From Harmothoe impar (Eukaryota; Annelida; Polychaeta; Phyllodocida; Polynoidae): 64,000 nt of DNA. Each line of letters opens with the position of its first letter. The stretch's first letter is position 1. The notes below the pieces were generated by a model that made no database searches, was not told where the DNA came from, and was given only the letters and a program-made list of their open reading frames with translations. Shown here one piece after another: positions 1-64,000 of the stretch. A program made the translations under genes and the position numbers. The stretch spans positions 18,018,784-18,082,783 of the forward strand of contig OX381706.1 in NCBI GenBank assembly GCA_947462335.1. Reading direction: 5' to 3'.

Positions 1-1373
1 GGCCCTGATAGTGTATCTACTGCCTGAAAATATGATTTTGGACTACTGCTAGATGCATTATAACAATTAGGGATTTCAAGAGTAATAGACACTATGGATA
101 TTAATAATGATGGGAACATTTGGAAGGGATGGGAGGGGTATTGAAGGAGGGTACAGGAGATGCTGCATAATCTGGATCAGGTGGATTGGAGTGGGCACCC
201 TTGAAATAAGGTGAAGGATGAGGTATATTGGTAGCTGTGTGGGACAACCTGGAGGACAGATTTGATACCACATGGGTTGGATGGGTCAGTATGGAAAAGG
301 TCCTGTAGTCCTCGCAAGGGTTCACTATTATTCCACCAGGTTTCCAACCTCTTGCAAAATTCCCCAACCCCTAATCTAGAGTCCGAGATCCCTTATTCAA
401 GGTCCTTCATCCTGACTCTTATGTTCCCTGTCCCTCATCCACAGTCCCCATCATTCTTCCAGTGTCCCACATTTATCCTCCACAATCTCCCATTACTGCC
501 AATGTATTTTGGCCATCCTGTGGGGTCAGCAATCTCTGCAAACATGTATGAATGATACATGCATTGATTTCTTTTCTTGCGCTACATATAACAGCTAGGT
601 ATAGTATGGAATATAGACAGTCATATAGTCTACGACTACCTTAGCTAACCAAATCACATATTCCTAGAATCCTCTGCAACAATGTAGCATAAATTTACAA
701 TGGACACAGTGATAGATAATAACAATGTTGTTTCCTTTGCACATGTGCTGCCAAATATAGGCATTGTCCTTCAAAGTAGGTAACAAGAATGTCAGTGCAA
801 TAAGACTGAGCCTTCATTCATGGGCATCAACAATTGATTGTTGCTAAGCAAGTTTTGCCAACAATGAAGAAATGTCACAATATGAAAAATGCACTGGGCA
901 AAGTATTGACATAACTGCTTGGATTGGATGGAATTATAGCTGCAGTAATTGCCTGCAAGAATACATGCTTAAAATGCTTCGTTATCAACCAACTGTTGCT
1001 AGGCAACAATAATTTGCTAAACTATGATAATGTGTATTGCAGTGCAAAAGGGATTTCAAGAAACAATTAAGTGTGACCCTTTATGTATCAAGAATATAGT
1101 AATTGAGAGCCACTCAATGCTATTCAAGAATGACAAAAGGCAAAACAAGAAATGCCTTACTTAAAAGGACTTAGCCTAAAATGGATAGGTTATGGTGAGT
1201 TAGTCAGTACTCGCCAACCTGACAATATTAACTAACCTAGGTTGGTTATATAGGAAGCCAGAAATGACTAACTTGATTAGGCACTGAAATGATTAAGAGC
1301 TTGGTCTTATAGGGAGGCAAACAAAGTCAGTGTGTCTGTCTGCATGCATCTTTGCCTACACGGAACCTCTGTA
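1..1373. other. Noncoding stretch, no gene seen
   Basis: AT-rich sequence without a recognisable domain in any frame. The short open frames near the left edge are proline/serine-rich with no motif and no splice context. I see no tandem array or clear terminal inverted repeat here. Confidence 0.5.
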
Positions 1374-1374
1374 T

Positions 1375-1874
1375 AGGTCAAATCCCACAATGCGAAAAAT
1401 GGGCCAGAAAGTGTTGATTATTGATATAAAAACAAGGGGCAACTGTTGCCAATATTGTAAATCGCAACACTTGTCCCATGATCTTATGCCTCTCCAAATC
1501 CCACTGTGGTCAATAATAAGCAAGCAAGTGTTGCCTACAGGACTGGTTAATGGATCTAGTTGAGGGGAGTTACTTCATGGTATGATTTGTCTTCATTATT
1601 CCCTCTCAACTAGCTTAAAGATATTTGGAGTGTCCCCCCTGTATATACCAAATCATTGGCATATTCTAATAAGCAACATTATTTGAACATTATCAGAGCA
1701 ATATATCTAAATGTTTTGATATCTTATTTATCATAATCATAAGACTTAGACAGGGGTTATTACCAAGATTGGGGTTGTTTTAGCCAATATAACCAACCAA
1801 TATTGGCTAAGTGATCAGGATTTCACAATAAACTACATTTTTCAGCCCTCATTCGCGTTGTGGGATTTGACCTT
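1375..1874. mobile_element. ~500-bp MITE, family A, copy 1
   Basis: The element starts with AGGTCAAATCCCACAATGCG and ends with the inverted form CGCGTTGTGGGATTTGACCT, giving TIRs of about 20 bp. The same ~500-bp sequence recurs in the opposite orientation at 55076-55577 and, deleted or diverged, at 53178-53413, 55643-56641, 56715-57100 and 60842-61330. No transposase is encoded, so it is a non-autonomous TIR element. Superfamily is not assigned because no clean target-site duplication is visible. Confidence 0.8.
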
Positions 1875-1909
1875 ATGGAAATGATGCCTGCCGTCCACAT
1901 GCTCTAGAT

Positions 1910-2262
1910 GGGCGAATTAGCCATATGGCTGTGTCTCATGACATTGTAACAATTGAAACGTCTTTGACCGGGTGTAGTCTTTGACCAGGTGTTGTCTTTA
2001 ACCGGTGTAGTCTTTGACCAGCAAATTTTAAAACAGCAGAAATGGGAGCTATGCACACAGAAATGCCAGGAAAATGTTAATGGATATGTTAACACTATAT
2101 CTTACAACTTTCCCTGCATTTCTGTGTACTTAGCCCATTTCAGCCATTTTGAAGTTTGTGGTCAAAGACTACACCTGGTCAAAGACTACACCCGGTCAAA
2201 GACGTTTCAATTGTTACAATCTCATCTGCTCATGAGACGCAGCCAGATATGGCTATTTCCCA
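1910..2262. mobile_element. Foldback element with GGCTGTGTCTCATG ends, copy 1
   Basis: The left arm (about 1910-2020) and right arm (about 2157-2262) are inverted copies. The outer ends read GGCTGTGTCTCATG and CATGAGACGCAGCC. Each arm then carries two to three direct repeats of a GGTCAAAGACTACACC-type unit, inverted between arms. A second element with the same termini but a different internal unit (GGTCATAGACGGCACC) is at 34474-34744. No coding capacity. Confidence 0.75.
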
Positions 2263-2612
2263 TTATAAATTTGACCCTGACATAATATATCAATTCAATT
2301 CAATCAGGTAGGTTATTATTCTGCAATATGAAAAAATACCAAAGTATCTCCCGGTATAAATAAATACCACTAATTTCAATACATTGAATTACGCGAGCAT
2401 AATATATAAAAGCAAATAACATTATTTACCCTTATATACAGCGATAAAGGTTAGATAATGTACCTCTCGGCCTCCGGATTATCTTATTAAGGTCCCTGGG
2501 TCCATGCCTAGGGCCCTGGTACGGACCTCTTTCCCTGGAACTGCTCTTACACAATGGCATTCATTGCAATAACGAATAGCTGATGAAATAGGCCCCGGGT
2601 GACCTTCAGACT

Positions 2613-2822
2613 AAGGCCAAAAGAAAGGTTTGTTTCAGGTAACATGGATAGAAACTGTAGGGTCGGTAGGTCGGATTTTTTTTTTTAACTTTTTTTCTTT
2701 AACATGAAAGTACTAGCCGGCCTCTCCGAAGACCCTAAAATTGACAGAAAAGGGTAAAAATGCAGAAATGTCTTCAAAATTGCATTAAAAAAGTGACTTG
2801 AAACAAACTTTTTTTTGCCTAA
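2613..2822. mobile_element. TIR element, AAGGCCAAAA/GTTTCAGGT family, copy a
   Basis: The left end reads AAGGCCAAAAGAAAGGTTTG then TTTCAGGTAACATGG. The right end carries the inverted form (TTGAAACAAAC followed by a T tract and TTGCCT). Related copies are at 3233-3474, 12931-13200, 23956-24260, 48586-48809 and 53606-54140. Non-coding, non-autonomous repeat. Confidence 0.7.
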
Positions 2823-3232
2823 CTAGGGTATGACTGCCCGGTAGGTGTGGTATCTGGCCCCGTGATGCCACTCATACCGGTATGCCATTTACAATCTACT
2901 GCGACCTTAAGCTTGTAATATATATAGATTTTAGGCAGATAGAGCTCTAGGCCAATGTCATGGTGTAAAGGATATAGGTAGATTCACCTGAAGTCGGACA
3001 CATACCTTGGGACGGACACTTGATTTTCTGGTCATCTAAGCATGTTCAGCTTGTTATTTGTGGATAAAGGTAAAGTGTTATTCTTTCCAAAAGACTAACA
3101 CTAGAAGTCGCAGTGTACATAAATAATCTCGAATCTCACTGTCTGTCTAAGGATATGTGTCCGACTCATGGTGAATCTACCCTAACTAGTGGATTATAGC
3201 CATGGCCTTGGCACGTCATGCACAATCTCTCT

Positions 3233-3474
3233 TAGGCCAAAAAAAAGGTTTGTTTCAGGTCACCCGACCGACCCTATCAAAACAGGGCCGACCCTACGTT
3301 TTTTATGTCATTTTGAAGAAAGTTTCGCATTTTTACCCTTTTTTGATCGATTTTAGGGTATTCAGAAAAATTGAATAGTACATTCATGTTAAAAAAAAAA
3401 GATAATAATAAAATGACCTACCGACCCTACATTTTTCTCCCATGTTACCTGAAACAATCGTTTTTTTGGCCTTA
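3233..3474. mobile_element. TIR element, AAGGCCAAAA/GTTTCAGGT family, copy b
   Basis: Begins TAGGCCAAAAAAAAGGTTTG and ends with CATGTTACCTGAAAC followed by a T tract and GGCCTTA, the inverse of the left end. The inner arms share the words 'gaccctac' and 'cctatcaaaacagggcc' with other copies. Confidence 0.75.
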
Positions 3475-3589
3475 TCCCTCTCTTCACTATCGCGTTCTGA
3501 GAATCCACTGCATTCAAGGTTTAACCAATGTAATTAGGTAGTCAACAGGGGAGCTGAGGGTCAGATTGAAGGCACGAAGGCCGTGATCA

Positions 3590-4300
3590 TTGACAGTTCC
3601 TACTGTTAATAACAAAATATAATTCCTGAACTGTCAATACCAGCACAGAATTATTCTCTTATTGACATTTTGAACTGTCGATAAGAGAAAATGATTCACT
3701 TATTGCCAATTCTAAAAATTGAACTATTATGATATTATGAAGGCTCAAACCGCTATTAATATACATATATAGTCGGGTATAACACATACTTGAAAAACGT
3801 GACTTGTTCGCTGAATTTCCGCCAATAAAAATCTTTACAACAACAACATCTCATTTATTGTATGTGATTATCATCCATTACAATGCAGGTGTAGACTTGT
3901 AGGCTAGTACCTACTGTCACCACTGGTGGCGCTCCACTACTGTTTGTGTATATAAGGAGCCCACACTGCAGGCACTGACCACTCTGGGTCAGGCTGCAGC
4001 AGTAGTAACATCTACACTGTTTGCATGCATGAATAAACCCAACTTACACACCTATTGCTACTACCTTTGTCACTTAGCTCATGGTTATTATTGGTGCAGA
4101 TCTCTATTATATAAATGCTAATAGACGATGGCCCGATATGACATATCGGTAGAGATTAAGCGCAGACTGTCAATAAGGGAAACTTATATCCTATTGACAG
4201 TTCAAACTGTCAATAGTGGTATATCTTACTGTCATTGAAGTTCTTCACCAAACTGACAATTATGGGAACTTTCTCTATTGTGACAGCTCCTAACCATAAT
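3590..4300. repeat. Scattered ACTGTCAATA palindrome repeats
   Basis: The palindromic word ATTGACAGTT..AACTGTCAAT recurs at about 3628, 3672, 4166, 4195 and 4207, alone or as inverted pairs. The same words recur at 48060-48200 next to a similar 'gattttgactc' minisatellite, so both places appear to carry one composite repeat family. Confidence 0.5.
3890..4080 (+). mobile_element. Possible solo LTR (short)
   Basis: An LTR-like order of signals is visible: a TG start at 3890, a TATA box (TATAAGGAG) at 3951, and an AATAAA polyadenylation signal at 4032-4037 about 80 bp downstream, as in LTR retrotransposons with a short R region. No second copy or target duplication is visible here and the right end is uncertain. 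It could also be part of the surrounding repeat. Confidence 0.3.
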
Positions 4301-4329
4301 ATAATATAATATATATAACGGTCATAACA

Positions 4330-4600
4330 TTGAAAACCTTTTCAATCCAAATTTGATTTTGACCTTCTATGACTCGAAAAACGATTTTGACTCAAAAAAA
4401 CGATTTTGACTAAAAAAACAAACAATTTGTTCCTAAAACAGTTTTGACTCATAAACCGATCAGATTTCCGCCCTTTTGTTGCATAGTAACACGCGGGCTG
4501 TTTCGTTAAAAACAGGTGATATACCCTGCCCCCCCCCCCCCCACCCACCCAATTCTTTTAGGGGTTGAAATTATTTTACCTCCGCCCTGTCAAGTGTTCG
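4330..4600. repeat. CGATTTTGACTC minisatellite plus C-run
   Basis: Three to four imperfect units of a ~20-bp word built on CGATTTTGACTCAAAAA lie at 4355-4455, followed by a C homopolymer of about 14 bases near 4530. A matching composite (ATTTTTGACTCAAATGTC units plus C-rich block and ACTGTCAATA words) is at 47637-48205, partly inverted. Confidence 0.5.
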
Positions 4601-5310
4601 AAAAATAAGGTAGCAATAAAATACACACAAAAACACGTTTTTATTTTCATTGGCCCAGTGCCGCTATCAAGATGCAGTTAGAAGTACATACCGTAATTAC
4701 ATGTTTACAATAAAACGTGTTAAGTCAGAGGAATATACAGTTACTCCATCTTCAAGTTCAAAACAAGGATAATATACATATGAGCCATTTAGAACCTGTA
4801 GTAGCTGTCAGAAATGTGAAATGTGAAAATATGTATACCTACTTATTGACCTACAAACATGTACCTATAGTTTAGGTGGAAATGTAAGTCAGTTGGAAGG
4901 GGCATGAACTAGTTACGGCAGATTGCCTTCGTTACTAGAGAGAACTGTTGCTGCAGATAACGTTTTTTATACACCTCACGGTTGGGCGGTCTGCCTCTAT
5001 GTGTAGTTGAAGCACATTCGTTATTAGTACAGCTTATGGTTGTGCACAATGGTCTCATTTGGGCAAGTGTCTAGGTGCACTTGGGTCAACTCAAATCATT
5101 ATATTATTAGTAGTAATGTAAAATTAGCTAACCTATTTACTATGTAATATGTTAAGGACGTATATAATATATATATATAAGGGCTGCGTACTTGGCCATG
5201 TTCCAATATAGCCATCTATAGATTATATAACACATACATTTGGTCTTCCTAGAATAGTCAATACAAAGGTCAAATCCTCAGACGAGTTCATGAGCCAATA
5301 TTAGGCGCGC
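4601..5310. other. Noncoding stretch, nothing recognised
   Basis: AT-rich sequence with no domain-like open frame and no repeat I could match within the window. A short TA-rich patch sits at 5161-5180. Confidence 0.4.
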
Positions 5311-5794
5311 GCCTACACTGATAATAAAACCTATAGTCAGTACTGACTATACCACCATATTTTGACCCCCATAGTCAGATGATTATACATGTTAGTCACA
5401 TATTAGTCATAAAGATAGTCGGTAGTGACTATATGTGGATCACACAAATTGATGATGTCATAGGAATGTGTGCACAGGAAACAGTTAGGATTCAAAATTG
5501 AATGCTCTACTGACTTCAGGTAGGCACATCTTATTCTATCTAAACCACTCCTTTACACATTTCCCTGTGCGTTAGCTCTTGTGTTAGTGTTGAGTATGTT
5601 TAGTTAAGGCATCATAGAACACATGCTTTCTCAATTTTGATTGAAGTATCATGTGGTTTTGTTCAAATTCTGATCATGTAACTGTGGATCTCTAGGCTTC
5701 CATTATAGAATATACAGAAGTTGCCTGTGTTAAGGGTTATAGTGTGCCAGGCATATGGCCCATGCTCATCTACTTCATGCAATGATGCTAGGGC

Positions 5795-6605
5795 AGGTAC
5801 CCCGGACATCTACCCCCAGACATCTACCCCTGGACATCTACCACCTGAGAATCTACCCCCTAGGACAGGGGATGGGGATGGACGTCCTGGGGGTAGAAGT
5901 CATAAGGGGGTAAAAGTCCAGGGGATGGATGTCCAAGGGGTAGATGTCCTAAGCATGGTAAACATTACCACAACATTAACTCCCGGACTTCTAGCCCTGG
6001 AAATCTACCCCCTAGGACTTCTCCCCCCTAGGACTTTAATCCCCTTGGACATCTACCCCCTTTACCCTCTAGGATTTCTACCCCTGGGGACATCAACCCC
6101 CTCCAAATGTCCATAATAAATCATATCATGTGGAGGAGGTAGATTTCTGCAGGGACATCCAACATCTATCCCTGGACATCTACCCCCTGGGAATCTACCA
6201 CCTAGGGTATCTACCCCCAGGACCCCCCTTCGGCACCTATTCGGCACCTATCCCCTTAAAACTTCTACCCCCTAGGATATCCATCCCATTGGACATCTAC
6301 CCCCTTTACCCCCTAGGAGTTCTACCCCTGAGGACATCAACCCCATTCACATGCCCATATGGTTGAGCCATATCATGTGGAGGGAGAAGATTTCTCAAGT
6401 GACATTGGACATCTACCGCTTAACATCTACCCCCTAAAAATCTACCCCTAGGACTTTTACCCCCTTAGGACTCTACCCCTAGGACTTCCACCCACTTGGA
6501 CACCTACCCCAGGACATCTACCCCATAGACATTTAGCCCCTGGGACATCTACCCCTAGGACATCTACCCCTCCCAGACTTGTACCCCTGGAGAAATCTAC
6601 CCCTT
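5795..6605. repeat. Minisatellite, left arm of FB1
   Basis: Dozens of imperfect units alternate (T/G)GGACATCTACCCC(C) and TAGGACTTCTACCCC(C). A longer ~190-bp period is also visible: two blocks end in a similar CATATCATGTGGAGG segment (6122-6136 and 6371-6385). Open frames through it are repeat artefacts. Confidence 0.85.
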
Positions 6606-6609
6606 CCAC

Positions 6610-7190
6610 ATATGATGGGTCATAAGGGGGTTAAACTCCAGGGGGTACATGTCCAGGGGGTACATGTCCTGGGGGTACATGTCCTGGGTACATGTACCTA
6701 GGGGGTAGGTGTCCAAGGGATGGATGTCCTATAGGGTAGAGTCTTAAGGAGCCAAAGTCCAGGGGAAAAAAGGGGTAGATGTCAAGGGGTAGATGTCTGA
6801 TGTCCCTGGAAAAATCTACCCCTCTACATGATATGACTAAGAGAGTAAAGGGGTAGATGTCTGATGTCCCTGGAGAAATCTACACCCTCCACATGATATG
6901 ACTAAGAGAGTAAAGGGGTAGATGTCCCAGGGGTAGATGTCCCAGGGGGTAGATGTCCAGGGGGTAGATGTCTGGGGGTAGATTTCAAGGCAGGGGATAT
7001 CCAAAGAGGGTAGAAGTCCTAGGGGTAAAATTCCAAGGGGTAGATGTCCATAGGGGTAAAAGTCCTAGGGGGTAGATGTCCTAGGTATGGGTAGTTGGCC
7101 TGGGGTAGATGTCCTAGGGGGTAGTTAGTAGGCCCTAGGGTAGATGTCTTGGGGGTAGATGCCAGTGGGGTACTTGTCCTGACTTATTGT
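6610..7190. repeat. Minisatellite, right arm of FB1 (inverted)
   Basis: Units of GGGGGTAGATGTCC(T/A) type in tandem, the reverse complement of the left-arm unit. A ~70-bp sub-block ending in CATGATATGACTAAGAGAG is duplicated around 6820-6910. Confidence 0.85.
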
Positions 7191-7699
7191 CCTGATGGAC
7201 TATATCTATTAGTTAGAGTGACTACTTTAGAGCATGAAAGCATTAAATTCATAGTCACTTGACTATATATCCCAAATCAGCTCTTTTAATGCATGACTAT
7301 AGGTTGACTATATGACTAACTTACTATAGACATAGGTGACTAACTTGGTATAGTCGTTTTTGCTACATTCACATGACTATAGAAATGTAGTCAGTAGTGA
7401 CTAACATTTCCAGGGCCATTATTATCAGTGTAGGCGTACCTGCAACGGTGGAGGTATGCCAACTAGCGTGCGCAGCTCCCCAAGAGCGCACACCTCCCTG
7501 GCCTTATGAACCCTCTTCTGTAGTAGTAGTCCTATCCAACAATGGATGAATGGGTTTATTTCATGCTACCCGTCCTTAACCCTACTTACAGTCCAAGATT
7601 CACCCCACACACTTTCATAACGTAAGGCCACTCCAAAACATATACTTGTTTCTAATCACCAAGGTATCAGCCTCGGCCAGCGTCTATCCTACTCAGCAG

Positions 7700-8010
7700 A
7701 GGAGAGGGGAGCGTACTCTCGTTCCCAAATCCTTCCGAAGGAAGGCTCTGGGGACAACCAAATGACCTTGAACTTTGGATTTTGCTGGGTCTGGGCAATC
7801 CCTGCTGGTAGGCTGGAACCAGCGAACAGGAACAGGAAATGGAACCAGAATGTATGATGGTAGTTTTAGGTAGATTTACCATCAGCCTTTCTGGTTCCAT
7901 TTCCTACCAGCTACCAGCAGGGGTTGCCCAGACCCAGCAAAATCCCAACATTTGGCAGTTACCAGAGCCTTCCTTCGGAAGGATTTGGGAACGAGAGTAA
8001 GGGGACCGGA
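7700..8010. mobile_element. Foldback hairpin element
   Basis: The left arm (about 7708-7860) and right arm (about 7880-8005) are inverted copies. The outer ends carry CTCGTTCCCAAATCCTTCCG and its inverse, and the inner part includes TTTTGCTGGGTCTGGGCAA and its inverse. The spacer is short (~20 bp), so the transcript would be a near-continuous hairpin. Open frames on both strands are consequences of the palindrome. Confidence 0.75.
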
Positions 8011-8959
8011 GACGTGTTGGTATGGAGTCCGAGACTGCCGAGCCATGACAAATATAACGAGGGCGCTTTTTTTTCTTGCTTTTTTTTTGTGATCAAATGG
8101 GTGACCAAACAGCAATCCTCGGCAAACTATATTCATATTTCAGCATTCAAGAAATTAGGGACCAGCAAACATTGTAAATATGCATATTTCCTCTAGCTCC
8201 TTGCATCTACAACAATGTAAGATTTAATTTGATCCCAAATGAGCCCAAATATTCCCATTTTAAATCATGCTTATCACTGAAAATTGCAAATTATTTTTTG
8301 TCAAAACACGATTTTGGGGATGCACGTGGTGATGAGAAACAAGTATACTAGTATTATTTGGAGTGGCCTATGTTTAAAGCAATTTGTCACTGTTTTTCTC
8401 TGCTTCAAAAAGGCGTCTATGCTGACTAGAAAATATTTGAATAAATCCAAACTGTTTTTATTTATGAATCACATATTTTTTGTTGCAAAATGTATCTGTT
8501 GATCATATGTACAGATGGCCAAGGTTTTGAATGCAAAATGCTGGCCGATATTTTGTCTGTCTTGCAATATGGAGAGAAAATATAATTATTTTGATTTTGT
8601 TTCTCCCCCTATATCAGTCATGGCTTTGGTTTCACCTATGACTACTCATTTTTGTGGATTGATTATGTTGCACATTATCTCCTCTACAGATCTGAGAAGT
8701 TAGGTTGATAAATTGTGGGTCAATCTTTCAAAAACTTGAATAAATACCATAAGGGCTTACCCATATGCCGTCATAGTTAAGGGTGTCCTATCTTCAAATG
8801 TCAATATATCAAAATCTAGCACTTTGAGCAAACTGATATAACCGCAAGTGATTGAGAGATATTATTGGTAGATCAGTATTGTCCGAACCCTGGTCTATAC
8901 CTTTAAACTGGAGTCTGGGGAGCTGTGGTTTTATCAATGGGAGTTGGCACATACTGACC
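8011..8959. other. Noncoding stretch, nothing recognised
   Basis: AT-rich unique-looking sequence. Short open frames at 8284-8703 encode no recognisable motif and have no codon-usage support. No TIRs found. Confidence 0.4.
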
Positions 8960-9159
8960 CTGTCAGGCCCTTATCCCACAAAACGGCCCTTATCCCCCAA
9001 AAGACTTTCGTTTTGGGACATAAGGGCTGACATCAGGCCCTTATCCCACAAAGGTGGCCTTAAAGCACAAAAGCCCTTATCCCACATAAGAAATGCCCTT
9101 ATCCCACAAAAGCCCTTATCCCCCAAAACCCATATAATGGTGTCATATCCCTACCAGCC

Positions 9160-10066
9160 CTTATCTCCCAAAACGTATATATACATATATATACATATAT
9201 GCTCAGTACCAACTTATCTCCCAAAACCTTATATACAGCTCTCATCCATCAACCAGTTCTACTTGCCCTTATCCCCCGAAACCCATATATAATGGTGTCA
9301 TATCCCTACCTGCCCTTATCTCCCAAAACGTATATATATATATATATACATATATGCTCAGTACCAACTTATCTCCCAAAACCTTTATATACAGCTCTTA
9401 TCCATCAACCAGTTCTACTTGCCCTTATCCCCCGAAACCCATATATAATGGTGTCATATCCCTACCTGCCCTTATCTCCCAAAACGTATATATATATATA
9501 TATATACATATATGCTCAGTACCAACTTATCTCCCAAAACCTTTATATACAGCTCTTATCCATCAACCAGTTCTACTTGCCCTTATCCCCCGAAACCCAT
9601 ATATAATGGGGTCATATCCCTACCTGCTCTTATCTCCCAAAACGTATATAATTATATGCTCAGTACCAACTTATCTCCCAAAACCTTTATATACCGCTCT
9701 CATCCATCAACCGGTTCTACTTGCCCTTATCCCCCGAAACCTATATACTGTTGTCATATCCCTACCAGCCCTTATCCACCAAAACCCATATAATAGTGTC
9801 ATATCCCGACCTGCCCTTATCCCCCAAAACCCATATAATGGTGTCATATCCCTACCTGCCCTTATCCCCCAAAACTCATATAATGGTGTCATATTCCTAC
9901 CAGCCCTTATCTCCCAAAACATATATATATACATATATGCTCAGTACCAATTTATCTCCGAAAACCTTTATATACAGCTCTCATCCATCAACCGGTTCTA
10001 CTTGCCCTTATCCCCCAAAACCCATATACTGTTGTTATAACCCTACCAGCCCTTATCTCTCAAAAC

Positions 10067-10119
<53 letters not shown>

Positions 10120-10150
10120 TGCTCAGTACCAACTTATCTCCCAAAACCTT
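9160..10150. repeat. ~156-bp tandem array in FB2 left arm
   Basis: The word GCTCAGTACCAA recurs at about 9201, 9356, 9514, 9658, 9939 and 10121, giving steps of about 155, 158, 144, 281 and 182 bp. Each unit contains CCCTTATCCCCC-type boxes, CTCATCCATCAACC and a variable (TA)n tract. Long open frames on either strand here are artefacts of the low-complexity repeat. Confidence 0.85.
10067..10120. repeat. (TA)n microsatellite
   Basis: About 25 uninterrupted TA dinucleotides at the junction between the two arms of FB2. Each upstream unit of the array carries a shorter version of the same tract. Confidence 0.95.
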
Positions 10151-10350
10151 TATATACCGCTCTGTGCCCACTGGGAAGGACAGGTTGATGGGTGAGACCA
10201 GTATATAGGTTTTGGGAGATAAGGGCAACTTATAATTAAACTTGATGCTCATTTTAAGAACAGGTTAGTGGGTGAGACCAGTATATAGGTTTTGGGACAT
10301 AAGGGCTACATGAACTTGAGAACAGATTGACAGATGAGACCAGTATGATA

Positions 10351-10530
10351 CAGTCAACTCCCTCTAATGTGGCCACCCTTGGGACTATGAAAATGTGGCC
10401 GCTTTGGTGGGGTGGCTGCATTGGAGGGGGTCATTTTCTGTACATTGTAGTATGTCTGGGACTATGAAAAGTGTCAGCATTAGAGGGATTGTCTGCACTG
10501 GAGGGGTGGCCGCTAAGAGGGAGTTGACTG
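10351..10530. mobile_element. 180-bp pogo/Tigger-type MITE nested in FB2
   Basis: TIR CAGTCAACTCCCTCTAATG at the left is matched by AGAGGGAGTTGACTG at the right, and both ends are flanked by TA (10349-10350, 10531-10532). CAGTC-type TIRs with TA duplication are typical of the pogo/Tigger branch of Tc1/mariner, which is the basis of the assignment. It interrupts the FB2 right arm, so it is younger than FB2. Confidence 0.75.
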
Positions 10531-11057
10531 TATAACATAAACTTACAACGTAAACATGGTGCTCATTTTAAGGACAGGTTGATGGGTGAGACCAGTATAT
10601 AGGTTTTGGGACATAAGGGCTGCTTGAACTATAAAACAGGTTGACATATGAGACCAGTATATAACTTTTTTGGGAGATAATGGCAACTTAAACTTGATGC
10701 TGATTTTAAGGACAGGTTGATGGGTGAGACCAGTATATATAGGTTTTGGGACATAAGGGCTACTTGAACCTGAGCACAGGTTGACAGATGAGACCAGCAT
10801 ATAAAGGTTTTGGGAGATAGGGGCAAGTTGGTATTCGAGGATGTTATGGGAGATAAGGGCAGGTAGGGATACGACACCAGTATATGGGTTTTGGGGGATA
10901 AGGGCTTTTGTGGGATAAGGGCATTTCTTATGTGGGATAAGGGCTTTTGTGCTTTAAGGCCACTTTTGTGGGATAAGGGCCTGATGTCAGCCCTTATGTC
11001 CCAAAACGATAGTCTTTTGGGGGATAAGGGCCGTTTTGTGGGATAAGGGCCTGACAG

Positions 11058-12366
11058 ACCCTCTTCTAATGGGAGTCCAGGTCAGCTGGACTTGGTTCTG
11101 GCTCAGAAATTACTTACTTCCCTATGTGAATGCTGCCTAGCAAAATATGGCCAACCGTGAGATTTTAATCCGATTTTTTAAAATGTTAGGGCTTTTTTGT
11201 AGATGGTTCAGATTAGATGAGACAACAAGTCAAGACCATAGTCCTCGAGTAGGCATCATAGCCCATTAGTTGATTGTGGTGTACTTTCGTCAGCTAAGTT
11301 GGTAAACATAAGGGTTAGAAAGGATTTGCCATGTATTGGCTACATATGACTCCCTTTAACTCGCATTGACTCCATTGACTTCATTTGAAAGGGAGTCAGG
11401 GCCTGTGAGTGTATTAGAAAGAGAGTCAGATGACTTCTAAATGTATAATTATGTATGTGCTAGTTGACACTGCAGTCATTCTTCCTTCCGTTTGCAGTAC
11501 CACCTAGTGTTTTTCCTAATATGTCTTGTACCCTTAGGCTAAAGCGTAAACTTGGATACTATTTATTCGCCTCAGAAGGCATGGGTTCAGTTTGGTCTAA
11601 TTGAAAAGGGAGTCAGACAGCGTTGAAAGGCACCCGGAAGGGATGCTTGACTCCCTTTTCATAGCCTGGACTCCCTTTATGACTCGGTTTATTCTCTCTG
11701 TGCATTAGTCATATTGTTGTCGGATATCTATCTGAGTGAATTCCAACTGTCTATGACTTGTTATCATGATGATAGCATTACCCAATAGCTTTCCTAGTTC
11801 TGCACATATTATCTGTGTTTTGTTGGACCTTTGTTTGATCCCCAACCACAGATGCCCCTTTTACCAGTGTTCAGCACGTAACATAAATGTTGGCATCTAC
11901 CAAACCACTGTCTCTCCTTTTTCCCTCCATGGAATCCGCTTTGTAATGTGTTTCTTTTTATCCGCAATGGAGACCTGTTTGTTCCATAAGTCATATAATT
12001 TTACTTTGTATAACCCACTATAAGTATACAACATGGGGGGGGGGGGGGCTTGTATTTGGGGAGGGGGTGGACACCAAGTAGGGCAAAAGTACTAACTTCA
12101 GGAAAACCCTCTTGCAACCAATAGTGTACTGAGGATATTATCATATGGATGACTGCACTAAAGCTGCACAGCGAGTTATACTGTAGATTTACAGTATAAA
12201 AGGAGGTATTTTTGAAACCAAAAATACCCTTCTTTTATGCTGTAATTCTACAGTACAACTCACCGCGCACCCGGGACTACGCAGCTACAGTTACTGCTGA
12301 CAGTGTGGGTATTATTGGGAGGGGCCTGGATGAACGGCTATAGCCAGACAGATATAGGCACTAGTG
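11058..12366. other. Noncoding stretch with GAGTC words and a G-run
   Basis: Repeated (G)GACTCCC/GGGAGTC words at 11347-11700 resemble the GAGTC hairpin elements seen elsewhere but no closed TIR pair was found. A G homopolymer (~14) is near 12034. A hairpin (ACTGTAGATTTACAGTATAAAAG with its approximate inverse) lies at 12180-12260. No gene seen. Confidence 0.4.
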
Positions 12367-12705
12367 GCAGGGCCTTAGGTATTTTCGTGGGAATTCCATG
12401 TTAAAGTTTACCCATCATACATAAATATGTTCCCAGGTTGTCCAGGTGTAGAAAAAATTCTGATGGGAATTTCTTCGATAATTTCTAGTTGTATATATAT
12501 CTGAGCTCAATTTTACCCTTTTTCTTTATCTTATACATGTATAGTGTTCTCAAGGAAAATGGCTGCCATAGCAACTAAAAATTGGAGAAAAAATTCCGAT
12601 CATATTTTTTCTTACACCAGACAATCTGGGAACATATTTATGTATGATGGGTAAACTTTAACATGGAATTCCCACGAAACCAATAATCCTGACATAAGGC
12701 CCTGC
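12367..12705. mobile_element. 339-bp hairpin MITE
   Basis: Ends GCAGGGCCTTA and TAAGGCCCTGC, then about 50 bp of near-perfect inverted sequence (TTTTCGTGGGAATTCCATG... at 12382 against its inverse ending near 12680). The word TTTTCGTGGGAAT is shared with the TIR of the 61627-62960 element, so the two may be related. Confidence 0.75.
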
Positions 12706-12930
12706 ACTACACATGCCTAGACACTGCTATAGACACTGCAGACAGCCCAGGTAAAGAGTCAACCTATATATACACATGGCATCTAGGTTGAGATGATACA
12801 GACAGGATGACAGGCGCTATTTTACAGTGAGACATGACCTGTCCATGACACATTTATTCTGCAAGCCGCGGCTCTGATTACATGTTTTATTAAGCTTTAC
12901 AGGTAATAAAAAAAAAGGTGTGTTTCAGGT

Positions 12931-13200
12931 AAGGCCAAAAAAAAAGAAGGTTGGTTTCCGGTAACATGGTCTGACAAGCTAGGCCCGGCCGGCCGCATTT
13001 CTTCTTTTTTTTAGTTTTTTTTTTTTTGCTTTTTACATTTTTAGGGCCCGGTTTTAGGGTTTTTGCCATAAAATCCTTAATAATTGTCCAATTTACGAAC
13101 GGTAAAAACCGGCAAATAGCAGAATTTTCCAGAAATAAAAAAAAGAGGGGGACTCGGCCCTGTTTTGCTAGACCCGGTCGGGTGACCGGAAACAAAAGAA
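12931..13200. mobile_element. AAGGCCAAAA/GTTTCAGGT family, copy c
   Basis: Left end AAGGCCAAAAAAAAAGAAGG then GGTAACATGGTC; right part GGCCCTGTTTTGCTAGACC then GTGACCGGAAACAAAAG. A partial extra end (GGTGTGTTTCAGGT) sits just before it at 12917, suggesting one insertion beside another. Overlapping open frames are shadows of the repeat. Confidence 0.65.
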
Positions 13201-14401
13201 CACATGCGGCCACTGAACTTGGCCATGCCGCTATAACGCCCAGATGTCTCTTGCACAAAGAATAACGAGCACGTGAACATATTATAAACGAACATGGAAA
13301 AAACGAGTACAATGATTTCGTTGGAGGGGTTATAGTTATACGATGTGTGGGTCCATTGCAGAAGGCACATGTTCTATTGGAGAACAGGGGTGTTTTGCAG
13401 AATGGAAAACGAATTTGTTAGGATAAAACGTGCACTAAATTCACTAGCATAAGAAATTCGTTTTAAAGATGACCGTTTTAATGAAGAAAAAGGGCATTTC
13501 CAGAGGTCAGTGTAGGATGCCTTCAAATGTCATCCTTCACTGAAATATTTTGTTAATAATTTAGATGTGATTAAAAGAACCACCCCAAATGTTGAACATA
13601 TGCTTGAATACCAGTATATATTTCAATTATTTGGATCATTTGTTTAGTCAATTTGAATATGGCTTTGATGAGGTTTAACAATGATGATTTCTGAAGACTT
13701 TGTTTTGATGAGAATTCTTGCATAATACCTTTGGCAATACAATTTAAAACAGACCCCAAACGATCTCACTACACCAGTGTTGCTAAAGAAAAGGTACATG
13801 AATTTCTGTTTTGCAACACACCCCAGTAGCATATGACTCTTGCATGTCCCACTAGAACGAATGTCTATTGCAATATGGTCACCTCTTCCGCAATAGACCA
13901 TAGACCTTCACAATTGTGTTTTTCTGGCGAGATCTGTTTTGAAAAGGGGCAATGCTTTTTACAGTGTGTTGCACAACATGTATTTATCAACACTATTTGC
14001 CATGTATAATCTAACATTTGTGTATACTACTTTCGAATATCAATAGGAATGACGAGAACTAACAATTTGAGGCATATTCAATGAATTTACATGTGCAATT
14101 TCTTAACCAATAAGGATTGTAATATCAAAATAAAATAACTAGATCGCATCTAACGTTGTCAACAAGATTGCCAATCACAGTGAAATGTTGGTACTTATTT
14201 AATGAGAAACGAAAGTGCTCAAACGCAGTGTAAATTGCATGCAGTTAAAATGATTAATTTTGATTGATTCTCGCCAGACTCAATTCTCGTGAATGATCTC
14301 TTTAAGCAACACACCTGCAAACAGTCCTAAAGAGTGATCATCAATATTGTGTTGCTAAAGGAAAAATCGTGAACATTTGTTCTGCAATAGACCTCTAGGC
14401 T
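13201..14401. other. Noncoding stretch, nothing recognised
   Basis: No domain-bearing frame. Words such as 'tgcaatag(a)cc' and 'gttgctaaagaaaa' recur around 13780-13900 and 14340-14400, hinting at an old duplicated segment, but I cannot delimit it. Confidence 0.35.
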
Positions 14402-14631
14402 CACAGAGAAAAGAAGTAGAATCACACTGACTCCGAAATGGGAGTCTGGACTTGATCACTGAGGTAACTCTCCCCATGACTCTAAAGTGACTCCCAATCA
14501 TTAGGGAGTCTTAGCATAGAAGCCATTTTAGAGTCCTGCTAATGTTAGGGAGCCACTAACTTTAGAGTCCCGGGGAGAGTTACCTCAGCGATCAGGTCGG
14601 GAGTCACAGTGATTCCACTTCTTTCTCTGTG
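14402..14631. mobile_element. GAGTC hairpin element, copy 1
   Basis: Outer ends CACAGAGAAAAGAAGTAGAA and its inverse ending TTCTTTCTCTGTG (about 14618-14631) enclose arms full of GACTCC words. Inner segments such as GAGGTAACTCTCCCC (14460) and GGGGAGAGTTACCTC (14570) pair exactly. Copy 2 of this subtype is at 15746-15981; a second subtype is at 35310-35542 and 51214-51522. Confidence 0.8.
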
Positions 14632-15237
14632 CCTTTTGGTCATTCCTAGCTATATCTAATGAAGATCTAGAGCGGCTAATGTAAAAGTGTTAAAATATTT
14701 GGTCATGAAATAATTGACTATTGTCAGATTTATGCTGTATAAATCGAAATTTCCTTGAAGTACCTACATGTTGAGGCTTAAAGAATAAAGGGGTGTCTGA
14801 AATGTACTTCAAACACATTGTAGGCTTATTAAAGACATATTTGCCTATACATTGATCAAATTTAGGATTGTGCATCATATAAATTTCAATGGGTAAATTG
14901 AAAGATAAAATCGAAAATCCAAGCCTATAGTGTCGAAATGATCTGAATTTACCCCTCTTTTTGTGTGATGCGCCAAGTAGGGAATGTCTACAAACCCTAC
15001 TTGGCAATTTGATTATGATAATAATTATTAGCCCTAAATAGGGCCCTCCATATGCCTATCATTTCATCAGTCAATTTCTGAGCCCTAGACAAGAAACACT
15101 CAATGCGCCATCTAATGGGTGTTGTGGTTGCTAGTATTACTCTTCCAAGAATCACCTCCTTGATTCTCACTGGCATCGCATTGATCGATACCTGGAATGT
15201 CTGAAAGGAGACAGGACGGTGTTGTGTAAGACGTCTT
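14632..15237. other. Noncoding stretch, unsupported open frames
   Basis: Reverse-strand open frames of about 105 codons (14690-15007, 14997-15317) have no recognisable motif, and the second runs into a repeat. I do not call a gene. Confidence 0.35.
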
Positions 15238-15435
15238 ATCACTTTAGGGATGGCATGATGCATTAATGTATCATAATGCATCATGTCGTTGGTCATCATG
15301 ATGCTTGAATGCAACATTGGCGATTAACTCACCAGTTCTGCATTCAAGGATCATACCAACTCTATGGGGGGAGTACACTCCAGAAGGTGAATGCATCCAG
15401 GGCTGCATTGGTGCATCATGATGACAAGTGTAGCC
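15238..15435. repeat. GAATGCAGC/GGCGAGT repeat, copy 1 (diverged)
   Basis: Contains CATCATGATGCTTGAATGC, ACTCACCAGTTCTGCATTC and GGGCTGCATTGGTGCATCAT. Related, clearer copies are at 34049-34283 and 57582-57757, where the palindrome GGCGAGTAACTCGCC is intact. Non-coding. Confidence 0.55.
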
Positions 15436-15745
15436 TTTCAGCGACATACGTCCCTATAGGGTTATTTGTCCATTAGGGACCATGTTACTATTAGCCCCTG
15501 GATTAGGGCCTAGGCACTTAAAGAGTGGTCATTTATGATCAAAAGGGGAGGGGTGGGGTTGGCATTTTAGTGTGGGTCTTAATTGAGGGACATAAAATAT
15601 GTTGCCCATTTGTAACAGCAAGAAACAGTACGTTAAAATAGTTCAAAGGGGGATGGGGAGTAAGAAACCTTTCACCTCTTTCGGCACGGAAGGGGGGAGG
15701 GCACAACAACTGAGACTCGTGGACTCCTCCGCCCCAATAACTACA

Positions 15746-15981
15746 CACAGAAAAGAAATAGAATCACTGTGACTCCCGACTTGATCACAGTGGTAACTCT
15801 TCCCAGGACTCTAACATGACTCCCTAACATCAGCAGGACCCTAAAATAACTCTATAATGACTCCTGCTCTAAGACTCCCTAATGATTGGGAGTCCCTTTA
15901 GAGTTGTTGGGAGAGTTACCGCAGTGATCGGGGCTGGACTCCCATATGAGAGTCACAGTGATTCTACTTCTTCTCTCTGTG
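15746..15981. mobile_element. GAGTC hairpin element, copy 2
   Basis: CACAGAAAAGAAATAGAATC at the left and GATTCTACTTCTTCTCTCTG at the right form the ends. The arms contain repeated GACTCCC words and pair through GTGGTAACTCTTCCC against GGGAGAGTTACC. Same subtype as 14402-14631. Confidence 0.8.
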
Positions 15982-16555
15982 TATTTGCTTGCTCTTTTCG
16001 CCTCTGCGAAGCTCCATGCATGGTCTTTTTTCAGTGCTGACCCTACCCCTTCCACTCAGCCCCCTCCATCTTATATACAAAATGACTACTCCCTGCTGAC
16101 GCTCTTATGGCCCAGGCCTCACAGTAGATTCAAAGTAATTGGGTCGTTAAAAAGGGTCACCTAAAAGTAGGGAAGATTGTCTTAATTGTGTGCTTTGTTT
16201 CATTTGATTTTAATGGATTGCAGTTTCACCAGACTGTATGTGAGACGTGACCTTATAATGTTCTAGAGTTCTCTAGGGAACGTTGACAAATGACATCACC
16301 TGGCAGGGTGGGTGGGGGACCAATGGTGACATATGGCGATTGTTGGATGTCAGGGTCTGTGTGACATCACCTTTCTGTAGAACTACCAGTCGCTTTGGGG
16401 GGGGGGGGGGTATAGGGGCATTGGCGTGGGGTCATAGTCTAGGCCTATTGCCTAGGGTCGACTGTAACGATGAATATGTTGTATGATGTTATATTGACGA
16501 TACTCCACCCCTAGATGGTGCATGTCAGTGATGAGTCAGCCTCTATCTCTCTAAG

Positions 16556-16839
16556 GGAGTGCCCATTTGTTAACAACAGGGTGGTGGTGCTGAATTTGGG
16601 GGGAATTAACATTTACACCCCTCTTGGGCGTGTCAAAAGAATTAGACTAAATTTAAGTCTGTGCGTTACTATGCTACGCCTACGAAGAGGCGTGAACAAG
16701 CACGATTTTCAACCCGTGGGGTAAGGGGGGGGGTAATATATTTCGATCCCTCTAGGGGGGGAGGGGATGAAAGCATTTCGCATAAAATTTCCGCATAAAA
16801 TTTCACCACCTCGTCCTGTTGTTAAAATATGTGCACTCC
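16556..16839. mobile_element. GGAGTG..AACA family MITE, copy 1
   Basis: Left end GGAGTGCCCATTTGTTAACA, right end TGTTGTTAAAATATGTGCACTCC. Internal G-rich blocks and the word TGCGTTACTATGCT are shared with 60429-60638, whose ends are GGAGTGATCATTTTGTAACA and TGTTAAAAAGTGATCACTCC. A third, partial copy begins at 47637. Confidence 0.65.
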
Positions 16840-17049
16840 ATAAAAGAGCAGGAATAAAGGTGTATTTATATCATTCCGCTGAGACTGTTACCTGTCAAAG
16901 TAATCATGACCATAGCCTATGTTGAAGTTGAAAGCAACTTGATTTCGGGGGAGCATAAAAAAAGGCGGTTCCTACTATCGAAATCGGTGTGCCTCGAGAT
17001 ATGTATAGGAAAATTCCAATGAGAATTAGGATATAAAATAGAGGATCAG

Positions 17050-17356
17050 TGGCGGATCCAGGATTGTCTAGAAGGGGGGGCCCAAACCTGGCAAAGCCGG
17101 AGTCACTATGTGTTTCCCGCGGGCGAAGCGGGGTTTTTTAGGACACAATTTTTTTTAAGACTCCTGCCACCCCCCCCCCCCCCCCATCCAGATCACAGGC
17201 CCTCAGGCCCTATGAAAAATACTCCAAAGTCTCTTTATCTCTTTCCCTCTTTTCTTCTCCTTTATTTTCTCTTCTTCCCCTATTTTTTTTTTTTTTTTTT
17301 TTTTTTGGGAGGGGGGGGGGGGCAAGGCCCGTCGGGCCACCCCCCTGGGTCCGCCA
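17050..17356. mobile_element. MITE with TGGCGGATCCAGG ends
   Basis: TIR TGGCGGATCCAGG at 17050 and CCTGGGTCCGCCA at 17344-17356. The interior has C-runs (about 17170-17187), a T homopolymer (~24) and G-runs, so it is low complexity. An open frame across it is an artefact of that composition. Confidence 0.65.
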
Positions 17357-18011
<655 letters not shown>

Positions 18012-18060
18012 CGCCCACACCTGTCCTCGTCTGCCGGTCCCCTCGGACGGCATTCCAATA
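18012..18060 (+). repeat. 49-bp direct repeat 5' of the Penelope element
   Basis: From CGCCCACACCTGTCC to GGCATTCCAATA the sequence is identical to 23208-23256. The downstream copy is embedded in a longer repeat (about 22930-23256) that recurs at 45730-46025. The upstream copy could be the tail of a truncated tandem element (pseudo-LTR) or a long target-site duplication. Confidence 0.9.
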
Positions 18061-18261
18061 GTTTTTTCCTTACAGACCCGCACTGTCCACGGCCGTCACC
18101 GGCCTCACCACAGCCGTCACCGGTTGTAGTCGCAGTCACCACACTCTGTCGTACAGCTCCCAGTGAGTCCTGAACCAGAGTCACTGACCTTTTAGGTCCA
18201 GTGTGATACTTGTAGAGTAAGCAAACGCTATTCTCACGTATCTGAATCGATCTCAGCCGAA

Positions 18262-19770
18262 ATGGCAGAGAAAGATACGTTCCGTGCCAACTTCAAGTGG
18301 CCAGCAACACCGCAGGAGACCGCTGCCGCAGCTGCGGCGACAGTCAGAGCGGAGGTAAGTTCTACCACCCATTCTTGCAACAACCAAAACTCAATCACAA
18401 AATATATCCATGTTTTGAGCAGTTCTGGTACAGCTTCTCCGAGTATTCCATTGAAAACAAAGAGAGGCCGGGGTAGGCCGCGTAAAAGGCCGCCCTCCAC
18501 CTCGCCGCCCCGCGACCTAGTTTGCCGGAGGGAGCATTCATTGAATGTGACCACCCCAAACAAGCGCAGCCGGCAGGTATCGTCCGAAAACAGTGAAAAC
18601 ACCACCGATTCGGTCGAAATTTGCGCCAACAACGATGTAACTATCAATACCGACGCAAATACATTCAAATCTCATGATAAATCGATCGTTTTACCCGGTT
18701 ACAGCGACGACGAACCCGACGATTTGAATAATGAACGCTCCCCGCGCCCGGCTGAAGCTGGTAGCGGCGAGCTGCCGCGGTCTGAACAGGACCAGCGAAG
18801 CCTTCCCGCGCATAACGCCCGGATAACCACGCCTGACGCCGCGAACACCCGCGATGTGCCCAGGCCCCAGTCTGACCAATCCAAATTACAGCAACACTAC
18901 AACCATTTAGAAATGCTGAAACAAAAGATAGCACTTTTGTACAAAACGGATCCAAAGTTCAGATACCCTGACACACTGGTAAGTACTACCTCCAATACTG
19001 AACATGACTCTGTTTGTATTTTACAGAGACCCTTCAGCACAGAGGAACTACCAGACTCTTGCGCCGACTCCTTCGCGACCCACAAGTACAACGCGACGGA
19101 GGCGGGCAAACTCAATATCCACGAGGGGTGGATGACTGGATGCTTATCAAAAGGCATCCACGAGAAGTGGACCCTGGGACTCGAGCCCCCCCCACACTAC
19201 ACAACAAAGCTGAAAAAATTCAAACAGCGCTATGCAGAGCTACGCAAGCAGCAGAGTCAAGAAGTACAGACTCTTATGGTTGAACTGTTGAAAGACGCCC
19301 AGGACACCATGACGGAGCAATCCGCCATGGCCTGCTCTAATGTAGAGACAACCACGAGGAAGAAACTCGCTGACGAGACAGCTGCTGACAACGTACTCAA
19401 ACGGGCTAACGACGATGTCAAAAAAAGCATCTACCGTGAGTCACAGAAGACCCAAGAGATCTATAATAAGATCCTGGCCTCCGACTCCGCCCTGAAAATC
19501 TCCGACGAGGAGATCATCGCCTCCGGGAAACCCATGAAACCCAAGGCAACTACCAGCACTGATGGTGGACGCAAGCGTCCTTTTCAGGACTGGGGGGACT
19601 CGCTGGAAAAGAAGGCAAAAGCCCCCCGAACCTTCGGACACCAACACGAACAGAAGGCCAAAGACTCTCCCAAACCAGCTCCCCCAAACAAGCGAGCCAA
19701 CAAGGAGAACGAGAAGTCCGTCCCCAAGAAGAAGAACAAGTTCTTCAACAAGAAGAAGAGCAACAAGTGA
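18262..19770 (+). CDS. Penelope-like element ORF1: AT-hook, lysine-rich protein
   Basis: A 502-residue frame from the first ATG after the leader. An AT-hook, a minor-groove DNA-binding motif, lies at residues 69-78 ([10 protein letters not shown]). An alanine run follows the N-terminus (residues 20-27). A segment near residues 210-235 ([13 protein letters not shown]) looks helical, and residues ~340-400 are charged and helical. The C-terminus (about 430-502) is very lysine-rich, suiting a nucleic-acid binding or nuclear role. Two GT(AAGT) donors lie inside it: 18979-19026 is a perfect 48-bp, frame-preserving GTAAGT..TTTTACAG intron, and 18355-18422 is a possible 68-bp one that would shift frame. 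The stop overlaps the open frame of ORF2, which is one frame back. Role in retrotransposition is inferred from position. Confidence 0.75.
18979..19026 (+). other. Likely retained 48-bp intron in Penelope ORF1
   Basis: GTAAGT at 18979 and a pyrimidine-rich tract ending TTTTACAG at 19026 form textbook splice sites. The segment is 48 bp with no in-frame stop, so the ORF reads through whether or not it is removed. Introns retained in Penelope-like elements have been reported in other invertebrates. Confidence 0.6.
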
Positions 19771-19787
19771 ATCTTCAGACAGACTCT

Positions 19788-22349
19788 ATGGACAATAACC
19801 TTTCCATACTCAATCATTTGGCATTAAATTCTAATACTCAGTACCTCAATAGTCCTTCGTTATCAATTAACATAGATAGCAACAATAGTGATGATATAAA
19901 CACGTATAATTCTATCCAGAATACTACTCATATCCAATCACCAATCCTGACACCGGAGACTCCCAGAGGAGATCCCCAGAGTCAGGACCCCCCGGCACCC
20001 CAAGAAAGGGATGCCGGGAACACACACCCCACCACCAGCTGCAAAAGCAAACTGGTTGTAAATCTCTCTAACCACAACCTAACGGACGTGGAGGTAAGCC
20101 TTTTAGAAAAAGGCTTAAAATTCTGTCCAACCAGGTTCCGCAGCGAACCCGGTGACCTTAAAAGAGAATTGGATGCGTTCCACAAGAAATTGAGGACCAT
20201 CCAATTCTTTTCTAAAAATCAGAATTCGGCTGAGGTGACTGAACAGGAACGAACTGATCAGCCCACCACCGCCCCCTACTCCAAGACGGAGGATTTGAAA
20301 AAATTCAAACCCCCGTCCAAATGGAACCCCCCACCGGGATCCGCAAATTTGGAGACTTTCATTAGTCATAATGAAATAGGTCTAGCGAAGAGTGAAACGG
20401 TCATCAACCGGAAACAAAATGTGACGGCTGAAGAACGCAGGGCCCTAAAAAGCCTCAGCAAAAACAACGACCTCACTATCAAACCCGCTGACAAAGGGGG
20501 AGCTCTTGTAGTGATGAACACTTCAGACTACGTAGAGGAGGCCTTCAGACAGCTAAACGATGGGAACACCTACCAGCGTCTGAAAAATGACCCCACCAAG
20601 GAGTCACAAGAAGAGATAAACAAGGTGATTCTGGAGATGCTGGCTCAGAATGAGATCAGCAAAGAAGTAGCCGATCTACTGATGTGTGAAAAATCTCGCA
20701 CACCACAGATATACTTCCTCCCAAAAATCCACAAGAACATCCTCCCCCCCCCGGGACGACCTATCGTTAGTGCGAATGGTTGCCCGACGGAGAAGATTTC
20801 CGCCTTTGTGGATTGCTTTATGAAGCCCATAGTCCGAGATGTAAAATCTTACGTCAGGGACTCCACGGATTTCATAAACAAGATAGAGAGCAATGCTGCA
20901 CTACCGGTAGGCACCATCATTGGCACTCTTGATGTTAGTTCCCTATACACCAACATCCCCCATGATGAGGGGATCGAAAGTGTAAGGAAACACTTGGTAC
21001 TGAACAGAGAAAGCTTCGAGAAACCTCGAAATGACTCTCTAATACACCTTTTGGAACTGGTCCTCAAAAGGAACAACTTCCAATTCAATGGCACCAACTT
21101 CCTACAAATAGGAGGAACTGCCATGGGGACAAGGCTGGCCCCATCCTACGCAAACCTATTCATGGCATCCCTTGAAGAAAACCTCTTGGAACACCACGAA
21201 TACAAACCCTCAACGTGGGTACGATATATTGACGATATATTCTTCACCTGGTCACACGGTGTAGATCGCCTGAAAGATTGGCTAGAATATCTCAATAATG
21301 CCCACGAGACCATTAAATTTACCTCAGAACACTCGAGCACTGAGATAAATTTCCTGGACACCACAGTAAAATTCGGCACAGATCGCAAGATGTACACCGA
21401 CTTATACTGCAAACCCACCGACTCACACGGATACCTTCTGTATGACTCGGCACATCCGCCATCAAGCAAGCGGAGCTTACCCTACAGTCAGTTTCTCAGA
21501 ATAATGAGAATCTGCACAAGGGAAGCAGATTTCTTGAAACATGTCAGGATCAAGAAACAACACTTTCGTGAACGGAAATACCCCGAAGCGATCCTGGATG
21601 AGGCACTCCGGAAATGCCTCACCAACAACCGGAAAGACCTCCTTCAACCAAAGGTGAAGGAGGACACCCCGGATACAAACACAGAAAAGATCTACATGAT
21701 CAACACCTACCGTCCCAATGATCACACCTTGGTGAAAATGATCGACGAAAATTGGGACATCCTTGGAAGATCAACATCAACCAAGGAAATTTGGGACCGA
21801 AAAGTAGTTAAAGGGTACCGCAGGCCAAAAAACCTGCGGGACCACCTGGTGAGAGCCAGAACCAACTACAACCCATTCTCGACCGAGAAAGTAGGTTCCA
21901 AATGTTCCAATGTCTGCAGAAGAAAGAACTGCAGATATTGCCCGATGCTAGACACATCGGGGAGGATCCAAAAAGGAACCTCCAAACTGAGCTTTGAGAC
22001 AAAAACAAATGTCACGTGCAATAGCTCGAATCTGATCTACTGCTTAGAATGCACCAAGTGCAACATCAAGTACGTAGGTCAGACCAAAAACAAGGTCAAA
22101 AAACGACTTTACAGCCACATGTACTTCACAAAGAAGGGCAAGGTGGTCAACGATGTCCAACGTCACTTCCTAAAAGAAGGCCATGACATAGAAAGGGACA
22201 TGAAGGTCTACATACTGGATTTCATACACGAATATCCACACAGTAAGAAGGCCAAGAGTCTGCGACTCAAGATCGAATTCAATTGGATTCATCGACTTGG
22301 TACTACGGCCCCATACGGCCTGAACACCATGGACAGTGTATGCGGTTAG
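19788..22349 (+). CDS. Penelope-like element ORF2: reverse transcriptase with GIY-YIG endonuclease
   Basis: 853 residues from the first ATG in frame; the frame is open upstream to before 19767, overlapping ORF1, so -1 frameshifting or reinitiation is possible. It makes cDNA at a nicked target. N-terminal PLE motifs include KPADKGGALVVM and FLPKIHK..GRPIVS. RT motif A is DVSSLYTNIPHDEG (about 382), motif B GTAMGTRLAP (about 443) and the catalytic motif is YIDD (480-483). A cysteine cluster (CSNVCRRKNCRYC, from about 706) precedes the GIY-YIG domain, which starts YCLECTKCNIKYVGQTK (about 751) and ends with the family's QRHF and FNWIHRL-like segments. All catalytic motifs look intact. Penelope-like elements of this type use the GIY-YIG nuclease to nick the target; the copy appears competent. 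Confidence 0.95.
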   Translation: MDNNLSILNHLALNSNTQYLNSPSLSINIDSNNSDDINTYNSIQNTTHIQSPILTPETPRGDPQSQDPPAPQERDAGNTHPTTSCKSKLVVNLSNHNLTDVEVSLLEKGLKFCPTRFRSEPGDLKRELDAFHKKLRTIQFFSKNQNSAEVTEQERTDQPTTAPYSKTEDLKKFKPPSKWNPPPGSANLETFISHNEIGLAKSETVINRKQNVTAEERRALKSLSKNNDLTIKPADKGGALVVMNTSDYVEEAFRQLNDGNTYQRLKNDPTKESQEEINKVILEMLAQNEISKEVADLLMCEKSRTPQIYFLPKIHKNILPPPGRPIVSANGCPTEKISAFVDCFMKPIVRDVKSYVRDSTDFINKIESNAALPVGTIIGTLDVSSLYTNIPHDEGIESVRKHLVLNRESFEKPRNDSLIHLLELVLKRNNFQFNGTNFLQIGGTAMGTRLAPSYANLFMASLEENLLEHHEYKPSTWVRYIDDIFFTWSHGVDRLKDWLEYLNNAHETIKFTSEHSSTEINFLDTTVKFGTDRKMYTDLYCKPTDSHGYLLYDSAHPPSSKRSLPYSQFLRIMRICTREADFLKHVRIKKQHFRERKYPEAILDEALRKCLTNNRKDLLQPKVKEDTPDTNTEKIYMINTYRPNDHTLVKMIDENWDILGRSTSTKEIWDRKVVKGYRRPKNLRDHLVRARTNYNPFSTEKVGSKCSNVCRRKNCRYCPMLDTSGRIQKGTSKLSFETKTNVTCNSSNLIYCLECTKCNIKYVGQTKNKVKKRLYSHMYFTKKGKVVNDVQRHFLKEGHDIERDMKVYILDFIHEYPHSKKAKSLRLKIEFNWIHRLGTTAPYGLNTMDSVCG

Positions 22350-22365
22350 CACCCCCATTGCCTCG

Positions 22366-23256
22366 TCACAAATTTTTTGCGGAAAGCCACTCAACTCCAT
22401 AAGAGAGGGCTTGATGCATGACTTCCCCGGTACACGGTACCATGCAGGGGAGGTTAGACATTAGGCTTGGGAGAGTGAGAAATTTTCACCAAAAAATAAT
22501 ACCCAGTGTATTGCACTCTGGTGCTAATCGCATGGCCAAGACACAGATCAGAAGTCCACATGTTAGTTACTACAAACATCTGGCTTCCCACAACTTCATA
22601 CCCCTCCCTCACTAGGAGGGGCTACCAGTTAGAGACCAAAAGGGTAAATATAAGGCCTAGGCCTATAAACCCCCTTTTCTTCCTCTAAGCAATATCAATG
22701 TATATTGCACCACTCTGACCAGAGACTGACACTGACCAACATGCAGTGCAAGTCTACCCTTTATATCAATACTATCCCCCAAAGGAGGTCTTGGTGTACT
22801 CTATTTTTTATTTTTTCCCTTGAAAAATAAAAAATATGCAAAGTTTTTTGCACCCTAAAATGCTACTGATGAGTCAATTGACGAAACCGAAGAGCTACTA
22901 GTTACTTAAAAAATATTTTGGCACATGTCCAATATATTCTACAGTGTATGGCACACTGAAGGCATACAAATAAGTTCAAAATAAACAAAAGGACTTATGC
23001 AAGTCAACAGCCTGGGTATGTTCTCACCTGGCCCTGACCTTGCCCCAGCACTAGGACCAATAGCAGGCCTAGCTTCTGGACACACCTTAGTAACTAGTAA
23101 ACACCTACCTGGATACCTTTGTCCTGGTGGTGTCACATGGTACAGAAGAAGTTGTGGAGGTGAATCTCACCCTGATCTGTGTCGTATTTTCGGTCTAGCA
23201 ACAGGGTCGCCCACACCTGTCCTCGTCTGCCGGTCCCCTCGGACGGCATTCCAATA
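22366..23256. repeat. Composite repeat 3' of the Penelope element
   Basis: Segment A (about 22366-22530) is inverted at 45574-45726. Segment C (about 22930-23256) is present in the same orientation at 45730-46025, directly joined to A there. The ~400 bp between them here (22530-22930) is missing at 45.7 kb. Segment C includes TATGTTCTCACCTGGCC and CTACCTGGATACCTTTGTCC in both places. It may be a 3'-UTR/pseudo-LTR of the Penelope family or an unrelated repeat next to it. Confidence 0.7.
22866..22887 (+). ncRNA. Hammerhead-ribozyme-like core (tentative)
   Basis: CTGATGAG (22866-22873), then TCAATTGA forming a 3-bp stem II with the flanking G and C, then CGAAAC (22882-22887): the conserved two-strand core of hammerhead ribozymes. 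Such ribozymes are known in Penelope-like element terminal regions. I could not close helices I and III or find a good GUH cleavage site, so it may be decayed or fortuitous. Confidence 0.3.
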
Positions 23257-23577
23257 TTCCTGAATATATCCCAATGTTGCCGGGCAACATTGGCGCCATA
23301 TATAATCTCCTATAGATACCTGTTTGTCTACATGAACTGTATGTACTGTCTGACAGCTGACCGATATCTGTTTGAACTTTACAGTTCTATCCTTGCTCTT
23401 CCTGGAAAGTGGTTTATATAATGTATACTTCGACATCTGCCTCCTCTCATCTCTCTAAACACAGGCCATTATGTTACAGAGTGAAGCCCCATCCCTACCC
23501 CGCTCCCATCGACCTCATCATCAAGGGGAGAGGAAACAAAAAGAATTATGATTGAAGTATGCTGAAGCTGATTGGGG

Positions 23578-23824
23578 TGCCTCTACATGGGGCACTTTTT
23601 AGGAGAAACCGCGTGTCACTGCATCACCTTTTATGTATGGCCACAGTAACTCACAGAAAAACATCTTTAGGTTAATTAGTATTCTTAAGTTTTCTGTGTC
23701 CATCGATTGTTAAACCCCCGTGTCGCCAGTGTCGATTTTTTAAACCCCTGTGTCGCATGCATGTCGCCCCCGATGTCGCCCTATCGTCATGTCGCCCTGT
23801 CGATTTTTACCTATGTAGAGGCAC
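23578..23824. mobile_element. MITE with GTGCCTCTACAT ends
   Basis: GTGCCTCTACAT at 23578 is inverted as ATGTAGAGGCAC at 23813-23824. The right half is built of GTGTCGCC/ATGTCGCC words. Similar GTCGCCCTG words occur at 47520-47560. Non-coding. Confidence 0.6.
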
Positions 23825-23955
23825 ATTTGGCATTCATACAATGGAGAATACCTTTCTATTGTTGTTCGAATATATAGGGTAGGCAGGTGCACTCTCTATC
23901 ACAGGTCTGTCATGCATATATTGGATTTCATCCAAACTCCACAAACAGCACTTGT

Positions 23956-24260
23956 AAGGCCAAAAAAAATAAAAAGGTGTGTTTCAGGTTACATATAGTC
24001 TGAAAATCTACGTAGGGTAGGTCAGATTTTATTTTATTTCATATATTTTTTAAACTTGGCCTGAAAAGTATCGCAAACTTGAGGGCTGACTCACCAACAA
24101 CAGTGTCGACTCATGGACTATCAAATTGACTCCACAATAGGTCCAATATTACTTAAAACACAATTTTCTTTTTAAATTGGTTAAAATTTGTATGGTCGGC
24201 CCTGTTTTGCTAGGTATGGTTGGGTAACCTGAAACACACCTTTTATTTTTGTTTGGCCTA
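23956..24260. mobile_element. AAGGCCAAAA/GTTTCAGGT family, copy d
   Basis: AAGGCCAAAAAAAATAAAAA then GGTGTGTTTCAGGTTACAT at the left; the right end has GGGTAACCTGAAACACACC, a T/A tract and TTTGGCCTA. The best-preserved pair of ends of this family in the window. Confidence 0.8.
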
Positions 24261-24776
24261 AGCAATGTTTAATGAGTTTCGGGTTTTCAAAATTTTTACT
24301 TGGCTCAATTTCCATTACAAATAACGTCTCTCAAAAGAGGCCAAAGGTAGAAGTATGTACATGAACACAGACATACAATAAGTATTGAACTCCAGCCATA
24401 CAATACACATTAAACACAGACAAATAAATCAGGCAGCGAAGATGAGCGCATAAAATAGTGGTGTACGGTAGGACAAGAAAATACAATTCGATATCATTTA
24501 CATTTGAACATCATTTCAACATCAGGTACAACTTTCAATTCAGCTGGGAATGTTAGAACCAAGGACAATTAACAGAATTTAATACATCAGCCTTAAAGCA
24601 TTCTTCTATGGACATGACAAGACAGAGCTACTGGATGATACACTAATCTAATTCCTTCATTCCGCCCCCCCCCCCCTCATCCCCCCCATTTTTACGATTT
24701 TCGTACACCGAAACTGTTTATATATCGTATTACTGCGCTCACTCGCTACTTGTTAGTGATTACAATTGAACCAAAA
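24261..24776 (+). other. Leader region of the 24.8-kb LINE
   Basis: Noncoding sequence between a MITE and the LINE start codon, with a C homopolymer near 24665. It probably contains the LINE 5' UTR; the exact 5' end cannot be set because no target duplication was found. Confidence 0.35.
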
Positions 24777-27647
24777 ATGAACCCTGACACAATCCGTATA
24801 GCGGACGAGATAAATAAGCTGAAAGGCTTGACCCTGTGCGGTCTGAATTGCCGCAGTCTCCAGCCGAAAAAATTGGAAATTGCCCTTTTACTGAGCCCAT
24901 TCAACATTTTGTGTGCTTGCGAGTCGTGGTTGGATGACCGTGCAGGAGATGAACTGATATACATTAAAGGTAAGAGAACATTCAGACTTGATCGTGAGGC
25001 TGATAAAGGAGGAGGATTAGTCACATATATTGATGAAGCCTATGGGGCATGTAGCATCATTCTCTATGAGCATTGTAGAATGGAACCAGATATTGAGCTA
25101 CTCACTATCAGTATTAACAGGGATAAACACAAAGCAATGATTATCATGAACACTTATAGGCCTCCTAAGGGCAATGTGACCTTATTCTTGGATACATTAA
25201 ATGACATTGTCACTATATTACAGGAAAAGGACGAAGAGGTTTGGATTATAGGAGACCTGAACATCAACATGAGGGAGAGAGACTTACCACCTGGCAGAGA
25301 ATTGATTGACTTTTGCCGAGAAAATGGCCTACGTCAGAAAATCAGCCAAGTGACCCGTCCAAACCCAGAAGGAGGTACAATAATTGACAACATCTTGACA
25401 AACTGCAATATTGTCCAGAGCTCAGGTACCCTGGACATCTTACTGAGTGACCACTACCCCATCTATGCTGAGCGGAAAAAGGATAGGGAAATCAAAGTCA
25501 CCATAACCAGAGAGGGAAGGTCATACCGGTATTACCATATTGACGACCTTTATGAACACCTGACGTCATATGACTGGACTGACTTCTTTGAAAGTGGTGA
25601 CCCCGAAACCCAGTGGAATATTCTGCTATCTAGAATATTGGAATACCTAGATGAAGCATGCCCAATAAGGATCATGACACTCAAACGCGTTCCAGAAAAG
25701 CATGTAAGCAGACACACCATAGAACACATAAATGACAGACAGGAATGCCTCAAGAGATACAGACAAACTGATGATTATGGTGAGATGATGGAAGCTAAAC
25801 GTCTCTCACACCTCATTAGAAGACAACTCAAAGCCTCATTATCTGAGGGAGTCACTGACACCCTAACAGCAGCTAAAGGGGACCACCGGCGCTTCTGGCG
25901 GGAATTAAACAAACTACTGAACCCTACTGCCAAGATGACCCAGATCAACCTGAAGGATGAGGATGGGAATAGCATCGAGAGTGATAAGGTGTCTACCTTT
26001 GTCAACAACTACTTTGCAACCATAGGCCAAAAACTGTATGACTGCAATGGAGACGATAACAACACAGATAGGATTGACATCAGAGACATCCCTATGACTG
26101 ACGACGGGACTGTGCTAGACATAGACACCCTGATAACCCTAGACAAGGTTGAAAAGCTGATTGCCAAAATAAGCAGGGATAAATCGTCAGGACTTGAAGA
26201 AGTGAACAGCTCTGTGCTAAAAGACACACTGACCCTACTGCCTGAACACCTCATGGCAATGTTCAAAAACTCCTTCAAACACAGCCTATTTCCGAAATCC
26301 TGGGCCTTAGGTAACTTAGTCCCAATCCCCAAGAAGGGTGACTTATCACTAATCAAAAACTGGAGACCGATCACGCTGCTACCGTTACCAGGCAAGATGC
26401 TGGAGAAGATCGCCCATGAATATATCAGCAAGCACCTAGAAGAAAACCAACTGCTGTCCAAACACCAGTTTGGTTTCAGAGCCGGGCTTAGCACTGGAGA
26501 TGCAGTGTTCTCAGTTTTAAAAGACCTATATGAAGATCGTGACGACAACAAAATCACCATGGCCTGCTTCATCGATTTCACAAAGGCCTTTGACAGTGTA
26601 GACCATCCCACACTTGTCACCAAAATCAACTGCCTGAAAATACCCATCAACATCAAATATTGGTTGGTAGATTACCTGGCTGACAGACGACACAGCACAA
26701 AAGCAAATGACATCAGATCACCAGCAGAAAGCGTTCATTTTGGAGTACCCCAGGGGTCCACCCTGGGGCCTTTGCTATTTGTTCTGTTCATTGACGACCT
26801 ATGCAGCACAGTTGAACACTGTAAAACGGTAATGTATGCGGACGATGTCATAGTCTACGTGAGTAACCAAGACCCATTAGAAGCAACCAGACTGCTTCAA
26901 CTTGACATCAATCATATACAATCCTGGTGTGTTGACAACCACATGACAGTCAACACTGACAAAAGCTCAATCATGACCTTTGGTACAAAAGGCAAACTGA
27001 AACAGTGTCCAGAACCGACCATTAAAATGGGTAACCAAACTCTACCTGTAGTCACCACATATCCATACCTAGGTGTGGACCTAGACGGTCCCCTTACAGC
27101 GACCCCATTCGTCAATAAGACCAAGAAAAACATGGGCAACAGGCTGTACAAGCTAAAGGAAATGAGAGGGTACCTACCCCAAGATGTATGCTTGACGATA
27201 TATAAAACTATGATCATGCCTGTACCTGATTACTGCAGTTTCTACCTAGGCAGCGCCCACCAGCAAGAGCTGACAAAAATACAACGCCTCCAAAACCGGG
27301 GAATCAGAATTTGCACAAGAACAGCCATCAGAGGCACAAGTGTTGCTGACCTGCATGACACCAACAATATACCAATACTTGAAACAAGACGGAAACAGCA
27401 ACTCATTCAACACATGTGGAAACTTGCAAAAAAAGGACACGCTACCCAAAATGCCCGTGGAAGGACAAGAGGAGATTTGAAACTCAAATTCCAAGAGAGA
27501 ATTCCAAAATCATCCTTCTACCAAAAGAGCCCCTACTATAGGGGCGTGAGCCTATGGAATGAACTCGACCATGAAGATCAGAAACTTAAGAAGAAAGAAG
27601 ACTTCAAAAGAAAAGTGAGAGAGAAGTGGAATGACAAACCACCATGA
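24777..27647 (+). CDS. Non-LTR retrotransposon (LINE) endonuclease-reverse transcriptase
   Basis: 956 residues from the first ATG of the frame; the open frame begins slightly upstream without an ATG. It nicks target DNA and copies the element RNA there. An APE-type endonuclease fills about residues 18-230 with GLNCRSL, CESWL, GDLNIN and LSDHYPI. The reverse transcriptase lies at about 520-800: PIPKKGD, NWRPITLLP, HQFGFRAG, FIDFTKAFDSVDH, GVPQGSTLGP and catalytic YADD (687-690), followed by the YLGV segment. The C-terminal tail ends in YYRGVSLWNEL, typical of the Jockey/CR1/L2 branch. All catalytic residues look intact and there is no stop or frameshift. A separate ORF1 is not visible upstream, so the copy may be 5'-truncated or a single-ORF element. 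Exact clade not resolved. Confidence 0.93.
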   Translation: MNPDTIRIADEINKLKGLTLCGLNCRSLQPKKLEIALLLSPFNILCACESWLDDRAGDELIYIKGKRTFRLDREADKGGGLVTYIDEAYGACSIILYEHCRMEPDIELLTISINRDKHKAMIIMNTYRPPKGNVTLFLDTLNDIVTILQEKDEEVWIIGDLNINMRERDLPPGRELIDFCRENGLRQKISQVTRPNPEGGTIIDNILTNCNIVQSSGTLDILLSDHYPIYAERKKDREIKVTITREGRSYRYYHIDDLYEHLTSYDWTDFFESGDPETQWNILLSRILEYLDEACPIRIMTLKRVPEKHVSRHTIEHINDRQECLKRYRQTDDYGEMMEAKRLSHLIRRQLKASLSEGVTDTLTAAKGDHRRFWRELNKLLNPTAKMTQINLKDEDGNSIESDKVSTFVNNYFATIGQKLYDCNGDDNNTDRIDIRDIPMTDDGTVLDIDTLITLDKVEKLIAKISRDKSSGLEEVNSSVLKDTLTLLPEHLMAMFKNSFKHSLFPKSWALGNLVPIPKKGDLSLIKNWRPITLLPLPGKMLEKIAHEYISKHLEENQLLSKHQFGFRAGLSTGDAVFSVLKDLYEDRDDNKITMACFIDFTKAFDSVDHPTLVTKINCLKIPINIKYWLVDYLADRRHSTKANDIRSPAESVHFGVPQGSTLGPLLFVLFIDDLCSTVEHCKTVMYADDVIVYVSNQDPLEATRLLQLDINHIQSWCVDNHMTVNTDKSSIMTFGTKGKLKQCPEPTIKMGNQTLPVVTTYPYLGVDLDGPLTATPFVNKTKKNMGNRLYKLKEMRGYLPQDVCLTIYKTMIMPVPDYCSFYLGSAHQQELTKIQRLQNRGIRICTRTAIRGTSVADLHDTNNIPILETRRKQQLIQHMWKLAKKGHATQNARGRTRGDLKLKFQERIPKSSFYQKSPYYRGVSLWNELDHEDQKLKKKEDFKRKVREKWNDKPP

Positions 27648-28972
27648 TAGTAGGTACCACAGGTATTTTGAAGATAAATGGCCCAGAGATACGGCAATAG
27701 TATTGTTAGAAAGCTTGAAAAGAATGCGAAGGAAGGACATCAGTTATGTTGAGATCCTTTGAACGGTTGATTTATTATGAATTTTTTAAGAAAAAAAGTT
27801 TTACCTTACATTTATCTTTTTTTCCTAATGGGTCAATTGAGCATTTTTAGGTTGGTCATACATCAAATATAACACAGCCAGATTGTACTTGATAGCAATT
27901 TCATGATAAACCATATGCTCCCTTTGGGAAATGATCTTGGTATGACATCTGTTTGCACACAACTTGACATTATATGCCCCTCAAAGTGCTACTTTGCACA
28001 GGAAAAGCTTGTGAAAATAGGCATTCTTCCATTTTCAGGCCATATACAACTTCAAGGGTTTTAGGCTGAGCACCTTTATATTGTGGAAAACATATGTACC
28101 ACCGGTAAAGAGTGTCTTGAATTTTTTTTCATCACATTCCCATTGAGATTTAATGACCTACTGGTGTTTAAAAATGACAAAATCACTTATTTACAGCCTT
28201 GTCCCAATCATAAGCCAGTGGTCACCTGCAGGCCCATCCTATAAAAAGGGCGATAGAATCACAACCAGTGGTCGGATTGTCTTGAAATTCGAAACAGAGT
28301 ATATCTTGAGAAGAGATTTTGGGAGAGGACCCAAAAAAAATTATGCCCCCCCCAAACCCCCCCCCCCCCCCAAAAAAAAGAAAAATTTCCAAATTTCTCA
28401 GAGCCTATATATTTCTATGGATAAAGGAACACAAATACATTTTGCACTTTTGGGGGGCAGATCCCCCTTTTCAGGAAGGGGTGGTTGTATTGAAATTCCA
28501 CCATCTGCTCTATTCCCCTACTCTACCATGGAAGTCAGCACACAATTATATCTTAGGAGTCTATTTTAGATCATAATGAAAGCAGGGTTGGTATCATAAT
28601 GCTTAAACTATAGAAAAGAATATAGCTTACAAAGTGGTGTTTGGCTTGGTTTTATAGTAAACATATACACAGGTAGTGGGAGTGGAGTGGTGGTGGCTGC
28701 TAGCCCCACTCACCTGTCCTCTGCCATGCATGAGTGCACCTGGCCCCTGCAGTAAGTCCAGTAAATAAAGGCACTACAGTCAAACTAATGGCAAAATAAG
28801 TTTGAATATTGGTTTTCACTTACTTCATATGAGTATGGGGCAAGAAAATTATACACCACATTCATCCCTAGGAGTGCCTCCAAAACCAATATGGCCACAA
28901 CTAAACCAGTCAAAGTGAGGGAATGATGCATATGTAGGGGCTAGGGTTATGTGGGGTTTATATGACGGGTTC
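27648..28972. other. LINE 3' flank and noncoding stretch
   Basis: The first 100-150 bp are probably the LINE 3' UTR, but no A-tail or tandem tail is evident. The rest is AT-rich with a C-run near 28361 and no recognisable gene; frames across the C-run are composition artefacts. Confidence 0.4.
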
Positions 28973-29290
28973 TGTTGGATGTTGTGTTGCGAACTCCGTC
29001 CGAACCCTTCAGCCCGACGGCAGGTGGCAGCATCTGCTTCGGGCTTGGGGTATGGACAGAGGTCGCTATAGGCTTCCGGTCTGCGTGTGCGCCCGCAGGC
29101 TGGCTGCCTATATATACCCAGCATCCGATAGGACTCGTCGGTCACTCTGGATCCACACTAGGACAGAGGCCCCGTGATCATATCGGCTGCAAGCCTACTG
29201 ACCCGTTCCGAACTCTATAGGGAGTTCGCACCGCTATAGCTTTGCCTGTCTAGGTTCTTGAATAAACCTATTGATTCGCAACCTGTAACA
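28973..29290 (+). mobile_element. Candidate solo LTR
   Basis: A GC-richer island with LTR-like signals: TGTTG start at 28973, TATATATA at about 29109, AATAAA at 29261-29266, and an ACA end near 29290. The internal CCGAAC and GAACTC words differ from the AT-rich surroundings. No protein-coding retrovirus-like sequence and no second LTR are in the window, and no target duplication is clear. The frames through it are not genes. Confidence 0.45.
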
Positions 29291-29405
29291 CTTGATCCGA
29301 ACTGTGTCGACTTTGTTTCTTTACTTAATACTATAACAATATTATAAAGGACAAAGTATCGTTTATTACACATGTATGGAATAAATCATAATCCCCAATT
29401 AATTC

Positions 29406-29430
29406 ATATATATATATGTACATATATATG

Positions 29431-29504
<74 letters not shown>

Positions 29505-29553
29505 CAGACAGACAGAGAGAGACAGAGAGACAGAGACAGAGACAGAGAGAGAG
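29406..29553. repeat. (TA)n(GA)n microsatellite
   Basis: About 45 bp of AT/TA repeats with ATGTAC interruptions run into about 100 bp of GA with GACA interruptions. Confidence 0.97.
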
Positions 29554-29953
29554 ATGAAAATATCTATTCTATCAACCTTATTTTGAGTTTTATGTACTAG
29601 AGTCGAAACACCTGGTACCATATTCCATTTTACATATACAAAAAGATATCAAGTTGGTTGGAGGAAAAAAATGCTTTTCAAGAAGATGTTGACTAGTACA
29701 ATATTAGCCATGGTTCTACAACTCTGAGTGACATAGTAAAGCTACCAAAAGCAGCATAAAGGCTCTGGATGTCACACTATATCCTGCTATAATAAATGTT
29801 ATATGTTATCTGTATAATTAGTCATGTGTATACATGTATTTAGACCCCATAGTATCCTGCTCTTCATCTGCTACTGAGTTACCGAATCGTTATGGTACCG
29901 ATACTGGGTCCAGCTGGGTGTCCAGAGAGTGTGGGGAACAGGGAGAGGGCTAA
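29554..29953. other. Noncoding stretch, nothing recognised
   Basis: No domain-bearing frame and no repeat matched elsewhere in the window. Confidence 0.4.
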
Positions 29954-30065
29954 TAGGGACCTTTAGCAACCACGTGAAAGCTCATAAAACGCAGATGTAG
30001 CAGTGCTCAAGGCATAGGATGCATCTGGGTTAAATGAGCTATGTCAGGTTTGCTAAAGGTCCCTA
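29954..30065. mobile_element. 112-bp MITE with TAGGGACCTTTAGCAA ends
   Basis: TAGGGACCTTTAGCAA at 29954-29969 is exactly inverted at 30050-30065. A single small TIR element; no coding capacity. Confidence 0.7.
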
Positions 30066-30342
30066 TCAGGGAGCTGATGGTTACCACTTCTCCCAGTCAG
30101 ATTAATCGAATTACTCTTTATTCCTGAAAAACTTAAGAATCCTGAAGGGTATAAGTATTATCATGCACCCCTGTCCCCCTCATCCCTGGTTGCCATGCTG
30201 CCATTCATAGTGTTAGATTCCGACCATTTGAGTAGTACATTACAAACAGGTGACGGTACATTCTGACAGTGGTTCATTCAGGCAGTGGTATATACTGGCT
30301 AAGGTTCCTCTAAACCCACCACTGACCTTCAAAAGGTACATT

Positions 30343-30423
30343 GGCCCCGTGGCCTCATTGTTAGCATGTCTGACTTCAGATCTGAGGGGAACACCATTGT
30401 AGGTTCGAATCCTGGTGGAGCTG
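30343..30423 (+). pseudogene. tRNA-Arg-like sequence (SINE head or tRNA pseudogene)
   Basis: The 5' half GGCCCCGTGGCCTCATTG and the anticodon-arm-like TCTGACTTCAGATCTGA resemble arginine tRNAs. Box B, GGTTCGAATCC, at about 30402-30412 is perfect. The acceptor pairing is imperfect, the anticodon stem has a T-T mismatch and the T stem is weak, so a functional tRNA is unlikely. A tRNA-derived SINE head or old tRNA pseudogene fits better. Confidence 0.5.
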
Positions 30424-30609
30424 ACTGTGAGACAAAAAAGTTTGTTTGCTAAAAAGAAAAGGGCTTTACTTTTTTTTAGCTCCCCTCCCCCCTCAAGAGG
30501 GGTCAGCATTTTACACATTGCCCCCCCCCCCCTCAGGATGGCTAAACTCTTTTACGCCCCCAACCCGCAATTCTCTCTATTACAATGAAAACAACGACAA
30601 GGTCTACAG

Positions 30610-30756
30610 ACATTTCAAAAACGTTTTTTTGCAAACGTTATTTTTGGTCAACGTTTTAACATTTTCTAAACATTGGGAAAACTTTTTTTACAAACGTTTG
30701 CAAACCTCCTGCAAATGTTTTCCAACCGTTAGGAAAATGTTATTTGTTAGCTGGGT
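30610..30756. mobile_element. AACGTT-rich MITE, copy 1 (left end unclear)
   Basis: Rich in AACGTT/AAACGTTT words and ends in TTTGTTAGCTGGG at 30743-30755, matching the end of the complete copy at 33637-33783. The left terminus is not recognisable. Confidence 0.5.
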
Positions 30757-31781
30757 TAGAACCATATAAGAAACTTTTTCTTGCAATTTTGTTGACTCTA
30801 AGCTATATTCTTTCCCTTCACTTACTGGAATGTGGGTCTGTATTGAGGGCCTGTACCTAATTGTGCTCCCATACACTGACAGTGCATACACCTACCAAAT
30901 CTAGGACATGGCCAGAGGGTGATCATAATTATTTCACAAAGATTATTTCCTAGATTTAGTCTCACATCGGCCCCATCCATCGAATTGCATAGCTGTTTCA
31001 ACATGGGTATTCTAGATAATCTGAGCTTTATGGCATGGTGCGGCACAATGAATTCTTTTGAGAATTACTTGTCCATTTAAGATGTTTTATTATTATTATT
31101 GCAGCCATAATTTCAATAAAATTTATTCATAATTGTGCCGGGGTTACAAATAAAGGTTTGAATCATAGCTGTCCAAAGGTGCTCATATTGTATAGGTCCA
31201 ACCCATGGTGACATCGCAAGACCACTGGAAAGGAAAGTTAGGAAAATAGCCTGGTAGAAAACAGGTGACAAAGTGTCTAAATGATAGGGAATGAGCTTTC
31301 AGCAAAGACCAATTTTCATAGACTAAGGCTGCACAAAATTGAGAGCACTGATAATAGATGGGACCAGGTGATCCATATCTTTCCGATAAGTGGTCTGTTA
31401 TTGCTGTATGATTATCGGTCTGGCTGTGAAGAGCATGTAAAGATTGCTCTTATGCTCTGAGATTTGGGCCTTTTCACGGGAGGGCAGCGCTCCTCTGGGG
31501 TACCTAATGATAGTGGATGAACAACTGGCCTAATCACCCGGACTCATCACCTTTACCTTATCTTCCCCCTACACCCATCTTTCATTGCTCATTTCTATCA
31601 AATACTTAGTTGTATTGTCACTCCATCCTCTGTTTGAGGTATTGACCGTGAGATGCTTCGTGGACTGGTTAATTGGCAATCATAAGATTATCATTATTAA
31701 TGTTATATCAGCCTATGCTACCATCTCTGTATTTGTTCATGGAAGAACTCCTCATCGAGGTGAATGTCCAATAAACTTTTC
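30757..31781. other. Noncoding stretch, nothing recognised
   Basis: No domain-bearing frame. No TIR pair or tandem array identified. Confidence 0.4.
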
Positions 31782-32890
31782 AATACTTCAATACTTCAAT
31801 ACAATCTTCATAACCAACTGCATAGTTCAAGTTTAAATATAGAACATTGTTACATGGAATCACGTAACATACAATCTAGGTCATATTACATGGAATCACG
31901 TAGAGCATAATATCCACTACAAGCAAATATACCTGCACTCAAATATTCATATAGACACACAATAACATATGACATATCACTTACTATTCACTCAGAAATC
32001 ATTCAATTACTTTGTATTTTACTTGTGAACAACGCGTGAGTTGCTAGATTTTGAGTCTCGGCTGTCAGCTTATTCCACAACAGACTACCTCTGTAAAGAG
32101 GACTCTTTTTATCCTTAGGTCTTTGTAGTTTGACCTTCCTTTTATCATTACTCCTCAAGACCCGTATATGAGCTACCAGATTTTCAGCTCGCCGTGTATG
32201 CTTATACATTAGACTTACAAGGTGCTGATTCCTTCTGGTGATTAATTTATCACATTTACAGGTTCTATGTAACTCGGCCCTACTAATTTGTCTGATATCC
32301 CAAATACCCAATGTTGTGCGCAGACAGTGATTCTGCAGAGTCTGTAGCTCAGACACACTACTCTCAATCTTGAGCGCATTCCAGAGCAAAATTGCAGTAA
32401 TCAAACACAGGGAGCACCATTTGTTTGTAGACAGTCAATTAGAGTTCATTGCCCATTACCTTTTTGGTTCGTCTCATGTGTCCTAACTTCCCTTTCACTG
32501 AATTATGTACCCTTTCACAGAGCGGCTCAAAACTACATGTTTAATCTACTAGTACACCTAGATAATTGAATACCTTTACATTTTTAAAGGTTTTGCCTTT
32601 TAGAGTAAGACAGTAGTTGTTGTAGTTGATACCGTCTCCTTCAGGATGACACCACAGGACATGAGATTTGTCTGAATTAACTTTGAGTCGATATACATCA
32701 CACCATTCAGCAGTGCGCATTAGGTCATCCTGCAACAGCAATTTGGCCATCTCAGGATCCCTGTTCGCCACACACACTGCTAAATCATCTGCATACATGT
32801 AATGAGCACAATTTAACAGATTCTTCACAATTCCATTTATATATATGTTGAACAATACAGGTCCGAATGAAGCTGCATAAACCATGACAT
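31782..32890 (-). pseudogene. 5'-truncated, frameshifted LINE copy
   Basis: Reverse-strand remnant of an APE-class LINE. The 5'-most surviving part (32541-32885) encodes the second half of the RT domain: FGPVLFNIYING, the catalytic MYADDLA and a YLGV segment. A later frame (32003-32404) encodes the C-terminal tail, ending YRGSLLWNKL, related to but distinct from both full-length LINEs in the window. The two frames do not join without a frameshift around 32404-32541. The 3' end carries a short tandem tail, about three AATACTTC units (31782-31803) read on the + strand, as CR1/L2-type LINEs often have. Dead on arrival by truncation. Confidence 0.85.
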
Positions 32891-33190
32891 CTGCAGATTT
32901 CCCTTACAAGTTGACATATATAAAGGTTATTTCCCAAGGATTCAATTCAGTATATCACACCATAAGTCAGCGTTGGAAGGTTCACATGTATGTCATACAT
33001 TGTAATACTGGGCAAAATAATCTTAAGTTGTTAAAAAAATCATGATTTACCTTTATCCACTCTCAAGTTCCAGTCCTTGATACAGGATAATCCAAGTGAC
33101 CCCCTATCTTTCTACTTTATTAGCATCAGCCTATTAGGCACCAGCGAAATATTGGTGCTGCCACCAGGTGTTGCTCTGATACCAATTGTA
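32891..33190. other. Noncoding stretch upstream of the truncated LINE
   Basis: No repeat or gene recognised. Confidence 0.35.
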
Positions 33191-33191
33191 T

Positions 33192-33910
33192 CCCCCTTTC
33201 CACCAGCAACTAGCTCAGCCAAATCTCATGTCCGAGATTAGGGTACAAGCAGGGTGTGAGTATTGCGAGTGGGTTGTACCTGGGCATTCCATATGTCACC
33301 TGTCCCTCATAAAGTAGTGGTTAGCACGGTGGATTTATGATGCAGAGTCCTAAGCTCAAATCCCTGTCAAGTCATATCTTGGTGACCATACCATGAATTT
33401 ACATTCTTATATATCAAATATATTTTGCTTTGATATAAGTGAGTAACAACCTTGAAATGATATCAAGGAAATAGCAATAGTCTTTGAACAAATTTTTTAT
33501 TCCTATTTCTTCAAAGGAACCATGTGTATATAAATAAGAAAATGTATTGGTTGTTAATTGTATGGTGACAAGATATGGTCTGGGAGGGATTTGAGCTTAG
33601 GTCCTCTACATCATGAATCCACCATGCTAACCACTACCCAGCTAACAAAAAAACGTTATTTTACGTCAAAATAAAGTTTTAAAAGTTTGTACAACGTTAT
33701 GCCATAGTAAGGAGCCTTAGAGAAACGTAATATAACGTTATATAACGTTATAAAATGTTGTATAACGTTTTTTGTTTACTGGGTATTCTATGAGGGACAG
33801 GTGACATAAGGAATGCCCAGGTACAACCCACTCACAATACTCACACCCTGTTTGTTCCCTAATCTCAGACCTGAGATTTGGCAGAGCTGGTTGCTGGAGG
33901 TTAGACTGGT
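33192..33910. mobile_element. Large inverted repeat with tRNA-like promoter words
   Basis: The left arm (about 33192-33375) and right arm (about 33571-33910) are inverted copies. Each contains CAGGGTGTGAGTATTG, GTGGGTTGTACCTGGGCATT and the tRNA-like pair AGTGGTTAGCA(C/T)GGTGGA and GCTCAAATCCCT (box A-like and box B-like). It may be two SINE copies inserted head to head or a foldback. The right arm is split by the MITE at 33637-33783; the left arm preserves the uninterrupted sequence. Confidence 0.75.
33637..33783. mobile_element. AACGTT MITE, copy 2 (147 bp, TA duplication)
   Basis: Ends CCCAGCTAACAAAAAAACG and CGTTTTTTGTTTACTGGG, flanked by TA on both sides (33635-33636, 33784-33785). The matching empty site is in the left arm of the surrounding inverted repeat near 33306 (TAAAGTAGTGGTTAG), which confirms the boundaries. 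Confidence 0.85.
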
Positions 33911-34048
33911 TGCACTGGTACCAATCACCATGTCGCTGTACACAGGACATCTTGCTAATGCGAAATAGCATCCCTTTACGAGTCATTGCGGAAACATTTT
34001 GGTTGCTCTGCAGTCAGCTACTCGTTATCAAGTTTCCCTAGAAGGATG

Positions 34049-34283
34049 GATGTCGCTAAAAGATGACATTTGTCGCCATGATGCAGCCAATGCAGCCCTG
34101 CGAGTGACTCGCCAGTGCTGCATTGGTGAATGATGCCGACCCTTTGGGAGTGTCTCAACCTTATAAGGTTGTCATGACGCTTGAATGCAGTTCTGGCAAG
34201 TCATTCGCCAGGGCTACATTCATGCATCATGACGACCAAGGGCATGATGCATGAAGGTAGCATGACGTCATTATAGGGTTAAA
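34049..34283. repeat. GAATGCAGC/GGCGAGT repeat, copy 2
   Basis: Contains GCAGCCCTGCGAGTGACTCG, TTGAATGCAGTTCTGG and GGGCTACATTCATGCATCAT. It shares long stretches with 57582-57757. Built of short palindromes and partly self-complementary. Confidence 0.7.
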
Positions 34284-34473
34284 TCCAAGCTCTGATATTA
34301 AAGACCCCACGGTCACCCCCTTGACATCAATAGTCGGCCTTGAAAAAAAGGTGATATTACTTATATCATCCCCCCACAACCCCCACTATTGTTTAAAAAT
34401 GACCGCCCAGCCACTCTGAAATAAAGACAGCAAAAAGCTTCCCTATCGTTTTTGGAAACGGTTCTAAATCTGA

Positions 34474-34744
34474 GGCTGTGTCTCACGAACTTGGGCCAAT
34501 GTGTTTGTCTATGACCGGGTGCCGTCTATGACCAGCTATCTAAAAAAGTTGTTTGGAGGGATAAACTTTTTTTTAAATTCTTTTTTTACAATTTTTATTT
34601 ATAAATTTTATTTTTTTTAATTTAAAAAAATCTTTTTTATTCCTCCAAACACCTTTTTTAGATAGCCGGTCATAGACGGCACCCGGTCATAGACGGCACC
34701 CGGTCATAGACAAACACATTGGCCAAAGTTCATGAGACACAGCC
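34474..34744. mobile_element. Foldback element with GGCTGTGTCTCA ends, copy 2
   Basis: GGCTGTGTCTCACGAACTT at the left and AAGTTCATGAGACACAGCC at the right. Inside each arm are two or three units of GGTCATAGACGGCACC, inverted between arms, and an AT-rich core. Same termini and plan as 1910-2262 but a different internal unit. Confidence 0.8.
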
Positions 34745-35309
34745 ATGAATTAACCTGTGTTTAATATCCACGTCTACCAGAGAAGCATATCTACTGAAAT
34801 CAAATGTTATATGACACAGGATGTTCATTAATTAGATCTCTCTCTTACAGGAGAACTTGAAATGCAAGGCTCTACAGAGGCCAATTTTAAGGCTTTCACT
34901 TTAGTCGTATCATGCTGGTCTCTTCAACCTTGTAAGAAAACTGCATGCAATATATGGCATTCAGAACCTTATTTCATATATGCATATGTGTACATGGCCG
35001 ACCCAATATACTCATTAGATATTGTAATATATTATACTTTATTCATAGGCTTACCAGGAATTGAGCACCTTTTGTATAACCTTGAAGAACCGCAGTGTAA
35101 GGGGGGGGGGCACTCACAATATGAGTGAACTCGCCAGAGGAAGAAAAACAGGGGCTGTCAATGACATGAAAGTTCATAATCAGGGGCTGCCAATAACTGG
35201 TGAGCACAGAATCAGGGCCTGTTGCAATTGATATAGGAATATATATGAACCTTCATATTTCATACATGACCTATCCCTGCAAAACACTCTTATGCTAAAT
35301 GAAGGAGCA
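34745..35309. other. Noncoding stretch with CAGGGGCTG words
   Basis: AT-rich sequence, a G-run near 35101, then several AGGGGCTG(T/C)CAAT words (35150-35215), which recur after the next hairpin at about 35595 and 35622. This suggests the hairpin at 35310-35542 inserted into a tandem repeat. Confidence 0.4.
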
Positions 35310-35542
35310 CAGGGAAAAGAAACAGCGTCAAAAGGGAGTCCAGATTGCCTCCAGAATGACTCCCCTCTGTAGGAAAGTCCAGGTCCCCTGGCAGGCCTAT
35401 AGGAGTCACCTCGGGGAGTCACGCGAGTCACATAGCTCCCTGACTCACCTACGGGAGTCAAATAAGGACCAGGGCTTCCCTACAGAGGAGAGTCATTCTG
35501 GAGGCAACCTGGACTCCCTTTTGACGCTGTTTCTTTTCTCTG
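35310..35542. mobile_element. GAGTC hairpin element, subtype 2, copy 1
   Basis: AAAAGAAACAGCGTCAAAAG at the left and its inverse CTTTTGACGCTGTTTC at the right, then GGGAGTCCAGATTGCCTCCA pairing with its near-inverse. Arms full of GAGTCA words. Same subtype as 51214-51522. Confidence 0.85.
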
Positions 35543-36303
35543 GGAAGCCTAAAAACAGGGCGTGTCATCTGAGGTTTTAGGAATATACTAGGAGGGGGCT
35601 GCAAAACAGTTCACCTTTTCAAGGGGCTGTAAACTTACAAAATAGTTGGGTATGTAGTTTAGTAGTTGGTACCTACCCTCAAAGAGGCAGTGCCCACCCC
35701 ACCCCCCTCTCCCCCGATACCTAGCTGAGTGTAGAACTCACATTGATAATGTATATCTCCTCTTGTATAACCCCCCCCCCCCCCTCACCCACACACACAC
35801 CTCCTGCACGTTCACCTGGCCCTTATTGTTGCTGACTCCTGGAAAGTCGGATTTCCAGGAAGTACTTAGAACATATTGAGGACATTGATCGCAGCAATAT
35901 GATAAACGCAATAGAAGGGGGGAGTGGGGTCTTCGTGCAGGCAACCGAAAATGCCCCCCCCCCCCCAACCGAGGGGTGGAACTATGGCCACCCCATGCTC
36001 ACTTCTTTAAACTAAAGATAGGATTTTTTGGCTGAAAAAGGGTGACATTACTTCATTGGGGTTTAAACACAAAAACCAGACACAGTCGAGTACTTTATAG
36101 CTGGAGGTTTTATTGCTGATGTTGTACAAGTAAAAAATGTAGAGCTGTTTGTATAGCGTTGAATAGATATTGACGTTTCGAGTTAATTCATAACTCTTCG
36201 TCAGGATGATAAGGTGTACATTTGGTCAACTAAGGTACATTTAGGGATCATGAAAAATAGCTACTTCCTGTTGGTTACTATGAAACCCAAGTTATGGTAA
36301 CTA
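35543..36303. other. Noncoding stretch with C-runs; possible Penelope 3' relic
   Basis: C homopolymers near 35770 and 35955. On the reverse strand, 36204-36172 reads CTGACGAAGAG..CTCGAAACGTC, followed by AATAAA at 36113-36108. A stem of this kind (CTGA.GAAG..CGAAACG) is common at the 3' ends of Penelope-like elements, so this may be a fragment of one. No protein sequence remains to prove it. Confidence 0.35.
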
Positions 36304-36399
36304 CCCAGTGGTACAAAATTCTGTTCAATGTTGAATCAACATTGAATTAATGTTGACAACCATTTATCGATGTTGATTCAATGCTCTGTGCCCATTGGG
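36304..36399. mobile_element. CCCAGTGGGCACA MITE, copy 1
   Basis: CCCAGTGGTACAAAATTC and GCTCTGTGCCCATTGGG ends, flanked by TA (36302-36303, 36400-36401), with internal TTGAATCAACATTGA words. Second copy at 50411-50518. Confidence 0.75.
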
Positions 36400-36668
36400 T
36401 AGGCATTATGGGATATCCTTTATGGATACTAGGCCCCCCTTGATTTTCACAGAAATTTGATGATAGATCTATATGATATGTCTGTACCGGTAGTATAAGT
36501 TACAATGTTAATATTAATAATGTATAATTGTACATTATGTACAATTTGGTAACAGGAATATATTATTAAAAAAATGGCATGCAAGCATGAAATTATTACT
36601 GGCGTTTGCTGGAGATCAGAGTGTTACATGTTAAATATTTACACAAGTCTCTTCCGGTGGCCTGATCA
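36400..36668. other. Noncoding stretch
   Basis: AT-rich sequence. The last bases, on the reverse strand, could continue the decayed coding stretch described at 37852-45305, but this is not firm. Confidence 0.3.
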
Positions 36669-37101
36669 CCTGGGGGGCCACTCCCTCCGTATTGCTGACT
36701 ATGTGTGAACACGATTCCAAGGGAAAGGGCATGTTTTTGGACCCTAGGCAAGGGCCCGCGAGAGCCCTTGAATAGGGGTGCTTTTTAAGCAATTTTGGAG
36801 GAAAAGGGGTAACTTTTAAGGCTGAAACTCTCAAATAAAACAATAATCCACTTTTTTCAACGTTAAAGATTCATATTTTATGTATGGGGTAAGGGTAAGC
36901 CCTACCTTTTGCAGGCCAATCTTTTTAACAAACACTTCATAAGGGTATTAATCCTCGGTCCCCCTAAATAGAATATGCACTTTTGCTCATTTTCCAGTGA
37001 ATAGGGTGCTATTTTGTAAAATTACCTCCCGTGATAAGGGTCCTAAATTTGAGGTGGTGTTTACACATAGTTACTATAGCAAAGGTAGGGAGTGCCCCCT
37101 G
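36669..37101. mobile_element. Mutator-like MITE with 10-bp target duplication, copy 1
   Basis: TIR CCTGGGGGGCCACTCCC at the left and GGGAGTGCCCCCTG at the right. The target duplication GGCCTGATCA is exact at 36659-36668 and 37102-37111. A second copy (46883-47409) also has an exact 10-bp duplication. Nine-to-ten-bp duplications point to the Mutator (MULE) group; no transposase is encoded. Confidence 0.85.
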
Positions 37102-37134
37102 GGCCTGATCAACATTATTAGTGAATTGATAGAT

Positions 37135-37847
37135 GGCTGAGTCCATTTAGATTGGACTAAAATCGGCAGATCTTCCCGGGTGACCACCTCAGATTTCATC
37201 CTCACTTAGTAGGATGATAGCCCAATGTCTTCTGAGTATCATCCGTAAATATGGACTCCAAACTCTGAACGGTTTAAGAATGGTGCCTCATTAAGTTAAC
37301 CCCTTCACCACTGGGTTTATTGTAACTCAATGCAATTTTGTGCAATATTTTGGCTTTACCGCGTGGAAGGGGTTAAGGGGGGTGGGCTATTCAAAAGCAG
37401 TTCTTAAGGCTGGTCCATTTTCAGACATTTCTCATATGAAAACTCTGTCAACTAGGAGACACACAGCTATTCCAACTAATTCTTGTATGTTTAGACATGG
37501 GACATGATGTGTAGAATTCTGGATATCCATCAACTTGTAGGCGCATGAGGACACCAAAGTCAGGAAGAAAATGAGGCATGAATAGAAAACATCAATCTTT
37601 GGAAGTGTCACCAAATTCATATTTTTGATTGAAACATACTGATAAGTGTTAAAAGTTATAACTACATATATACAGTTTGAATGTATTGAGCCAAAAAATC
37701 CCTGGCTTAAAGTTGGGTCACTTATGATTTTTTTTATATTATTTACAGATAACACTCAAGACATATTGGGCTATCATCCTACTAAGTGAGGATAAAATCT
37801 GAGATGGTCACCCGGGAGCTGTTAGTCCAATCTAAATGGACTCAGCC
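37135..37847. mobile_element. 713-bp TIR element, GGCTGAGTCCATTTAG ends
   Basis: About 100-bp inverted arms: GGCTGAGTCCATTTAGATTG at 37135 and its near-inverse ending CTCAGCC at 37847. Flanked by AGAT (37131-37134, 37848-37851). A diverged relative of its left half is at about 48966-49110. It truncates the reverse-strand reading frame at 37852-38300. Confidence 0.8.
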
Positions 37848-38658
37848 AGATGCCAAATAAAAGTCTGCTGGTGGGATCATTTTGAGCTTCTTGTCCGTTG
37901 ATTTGGAATCCTTCCTTGGTGGTCTTTCAATAGGGGTTGGGCGGTAGGTAACCCTATGGGAACTGGAACTGGAGCTGCACGGCTTTGGTTCATACTCCTC
38001 AGTATGGACCTTGTGGACTGTAGATTTTACCTGTGGTCTGCTATTGATTTCCTCGCTAGCAGTCGGGGTGGATGATCTGGAAGTGGAGTGGCTGGAGGCC
38101 GCAGTTGTTAGAGCTTTTTGAAGGGGCGACTGGAGATTTTGGCGAAACTGATTTCTCTGGTTCGTCATCATCGTCATCAGATATGGCCAAATCTAGTAGA
38201 AATTGGTTGTCATTGTCAGGCATGTCAGGTAACTTGCCAGTGACACTGTTGTTGGAGGGGATGGGTGATGGGCTGCGACTTTTGTTGGTGGGTTTGACAG
38301 CAGGGGCCTGTTTCTTAACAAGTGTTTCTTAGACCGTTATATTCATGTCTTAATAGATCGGAGATAATATAACAAGAGGTAACACAAAGTAGCCTGTTGC
38401 AAAAGCCGAAAAAATTAATATTTCAAATTTTGTTATTTTAATAGAAATATTAGTATAACAACTTATGAAACAGAATTTCCAATTTTTCGGCTGTTGGTTA
38501 CCTTCAAAGTAGTTATATAAGGACATTTCTAGATATATTACCATTCAAAATATTAAGCTATATTAGTGCTTCCGATATACTGAGAAAGACTAGAGACTAG
38601 GACTAGAAATACCAGCACCTATGTAGCATATCACTCGTCTGAAGCCCCGTTCTCAAAC

Positions 38659-39555
38659 ATGTTTGCATGTGAAATTGAGGAAAATGGAATTGTCTTCCAA
38701 TCAGTGGAACAAGCAGTAGCACACGATAAAGCGCAGTTTGCTGGCGCCATGGAAAAAGCTCAATCTATAAGAGATACACACTGTCCTTACAGAGCTAAGT
38801 CGCTGGCTAAAGGTATTATATGCCCGGACTGGGAGGCTAGGGCTGAACTCTCAGTAGAAAAGTATAACCTGCTCAAATATGAACAGCACATCTGGCTGGC
38901 GGAATTACTAGCTAAAAGCGAGAATAAAAGGCTACTGGAGGTGACCCCTGACCGGAAATGGGGATGTAATGCCAGCATAGGGTCAAAAAAACTAAAAGAC
39001 GGTTCATTTAACGGTGGTAACCTAGGAGGAGTAATATTGGAGAGGGTAAGATGTGAAGTGAGACGATCAAGAGGACTCAGCCCTATAAGGGCACAACCCC
39101 CACCCACCCCTCCTGTTAATAACAACAACACACTAAGGCCTGCAGCGGCACAGACCCCCCTACACTCTCACAGCGCAGTGGCTGATACCTCAGGTAGTGG
39201 ATCCTCACCGGTGCTTGGACAGCGTGCGGTACAGAACGGAGCAGCCACCAACGCCACCACCACCACCACTACTCTGGCTACCTACATGCGCCCTACCACG
39301 TCACCAATACAGAGCGCGCCCACACTTCAACCTCAGCAGGCTGGAGTCCACATGTACCAACCACCACCACCACAAGAACAGAGAAAGCGTCCAGAACGCG
39401 AGGGTTCAATTGTGAAGTATAAAACGCCACCTCAGCAGAATGTAAGCCTCCAACACTCAAACATTGGTAATGGGCAGGCACATACAAGCTATAGGCTCTT
39501 CACCCCGCCGAGTCTCAGAGGGAAATATCAAAACCAGCAAACACACAATGTATAA
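38659..39555 (+). CDS. NADAR-domain protein, first ORF of the LINE
   Basis: 298 residues from the first ATG. Residues 1-132 match the NADAR (YbiA-like) fold signature in order: VFQSVEQAVAHDKAQF (12-27, with E17-Q18 and K24), AKSLAKG (46-52), W58, a KYNLLKYEQHIWLAELL helix (68-84), the RKWG box (99-102) and GGNLGGVILERVR (119-131). NADAR proteins act on ADP-ribose-type adducts, and some members remove ADP-ribose from guanine bases. The residual PFSNMF motif that normally opens the domain is encoded upstream of the ATG (38641-38664), in an open frame starting at 38584. Residues 140-298 are Pro/Thr/Asn/Gln-rich and probably disordered. Function in retrotransposition is unknown; nucleic-acid de-ADP-ribosylation or RNA binding are possibilities. 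Confidence 0.85.
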   Translation: MFACEIEENGIVFQSVEQAVAHDKAQFAGAMEKAQSIRDTHCPYRAKSLAKGIICPDWEARAELSVEKYNLLKYEQHIWLAELLAKSENKRLLEVTPDRKWGCNASIGSKKLKDGSFNGGNLGGVILERVRCEVRRSRGLSPIRAQPPPTPPVNNNNTLRPAAAQTPLHSHSAVADTSGSGSSPVLGQRAVQNGAATNATTTTTTLATYMRPTTSPIQSAPTLQPQQAGVHMYQPPPPQEQRKRPEREGSIVKYKTPPQQNVSLQHSNIGNGQAHTSYRLFTPPSLRGKYQNQQTHNV

Positions 39556-39671
39556 ATACTATGTAAATTGATTTTATCATGTTTTACTTATTGTATATTT
39601 TCTTTAAAAAAAATTTAAATAGGGTACTATGTCACTTATACCCCCTTCTTTCTCTGTGTTATACCTACAGC

Positions 39672-40325
39672 ATGAATGTCGTCATAATGGCCGATAGCCG
39701 CGGTGCAGGACTGGAGGAATTTCTCCCTAACTGGTGTCCTGAAGGGATTATATATCAAGTTTTTCCCATCCCCAGCCAAGGGTTAATCAAGCTTGCGAAG
39801 AAAGCCACAGTAATCGCCAGGACCTGCCCTCCAGACCTAATTTTTATATTTGGGGGAGTGTGTGATATCACCTATAGAAATCCTGTTAGCAAGTATACAG
39901 GCCTTAGATTTGATAATCCTATGGTATGTAGAGATAACTATATCTCCACCCTAGAAACGGCCCATAGCATCATGCGGAATCATCCTCTCACACGTACAGC
40001 GAAAATTGTGTATAGTCCGGTATGTGGGGTCGAACTAAACAGGTATAATGAGATCACATCTGCTACAAAACACCCCCAGCAAAGAAGCCTTAATAAATCA
40101 ATGGAATTAATAAATTCATTTATTAATGACTTCACAGAGGGATCAGCTCTCCGAACACCATGGGTAGCTAGCCATTGTCATGCTGGCAAAGGCAGAGGGC
40201 GGGTCAGCCATACGTATCATGCCCTTTGGGACGGCTGCCACTTTGAATCGAATGTACTGGAAATGATCGGCGCCGAAATCCACGAAGCCATGAAACTAAA
40301 TATAAACATTGCGCCCCGCTATTAG
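39672..40325 (+). CDS. SGNH/GDSL-esterase-like ORF of the LINE
   Basis: 217 residues from an ATG at 39672; the frame is open further upstream but that part is AT-rich, so this ATG is preferred. Block I is VVIMADSRGAG with the putative nucleophile Ser9. Block III reads GVCD (62-65) where the family usually has GxND, so the oxyanion Asn is replaced by Cys. Block V is WDGCHFE, giving Asp187 and His190. Esterase-like ORF1 proteins are known in CR1-branch LINEs, where they are thought to help ribonucleoprotein or membrane association. Just upstream, 39643-39670 is a pyrimidine-rich tract ending CTACAG, a good splice acceptor, hinting that this ORF could be reached by splicing from the first ORF. 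Separated from the EN-RT ORF by 573 bp. Confidence 0.75.
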   Translation: MNVVIMADSRGAGLEEFLPNWCPEGIIYQVFPIPSQGLIKLAKKATVIARTCPPDLIFIFGGVCDITYRNPVSKYTGLRFDNPMVCRDNYISTLETAHSIMRNHPLTRTAKIVYSPVCGVELNRYNEITSATKHPQQRSLNKSMELINSFINDFTEGSALRTPWVASHCHAGKGRGRVSHTYHALWDGCHFESNVLEMIGAEIHEAMKLNINIAPRY

Positions 40326-40898
40326 GTATAGTGAGGTCAATCCAGGCCACTGTGTGATGTAATGAAACAGCTGACTGACCAACTGACCCACTACCAGTGA
40401 ACCCTGTATATATGGATCAGCCGTTCAAATGTATGGATATGTATTATCTTATTGACATTAAATATATAATATAATACACTTACATATTTGAATATGTTGC
40501 TATATATTTGCATAAGTCAACGTTGATATCATGTTATGGCATTGTTATACCAGAGCGCATTATATATTATATATCGATGTTGTCAAACGGTAGCACTCTG
40601 ATGATTATTGACAATGTCTTCTCACATACTAACAGCTCCTGTGTTTGTGATACGACACTTTTGAGAGCAAGCTTTAAATTAGAAAGATCAGACAGGTCAT
40701 GAATTAAACTAACAATGATATTATGTATTAGATAGCGATCCATTACTTATTTATATTATATATGGAGCCCGAAACCTCCTCTAAAAATGACGACACACAC
40801 TTGTCACCTAGTAACATACGATCACCCAATGATGAATTCATCACCATTAACCCATCATCATATCATTTCACTCATCATTCAAAAACACAAAGGGAGTC
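40326..40898 (+). other. Inter-ORF region of the LINE
   Basis: AT-rich spacer between the SGNH-like and EN-RT ORFs. No domain-bearing frame. It may hold signals for translation of the downstream ORF; none is recognisable. Confidence 0.4.
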
Positions 40899-43769
40899 AT
40901 GTCTTGTGTGGTTGGAATGGCAGTTGACTTTGAGAACATGGCCCCTTTAGTGGGTCTTAAGCTGGTATGCCATAATGTGAGGAGCCTTAATGATGAGACC
41001 TTCACTGAATGGAATAAATTGTTAGCTAAGTTTGATATAGGTATTGTTATAGAGTCATGGCTAACTCCTGACATTGATTCTATTTTGTCTCGTGACATTA
41101 ATGGTTACAATCAGCTAAGGCTTGATAGGAAACCTTTTGTGGATAAGGTTGGTGGTGGTATTGTTATTTATGTAAGGGATAATTTAGGCCTGCAACTTGA
41201 TAATGATAACTCTATAATCTGTGAGGACTATGAAATCCTCTCAGCGGATATCCTTTTGCATAAAAAGAAATATAAGGTATTATCCTTTTATAACCCTAAG
41301 GGCAAGCCAAAACCCATCACTGACCATATCAATAATGTAATAAGTAATGCAATGGGAAACAATATTTTTGTTATTGCAGGTGATATGAACATAGACCTTC
41401 TTAATGGTAAACGCTGTGCGGAGATCACCAAAATGTGTGACGATAATAATTTACAGCAAATAATAAGTACTCCTACACGTGAGGTGGGTGTCTCTTCCAA
41501 ATTAATTGATCATATTTATACCAATAGCGAAATCATAAATAATTTTGGCACCATTAATCTAAATTATAGTGATCATTATCCAATATTTATTACCTTTAAA
41601 CATAAACATATCAAAATTGAAAAGAAAAGAATTAGAGCCAGATCATATAAAAACTTTAATAAGGAAGATTTTGTAAACAAATATAAAAATGCTGACTGGT
41701 CAGAATTTAACGAGTCACTTCACCCCGACAAGCTGTGGTTACTATTATTGAAACATGTTCATACTGCTCTTGATAGCTCGGCGCCCCTACGCAACATGAC
41801 GATACCAGTGCACACTGAAGAATGGTTAACTCCACATGTATTAGACCTAATGAGGCAAAGGGATAAAATGTTCAATAGATATCATAGAACCAAATTAAAT
41901 ATACATGAAGATATGGCCAAAGCCAAGCGAAATGAGGTAGAAATGGCTTCCTTCTTCAGTAAAAAAAGGGTAATTAATATTTTAATTGATAAAAAGCACA
42001 AAGATCCCAAAGCTTTCTGGGCAGCAATTGAAAAACTGCTTCCCTCAAAGGGTAAATCCACCCTAATTAAGTTGATTGATAATAATACTCATGTAGAGAT
42101 TGCCACCAATGAGGTTGCAAACTATATTAATAATTATTTTTCACAGATAGGGGAGAAGCTTGCGCTGCAACACCCCCCTGTTGTGATACCTCCTATGGAA
42201 AGCGATAAGCCAGAGGACACTGAGCTATTGGATGTCCCCTTTAGTAATAAGGAAATATTAAAATATGTGAAGAAAATTGATTGCACTAAATCATCTAATG
42301 TTAAGGATGTGAAAGCTTTTATTTTTAAGATAGCTTTTACCTGTGCTCCTGAAAGGCTTACGTTCATCTTTAATGAATGTAGGAGGAGAAACTGTTTCCC
42401 TAATTTGTGGAAAATTGCTACAGTTATGCCTATTCCCAAAAAAGGAAATTGCAAGCTGGTTACAAATCTTAGGCCTATAAGTTTGTTACCATTGCCTGGT
42501 AAACTGTTTGAAAAGGCAATGGCGGGTAGGTTAAGAACCTTTCTGCAGGATAAAAATATAATGCATTCTGCACAACATGGTTTTAGGCCGGGTAAATCTA
42601 CTTTAACAGGAATTTCAACTTTTTTAAACGATATATATGAAGATATTGATAATAATTTAGAAGTCTACAGCCTTTATTTGGATTATTCCAAGGCTTTTGA
42701 TACAGTCTCACACCCATTATTGATAAATAAATTAAAAAATATTGGACTTACGCAAAATTCCTGCAATTGGTTCTTGAACTACCTGACCAGTAGAACGCAA
42801 AGAGTACTGGCCAATAACTGTTTTTCACAGGTGAAAGCTGTTAAATATGGAGTCCCTCAGGGATCCATTTTGGGTCCTATTCTCTTTACACTTTACATAA
42901 ATAATTTACCAAATTGTTCTGACTTATGCAAAACAGTACTTTATGCTGATGATGCTGCTATGTCAGTTAATAATATAGAGGACCTTCAAACTCTTGTTCC
43001 TATAGTCAGTGCCTGGTGTAAAAGTAATCTCCTCACTATAAATAAAGACAAAACCAAATGGATGATTTTCGGGCAGAAGCCTCCAGTACAAAATTTACCC
43101 AATAATATTTTACAGTTAGATGGGCAAAATTTAGAAAGGGTAGATGACTTTAATTATTTGGGTGTAACAATAGATGATAATCTAACTTTCGAGAAACAAA
43201 GAAAAAGTACATTAAAAAATACTAACTTTAGGGTAATTCAATTAGCAAGAATTAGAAAATATCTAGATATTCATGGAGGGCTTAAACTATTCAAAAGTAA
43301 GGTTATTCCAATTTTCGATTATGCTGATATTATCTGGGATAATCGTAAGGGAATTTTTGAAAGGGAGTTACAGAACATTCAAAATAAAGCAATGAGGATA
43401 ATTTATAAGGTCAAGTTGGAAGAAAATCCCCTCTATTCAACTGTACAGATGCAAAAGATGAGTGGATGTATCCCCTTGACCCACAGGAGGGATGTTCATC
43501 TACTCACTTATGCATATGATATTAGGCATATGCCCCGTTATATGGATGTTAGGCCTAGAAATACCAGGCTTGCTAATGGGTTACGATATACCCAAATAAA
43601 CTCAAGACATCCAACGGTACAACATAGTTTCCATAGAGAGGCTATACGTAGATGGAATAAGCTAAAGACTGCCTATACATTGTTAGAGAAAAAATCCTTA
43701 TTCAAAGAAAAAGTGAAAAGGGATTATCCTCACTGCTATGTAAATGACCAGTATATGGTCATGATTTAG
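40899..43769 (+). CDS. LINE endonuclease-reverse transcriptase (third ORF)
   Basis: 956 residues. The APE endonuclease occupies about residues 20-235 with CHNVRSL, IESWLTP, AGDMNIDL, LIDHIYTN and YSDHYPIF. Reverse transcriptase motifs: MPIPKKG, LRPISLLPLPGK, QHGFRPGKST, YLDYSKAFDTVSH, GVPQGSILGP and catalytic YADD (682-685), then NYLGVTID. The tail carries RWNKL..FKEKVK. All key residues are present and the frame is unbroken. It is clearly of the Jockey/CR1/L2 branch and is only distantly similar to the 24.8-kb LINE. Its sequence is markedly more AT-rich than the Penelope ORFs and the other LINE. A 62-codon frame at 40762-40950 overlaps its start in another frame and is not supported. Confidence 0.95.
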   Translation: MSCVVGMAVDFENMAPLVGLKLVCHNVRSLNDETFTEWNKLLAKFDIGIVIESWLTPDIDSILSRDINGYNQLRLDRKPFVDKVGGGIVIYVRDNLGLQLDNDNSIICEDYEILSADILLHKKKYKVLSFYNPKGKPKPITDHINNVISNAMGNNIFVIAGDMNIDLLNGKRCAEITKMCDDNNLQQIISTPTREVGVSSKLIDHIYTNSEIINNFGTINLNYSDHYPIFITFKHKHIKIEKKRIRARSYKNFNKEDFVNKYKNADWSEFNESLHPDKLWLLLLKHVHTALDSSAPLRNMTIPVHTEEWLTPHVLDLMRQRDKMFNRYHRTKLNIHEDMAKAKRNEVEMASFFSKKRVINILIDKKHKDPKAFWAAIEKLLPSKGKSTLIKLIDNNTHVEIATNEVANYINNYFSQIGEKLALQHPPVVIPPMESDKPEDTELLDVPFSNKEILKYVKKIDCTKSSNVKDVKAFIFKIAFTCAPERLTFIFNECRRRNCFPNLWKIATVMPIPKKGNCKLVTNLRPISLLPLPGKLFEKAMAGRLRTFLQDKNIMHSAQHGFRPGKSTLTGISTFLNDIYEDIDNNLEVYSLYLDYSKAFDTVSHPLLINKLKNIGLTQNSCNWFLNYLTSRTQRVLANNCFSQVKAVKYGVPQGSILGPILFTLYINNLPNCSDLCKTVLYADDAAMSVNNIEDLQTLVPIVSAWCKSNLLTINKDKTKWMIFGQKPPVQNLPNNILQLDGQNLERVDDFNYLGVTIDDNLTFEKQRKSTLKNTNFRVIQLARIRKYLDIHGGLKLFKSKVIPIFDYADIIWDNRKGIFERELQNIQNKAMRIIYKVKLEENPLYSTVQMQKMSGCIPLTHRRDVHLLTYAYDIRHMPRYMDVRPRNTRLANGLRYTQINSRHPTVQHSFHREAIRRWNKLKTAYTLLEKKSLFKEKVKRDYPHCYVNDQYMVMI

Positions 43770-44102
43770 TTTTTTTCTTAGCGCATACCCAACAACTATA
43801 TATATATTGGGTGAAGCTCTTTTCACCACTTAGGACATGAATTTTATTTGACACTGTATTATGCACATTTTCCTGGTCTATTGATTTGTTGTTACCTGTA
43901 ACTCATCCTCATCTCATCCCTCATCAAACGACAACAAAGATTTATTATCTCTTTGGGTTTTTATTGTCAAATTGTGATATAAAGAGACGCCATTACACAA
44001 TTAGTTAGTTAGTAAAGTATAATCATAAGAAGGCCTGGACAGCATAACGGCATTGCCGAGTCCAGAGGCAGATTATGTATTTACATAATAACTGTACACC
44101 TT

Positions 44103-44128
44103 AATAAAAACACTTTAAAAAAAAAAAA
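44103..44128 (+). terminator. Polyadenylation signal and A-tail of the LINE
   Basis: AATAAA at 44103-44108 followed within 10 bp by a run of 12 A (44117-44128), as expected for a retrotransposed 3' end. Confidence 0.8.
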
Positions 44129-44296
44129 GAGTATAGTCTGGAATCCCCGTTAGACAGAGGGGGTTCCCCAGTGCAGGAATAGCTGCAGGCGCAGAACGGT
44201 GCTGCCATCTAGGTGTATAGCAGCAGAAATTCTCCCTGATGTTGGTAGCGCTATCTCTCCTCCATAGTACTAACTTACAGATCAGTCAGTAAGGCC

Positions 44297-44610
44297 CCAC
44301 CAGCAATGATAAATACCACATACAACAACAATAATAATAATATAACGCGAAAAATTAACAGGGTGACAGGATCTTAATAGAACGATGAAAATTGTGTTTC
44401 TCGCCCCACCAGCAATGATAAATACCACATACAACAACAATAATAATTAATATAACTAGAAACATTAATAGAGCGAGCCATGTCACTTCTGTGTGATCCC
44501 ATTGCAGAATGAAGGGTTTAAAATGCACATAGCTTAGTATGTAAGCCCCCACAAGCAATGAAAATAATCGCATAGCACAACAATAATAATTAATATTACT
44601 CTAAACCTTA
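44297..44610. repeat. Three direct repeats of ~55 bp
   Basis: CCCACCAGCAATGATAAATA followed by ACAACAACAATAATAAT occurs at about 44297 and 44405, and a diverged copy is near 44551. Spacing is about 108 and 146 bp. It lies in the right half of the 38301-45047 TIR element. Confidence 0.8.
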
Positions 44611-45305
44611 ATACAGCGATCAACATTTTGATATATCGCTCAAATGACTAAGTCCAACTTGCGTCATATCCGCTATATGGATACTTTAATATTAATCATT
44701 TTTGTCCAAAAATTTTTGGGGATATCTTCTATACATGTACAACAGGTCTGTGAAATCATTTTTTTACTTTACCAATTCTAAAAAGTTTATGTCCACCCCT
44801 TGACATGGTCCTAAACAGTTATATTGCAACAGGCTAAACGATCTATTAATGGCCTTAATATAACGCTCGTGTAACGATTAAAAGAGATTTAGCAACATGT
44901 TACAAAATCATTATATTAGTGAAAACGAGTTCTATTAGTAGAGCGAACCCTAATATAGCACTAATGTAGCAGAAGTACTAATATGTCGACTTTGGAAACA
45001 CCAAAAAATATCGTTATATCAAATAGAGGTTAAGAAACAGGCCCCTGAGGCCGTTGTGGAATCGTCATCACTGTCTGAGCTGGAGTCAATAAATAGATTT
45101 ATCAGTAGAGTTTATTGGTTTATTTTCAACCCTAAACTTCTTAGTGGGGCGTTTTTTGAGACTGGTATTTACTGGTTCTGTGTTTGTACGTTCACGTTGA
45201 CAATAATAATGATGGGTCCTGTGCTGGATGGGGTATCACAGTAACCGTCCTGGGTTGAATTTTCTTGACAATTTGTTGTTGAATAGGGTCGGGAATTAGG
45301 AGCCC

Positions 45306-45573
45306 CTAAGAGAAATTTATATCTAATTACTGCCTTTATCTTTATTCTTTATATTTTTACTGGGGATCAATGGAACTGGGAATTTCAGACTTTTTTGCGA
45401 ACAATTTTCACATTTTAATAGTATAATAACGATATTCATGTCATGTTTGGTGATGAGAAAAGTTTCTTTAGTAGCTTTACCTTAGTTACCTTGATTATAA
45501 ATTGCTATAATTATAATTAGTAGTCAGGGGGACATTATCTGATATCATTTCGATATAAGCTAGTACCACTTTA
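45306..45573. other. Noncoding stretch
   Basis: AT-rich; on the reverse strand the last bases form a pyrimidine-rich tract ending TCTCTTAG at 45306, which could be a splice acceptor for the decayed coding stretch. Confidence 0.3.
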
Positions 45574-46025
45574 ATCCATTCTGCTGGGTATCATTTTTTG
45601 GTGAAAATGTCTTACTTTCCCAGGCCTAATGTCTGACCTCCTCTGGTGGTACCGGGTACCGAGAAAGCCATGCATCAAGCCCACGCCATGGAGATGAGTG
45701 GCTTTCCACAAAAAAAATGAACAGTGTGTCTCACACTGAAGGTGTCTTAATAAGTTCAATCAAGTTGGGACTTATGCAAGTCCATGGTCTTGGTATGTTC
45801 TCACCTGGCCATGACCTTGCCCCAGTACTAGGACCAACCACAGGCCTAGATGTTGGATACACCTTAGTAACTGATTAACACCTACCTGGATACCTTTGTC
45901 CTGGCGTGTCACATGGTACGGAAGAAGTTGTGGAGGTGAATCTCACCCTGGTCTGTGTCACACTTTCGGTCTAGCAACAGGGTCGACCACACCTGTCCTG
46001 CTGGTCTCCTTGAACGGCATCCACA
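45574..46025. repeat. Second copy of the Penelope-flank repeat, rearranged
   Basis: 45574-45726 is the inverse of 22366-22530 and 45730-46025 is a direct copy of about 22930-23256, including TATGTTCTCACCTGGCC and the CACACCTGTCCT end. The two parts touch here but are 400 bp apart in the first copy. Confidence 0.75.
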
Positions 46026-46173
46026 TAAGTTAATCCATTCTGCATCAGAGTATCGTAGACCCCCCCCCCCCCCCCATCCCCCCCCCCAAAAAAAACAAAC
46101 AAAAAAAAACACACAACCAGTTCTGCTAAAGTTCTAACTGTAAAGCTGAATCTGCTGATAATCACTGTTGTAA

Positions 46174-46642
46174 ACCGTATTTCCCCATGTATAAGCCAGG
46201 CACCGTGTATTATAACCCTGGAGAAAAGGTAACTTAGTGTTGTATAAGCCTGCCCCGAGTATAAGCCCGGGGGTTGCAGTGTGCATTCAAAAATAATCCA
46301 TATTGAATGCACAAAATCACATTTTATGCAATAATTATTCTACATCTACATGGGGTATTCGCATATAATTTTTTCTCCTGGGTAACTCTCATACATTTAT
46401 TTTGTGCCTACAATCATTTCATAAAGAGATATAGCTGAAATTCAGAAGAAAAATATTGAAAATATTGACATAGATATGAAAGAATAGTAGATAATTCAGA
46501 AATATGAGAAGGTGTCACAGTGTTTCTTCGGGTATAGAAATATAAGCCCACCCCGTGTGTAAGCCTGCCCTGTGTATAAGCCTGGTCATTTTTTCCACTC
46601 AGTAGCTGTTTAAGCCCGGGCTTATACACGAGGAAGTACGGT
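46174..46642. mobile_element. TIR element with ACCGTATTTCC..ATAAGCC ends
   Basis: ACCGTATTTCCCCATGTATA at 46174 and TATACACGAGGAAGTACGGT ending at 46642 form TIRs of about 24 bp. Both arms carry several (G)TATAAGCC(C/T)G words, inverted between arms. Non-coding. Confidence 0.75.
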
Positions 46643-46882
46643 AATGGTGTGGTACCTTTATACCTGTATAGTTTATCAAAGCCTATGGTATCCTTCAATG
46701 GAACTGCCATATTGATATTAACTGGCATGTTTCAGAGAAGTCCATTGATAGACCATCTTTCATAAAGCACCGTTCATGTATGCAATGGGCGCCATTAACA
46801 GGGAAAGCATGCGTCATAGCCAGGTCTGGTTCTTGGCAGTTCAGTACACGTAGCACTAATTCTGTTAGTAATGGGGTGCAAA

Positions 46883-47409
46883 CCCGGGGGGGCCACTCTC
46901 ACATTTATGGATACCATGTGCGTACATCACCCTGAAATTGGACCCCTTTTGCCGGGACAAAAATCCATCAAAACACCCCCCTTTTGACGGGATAACCCCC
47001 TGAAATGTGAAAAATGAGGCCCCTTTTAGTGGGACATCACCCTTCATCGGCCAAAATCAACCCCCTTTTGAAGGGATACTCTAAATTGGCCGAAATTGGA
47101 ACCCTTTTAGCGGGATACTCACATAAATTGGCCAAAATTGGACCCCTTTTGGTGGGATTCCACCCTTATATAGCTTTATATTGGGCCAAAATCCAAGAAA
47201 AATATACCCCTTTTTACACAATTTATTTTGACTCTTTGGTTGGATATTCCTGGCCTAAAAATATACCTCTTTTGCCCCAAAATGGCCCTAAAAGGACCCC
47301 TAATGGCGGGTCCGGCCGGACCCGCCAGTGGGGCCCAAATAGGACCCCTTTCCCGGGATTTTGTGTACGCACATAGTTACTATAGATCATATAGGGAGTG
47401 GCCCCCCCG
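46883..47409. mobile_element. Mutator-like MITE with 10-bp target duplication, copy 2
   Basis: Ends CCCGGGGGGGCCACTC and GAGTGGCCCCCCCGG. An exact 10-bp duplication GGGGTGCAAA lies at 46873-46882 and 47410-47419. Its interior is built of repeated GGCCAAAATTGGACCCCTTT(T) words. Same family as 36669-37101. Confidence 0.85.
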
Positions 47410-47636
47410 GGGGTGCAAAGTAGCCCATTACTACACAAAAGGCCGGACTCCACTAGGGCGACACAGCTACCTGCGAAACAGGGCGTTCTTTTAGTTCCTT
47501 TGTTCTCAAACAGATCGCCCTCTTTCGCTCTGTTTCGCCCTGGATGTCGCCCTGTTCCGAGCTATACGATAGTTGACAAAATCGCCTGGATGTTGGACAA
47601 GGAGTCAAATCTCACTGTATTGCATAAGTGCATAAG

Positions 47637-48205
47637 GGAGTGCTCGTTTTTTAACAGAGGGTGGGGATGGTGATTTTTCGCACGGAGAGCGCAATAATTT
47701 TTCAACCCCACCCCCTAGAGGGGGCAAAACGTGTTACCCTGCCCCCATGTGAATTTTTTATCCACCACCTCTTAACATATGACAAATGTCATTTTTGACT
47801 CAAATGTCATTTTTGACTCAAATTTCATTTTTGACTCAAATGTCATTTTTGACACGACTTTGACCCCAATGTCGATTTGGGCTCAAATGTTGATTTTGGC
47901 TCCAGGTCGACTCTAATGCCAAGTGAGAAGTGTCAAAAAGACAGATTTTTTGACGATTTTGATTGCAAACACGATTTTTAGTGCAAAACTGATTTGAGCG
48001 CAAAGCCAATTTTTGAGTGCAAAACCGATTTTGAGGCCGACTTTGATGCCAAGGTCAGTGTGAACTGTCGATACATAAATCATCCAATTGATATTGACAG
48101 TTTGCACGAGGAACTGTTAATAACAACAACAATTTCCATTATTGACAGTGTGAACTGTCAGTAACAGAAATATTTTCCACTATTAACAATTCGAACTGTC
48201 AATAG
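47637..48205. repeat. Composite repeat: GGAGTG MITE piece, minisatellite, ACTGTCAATA words
   Basis: 47637-47780 starts like the 16556 and 60429 MITEs. 47785-47855 has four ATTTTTGACTCAAATGTC units. 47940-48050 has CGATTTT/GTGCAAAACTGATTT units, and 48060-48200 has palindromic ACTGTCAATA words. The order resembles 3590-4600 in reverse. Confidence 0.6.
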
Positions 48206-48585
48206 CGTTTTTGCTTCCTAATGCATACCAATAAAACAGTAAATTTATGGTTTTATTTTTGGACCCTATAATACATCAGAAAACATCAAATGTGGTTTAT
48301 CCGGTGTAATGTCCCTGTTTTGTTCTCACATTCCTATTCAGATTAATGATATAGTATTTTATTACATGTCTGCGTGTGGTGTATATCTATTTACTGTGTA
48401 GCATATTGAGCTTGTATAAGGGCTGAGCTCTTGGCTATGTTCCAACATAGCCCTCTAGATTACACTACAAATATACTTAGACTTCCTGGAATAGTCAATG
48501 CAAAGATCAACAGAACATGAGTGGCAGATCAGGGCCAATGCCGTATAATACTCTCAGTACAAGGTTACACCTGTTAAATATGTGT
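48206..48585. other. Noncoding stretch
   Basis: No gene. The words GGGCTG(A/C)G(C/T)(T/A)CTTGGC(C/T)ATG and GTTCCAA(C/T)ATAGCC (48420-48450) recur near 5180-5212, so this is another copy of a sequence flanking the 4.6-5.3 kb repeats. Confidence 0.4.
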
Positions 48586-48809
48586 GTTTCAAGCTACCAA
48601 CCCTAGCTAGCAAAACAGGGCCAATGTGGAAATTATATTTTGAAAAGAAAACACATAGTTGAGGCCATTTTGGGATCTGCATGTTGGTGTCGCAGTTCAT
48701 GAGTCCATTTTGGGGTACTTTCGACAGCTAAGTTTGAACTTTAAAGTTTGAAAAAAAAACACGTAAATACCCTAGATTTTCAGTTCATGTTACCTGAAAC
48801 ACACTTCTG
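48586..48809. mobile_element. AAGGCCAAAA/GTTTCAGGT family, copy e
   Basis: GTGTTTCAAGCTACC and TAGCAAAACAGGGCC near the left, CATGTTACCTGAAACACAC at the right. The terminal GGCCAAAA blocks are lost. Confidence 0.55.
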
Positions 48810-49338
48810 GACAGCTGTAGCTTCACAAATATAATTTCAAAATAAATCACAAGTTTGCTTATTGTCAATATACTACTCAATACACCATATTTCTATATTT
48901 CTAAATACAAACCCATACTATCTGGCCATAGGATTGGGACCAGATATCTTATTAAAGCAACAGTGGCTGTGTCCATCTATAATCAACCAATGGCTTCCTG
49001 GTGCCCATATCAGATCTCATCTTAAGTAAGAGTTACGCGAGTATCATGGCCTCCAAATCATAAACGGTTTGCAAATGGCTGGGGGTGGACTCATCACAGG
49101 CATCCTTGATTTATTTTTATTTTATGAGTGTATTTATTTGATCAGATCATTTCCGCTGGGTTTCCTTTATAATGTTTCTATATAATTATGGTCAGATTAG
49201 TTTAGATTTTTATTGGGCAAATATTTAAATAAATAAATGCCAATTAGGGTACTCTTCTGTCACAATTAAATCAGACTTCCTTGTTCGGAGTTCATTTGTG
49301 TTGATCTGCACATTTATTGGCTCCATAGGCCACGGTAA
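48810..49338. other. Noncoding stretch with a diverged TIR remnant
   Basis: 48966-49110 resembles one arm of the 37135-37847 element (GGCTGTGTCCATCTA, CAGATCTCATCTTA, CAAATCATAAACGG). Otherwise nothing recognised. Confidence 0.35.
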
Positions 49339-49522
49339 AGCTGGGGCTCCACTACCCGATTTTCTGGTCCATTCTCACGAAAGTAAATCTGTCAGATCAT
49401 GGTATCATAGATGATCAGATGTTAGGGTTTGTTTATATATGTTGTTGTTTTTAATCTGTTTGGGTCTGATCTGTGAGAATAGCTCCGATCTGATGACAAA
49501 ATCGGGTAGTGGAGTCCAAGCT
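49339..49522. mobile_element. AGCTGGGGCTCCACTACCCG MITE, copy 1
   Basis: AGCTGGGGCTCCACTACCCG at the left, AATCGGGTAGTGGAGTCC at the right. An inverted copy is at 50211-50393 and an eroded end is at 63079-63102. Confidence 0.8.
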
Positions 49523-50097
49523 TTTGTCATTTAATGAACTGATTTTCCAAATGAGCCTGTTGTTGGTCTTCTGTAATCTGTCCCACAGGCGTGAACCCCT
49601 GCACTCTGATTCAGAAAGACTGCCGTATCTGTGGGGGGGGGGGGGGGGGGGTATACTGCAGACATATTTTGGGTTTGATGATGACGATTTAGTGAATTGT
49701 CGAAATTATTTCACAATATAAAATTGTCAGAACTATGAAGTCAACAGGTTGGCCAATAATTGTAATTATATATATTATAAATTAATGGGTAATTATATAT
49801 CATAATTGATACAACTTTCATTTTGTGAAACACCCAAAAAATGATAACCACTTGGTATGCATTCAATTGCCGCTGTCATGTGCTCTCGTCAAGTTGATTT
49901 TTCATTAGCGGCAACAGATTTGGGATAGCAGTCGTCTGCTATGGCAACTGGGAACCAACACATACACCAATAAACCCTTCTATAATGTTAACAGGGGACA
50001 AAATGTATGGCATTCCAGATATCCTTCAACTTATGGGCCCAATTAACAAGTTAAATGTTTCAACGTCTATTCAACATTATTTTATGTCATTTAAAGG
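49523..50097. other. Noncoding stretch with a long G-run
   Basis: G homopolymer of about 18 near 49633. No gene or TIR recognised. Confidence 0.4.
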
Positions 50098-50210
50098 TTT
50101 AGGCTCATTTTCCATTACAGCCGATCTGGGGCTCCAATCCATCGGTAGTTCCACTTCAACCACCGATCAGTACCGATTGTGGCCGATTGGGCTGTCGACT
50201 GTTGGCCAAT

Positions 50211-50393
50211 AGCTGGGACTCCACTACCCGATTTTGTCATCAGATCGGAGCTATTCTCACAAATCGGACCCAAACAGATATGAATAAAAGCAAATATAAA
50301 CAAACCCTAACATTTGAACATCCACATTACCATGATTTGGCAGATTTACTTTCGTGTGAATGAACCAGATGATCGGTTAGTGGAGCCCCAGCT
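50211..50393. mobile_element. AGCTGGGGCTCCAC MITE, copy 2 (inverted)
   Basis: Reverse-complement copy of 49339-49522, with ends AGCTGGGACTCCACTACCCG and TGGAGCCCCAGCT. Nested in the 50098-50632 element. Confidence 0.8.
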
Positions 50394-50410
50394 ATAATAT
50401 AAGCCTACAT

Positions 50411-50518
50411 CCCAGTGGGCACAAAATTCAGTTCGACGTTGAATCAACGATGAATCAACATTGAATCAACATTGGCAACCAGTTATCAATGTTGATTCAA
50501 TGTTTTGTGCCCACTGGG
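50411..50518. mobile_element. CCCAGTGGGCACA MITE, copy 2
   Basis: CCCAGTGGGCACAAAATTCA at the left and TTTTGTGCCCACTGGG at the right, with TTGAATCAACATTGA words between. Same family as 36304-36399; nested in the 50098-50632 element. Confidence 0.85.
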
Positions 50519-50632
50519 ATGTGGCCCATATCCTCCGATTGACTTGCCGAAAGCTTCGTGGCACTACCTGCCGATTATGTGGTGATTGCCTGCCAATCAC
50601 CTCCAAATCGGCTAATGGAAAATAGCCCTAAA

Positions 50633-51213
50633 TTAATAACACTCTGTAACTAGGACATAGAACCATACCATATTCATGATGTGGTTATAAATCGGGGGGG
50701 GGGGTGAAATTGGGCCAATCGATTTACATTATACTACCAGAACACAAGTTACATTATACTACCAGAACACAAATTTCTTAAACAGTATGTATCACAAGCC
50801 GTCGAAAACTGCTTAATTTGAGCAGGCGAGACATGGTCTGGCCTTTTGATGAGGCTGGTTAGGGTGTGGCTCTAAACCAACGGTTAATTGTGCCATGCGT
50901 GCTCATTTCCGACATTTGTCTCTTTGTTTAAATATAATTGTTAAAGAATTAGGACCACATGGCTCACTGAATGGCTCTCTGTGGTGGACCTTGCCTCTAG
51001 AGAGATTGTGGAATGTGTCTCAAATTTCTCAATGCACTTGGACTTCAGAAATGAGGGAAAGACAGGGGAACACTTGGGTGGGGCACCTGTCAGAGCCACA
51101 GTGGAACTGATTATTGTTTTCAGATAGTGCCCTGATCTAGTGGGTCCCACATTCTTCAGCTTGTGATACAGACTGTAAATATGATATACTCAATGCCTAT
51201 ATATAAAGCTATA
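50633..51213. other. Noncoding stretch
   Basis: A G-run near 50695 and a 23-bp direct repeat (TTACATTATACTACCAGAAC at about 50724 and 50750). The open frame at 50895-51110 has no recognised motif. Confidence 0.4.
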
Positions 51214-51522
51214 CACATTGAAAAGAAGCAACGTCAAAAGGGAGTCCAGGTTGCCCCCAGAAGGACTGCCCTCTCTTGGGGAGCCCATGCAGGACGCCTA
51301 AGGGAGCCTAGGTGACTCTCTGGCTGATGTAAGGGAGTCACCCCGGGGAGTCATATAGCTATCTGGGTCATATGACTCCCCAAGGTGAACTCCCCGGGGT
51401 GACTCCCTTACATCAGCCAGAGAGTCACCTAGGCTCCCTTAGGCGACCTGGGCTCCCCTAGAGAGGGCAGTCATTCTGGAGGCAACCTGGACTCCCTTTT
51501 GACGCTGTTTCTTTTCTCTGTG
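51214..51522. mobile_element. GAGTC hairpin element, subtype 2, copy 2
   Basis: Almost the entire element is palindromic: AAGGGAGTCCAGGTTGCC at the left pairs with GGCAACCTGGACTCCCTT at the right, and GACTCTCTGGCTGATGTAAG pairs with its exact inverse. It would give a near-perfect hairpin RNA of about 150 bp. Confidence 0.9.
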
Positions 51523-53177
51523 TCGAAAGAGAGTATCAGTCCCCTGAACAATGTTCAGGGATGGACAGGGTGCTAAGGAAATAGTGCTGGCATGCAATTA
51601 CACTATAGGCCTACATAGTCCTCAGCTGTTCTACACATGAATTATTGTAGATACCACATACTAAACTTTGTTGTGAGTTGTTATCAATTTGTGCTGCTTC
51701 GCAACCAACAAAATATATGACTGAATGCAGACAGTGCGGCCATGGTTTGTCTTGTACTCATCTCCAGACCATATACTTCCTGTAATGGCGACCATGGACA
51801 TTATCTGTAGGAGGAGGAACGCCTATTTGACACACCTATCAGTACATGCTTTTATATAGAAGTGCATGCTAAAGTGAGTAGCCAAACAGAGATCTAGAGT
51901 TTGGCTGAGGGGCACTGACAAGATAGAAAAGCATGCATTTATATATATGGGGGTGCAGAGGTGTCCCCCCTTCAGCTCAGAATGTCGCCGAAATTAAGGG
52001 CCCCAAGTGACAAAGTGACACGTTTTTGGACCATTTATGCTAACGCTAAATATTTCCAAAAGTCGCCAGGTTGCTTATATTATTGTACCAGGTCGTCTGG
52101 AAAACAGCCCAGGTTGCCAGGTCGCTTTTGACCCATCTGCAGCCACGTATATACACATCGCTGTGGGTATCAATATTCAATTTTGTCGACATTCTATGAG
52201 TTGAGTTGTCTGATTTGCGAGGCCCTTAGTATATAGTATTTGGTTTGGTTGGACAGGGTTCTATGCTGTGTTTTTCTTTTTTAATCCTTGAAGAAGGCAT
52301 ACATCTACTTGAGTTTTTACCATGATCTTATCACTGGGCTGTATCCCGCTGACCCGTGAGATTGTACTTGATATCAACTACGCCCCAGATATCATCAAAT
52401 AGTAAGCTAATTGGCATTGTATACCCCATTTTCTAAACACCTAGTTCTCCTTATGGGCGTGCTTCCGACTGAGTGCCATAAACAGACGTTGCCATCAACA
52501 GACGCTGCCTCCTTCTGCGCATGCCTCGCGACAACGCATGCGCCGTGGCTGCCTGCCTGAGAGGCCTCGAATTAAATCAATTGGATTTCCTAGTACCCAG
52601 CACCGATTAGTTTCCTGGAAATTGTGAATAGGCGGCCGGGGAGATGGAAGGAGAGGGGGGGGGATACAGGCGGACAAACAAGGTCTGCAAAAGCAGACGA
52701 CATTCACAGCTATCTGCCTGTCCCAAAAACGGATGGCAATATGCCGCAGGGACGCCCGAATAATGTTACTTTACCACGTCCTGGTTACAACTAAATAAAA
52801 TTGTCGACATTAAGCCTTTACTCGGAAACACAGTGATCTTAGAACATGTTAATAGAGGACATTGACCGACCGGTAAATCATGTTAGCGGTACGCCCAAAT
52901 CGCTCAACGAGAATGCTGCTTAATTATTGAGATTTTTAAAAATAGGAATATATATTCTGTAGGTATTAAAAAGGTAAATCGGCTCTGAGAAGGCCAATTT
53001 CGTATACTAAAACGCCATTTTCAGCTCTGCAAAGGCCAATATCGGATATCAAAAGGCCAATTTTGGCACCGATATTAGCTATGAGAAGCCTAATATTGAT
53101 AGAAAGAGTCAAAGATTAAAACTAATTTAATGATTGTTTCACCCGGATGATGTTGCATTATATTACAATGTCGTAAT
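51523..53177. other. Noncoding stretch; GC-rich patch at 52495-52560
   Basis: Mostly unrecognised. 51955-52140 has GTCGCC/CAGGTCGC words related to other GTCGCC repeats. Around 52517-52550 the words CTGCGCATGC and GCATGCGCCG resemble NRF-1 binding sites of CpG-type promoters, but no gene follows on either strand. 52985-53070 has three AAGGCCAAT words. Confidence 0.35.
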
Positions 53178-53413
53178 GGTATGGTTTGTACCGGGAGGGC
53201 AGTCCAGATATTTCTAGACTGGAGTAGAGGAAATAATCAACAGAAATCCCACTTTAACTCCGTCAACTATAGAACAGTTAACCGTTATAATACACAAAAT
53301 GTATGCATCGTGGCATTTGCAACAGGAAGCCCTCATGGTTTAAAATATCGGCATCGTTCTCAGTATGCAGCGCTTTGAGGGCATTTTTCCAACATTGTGG
53401 GATTTGACCTTAA
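53178..53413. mobile_element. MITE family A, diverged partial copy
   Basis: The right end TTGTGGGATTTGACCTTA (53396-53413) and an interior echoing GTCCAGATAT..CT of the family, but the left TIR is missing. Confidence 0.6.
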
Positions 53414-53605
53414 GGTTGGACTCCCAGCGCTTCCTGCTGTGCATATAGCCTACCTTCTGCCCCCACAGAGTTCTCCCGTGGGTGCGTGGGCAGTCAGATA
53501 CATGTACAAGACAAAAGACACCTCAGTAGTGTATGGTCTTTAACGATACCGAAAGGGTAAGAGGCTTAATACATATAGATTATGATTGTGTCTTCCAACT
53601 GGACC

Positions 53606-54140
53606 AAGGCTAAAAAAACAAAAATAAAGTTCTGTTTCAGGAAAACCGACTATGTAGATCCAATTAAGGGCATTTCCCCCCTGATTTTTGGGGTTTCCCT
53701 TTTAATGAGGTGGGAGGGGGGATATTCATAAATTTCTTGATTTTAGAAAGTTTTTGGTCAGGAAGAAGTTCCTACGTATGCCAATGGCCTGAAGAATAAT
53801 TGTCTGCCTTTAGGTAATGGCCTTTTAAAAGTATGTCCAGAATTTTGAGATATTCCTACTATAGGGCCATAACCCATTAGCCGATTGGTATGCATTAGCG
53901 GCTAATTCATGGACAAAATCATATTACAAAATACTACATTGTGCCTGTTTATTGATGGTGTATCGGCCGATAATGCATCTAAAACGGTTAATGGGTTATG
54001 GCCCTTTACTTGATGAATCAGTGAGTCGTTATGATGACCCTCGAATCGATGCATCTTCAACAGTAAAAAAACAAAACAAAAATACCTGCCTACCCTAATC
54101 TCAGCAACATGTTGCCTGAAACAAACCTCACTTGTTCTTG
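53606..54140. mobile_element. AAGGCCAAAA/GTTTCAGGT family, copy f
   Basis: AAGGCTAAAAAAACAAAAAT then GTTCTGTTTCAGG at the left; AACATGTTGCCTGAAACAAAC at the right. A different MITE (53863-54005) is inserted in it. Confidence 0.55.
53863..54005. mobile_element. MITE with AGGGCCATAACCCATTAG ends
   Basis: AGGGCCATAACCCATTAGCCG at the left and CGGTTAATGGGTTATGGCCCT at the right, 143 bp, nested inside the previous element. Confidence 0.8.
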
Positions 54141-54410
54141 ACTCATCACTATCGCTGAATTATGAAAGAGATGGATACATTTAGGGTTGGCGGCTCGAAG
54201 ATCTTGGGTTTCAAGGTCATGTGATTCCCTTATCCATCAATCGATATCACTACAGAACACACGCAAATGTCATAGGTATAATCTGTTGGGCGGGCTGCAT
54301 GGGGCAGACTCCCACTCCCTGGGGCCTCTTGGTTATTGAGTAAAACATCTCGAACATATATTATATTTGAAAAAATCAATTTGAAAAAAAGGACGTCATC
54401 TTTTCAGAAG

Positions 54411-54635
54411 TCAAAGATAGTTCGAGCTGGATGCTGCAATATCCCATTGGTATAATTTCACAAAGCCATTGAATGTCAGCCATTCTTTTGTGTACTGATT
54501 CCTGTAATTCTCTGCGATCCTGTGGGCCCTTCCCTCGAGCATTTCGACCATACAGGGTTTGATACAATCCCAAAGGTTCGGAAACACACAGTATCTGTGT
54601 TTGTCTTTTAGCAACTTTAAGAAGTTTGTACACAT
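54411..54635 (-). CDS. Unrecognised reverse-strand open frame
   Basis: 74 codons, amphipathic composition without low complexity (for example FPNLWDCIKPCM and WLTFNGFVKLYQW), so it looks more protein-like than its neighbours. I recognise no family. No convincing splice sites or second exon seen. It may be a small exon, a transposase remnant, or chance. Confidence 0.2.
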   Translation of the reverse strand: MCTNFLKLLKDKHRYCVFPNLWDCIKPCMVEMLEGRAHRIAENYRNQYTKEWLTFNGFVKLYQWDIAASSSNYL

Positions 54636-54772
54636 GTTCAGGCCTTTGGGAATTTACTGCCAGAAGCTCCAGGACTATCTCTCAGCCATCTCCCGGAGCC
54701 GGTAGGCATGGAAACCGCATGCTCTTTGTTTCCCTTCTCAGAAAGGGATGAGCTTTGAGAACAACCCCCATC

Positions 54773-54796
54773 CACACACACACACACACACACACA
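54773..54796. repeat. (CA)n microsatellite
   Basis: Twelve CA units. Confidence 0.95.
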
Positions 54797-55075
54797 GGTT
54801 CAGGAAGGCAGTCTGTCAAGTGTCGCCCTCGTTTATCCTACATTACAATGTTCAATCGTTTAAAGAAACGCCATTTGCTGAAATGTAAAGTGAGATGGAA
54901 TTTACTGCGGTCGAGCATCTTAGTTGTAATTATAAGTTGGTTGCTCTTGCTTTTAAATTGAATAAGGAGTCAGAGATCTGGTTCTCCACACTTTTTCTAT
55001 TACATTTTAGTAATTGCAAGTTTTAATGAAAAAAGTGCCCCACCATCCAAAAGCGTGGTTTCTAGGCATCCCCAT

Positions 55076-55577
55076 AAGGTCAAATCCCACAACGTGAATG
55101 AGGGCTGAAAAATGTAGTTTATTGTGAAATCCTGATCACTTAGCCAATATTGGTTGGATATGTCTGCTAAAACAAGCCCAATATTGGTTATAACCCTTGT
55201 CTAAGTCTTGTGATTATGATAAATAAGATATCAAAACATTTAGATATTTTGCTCTGTTTATGTTCAAATATGTTGCTTATTAGAATATGCCAATGATTTG
55301 GTTTATACAGGGGGGACACTCCAGATATCTTTAGGCGAGTTGAGAGGGAACAATCAAGACAAATCATACCATGAAGTAACTCCCCCCAACTAGATCAATT
55401 AACCAGTACTGTAGGCAACACTTGCTTGCTTATTATTGACCACAGTGGGATTTGGAGAGGCATAAGATCATAGGAGAAGTGTTGCAATTCACAATATTGG
55501 CAACAGTTGCCCCTTGTTTTTATGTCAATAATCAACACTTTCTCACCCATTTTTCGCGTTGTGGGATTTGACCTATA
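55076..55577. mobile_element. MITE family A, full-length copy (inverted vs copy 1)
   Basis: AAGGTCAAATCCCACAACGTG at the left, TTCGCGTTGTGGGATTTGAC at the right. It aligns over its whole ~500 bp with the reverse of 1375-1874. Confidence 0.85.
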
Positions 55578-55642
55578 CTGCATAGTAGAGGTCATCTTCC
55601 ATTAGCCGATTAATCGGATGTAAGCATAGGTCCTATGTATTA

Positions 55643-56641
55643 GCAAAATCCCACAACGCGAAAAACAGGTAGGAAAGTGTTGCAAATTAGTCATCTGTCA
55701 GCAGGGAGCTGCTGCCGATTTGGTAAATCACAACACTTCTACTGCATACATGGGATCCTCCAAATCCCACTACAGCCGATTTGGACAGGAAAAGTGTTGT
55801 GATTTGGTGCATGTTGGACATGGTGTAGGGTTTAAAATCGCAACAGAAAGGACTTACATAATTATTTGAATAAGGCACCCCTGGTCGTAACAATTTATAT
55901 ATAGATTCTGCCAGTATAGCTAAGCACTATTAATTGCAGAGCAAAACCCCTTATCATATGGAGCATGTAGGGTTTGGGTAATGATTAATCAATGACACAA
56001 CCATTGAGATTTAGCAAGAAACCTTGACACATTCCAATAAACAACATTTTAGGCTTGGAAAACATAGTTTATTATGAAATCCTGATCACTCAGCCGATTC
56101 TGAGGCCTAGTTTGGCTAAGACAGGCCCAAATCGGTGAGAAAGTGTTGCCTATCCCTTATGATTTGGGAAATCACAAGGATCAAAAAAGTTTGATATCTT
56201 TTCCCCAAAGGTGTAGAAAATGTTGCTTATTGGAATTTTTCAAGGTTTCTTGCTAAATCGCCATGCTTGTGCCCCTGTTTAACCCTATACCGTGTCCAAC
56301 ATGGCCCAAATCGCAATACTTTTCCTGTCCAAATCGGCTATAGTGGGATTTGGAGGTTCCCATGTATGGAGTAGAAGTTTTGTGATTTACAAAATCGGCA
56401 GCAGCTCCCTGCTGACAGAAGGCTCATTCGCAACACTTTCCCACCCATTTTTCGCGTTGTGGGATTTGACCTTATCTAACTTTTTTAATCCTTGTGATTT
56501 CCCAAATCACAAGATATAGCCAACACTTTCTTGACTACTAGTATTTTGCCCAGTCTTAGCCAATAAAGACCCCAAAATCGGCTATACTTCCAATTAGCAA
56601 CATTTTCTGACTCTCTCTTGCATTGTGGGATTTGACCTATA
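55643..56641. mobile_element. Mosaic of family A MITE pieces
   Basis: Contains several family ends (CCCACAACGCGAAA at about 55650, CGCGTTGTGGGATTTGACC at about 56453, TTGTGGGATTTGACCTAT at about 56624). The interior is a related but distinct one (GGCAGCAGCTCCCTGCTGAC at about 56396 and its inverse at 55699-55716). Likely nested or recombined copies. Confidence 0.7.
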
Positions 56642-56714
56642 CGCCCTACTCCGATTGGCCGATGGACCTGAAACAAACCATTGGAAGACGACTCTGTATA
56701 GTGTGGTTGCTGTC

Positions 56715-57100
56715 AAGGTCAAATCCCACAACGCGAATGAGGGCTGAAAAATATAGTTTATTGTGAAATCCTGATCACTTAGCCAATATTGGTTGGTTAT
56801 ATTGGCTGAAACAAGCCCAATGTTGGTTATAACCCTTGTCTAAGTTACGAATAAGATATCAAAGCATTTAGATATTTTGCTCTGCTTATGCTCAAATAAT
56901 TATGTTGCTTATTAGAACAGGCCAATGATTTGGTTTATACAGGGGGGACACTCCAGATATCTTTAGGCTAGTTGAGAGGGAATAATCAAGACAAATCATA
57001 CCATGAAGTAACTCCCCTCAAATAGATCCATTAACCAGGCAACACTTGCTTGCTTATTATTGACCACAGTGGGATTTTTCGCGTTGTGGGATTTGACCTT
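56715..57100. mobile_element. MITE family A, internally deleted copy
   Basis: AAGGTCAAATCCCACAACGC at 56715 and GCGTTGTGGGATTTGACCTT ending at 57100. About 110 bp shorter than the full-length copies; the deletion removes sequence just inside the right TIR. Confidence 0.85.
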
Positions 57101-57581
57101 CAGAGTCAAAGACCGGGAAGTTTAAAGGCGCAGAAGTTGCTGCCCCTTCAGTAACAGTTTGAGTGCAGGCATGACAGGTACTCAGCTCTGTATATAAACA
57201 AATTCACGAGAAAAGAATTCACCTCCTTCCAGCGAAAAAGCCTGCGTGTCACTATGCTTAAAAGGGTGTGGATGTACTCGGGGGAGGGGCTGGGGAGGGG
57301 GAGGGGGACAAAACATGTCGAACCCTCGGGGGGGGGGGGGGGGATGGGGACATTTCAGCACAATTTTCAATTTTCAATCCTTACCTCTCCCGCATCGGGA
57401 AAATTGGGGGTAAAGGGGGCCGGGCCCCCAAATCAGAAGTAAAGGGGGCTCAAATACTACTATCTAATATAAGCGTGTATATGATGCATCATGCATAAAA
57501 ACTGATACTTAAGGGTGTTTGGAGTGGGCCCCCCTTGGGCCCCCCCAATGAAGATTTGCTTCCTACGCCTCTGCCAATGCA
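57101..57581. other. Noncoding stretch with G/C-runs
   Basis: 57240-57440 has CTGCGTGTCACTATGCTTAA and long G-runs as in the GGAGTG MITE family. 57410-57550 has GGGCCC-rich words. Open frames here are low-complexity artefacts. Confidence 0.4.
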
Positions 57582-57757
57582 GAAGTGGCGAGTAACTCGC
57601 CAGTAATGCATTGGTGAATCATTCCGATCCTTTGGGGGTCTCTCAACCCCATAGGATCAGCATGACACCTGAATGCAGTACTGGCCAGTAACTCGCCAGG
57701 GCTGCATTCATGCATCATGACGACCAAGGGCATGATGCATGAATGAATTATGCCATT
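57582..57757. repeat. GAATGCAGC/GGCGAGT repeat, copy 3
   Basis: GGCGAGTAACTCGCCAGTA near 57588, its variant near 57690, and GGGCTGCATTCATGCATCAT near 57700, matching 34049-34283 closely. Confidence 0.75.
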
Positions 57758-57977
57758 AAATACCTCTTCAGTACTTGGCAGGCCATATATACGTAGTTTT
57801 GTATTGCATCTGTTTCCTCTCTGCTTTATTTCAACCAGCATCATTATGCACACCTAACAGCTTTCACTGAACCCGCTTTATATACATTTCTCAGAAACAT
57901 GATTTTATCCAATGACAAGGCAATGTCAACGTGTTTCTGCTTAAAATACGGTGACTCCTTCCGATTAGCTTGCATCA

Positions 57978-58219
57978 GGGGACCCATTCAGAACGACTGG
58001 CGATGTCGTGGGTAAAAAAAAGTCACGAAAAAAGGAGAGGTTCGTGAAAAGAGGGTTGGGGGATATTTCAGAAGAAATCATATTAAAATATAATAGAAAT
58101 ATATAAGTACCCGGTATGCACCACCTATTGGCAACGGTGAGTACCCTTCTAAATTGGAAAATATGACATTATTGATGAAAGAAATACCACAGGTGTGTCA
58201 ATCATTCTGAATGAGCCCC
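57978..58219. mobile_element. MITE with CATTCAGAACGACTGGC ends
   Basis: GGGGACCCATTCAGAACGAC at the left and GTCAATCATTCTGAATGAGC at the right, ending CCCC at 58219. Related to 58484-58689. Confidence 0.6.
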
Positions 58220-58483
58220 ACATGCCGGAAACCACATTTTTTGAAGGGTGTCACCGGGAGCTAATTATACCCGCATCCTTCCAATACTGTACAAGATAAT
58301 GTTACAAGATATAAAGGGATGTTTTGACCCTGAACAGAAAATCTCTCAAATAAGGATATCTATGAAGATGATGGCAATACTGATAACACATGTGTAACAC
58401 AGTTCAAATAGAAGGGACTGAATGGTTAAAAAAAGCATCCATGACCTTTACCACCACTACCTACTCCCATTTCCATATACTAC

Positions 58484-58689
58484 CTGGAGGCTCATTCAGA
58501 ACAACTGACATTGTCGTAGGGAACTGGTGACGTGACAAAACCTGTTTAATGACCACTGGTAAAATTTCTTTCACAAGATTTCCTATACAAATCTATAGAA
58601 AATTAAATGTAAATATCAATTTTTGCCAGTTACAAATACCCTCGACAATATTGACGAAAATCGCAATGTGACGACTGAGGAGCCTCCAG
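58484..58689. mobile_element. MITE with CTGGAGGCTC ends and TAC duplication
   Basis: CTGGAGGCTCATTCAGAAC at the left, GAGGAGCCTCCAG at the right, flanked by TAC (58481-58483 and 58690-58692). A tandem, partly homologous segment follows at 58715-58870 (AAACCTGTTT, ACTAGTAAAATTCCTTTC, CAAGATTTCCT). Confidence 0.7.
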
Positions 58690-58871
58690 TACTTGTTTTA
58701 GACCTCTACTTTCTGACGAAACCTGTTTCACGCCCACTAGTAAAATTCCTTTCCCAAGATTTCCTGTTGAATCTATAGAATATAAATGTAGCCAGGTGCA
58801 AATACCCTCTTCAATTGCAAATATTGCCCTGTTGACGAAAATGACAACTGACGAGTCCGTTCTGAAAGACC

Positions 58872-60428
58872 CTCGAGCTGAACAAATATATTTGACTTTA
58901 AAATATGACTCAGATAGGAAAAGGGAGCTGTGTGTTTGGCGACATCACGAATGTTTCACTCATCGAAAAGAACTTGATTTCATCTAGACACTGTCACACC
59001 GCTGATGGGGGTTATGCGCATCACCCTCGTCGCAAATGGAGTCTGCTAAATGCACCACAAGGGGGTTTCCATTTTCTCCAAAGATTGCCCCCCCCCCACC
59101 TCTAAAGTTTTCGTACACATTAGAATAAAGGGTTTATTTACGCAAAGATTTTCAGAAAATAGACCCCCAACCCCCCTTTCTGCGTTCATACTTTATGGAA
59201 GCCCCCTAAATAAGGGAGAAATTACTTAACTTCTCCGATGTTGTTTGGTACACAGTTTGTACTGAACTCTTATTGTGCATTACTGCATCCATTTAGAGAA
59301 GGACAAACTGTAATACCTATATATTGAATGCCCAGGATCACCAGTCTACATTTTGCACATAATGAGAGTGATGCTCCTGACTGATGAGCGTGATACGATT
59401 CAATGATGAGGGTGATGCCTAATTTTGCATTACTGATAATGGTTTGTCCTGTGTTTCCAGAAGGTTTATAAAATTACAAGATCACTGGTGCATCAGTCAA
59501 TATACTTTTCTGTGAGTTTACAGGCAATTATGGTTACTGCCAATATCTGCAGTGTATAAACCATCAAACAAATTTCTAAAAATCACAAATTCTATGGCGA
59601 CATCTCCGGGCCGTTATAACCAAATCGCTAATCATTTTGACTAGTATAAGTCTATAGGCACTGGGGGGGGGGGGGGCACTCCCTACACTGACCAGACCCG
59701 GCACCACACCATGAAGCCGTTAATGGCCCCATGCATGTAATGGTGTGGTACACCCAACTGGGTATCATTATACGGATGAGTCATTTATTACTATATACAG
59801 TAGAGGTAGTGGTGGGTGCTGGGCCCGGGGGGGGGGGGGGTACTCTATCATGTATTGGATAACCACTACAAAATCAGCATTAGTCTGAAAAGCAGTGGCA
59901 GTGAATTTCCATTAGATCCCAAAAAGGGGGGCGGTCAGATGTCATCAAGGTCCTGATAAATAGGGAGGTTAAAATGATAACAATAAATTGAGGAGGTTTT
60001 CTTACTAAAAGGTATGAATAGAATTTAATTAGTACAAAGAATTGTGAGAGACCTAAACTTGTAATAGTACATCCAGCTGTCCTAAGCCTAATTAGCCCTA
60101 AGTTAACAGCAGCAGTGGGTTGGGGTAGGGCACTGCACTCCATATACATATTATCCACATACATGTTAGGCGGTGAAGTCTCGAGCGGTAGGGCGGCAGT
60201 TGCTATCTACCCTCCAAGACTCAGTGCCCCCCCCCCCCCGTCCGGTGCGGGGGGAGTCATGCCAGACACATCCTATGGTTCAATCATGGTGCATGATTAT
60301 GGATCAATCCATCAATCCTTGAAGTTAAAGGATGGCGTTTAGTGCTTGTTATGTGCTATGTCATTTATCGCCCTTCTCGGAAAGTGGACCTAAATTGTTA
60401 GTCTCATGCAGATCTCCACACAATTTAG
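58872..60428. other. Noncoding stretch with several G/C-runs
   Basis: G or C homopolymers near 59090, 59664, 59827 and 60227, two of them next to CACTCC/TACTCT words like the Mutator-like MITE ends, suggesting solo or eroded ends. No gene recognised. Confidence 0.35.
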
Positions 60429-60638
60429 GGAGTGATCATTTTGTAACAACAGGGGGGGGGGGCAACATAATTTGGACCCCTCTGGGGGGGGGTCAAAAAA
60501 ACTTAACCTGTTTTGAGCCAAAAAGCCCGCGCATTACTATGCTTGACCAGCGCGCGAGCCGATTTTCGACCCTAAGGGGGGAGGGGGGGTAAACAATTTT
60601 GACCCCCCCCCCCCCCGCTGTTAAAAAGTGATCACTCC
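60429..60638. mobile_element. GGAGTG..AACA family MITE, copy 2
   Basis: GGAGTGATCATTTTGTAACA at the left and TGTTAAAAAGTGATCACTCC at the right. The arms are G-rich and C-rich respectively, giving a long snap-back. It shares the word GCATTACTATGCTTG with 57250 and 16670. Confidence 0.8.
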
Positions 60639-60841
60639 ATTAGCTCCATTGCTTAAAAGCCTATCTATACAATACGTTATTCATAAAGAAATTGCTTAAA
60701 AGTCTACTCATACAATACTTTATTTATAAAGAGATTGCTTAGAAGCATATTTATACAATTCTTTATTTATAAAGAGATCCCGGAACCCTTACTCATGTGG
60801 CATTGCATGATCGTTGTATTTTATACACAAATCGGTGCTAT
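60639..60841. repeat. Three ~57-bp tandem units
   Basis: TTGCTTAAAAG(C/T)CTA(T/C)..ATACAAT(A/T)C..TTAT..ATAAAGA(A/G)AT occurs three times in a row between about 60650 and 60778. Confidence 0.7.
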
Positions 60842-61330
60842 AGGTCAAATCCCACAACGCGAGAGAGGGTCAGAAAACGTTGTGAATTGGTCTTATTGCC
60901 GATTTTGGGCCCTATTTTGGCTAAGACAGGCCCAAATCGGTGAGAAAGAGTTGCCTTTGCCTTGTGATTTGGGAGATCACAAGGATCAATTGAGTTAGAT
61001 ATTTGCCCCCGGAGGGCCTAAAAATGTTGCTTATTGGTATAGGTCAATGATTTGGCTTATATAGGGGGGACACTCCAGATATCTTTAGGCTAATTGAGAG
61101 GGAATAGTGAGGACAAATCATACTGTGAAGTAACTCCACTCAAACAGATCCATTAACCAGTCCTGCACGCAACACTTTGCTTGCCTATTATTGACCACTG
61201 TGGGATTTGGAGAGGCATAAGATCATGGGACAAGTGTTGCGATTTATAATATTGGCAACAGTTGCCCCTTGTTTTTATGTCAATAATCAATACTTTCTGG
61301 CCCATTTTTCGCGTTTTGGGATTTGACCTT
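60842..61330. mobile_element. MITE family A, near full-length copy
   Basis: AGGTCAAATCCCACAACGCG at 60842 and TTTTGGGATTTGACCTT ending at 61330. Interior as in 55076-55577. Confidence 0.85.
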
Positions 61331-61626
61331 ATTCTCACAAATCTGGCTCAGATATTTACCATAAAGATTACATACCTTAAACAGGGAATTACTATAGACC
61401 CTCACATAGCTATACGTTTATAACTAATGTTTATGTTACTGTTAGTAAACAAGTGGAAAATATAGAATTGCCAAGGCTACATGACACGATTTAGGTCCCG
61501 CTTTATGTCCCGATTTTGCAAACCTGGCCGATTCTGGCTCCGGATCCTATATCTAACATGTTTGATATTTTTATTGGTCTGAATGGTGGAATCTCCAGAT
61601 CTATGTCTTTTTACCTAATAAAATTA

Positions 61627-62960
61627 TATGGTCAATTCCCACGAAAATGGATCACAGGGTCCAAATAGCTCGTAATGAGATATAATCTTAAGGGAGGGAT
61701 AGAGACCATCAATTTAGGCATATTTGCATACATCCAGACAATACCTACGCATGGGTACCTACTTTTGCCTATCTATCTCAATGATTTTAAGTGGATATTG
61801 GTGAACACGTGTGTTTTTTGCACATTTTTTTGTACATTTTGGAAAGGAAAAATTAAAACATTAATAGTGAAATATAAAGAATTCAGGGAAATATCCCTTA
61901 AGAATGTAATATTCATATGCATGCATGCCCACAGGCCTAGACACAATAATTCCGGGTAATTAGGGTGGCCTGTGATATTTCATTGTGAGAAATTTCTCAG
62001 ATATACAAAATGAATAAAGTGGTGTAGCTTTATGCATCACCGTGCGTAGGTACATGAGAATAGCGATTTATCCATGGAAAAATATTATATTGAGACAGGT
62101 TAACCACTAAATATGTAGGGCCAATTCGAAGGTTTCTAATAGGTTTAAAAGAAATTCTAAACACCTATCAGTAATTCTACTATTACACTGAATACAGAGT
62201 GGGGTAGGTTGAGCATCACCGTGCGTAGGTCCACAATAAGGGAAATTATAGGCACACCCCCTGATAATTAGTGAAAAATATTTACATGTTAAATTACATA
62301 TATCTCAAGGATGCTGGGTAGAAAAAATAATGAAAATCGGAATAATATTCATTAATCTGTGAGCCATTAGAGTCAAATAGTGACCGTGCGTAGGTACATC
62401 ACCGTGCGTAGGTACATCATAAAGTTCCCTTAAAAAACAGGTGAATGCTAGACAATATTACCGATATCTTTCAATATTTACTTGGGGAAATGGAGTACTA
62501 ATACTTTGGAACTTTAACATATAGTGGAAAACTCTCAGTAATATATAAAAGCACTATGTATATGTCCCATCACCGTGCGTAGGTCCCATCACCATGCGTA
62601 GGTCCAGTAATATAATAGTTTTCCGAGGCAAAGAACATATTTGTATATGTAAATCTTATAGGAAGTTATAGTTTGATTACATATCTGTGAGATAAACTGA
62701 GAAATATTCATTATTATAGCCATCTCTATATCTTAATGGGTCCAATGCTCCCATCACCGTGCGTAGGTCCCATCACCGTGCGTAGGTCCCACTTTGAAGG
62801 GACATAAATATGGTATTTATTAGAATTAATGTTCCCAATTTTATGAGTGTACTTCCATGTATAGTATTTATAAGCTATCAAAAAAGCTAAACGATATTTG
62901 CAACTCTTGAATTTAGCCCTCTCTCAACCCTGTGATCCATTTTCGTGGGAATCGACCATA
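61627..62960. mobile_element. 1.33-kb TIR element with periodic GTGCGTAGG boxes
   Basis: A 33-bp TIR with one mismatch (TATGGTCAATTCCCACGAAA at 61627; inverse ending TCGACCATA at 62960), probable TA duplication. Inside, the box CATCACCGTGCGTAGGTCC occurs at about 62035, 62214, 62381/62397, 62569/62587 and 62752/62771, and once inverted near 61742. The clusters are ~180 bp apart while the spacers have diverged. No protein-coding frame. An ancient tandem array with selectively kept or gene-converted boxes is one explanation; transposase- or host-factor-binding sites are another. Confidence 0.8.
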
Positions 62961-64000
62961 TACATAATACATTTGATGTTAATATAAACAAAGCCTATCC
63001 CCCTATTTCTGATCTGGTCGTCTTGATAATATATATGGGATAGCTACCATGGTATGATAGGATCGTGAGAATTACCCAAAAATCGGGTATAGTGGAGTCC
63101 TGGCTAATGTGTTAATAATTAGTTTTTTTTGACTGGAGCAAGTTAAGATTGATATTTAAGACTAGCTTCATCCCAGCTATAGCTGATATTCTGTATATAT
63201 ATGAGAAGTGCATATAGTACTCTTGGTAGGCTTATAAATCTATGTGTTGTGGCAAGTATTGAACTCTTGTCAGATGTGAAAGTGGAAGAAACAACCATAT
63301 CGAAGATTATGATAATTGTATCGTGAAATGAATGGTAATGATTTTTGGAACCTTAAATGTGTAATTTGCAAATTGTTTGTTTCTTCCGGGCCAACAGTTA
63401 TTACAGTTTATTCATATCGCTATTTGATGTCATGCCAAATATTAGTGAGAAATAACTATGAGAGCAAAGTGTACGACGAAATTGGTGAACCGAATCTCGC
63501 ATTAAGTTGAATTGGATTTTTATTTTAGCTTGGGATCTGATTTTCCCAAAAAGGGGGTACTCTACTTATGACCAATTTAACAATGGATGCTCATCTTTAG
63601 CTCATCCAACAACGTGTGCCATGTTTAACCTTATCTGATGAGCAACAGTGTACAGTCAATGTGTTGGTATAGTGGGATACTCCCTATACTTTATTGTCTA
63701 TACAACGTTTTGCCTCGAGGGATAGGATGGCCGTTATTTTACGACTACTCTGACCACAGCTTTGCATACATGTGCTGTAAAGGGGGATATATTGTCGTGG
63801 GGACGAACCGTCCGTGGTGCCTTGACAGACATGTATACCCTACGTCAGACCCGAGAGTGAATCCAAAGAATACGTCATATTATACTGTAAATCAAGAGTA
63901 TATTATACCGCTAATGTTCACTAATATACCATAATATATACTGCAAAACTACAGTAGATTCTACTACTCAGCTACCAATTAAAGAGCATTAAATTTCCTG
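62961..64000. other. Noncoding stretch to the window edge
   Basis: An eroded AATCGGGTATAGTGGAGTCC MITE end at about 63082. Frames at 63316-63510 and 63638-63934 have no recognised domain; the latter is cysteine-, tyrosine- and proline-containing and not low complexity but has no support. Nothing else seen. Confidence 0.35.

What the first reader, a model, noticed from the sequence alone, without database searches (positions are those of the whole stretch)
38584..44129. LINE that carries a NADAR domain next to an SGNH-like ORF and EN-RT
Three co-oriented, intact ORFs share one A-tailed unit: NADAR (38659-39555), SGNH-esterase-like (39672-40325) and APE endonuclease/RT (40899-43769). NADAR motifs (EQxxxxxKA, WG box, GGNLGGVILERVR) are visible directly. 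NADAR proteins are linked to ADP-ribose chemistry, including removal of ADP-ribose from guanine bases. A retrotransposon carrying one could counter host ADP-ribosylation of its nucleic acid (a PARP/DarT-like defence) or use the fold to bind RNA. I know of esterase ORF1s in CR1-type LINEs but cannot recall a described NADAR-LINE; the functional idea is inference.
Basis: partly seen in the sequence, partly recalled or inferred. Interest (0 to 1): 0.92.

Follow-up and report, generated by a model that had tools for sequence, protein, structure and literature searches.

The report
LINE carrying an ADP-ribose enzyme domain
A LINE-type jumping gene appears to carry, next to its copying machinery, a NADAR domain of the kind that strips ADP-ribose from guanine, plus an esterase-like gene; NADAR was already noted in another type of LINE from oyster, so this looks like a new variant whose role is untested.

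Summary
The three ORFs are real. ORF1 matches Pfam NADAR (62.8 bits; cut-off 35.1) and keeps the key ADP-ribose residues of the YbiA family (E42, K49, E119, W126). ORF3 is an APE endonuclease plus reverse transcriptase whose motifs look Jockey/CR1-like, not L1-like. ORF2 has SGNH-like blocks, with Cys for the block III Asn, but no profile search confirms it. AATAAA and A12 close the unit.

No in-frame ATG lies there, so this copy is probably 5'-truncated and ORF1 is not intact. No target-site duplication was found. NADAR in retrotransposons is not unreported: a 2025 paper notes it in ORF1 of oyster Tx1 LINEs and in brown-algal Gypsy Pol.

Whether the three ORFs recur as one unit could not be tested: the own-genome search did not complete, and the host is unidentified. 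The close relatives found, one each for NADAR and ORF2, sit in separate short contigs. Best reading: a Jockey-group LINE with a NADAR ORF1 bearing a basic low-complexity tail, an SGNH-like ORF2 and EN-RT. Removal of ADP-ribose from element RNA or cDNA is inference.

The parts
38584..39555 (+). ORF1 open frame: NADAR domain (residues 19-159 of the frame), then a P/T/Q/N-rich basic tail (residues 166-323, pI 10.7); no in-frame ATG before 38659
38599..38658 (+).
   Evidence: no target-site duplication there
39646..39670 (+). splice-acceptor-like pyrimidine-rich tract and CAG, ending one base before the ORF2 ATG (noticed after the fact)
   Evidence: 17 of 22 pyrimidines, the highest of 161 YAG sites in the unit; 31 AG-free sites score at least as high among 1889 YAG sites on the + strand of the window
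39672..40325 (+). ORF2: SGNH-hydrolase-like protein, 217 aa (ADSRG, GGVCD, DGCHF)
   Evidence: motifs only
40899..43769 (+). ORF3: APE-type endonuclease plus reverse transcriptase, 956 aa
44103..44108 (+). AATAAA ahead of the tail
44117..44128 (+). poly(A) tail (A12), 3' end of the unit

Best explanation
A copy, probably slightly 5'-truncated, of a non-LTR retrotransposon of the Jockey/CR1 group. Its ORF1 protein is a YbiA-family NADAR domain joined to a basic low-complexity tail; a second ORF codes for an SGNH-like protein; the third codes for the endonuclease and reverse transcriptase of target-primed reverse transcription. Working model, inferred: the tail binds the element RNA, as ORF1 proteins generally do, and brings the NADAR domain onto the ribonucleoprotein, where it hydrolyses ADP-ribose linked to guanine in element RNA or cDNA, or a related adduct made by host transferases; the SGNH-like protein acts on lipids or membranes, as proposed for other retroelement esterases. 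Shown here: the ORFs, the domain identity of ORF1 and ORF3, conservation of active-site residues, the A-tail. Inferred: one mobile unit, the clade, catalysis, substrate, benefit to the element.
For: NADAR: Pfam 62.8 bits; phrog_1017 81.9 bits; TIGR02464 59.9 bits, below its cut-off of 73.7; tblastn matches in 285 of 50,697 phage records and 31 of 72,556 plasmid records at E up to 1, listed rows 27.5-31.3% identical. Fifteen columns are invariant in the window, P0001 and six bacterial or phage NADARs; E42, K49, E119 and W126 fall, by eye, on E43, K50, E125 and W133 of the P. nicotianae enzyme (PMC11543638 section 12; chain alignment). P0001 is 87% identical over the domain while the tail diverges. 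EN-RT: RVT_1 137.8 bits; GFRPGKST, LDYSKAFD, GVPQGSILGP, YADD, IESW, GDMNID and SDHYP present, with different letters from L1 at the matching places. No A run of 9 or more lies between the ORFs; A12 after ORF3 is the only one. ORF2 relatives P0002 and P0003 share the blocks that they cover.
Against: One copy only. G+C falls from 49% (ORF1) and 45% (ORF2) to 35% (ORF3), as in a chimera. An A8 run stands 51 bases after the ORF1 stop. No target-site duplication. The other LINE in the window (24759-27644) has no NADAR or SGNH match near it, though it may be truncated. R79 and R93 of the reference enzyme are not cleanly kept (Lys; Arg shifted by one) and one residue is missing before D123 (by eye). 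In the reference work E88A, the E42 equivalent, changed catalysis in vitro only little, and NADARs outside DarT operons did not rescue efficiently from DarT1 (PMC11125620, passages). No function was tested.
Confidence: 0.5

Rival explanations
1. The NADAR fold serves only as a binding or structural ORF1 module (RNA or nucleotide binding, RNP assembly), without useful hydrolase activity.
For: ORF1 proteins use varied folds thought to bind and chaperone the transcript (PMC4120745, passages); the basic low-complexity tail fits RNA binding; some ADP-ribose contacts have drifted (by eye).
Against: E42, K49, E119 and W126 are kept in the window and in P0001.
Confidence: 0.25
2. Chance juxtaposition: an EN-RT LINE truncated between ORF2 and ORF3 lies beside an unrelated NADAR/SGNH-bearing sequence.
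For: G+C differs between the ORFs; a 573-base gap without a long ORF lies between ORF2 and ORF3; no second copy is known; no target-site duplication marks the ends.
Against: All three ORFs are uninterrupted, on one strand and followed by one A12 tail preceded by AATAAA. NADAR and ORF2 each have one close relative, both in short contigs of the source labelled ena (P0001 735 bases, P0002 794 bases), as dispersed repeats might give; this shows no linkage.
Confidence: 0.18
3. The NADAR domain is active, but on soluble ADP-ribose derivatives or other N-glycosides, not on the element's nucleic acid.
For: Proposed for many viral NADARs (PMC9503650, passages); E. coli YbiA is annotated as an N-glycosidase and the best NCBIfam model is a riboflavin-intermediate N-glycosidase, below cut-off.
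Against: For eukaryotic RNA viruses the same paper favours removal of macromolecular ADP-ribose; the NADAR/YbiA proteins tested in PMC11125620 hydrolysed guanosine-ADP-ribose in vitro (passages).
Confidence: 0.2

Closest known systems
Tx1 LINEs of Crassostrea gigas with NADAR-like ORF1 (Repbase, noted in PMC12477816, passages)
   Same: A LINE whose ORF1 carries what appears to be a YbiA-family NADAR domain
   Different: The RT here lacks the L1-type motifs (that Tx1 shares them is recalled), and an SGNH-like ORF lies between ORF1 and EN-RT. The oyster sequences were not at hand, so whether they have such an ORF, and how close their NADAR is, was not compared.
[quoted passage not shown]
   Same: Retrotransposon-borne YbiA-family NADAR
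   Different: LTR elements of brown algae; the domain is part of Pol
Type IV (esterase) ORF1 of CR1, L2 and RTEX LINEs, e.g. ZfL2-1 (PMC4120745, PMC3905857, passages)
   Same: SGNH-like protein encoded upstream of EN-RT
   Different: Here a separate second ORF, with Cys for the block III Asn, behind a NADAR ORF1; membership in SGNH unproven
NADAR domains in polyproteins of invertebrate RNA viruses (PMC9503650, passages)
   Same: RNA-based parasite with NADAR beside its polymerase
   Different: Viruses; no sequence comparison was made

Membership tests
NADAR superfamily (PF08719), YbiA family | Pfam model above gathering score | tested here: met
   62.8 bits against 35.1
NADAR superfamily (PF08719), YbiA family | ADP-ribose residues equivalent to E43, K50 and W133 | tested here: met
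   E42, K49, W126 invariant in the 8 aligned sequences; mapping by eye
NADAR superfamily (PF08719), YbiA family | Glu at the E125 position (Asp in BC4488 family, His in phage NADARs) | tested here: met
   E119 invariant in the 8 aligned sequences
NADAR superfamily (PF08719), YbiA family | hydrolysis of guanine-linked ADP-ribose | not testable with these tools
   needs purified protein
LINE, Jockey/CR1 group | APE endonuclease plus RT in one ORF with catalytic motifs | tested here: met
LINE, Jockey/CR1 group | RT groups with Jockey-superfamily clades in a phylogeny | not tested
   motifs only; no reference RT set at hand
LINE, Jockey/CR1 group | dispersed copies with a common 3' end | not tested
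   The genome search unanswered
LINE, Jockey/CR1 group | target-site duplication (not universal among LINEs, recalled) | tested here: inconclusive
   none found: best boundary score 5, reached by 77 of 400 random places; best wider match 11 bases with 1 mismatch, 12 bases beyond the tail and inside ORF1; the 5' end is uncertain
Tx1 clade of LINEs | L1/Tx1-type RT motifs | tested here: not met
   chain 8c8j_A (human L1, recalled) has gfipg / daekafd / rqgcplspllf where the window has gfrpg / dyskafd / vpqgsilgpilf; that Tx1 shares the L1 state is recalled
SGNH hydrolase superfamily | profile match to an SGNH family | tested here: not met
   none in Pfam, NCBIfam, PHROGs or PDB; best chance-level hits were others, e.g. 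histone H2B at E 0.067; hhalign of A2 to E. coli TesA probability 0.7%, aligning DGCHF with DGIHP
SGNH hydrolase superfamily | blocks with Ser, Gly, Asn and Asp-x-x-His | tested here: inconclusive
   ADSRG, GGVCD, DGCHF present; Asn is Cys in all 3 aligned sequences. A block pattern matched 0 of 200,000 shuffles, but was written after seeing the sequence

The most novel reading that the evidence does not exclude
[quoted passage not shown] NADAR was captured independently of the oyster Tx1 LINEs or passed between LINE clades.
Probability: 0.2. Interest if true: 0.88.

Novelty: new variant of a known kind. Interest (0 to 1): 0.6.

Why it matters
The roles of NADARs outside DarT operons, in animals too, are called unclear in PMC11125620 (passages). 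A LINE that carries one with its key residues kept would tie nucleic-acid ADP-ribosylation to the control of retrotransposons and offer a direct test: mobility with and without the catalytic residues.

Tried and rejected
Tx1 membership: rejected on RT motifs. Target-site duplication: none found. Profile proof of SGNH: failed; tblastn of P0003 gave 2 plasmid and 2 phage records, all at E of 4 or more; a TesA search of plasmids (57 records) was meant for a profile that I did not build. PDB sequence search with ORF1 or A1 found no NADAR chain. The search for related loci found no relative in viral contigs or prokaryote contigs; these collections may leave out the window's own genome. Rfam and ARAGORN on the window: nothing. 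Host not identified. Protein searches: NADAR 1 of 1909 and 1 of 416 candidates (both P0001), ORF2 2 of 66; the EN-RT ORF was not searched there. No DNA of P0001-P0003, so no selection test. Literature: of the papers listed (30 of 104; 15 of 15; 9 of 9; 20 of 25; 2 of 2; 6 of 6; 12 of 18; 14 of 15; 2 of 2), the Ectocarpus paper PMC12477816 is the only one in which I saw NADAR linked to transposable elements; I opened eight papers, in part: PMC12477816, PMC11125620, PMC11543638, PMC4120745, PMC11203168, PMC5408684, PMC9503650, PMC3905857. The library holds open-licence papers only.

Full report
What is there. Three plus-strand ORFs lie in about 5.5 kb that ends in AATAAA and A12. Their open runs of 323, 252 and 972 codons compare with at most 171 in 300 Markov simulations of the same stretch. 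ORF3 matches RVT_1 with 137.8 bits and Exo_endo_phos_2 with 36.4 bits. ORF2 matches no SGNH family in the libraries tried.

ORF1. I aligned the NADAR stretch with P0001, E. coli YbiA and five NADARs from tblastn hits (H1, H4, H18, H24, H25, chosen by me for variety from 25 listed rows; 285 phage and 31 plasmid records matched). Fifteen columns are invariant in the eight: S24, N25, E42, K49, P68, W83, K98, L117, E119, W126, G127, G144, N146, G149, L152. By eye, from the YbiA match to chain 8bau_A and the residue list of PMC11543638 section 12, E42, K49, W83, E119 and W126 correspond to E43, K50, W89, E125 and W133; that the chain is the P. nicotianae protein, numbered with an offset of two, is my inference. 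Lys stands for R79, the Arg for R93 is shifted by one, Y84 has no clear counterpart, and one residue is missing before D123. Glu at E119 is the YbiA-family state. In the reference work the K50 and E125 equivalents matter for hydrolysis, while alanine at the E43 equivalent had a minor effect in vitro. The tail (residues 166-323) has pI 10.7 and is 68% P/T/Q/N/S/G/A.

The start. S24 and N25 lie just before the ATG at 38659 (M26). Upstream the frame is open to a stop at 38581-38583 without an ATG. P0001, from a 735-base contig, has 25 residues ahead of the match; the match begins at 38599, and the best other window match to its first 45 residues has E 0.51 and lies elsewhere. The simplest reading is a 5'-truncated copy; alternatively P0001's extra residues are its own flank, or a weak non-ATG start is used. 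No target-site duplication was found: the best boundary match scores 5, reached by 77 of 400 random places, and the best wider match, 11 bases with one mismatch, lies inside ORF1.

ORF2. Two relatives passed among 66 candidates: P0002, 69% identical over 75% of the query, and P0003, 26% over 98%. Window and P0003 share ADSRG; all three share GG[VI]CD and DG.H (P0002 begins at block III). Cys replaces Asn in all three. A block pattern matched 0 of 200,000 shuffles but was written after seeing the sequence. hhalign to TesA gave probability 0.7%. SGNH is likely in my judgement but unproven.

ORF3. RT motifs GFRPGKST, LDYSKAFD, GVPQGSILGP and YADD, and endonuclease motifs IESW, GDMNID and SDHYP, are present. 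Chain 8c8j_A (human L1 by recall) has other letters at these RT places. That Tx1 goes with L1, and that the window's motifs are those of the Jockey/CR1 group, is recalled; no tree was built. A second LINE at 24759-27644 is 32% identical; tblastn of NADAR and SGNH against the window finds only themselves, apart from a chance-level SGNH match near 53.9 kb, E 0.45.

One unit or not. For: strand, spacing, open frames without interruption, one A12 tail. Against or open: G+C of 49%, 45% and 35%, an A8 run after ORF1, one copy, no duplication. The own-genome search was unanswered twelve times. Scans of viral contigs and prokaryote contigs gave no relative; the window's own genome may be left out of these.

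What is known. PMC12477816 (passages) reports NADAR domains in Ectocarpus Gypsy Pol and, as divergent hits, in ORF1 of several oyster Tx1 LINEs, and suggests processing of RNA intermediates. PMC4120745 (passages) and PMC3905857 (passages) describe LINE ORF1 types including esterases; neither is among the 15 papers that hold the phrase NADAR domain. PMC11203168 on gastropod LINEs (passages) holds neither esterase nor SGNH. PMC5408684 (passages) shows esterase ORFs in several retroelement types. PMC9503650 (passages) reports NADAR in invertebrate RNA viruses and argues that there it removes host-made ADP-ribose. PMC11125620 (passages) calls the roles of NADARs outside DarT operons unclear and finds guanosine-ADP-ribose hydrolysis in the proteins tested, but not efficient rescue from DarT1 by NADARs of other contexts. 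ZAP, a PARP-family protein by recall, restricts human retrotransposition (PMC4441479, title and start of abstract in a search listing).

Verdict. A new variant of a known kind: NADAR in a LINE that looks to be of another group than the one reported, with an SGNH-like ORF between. The mechanism is inference.

Noticed in passing
window 39646-39672: Splice-acceptor-like tract ending one base before the ORF2 ATG, the best of 161 YAG sites in the unit, noticed after the fact. ORF2 might be expressed by cis- or trans-splicing.
   Followed up: partly
window 24759-27644: A second, related EN-RT LINE ORF (962 codons, 32% identical), with no ORF1 recognised.
   Followed up: partly
window 32388-32867 (-): Fragment of a third related RT (30% identity, E 3e-15).
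   Followed up: no
window 18262-22349: Penelope-like element (name by recall): a 502-aa ORF without a Pfam match, then an 860-aa ORF with RVT_1 and GIY-YIG matches.
   Followed up: partly
window 9112-10163: Repeat array seen in the self-comparison, with open frames running through it.
   Followed up: no
window 1914-2259, 6366-6838, 7714-7999, 12383-12679, 14402-14631, 33314-33637, 34474-34744, 35310-35542, 51213-51523, 55444-55771: Stretches that match their own reverse complement, like fold-back or MITE-type elements (a list cut at 60 rows).
   Followed up: no
window 38584-43769: G+C falls from 49% to 45% to 35% across the three ORFs.
   Followed up: no
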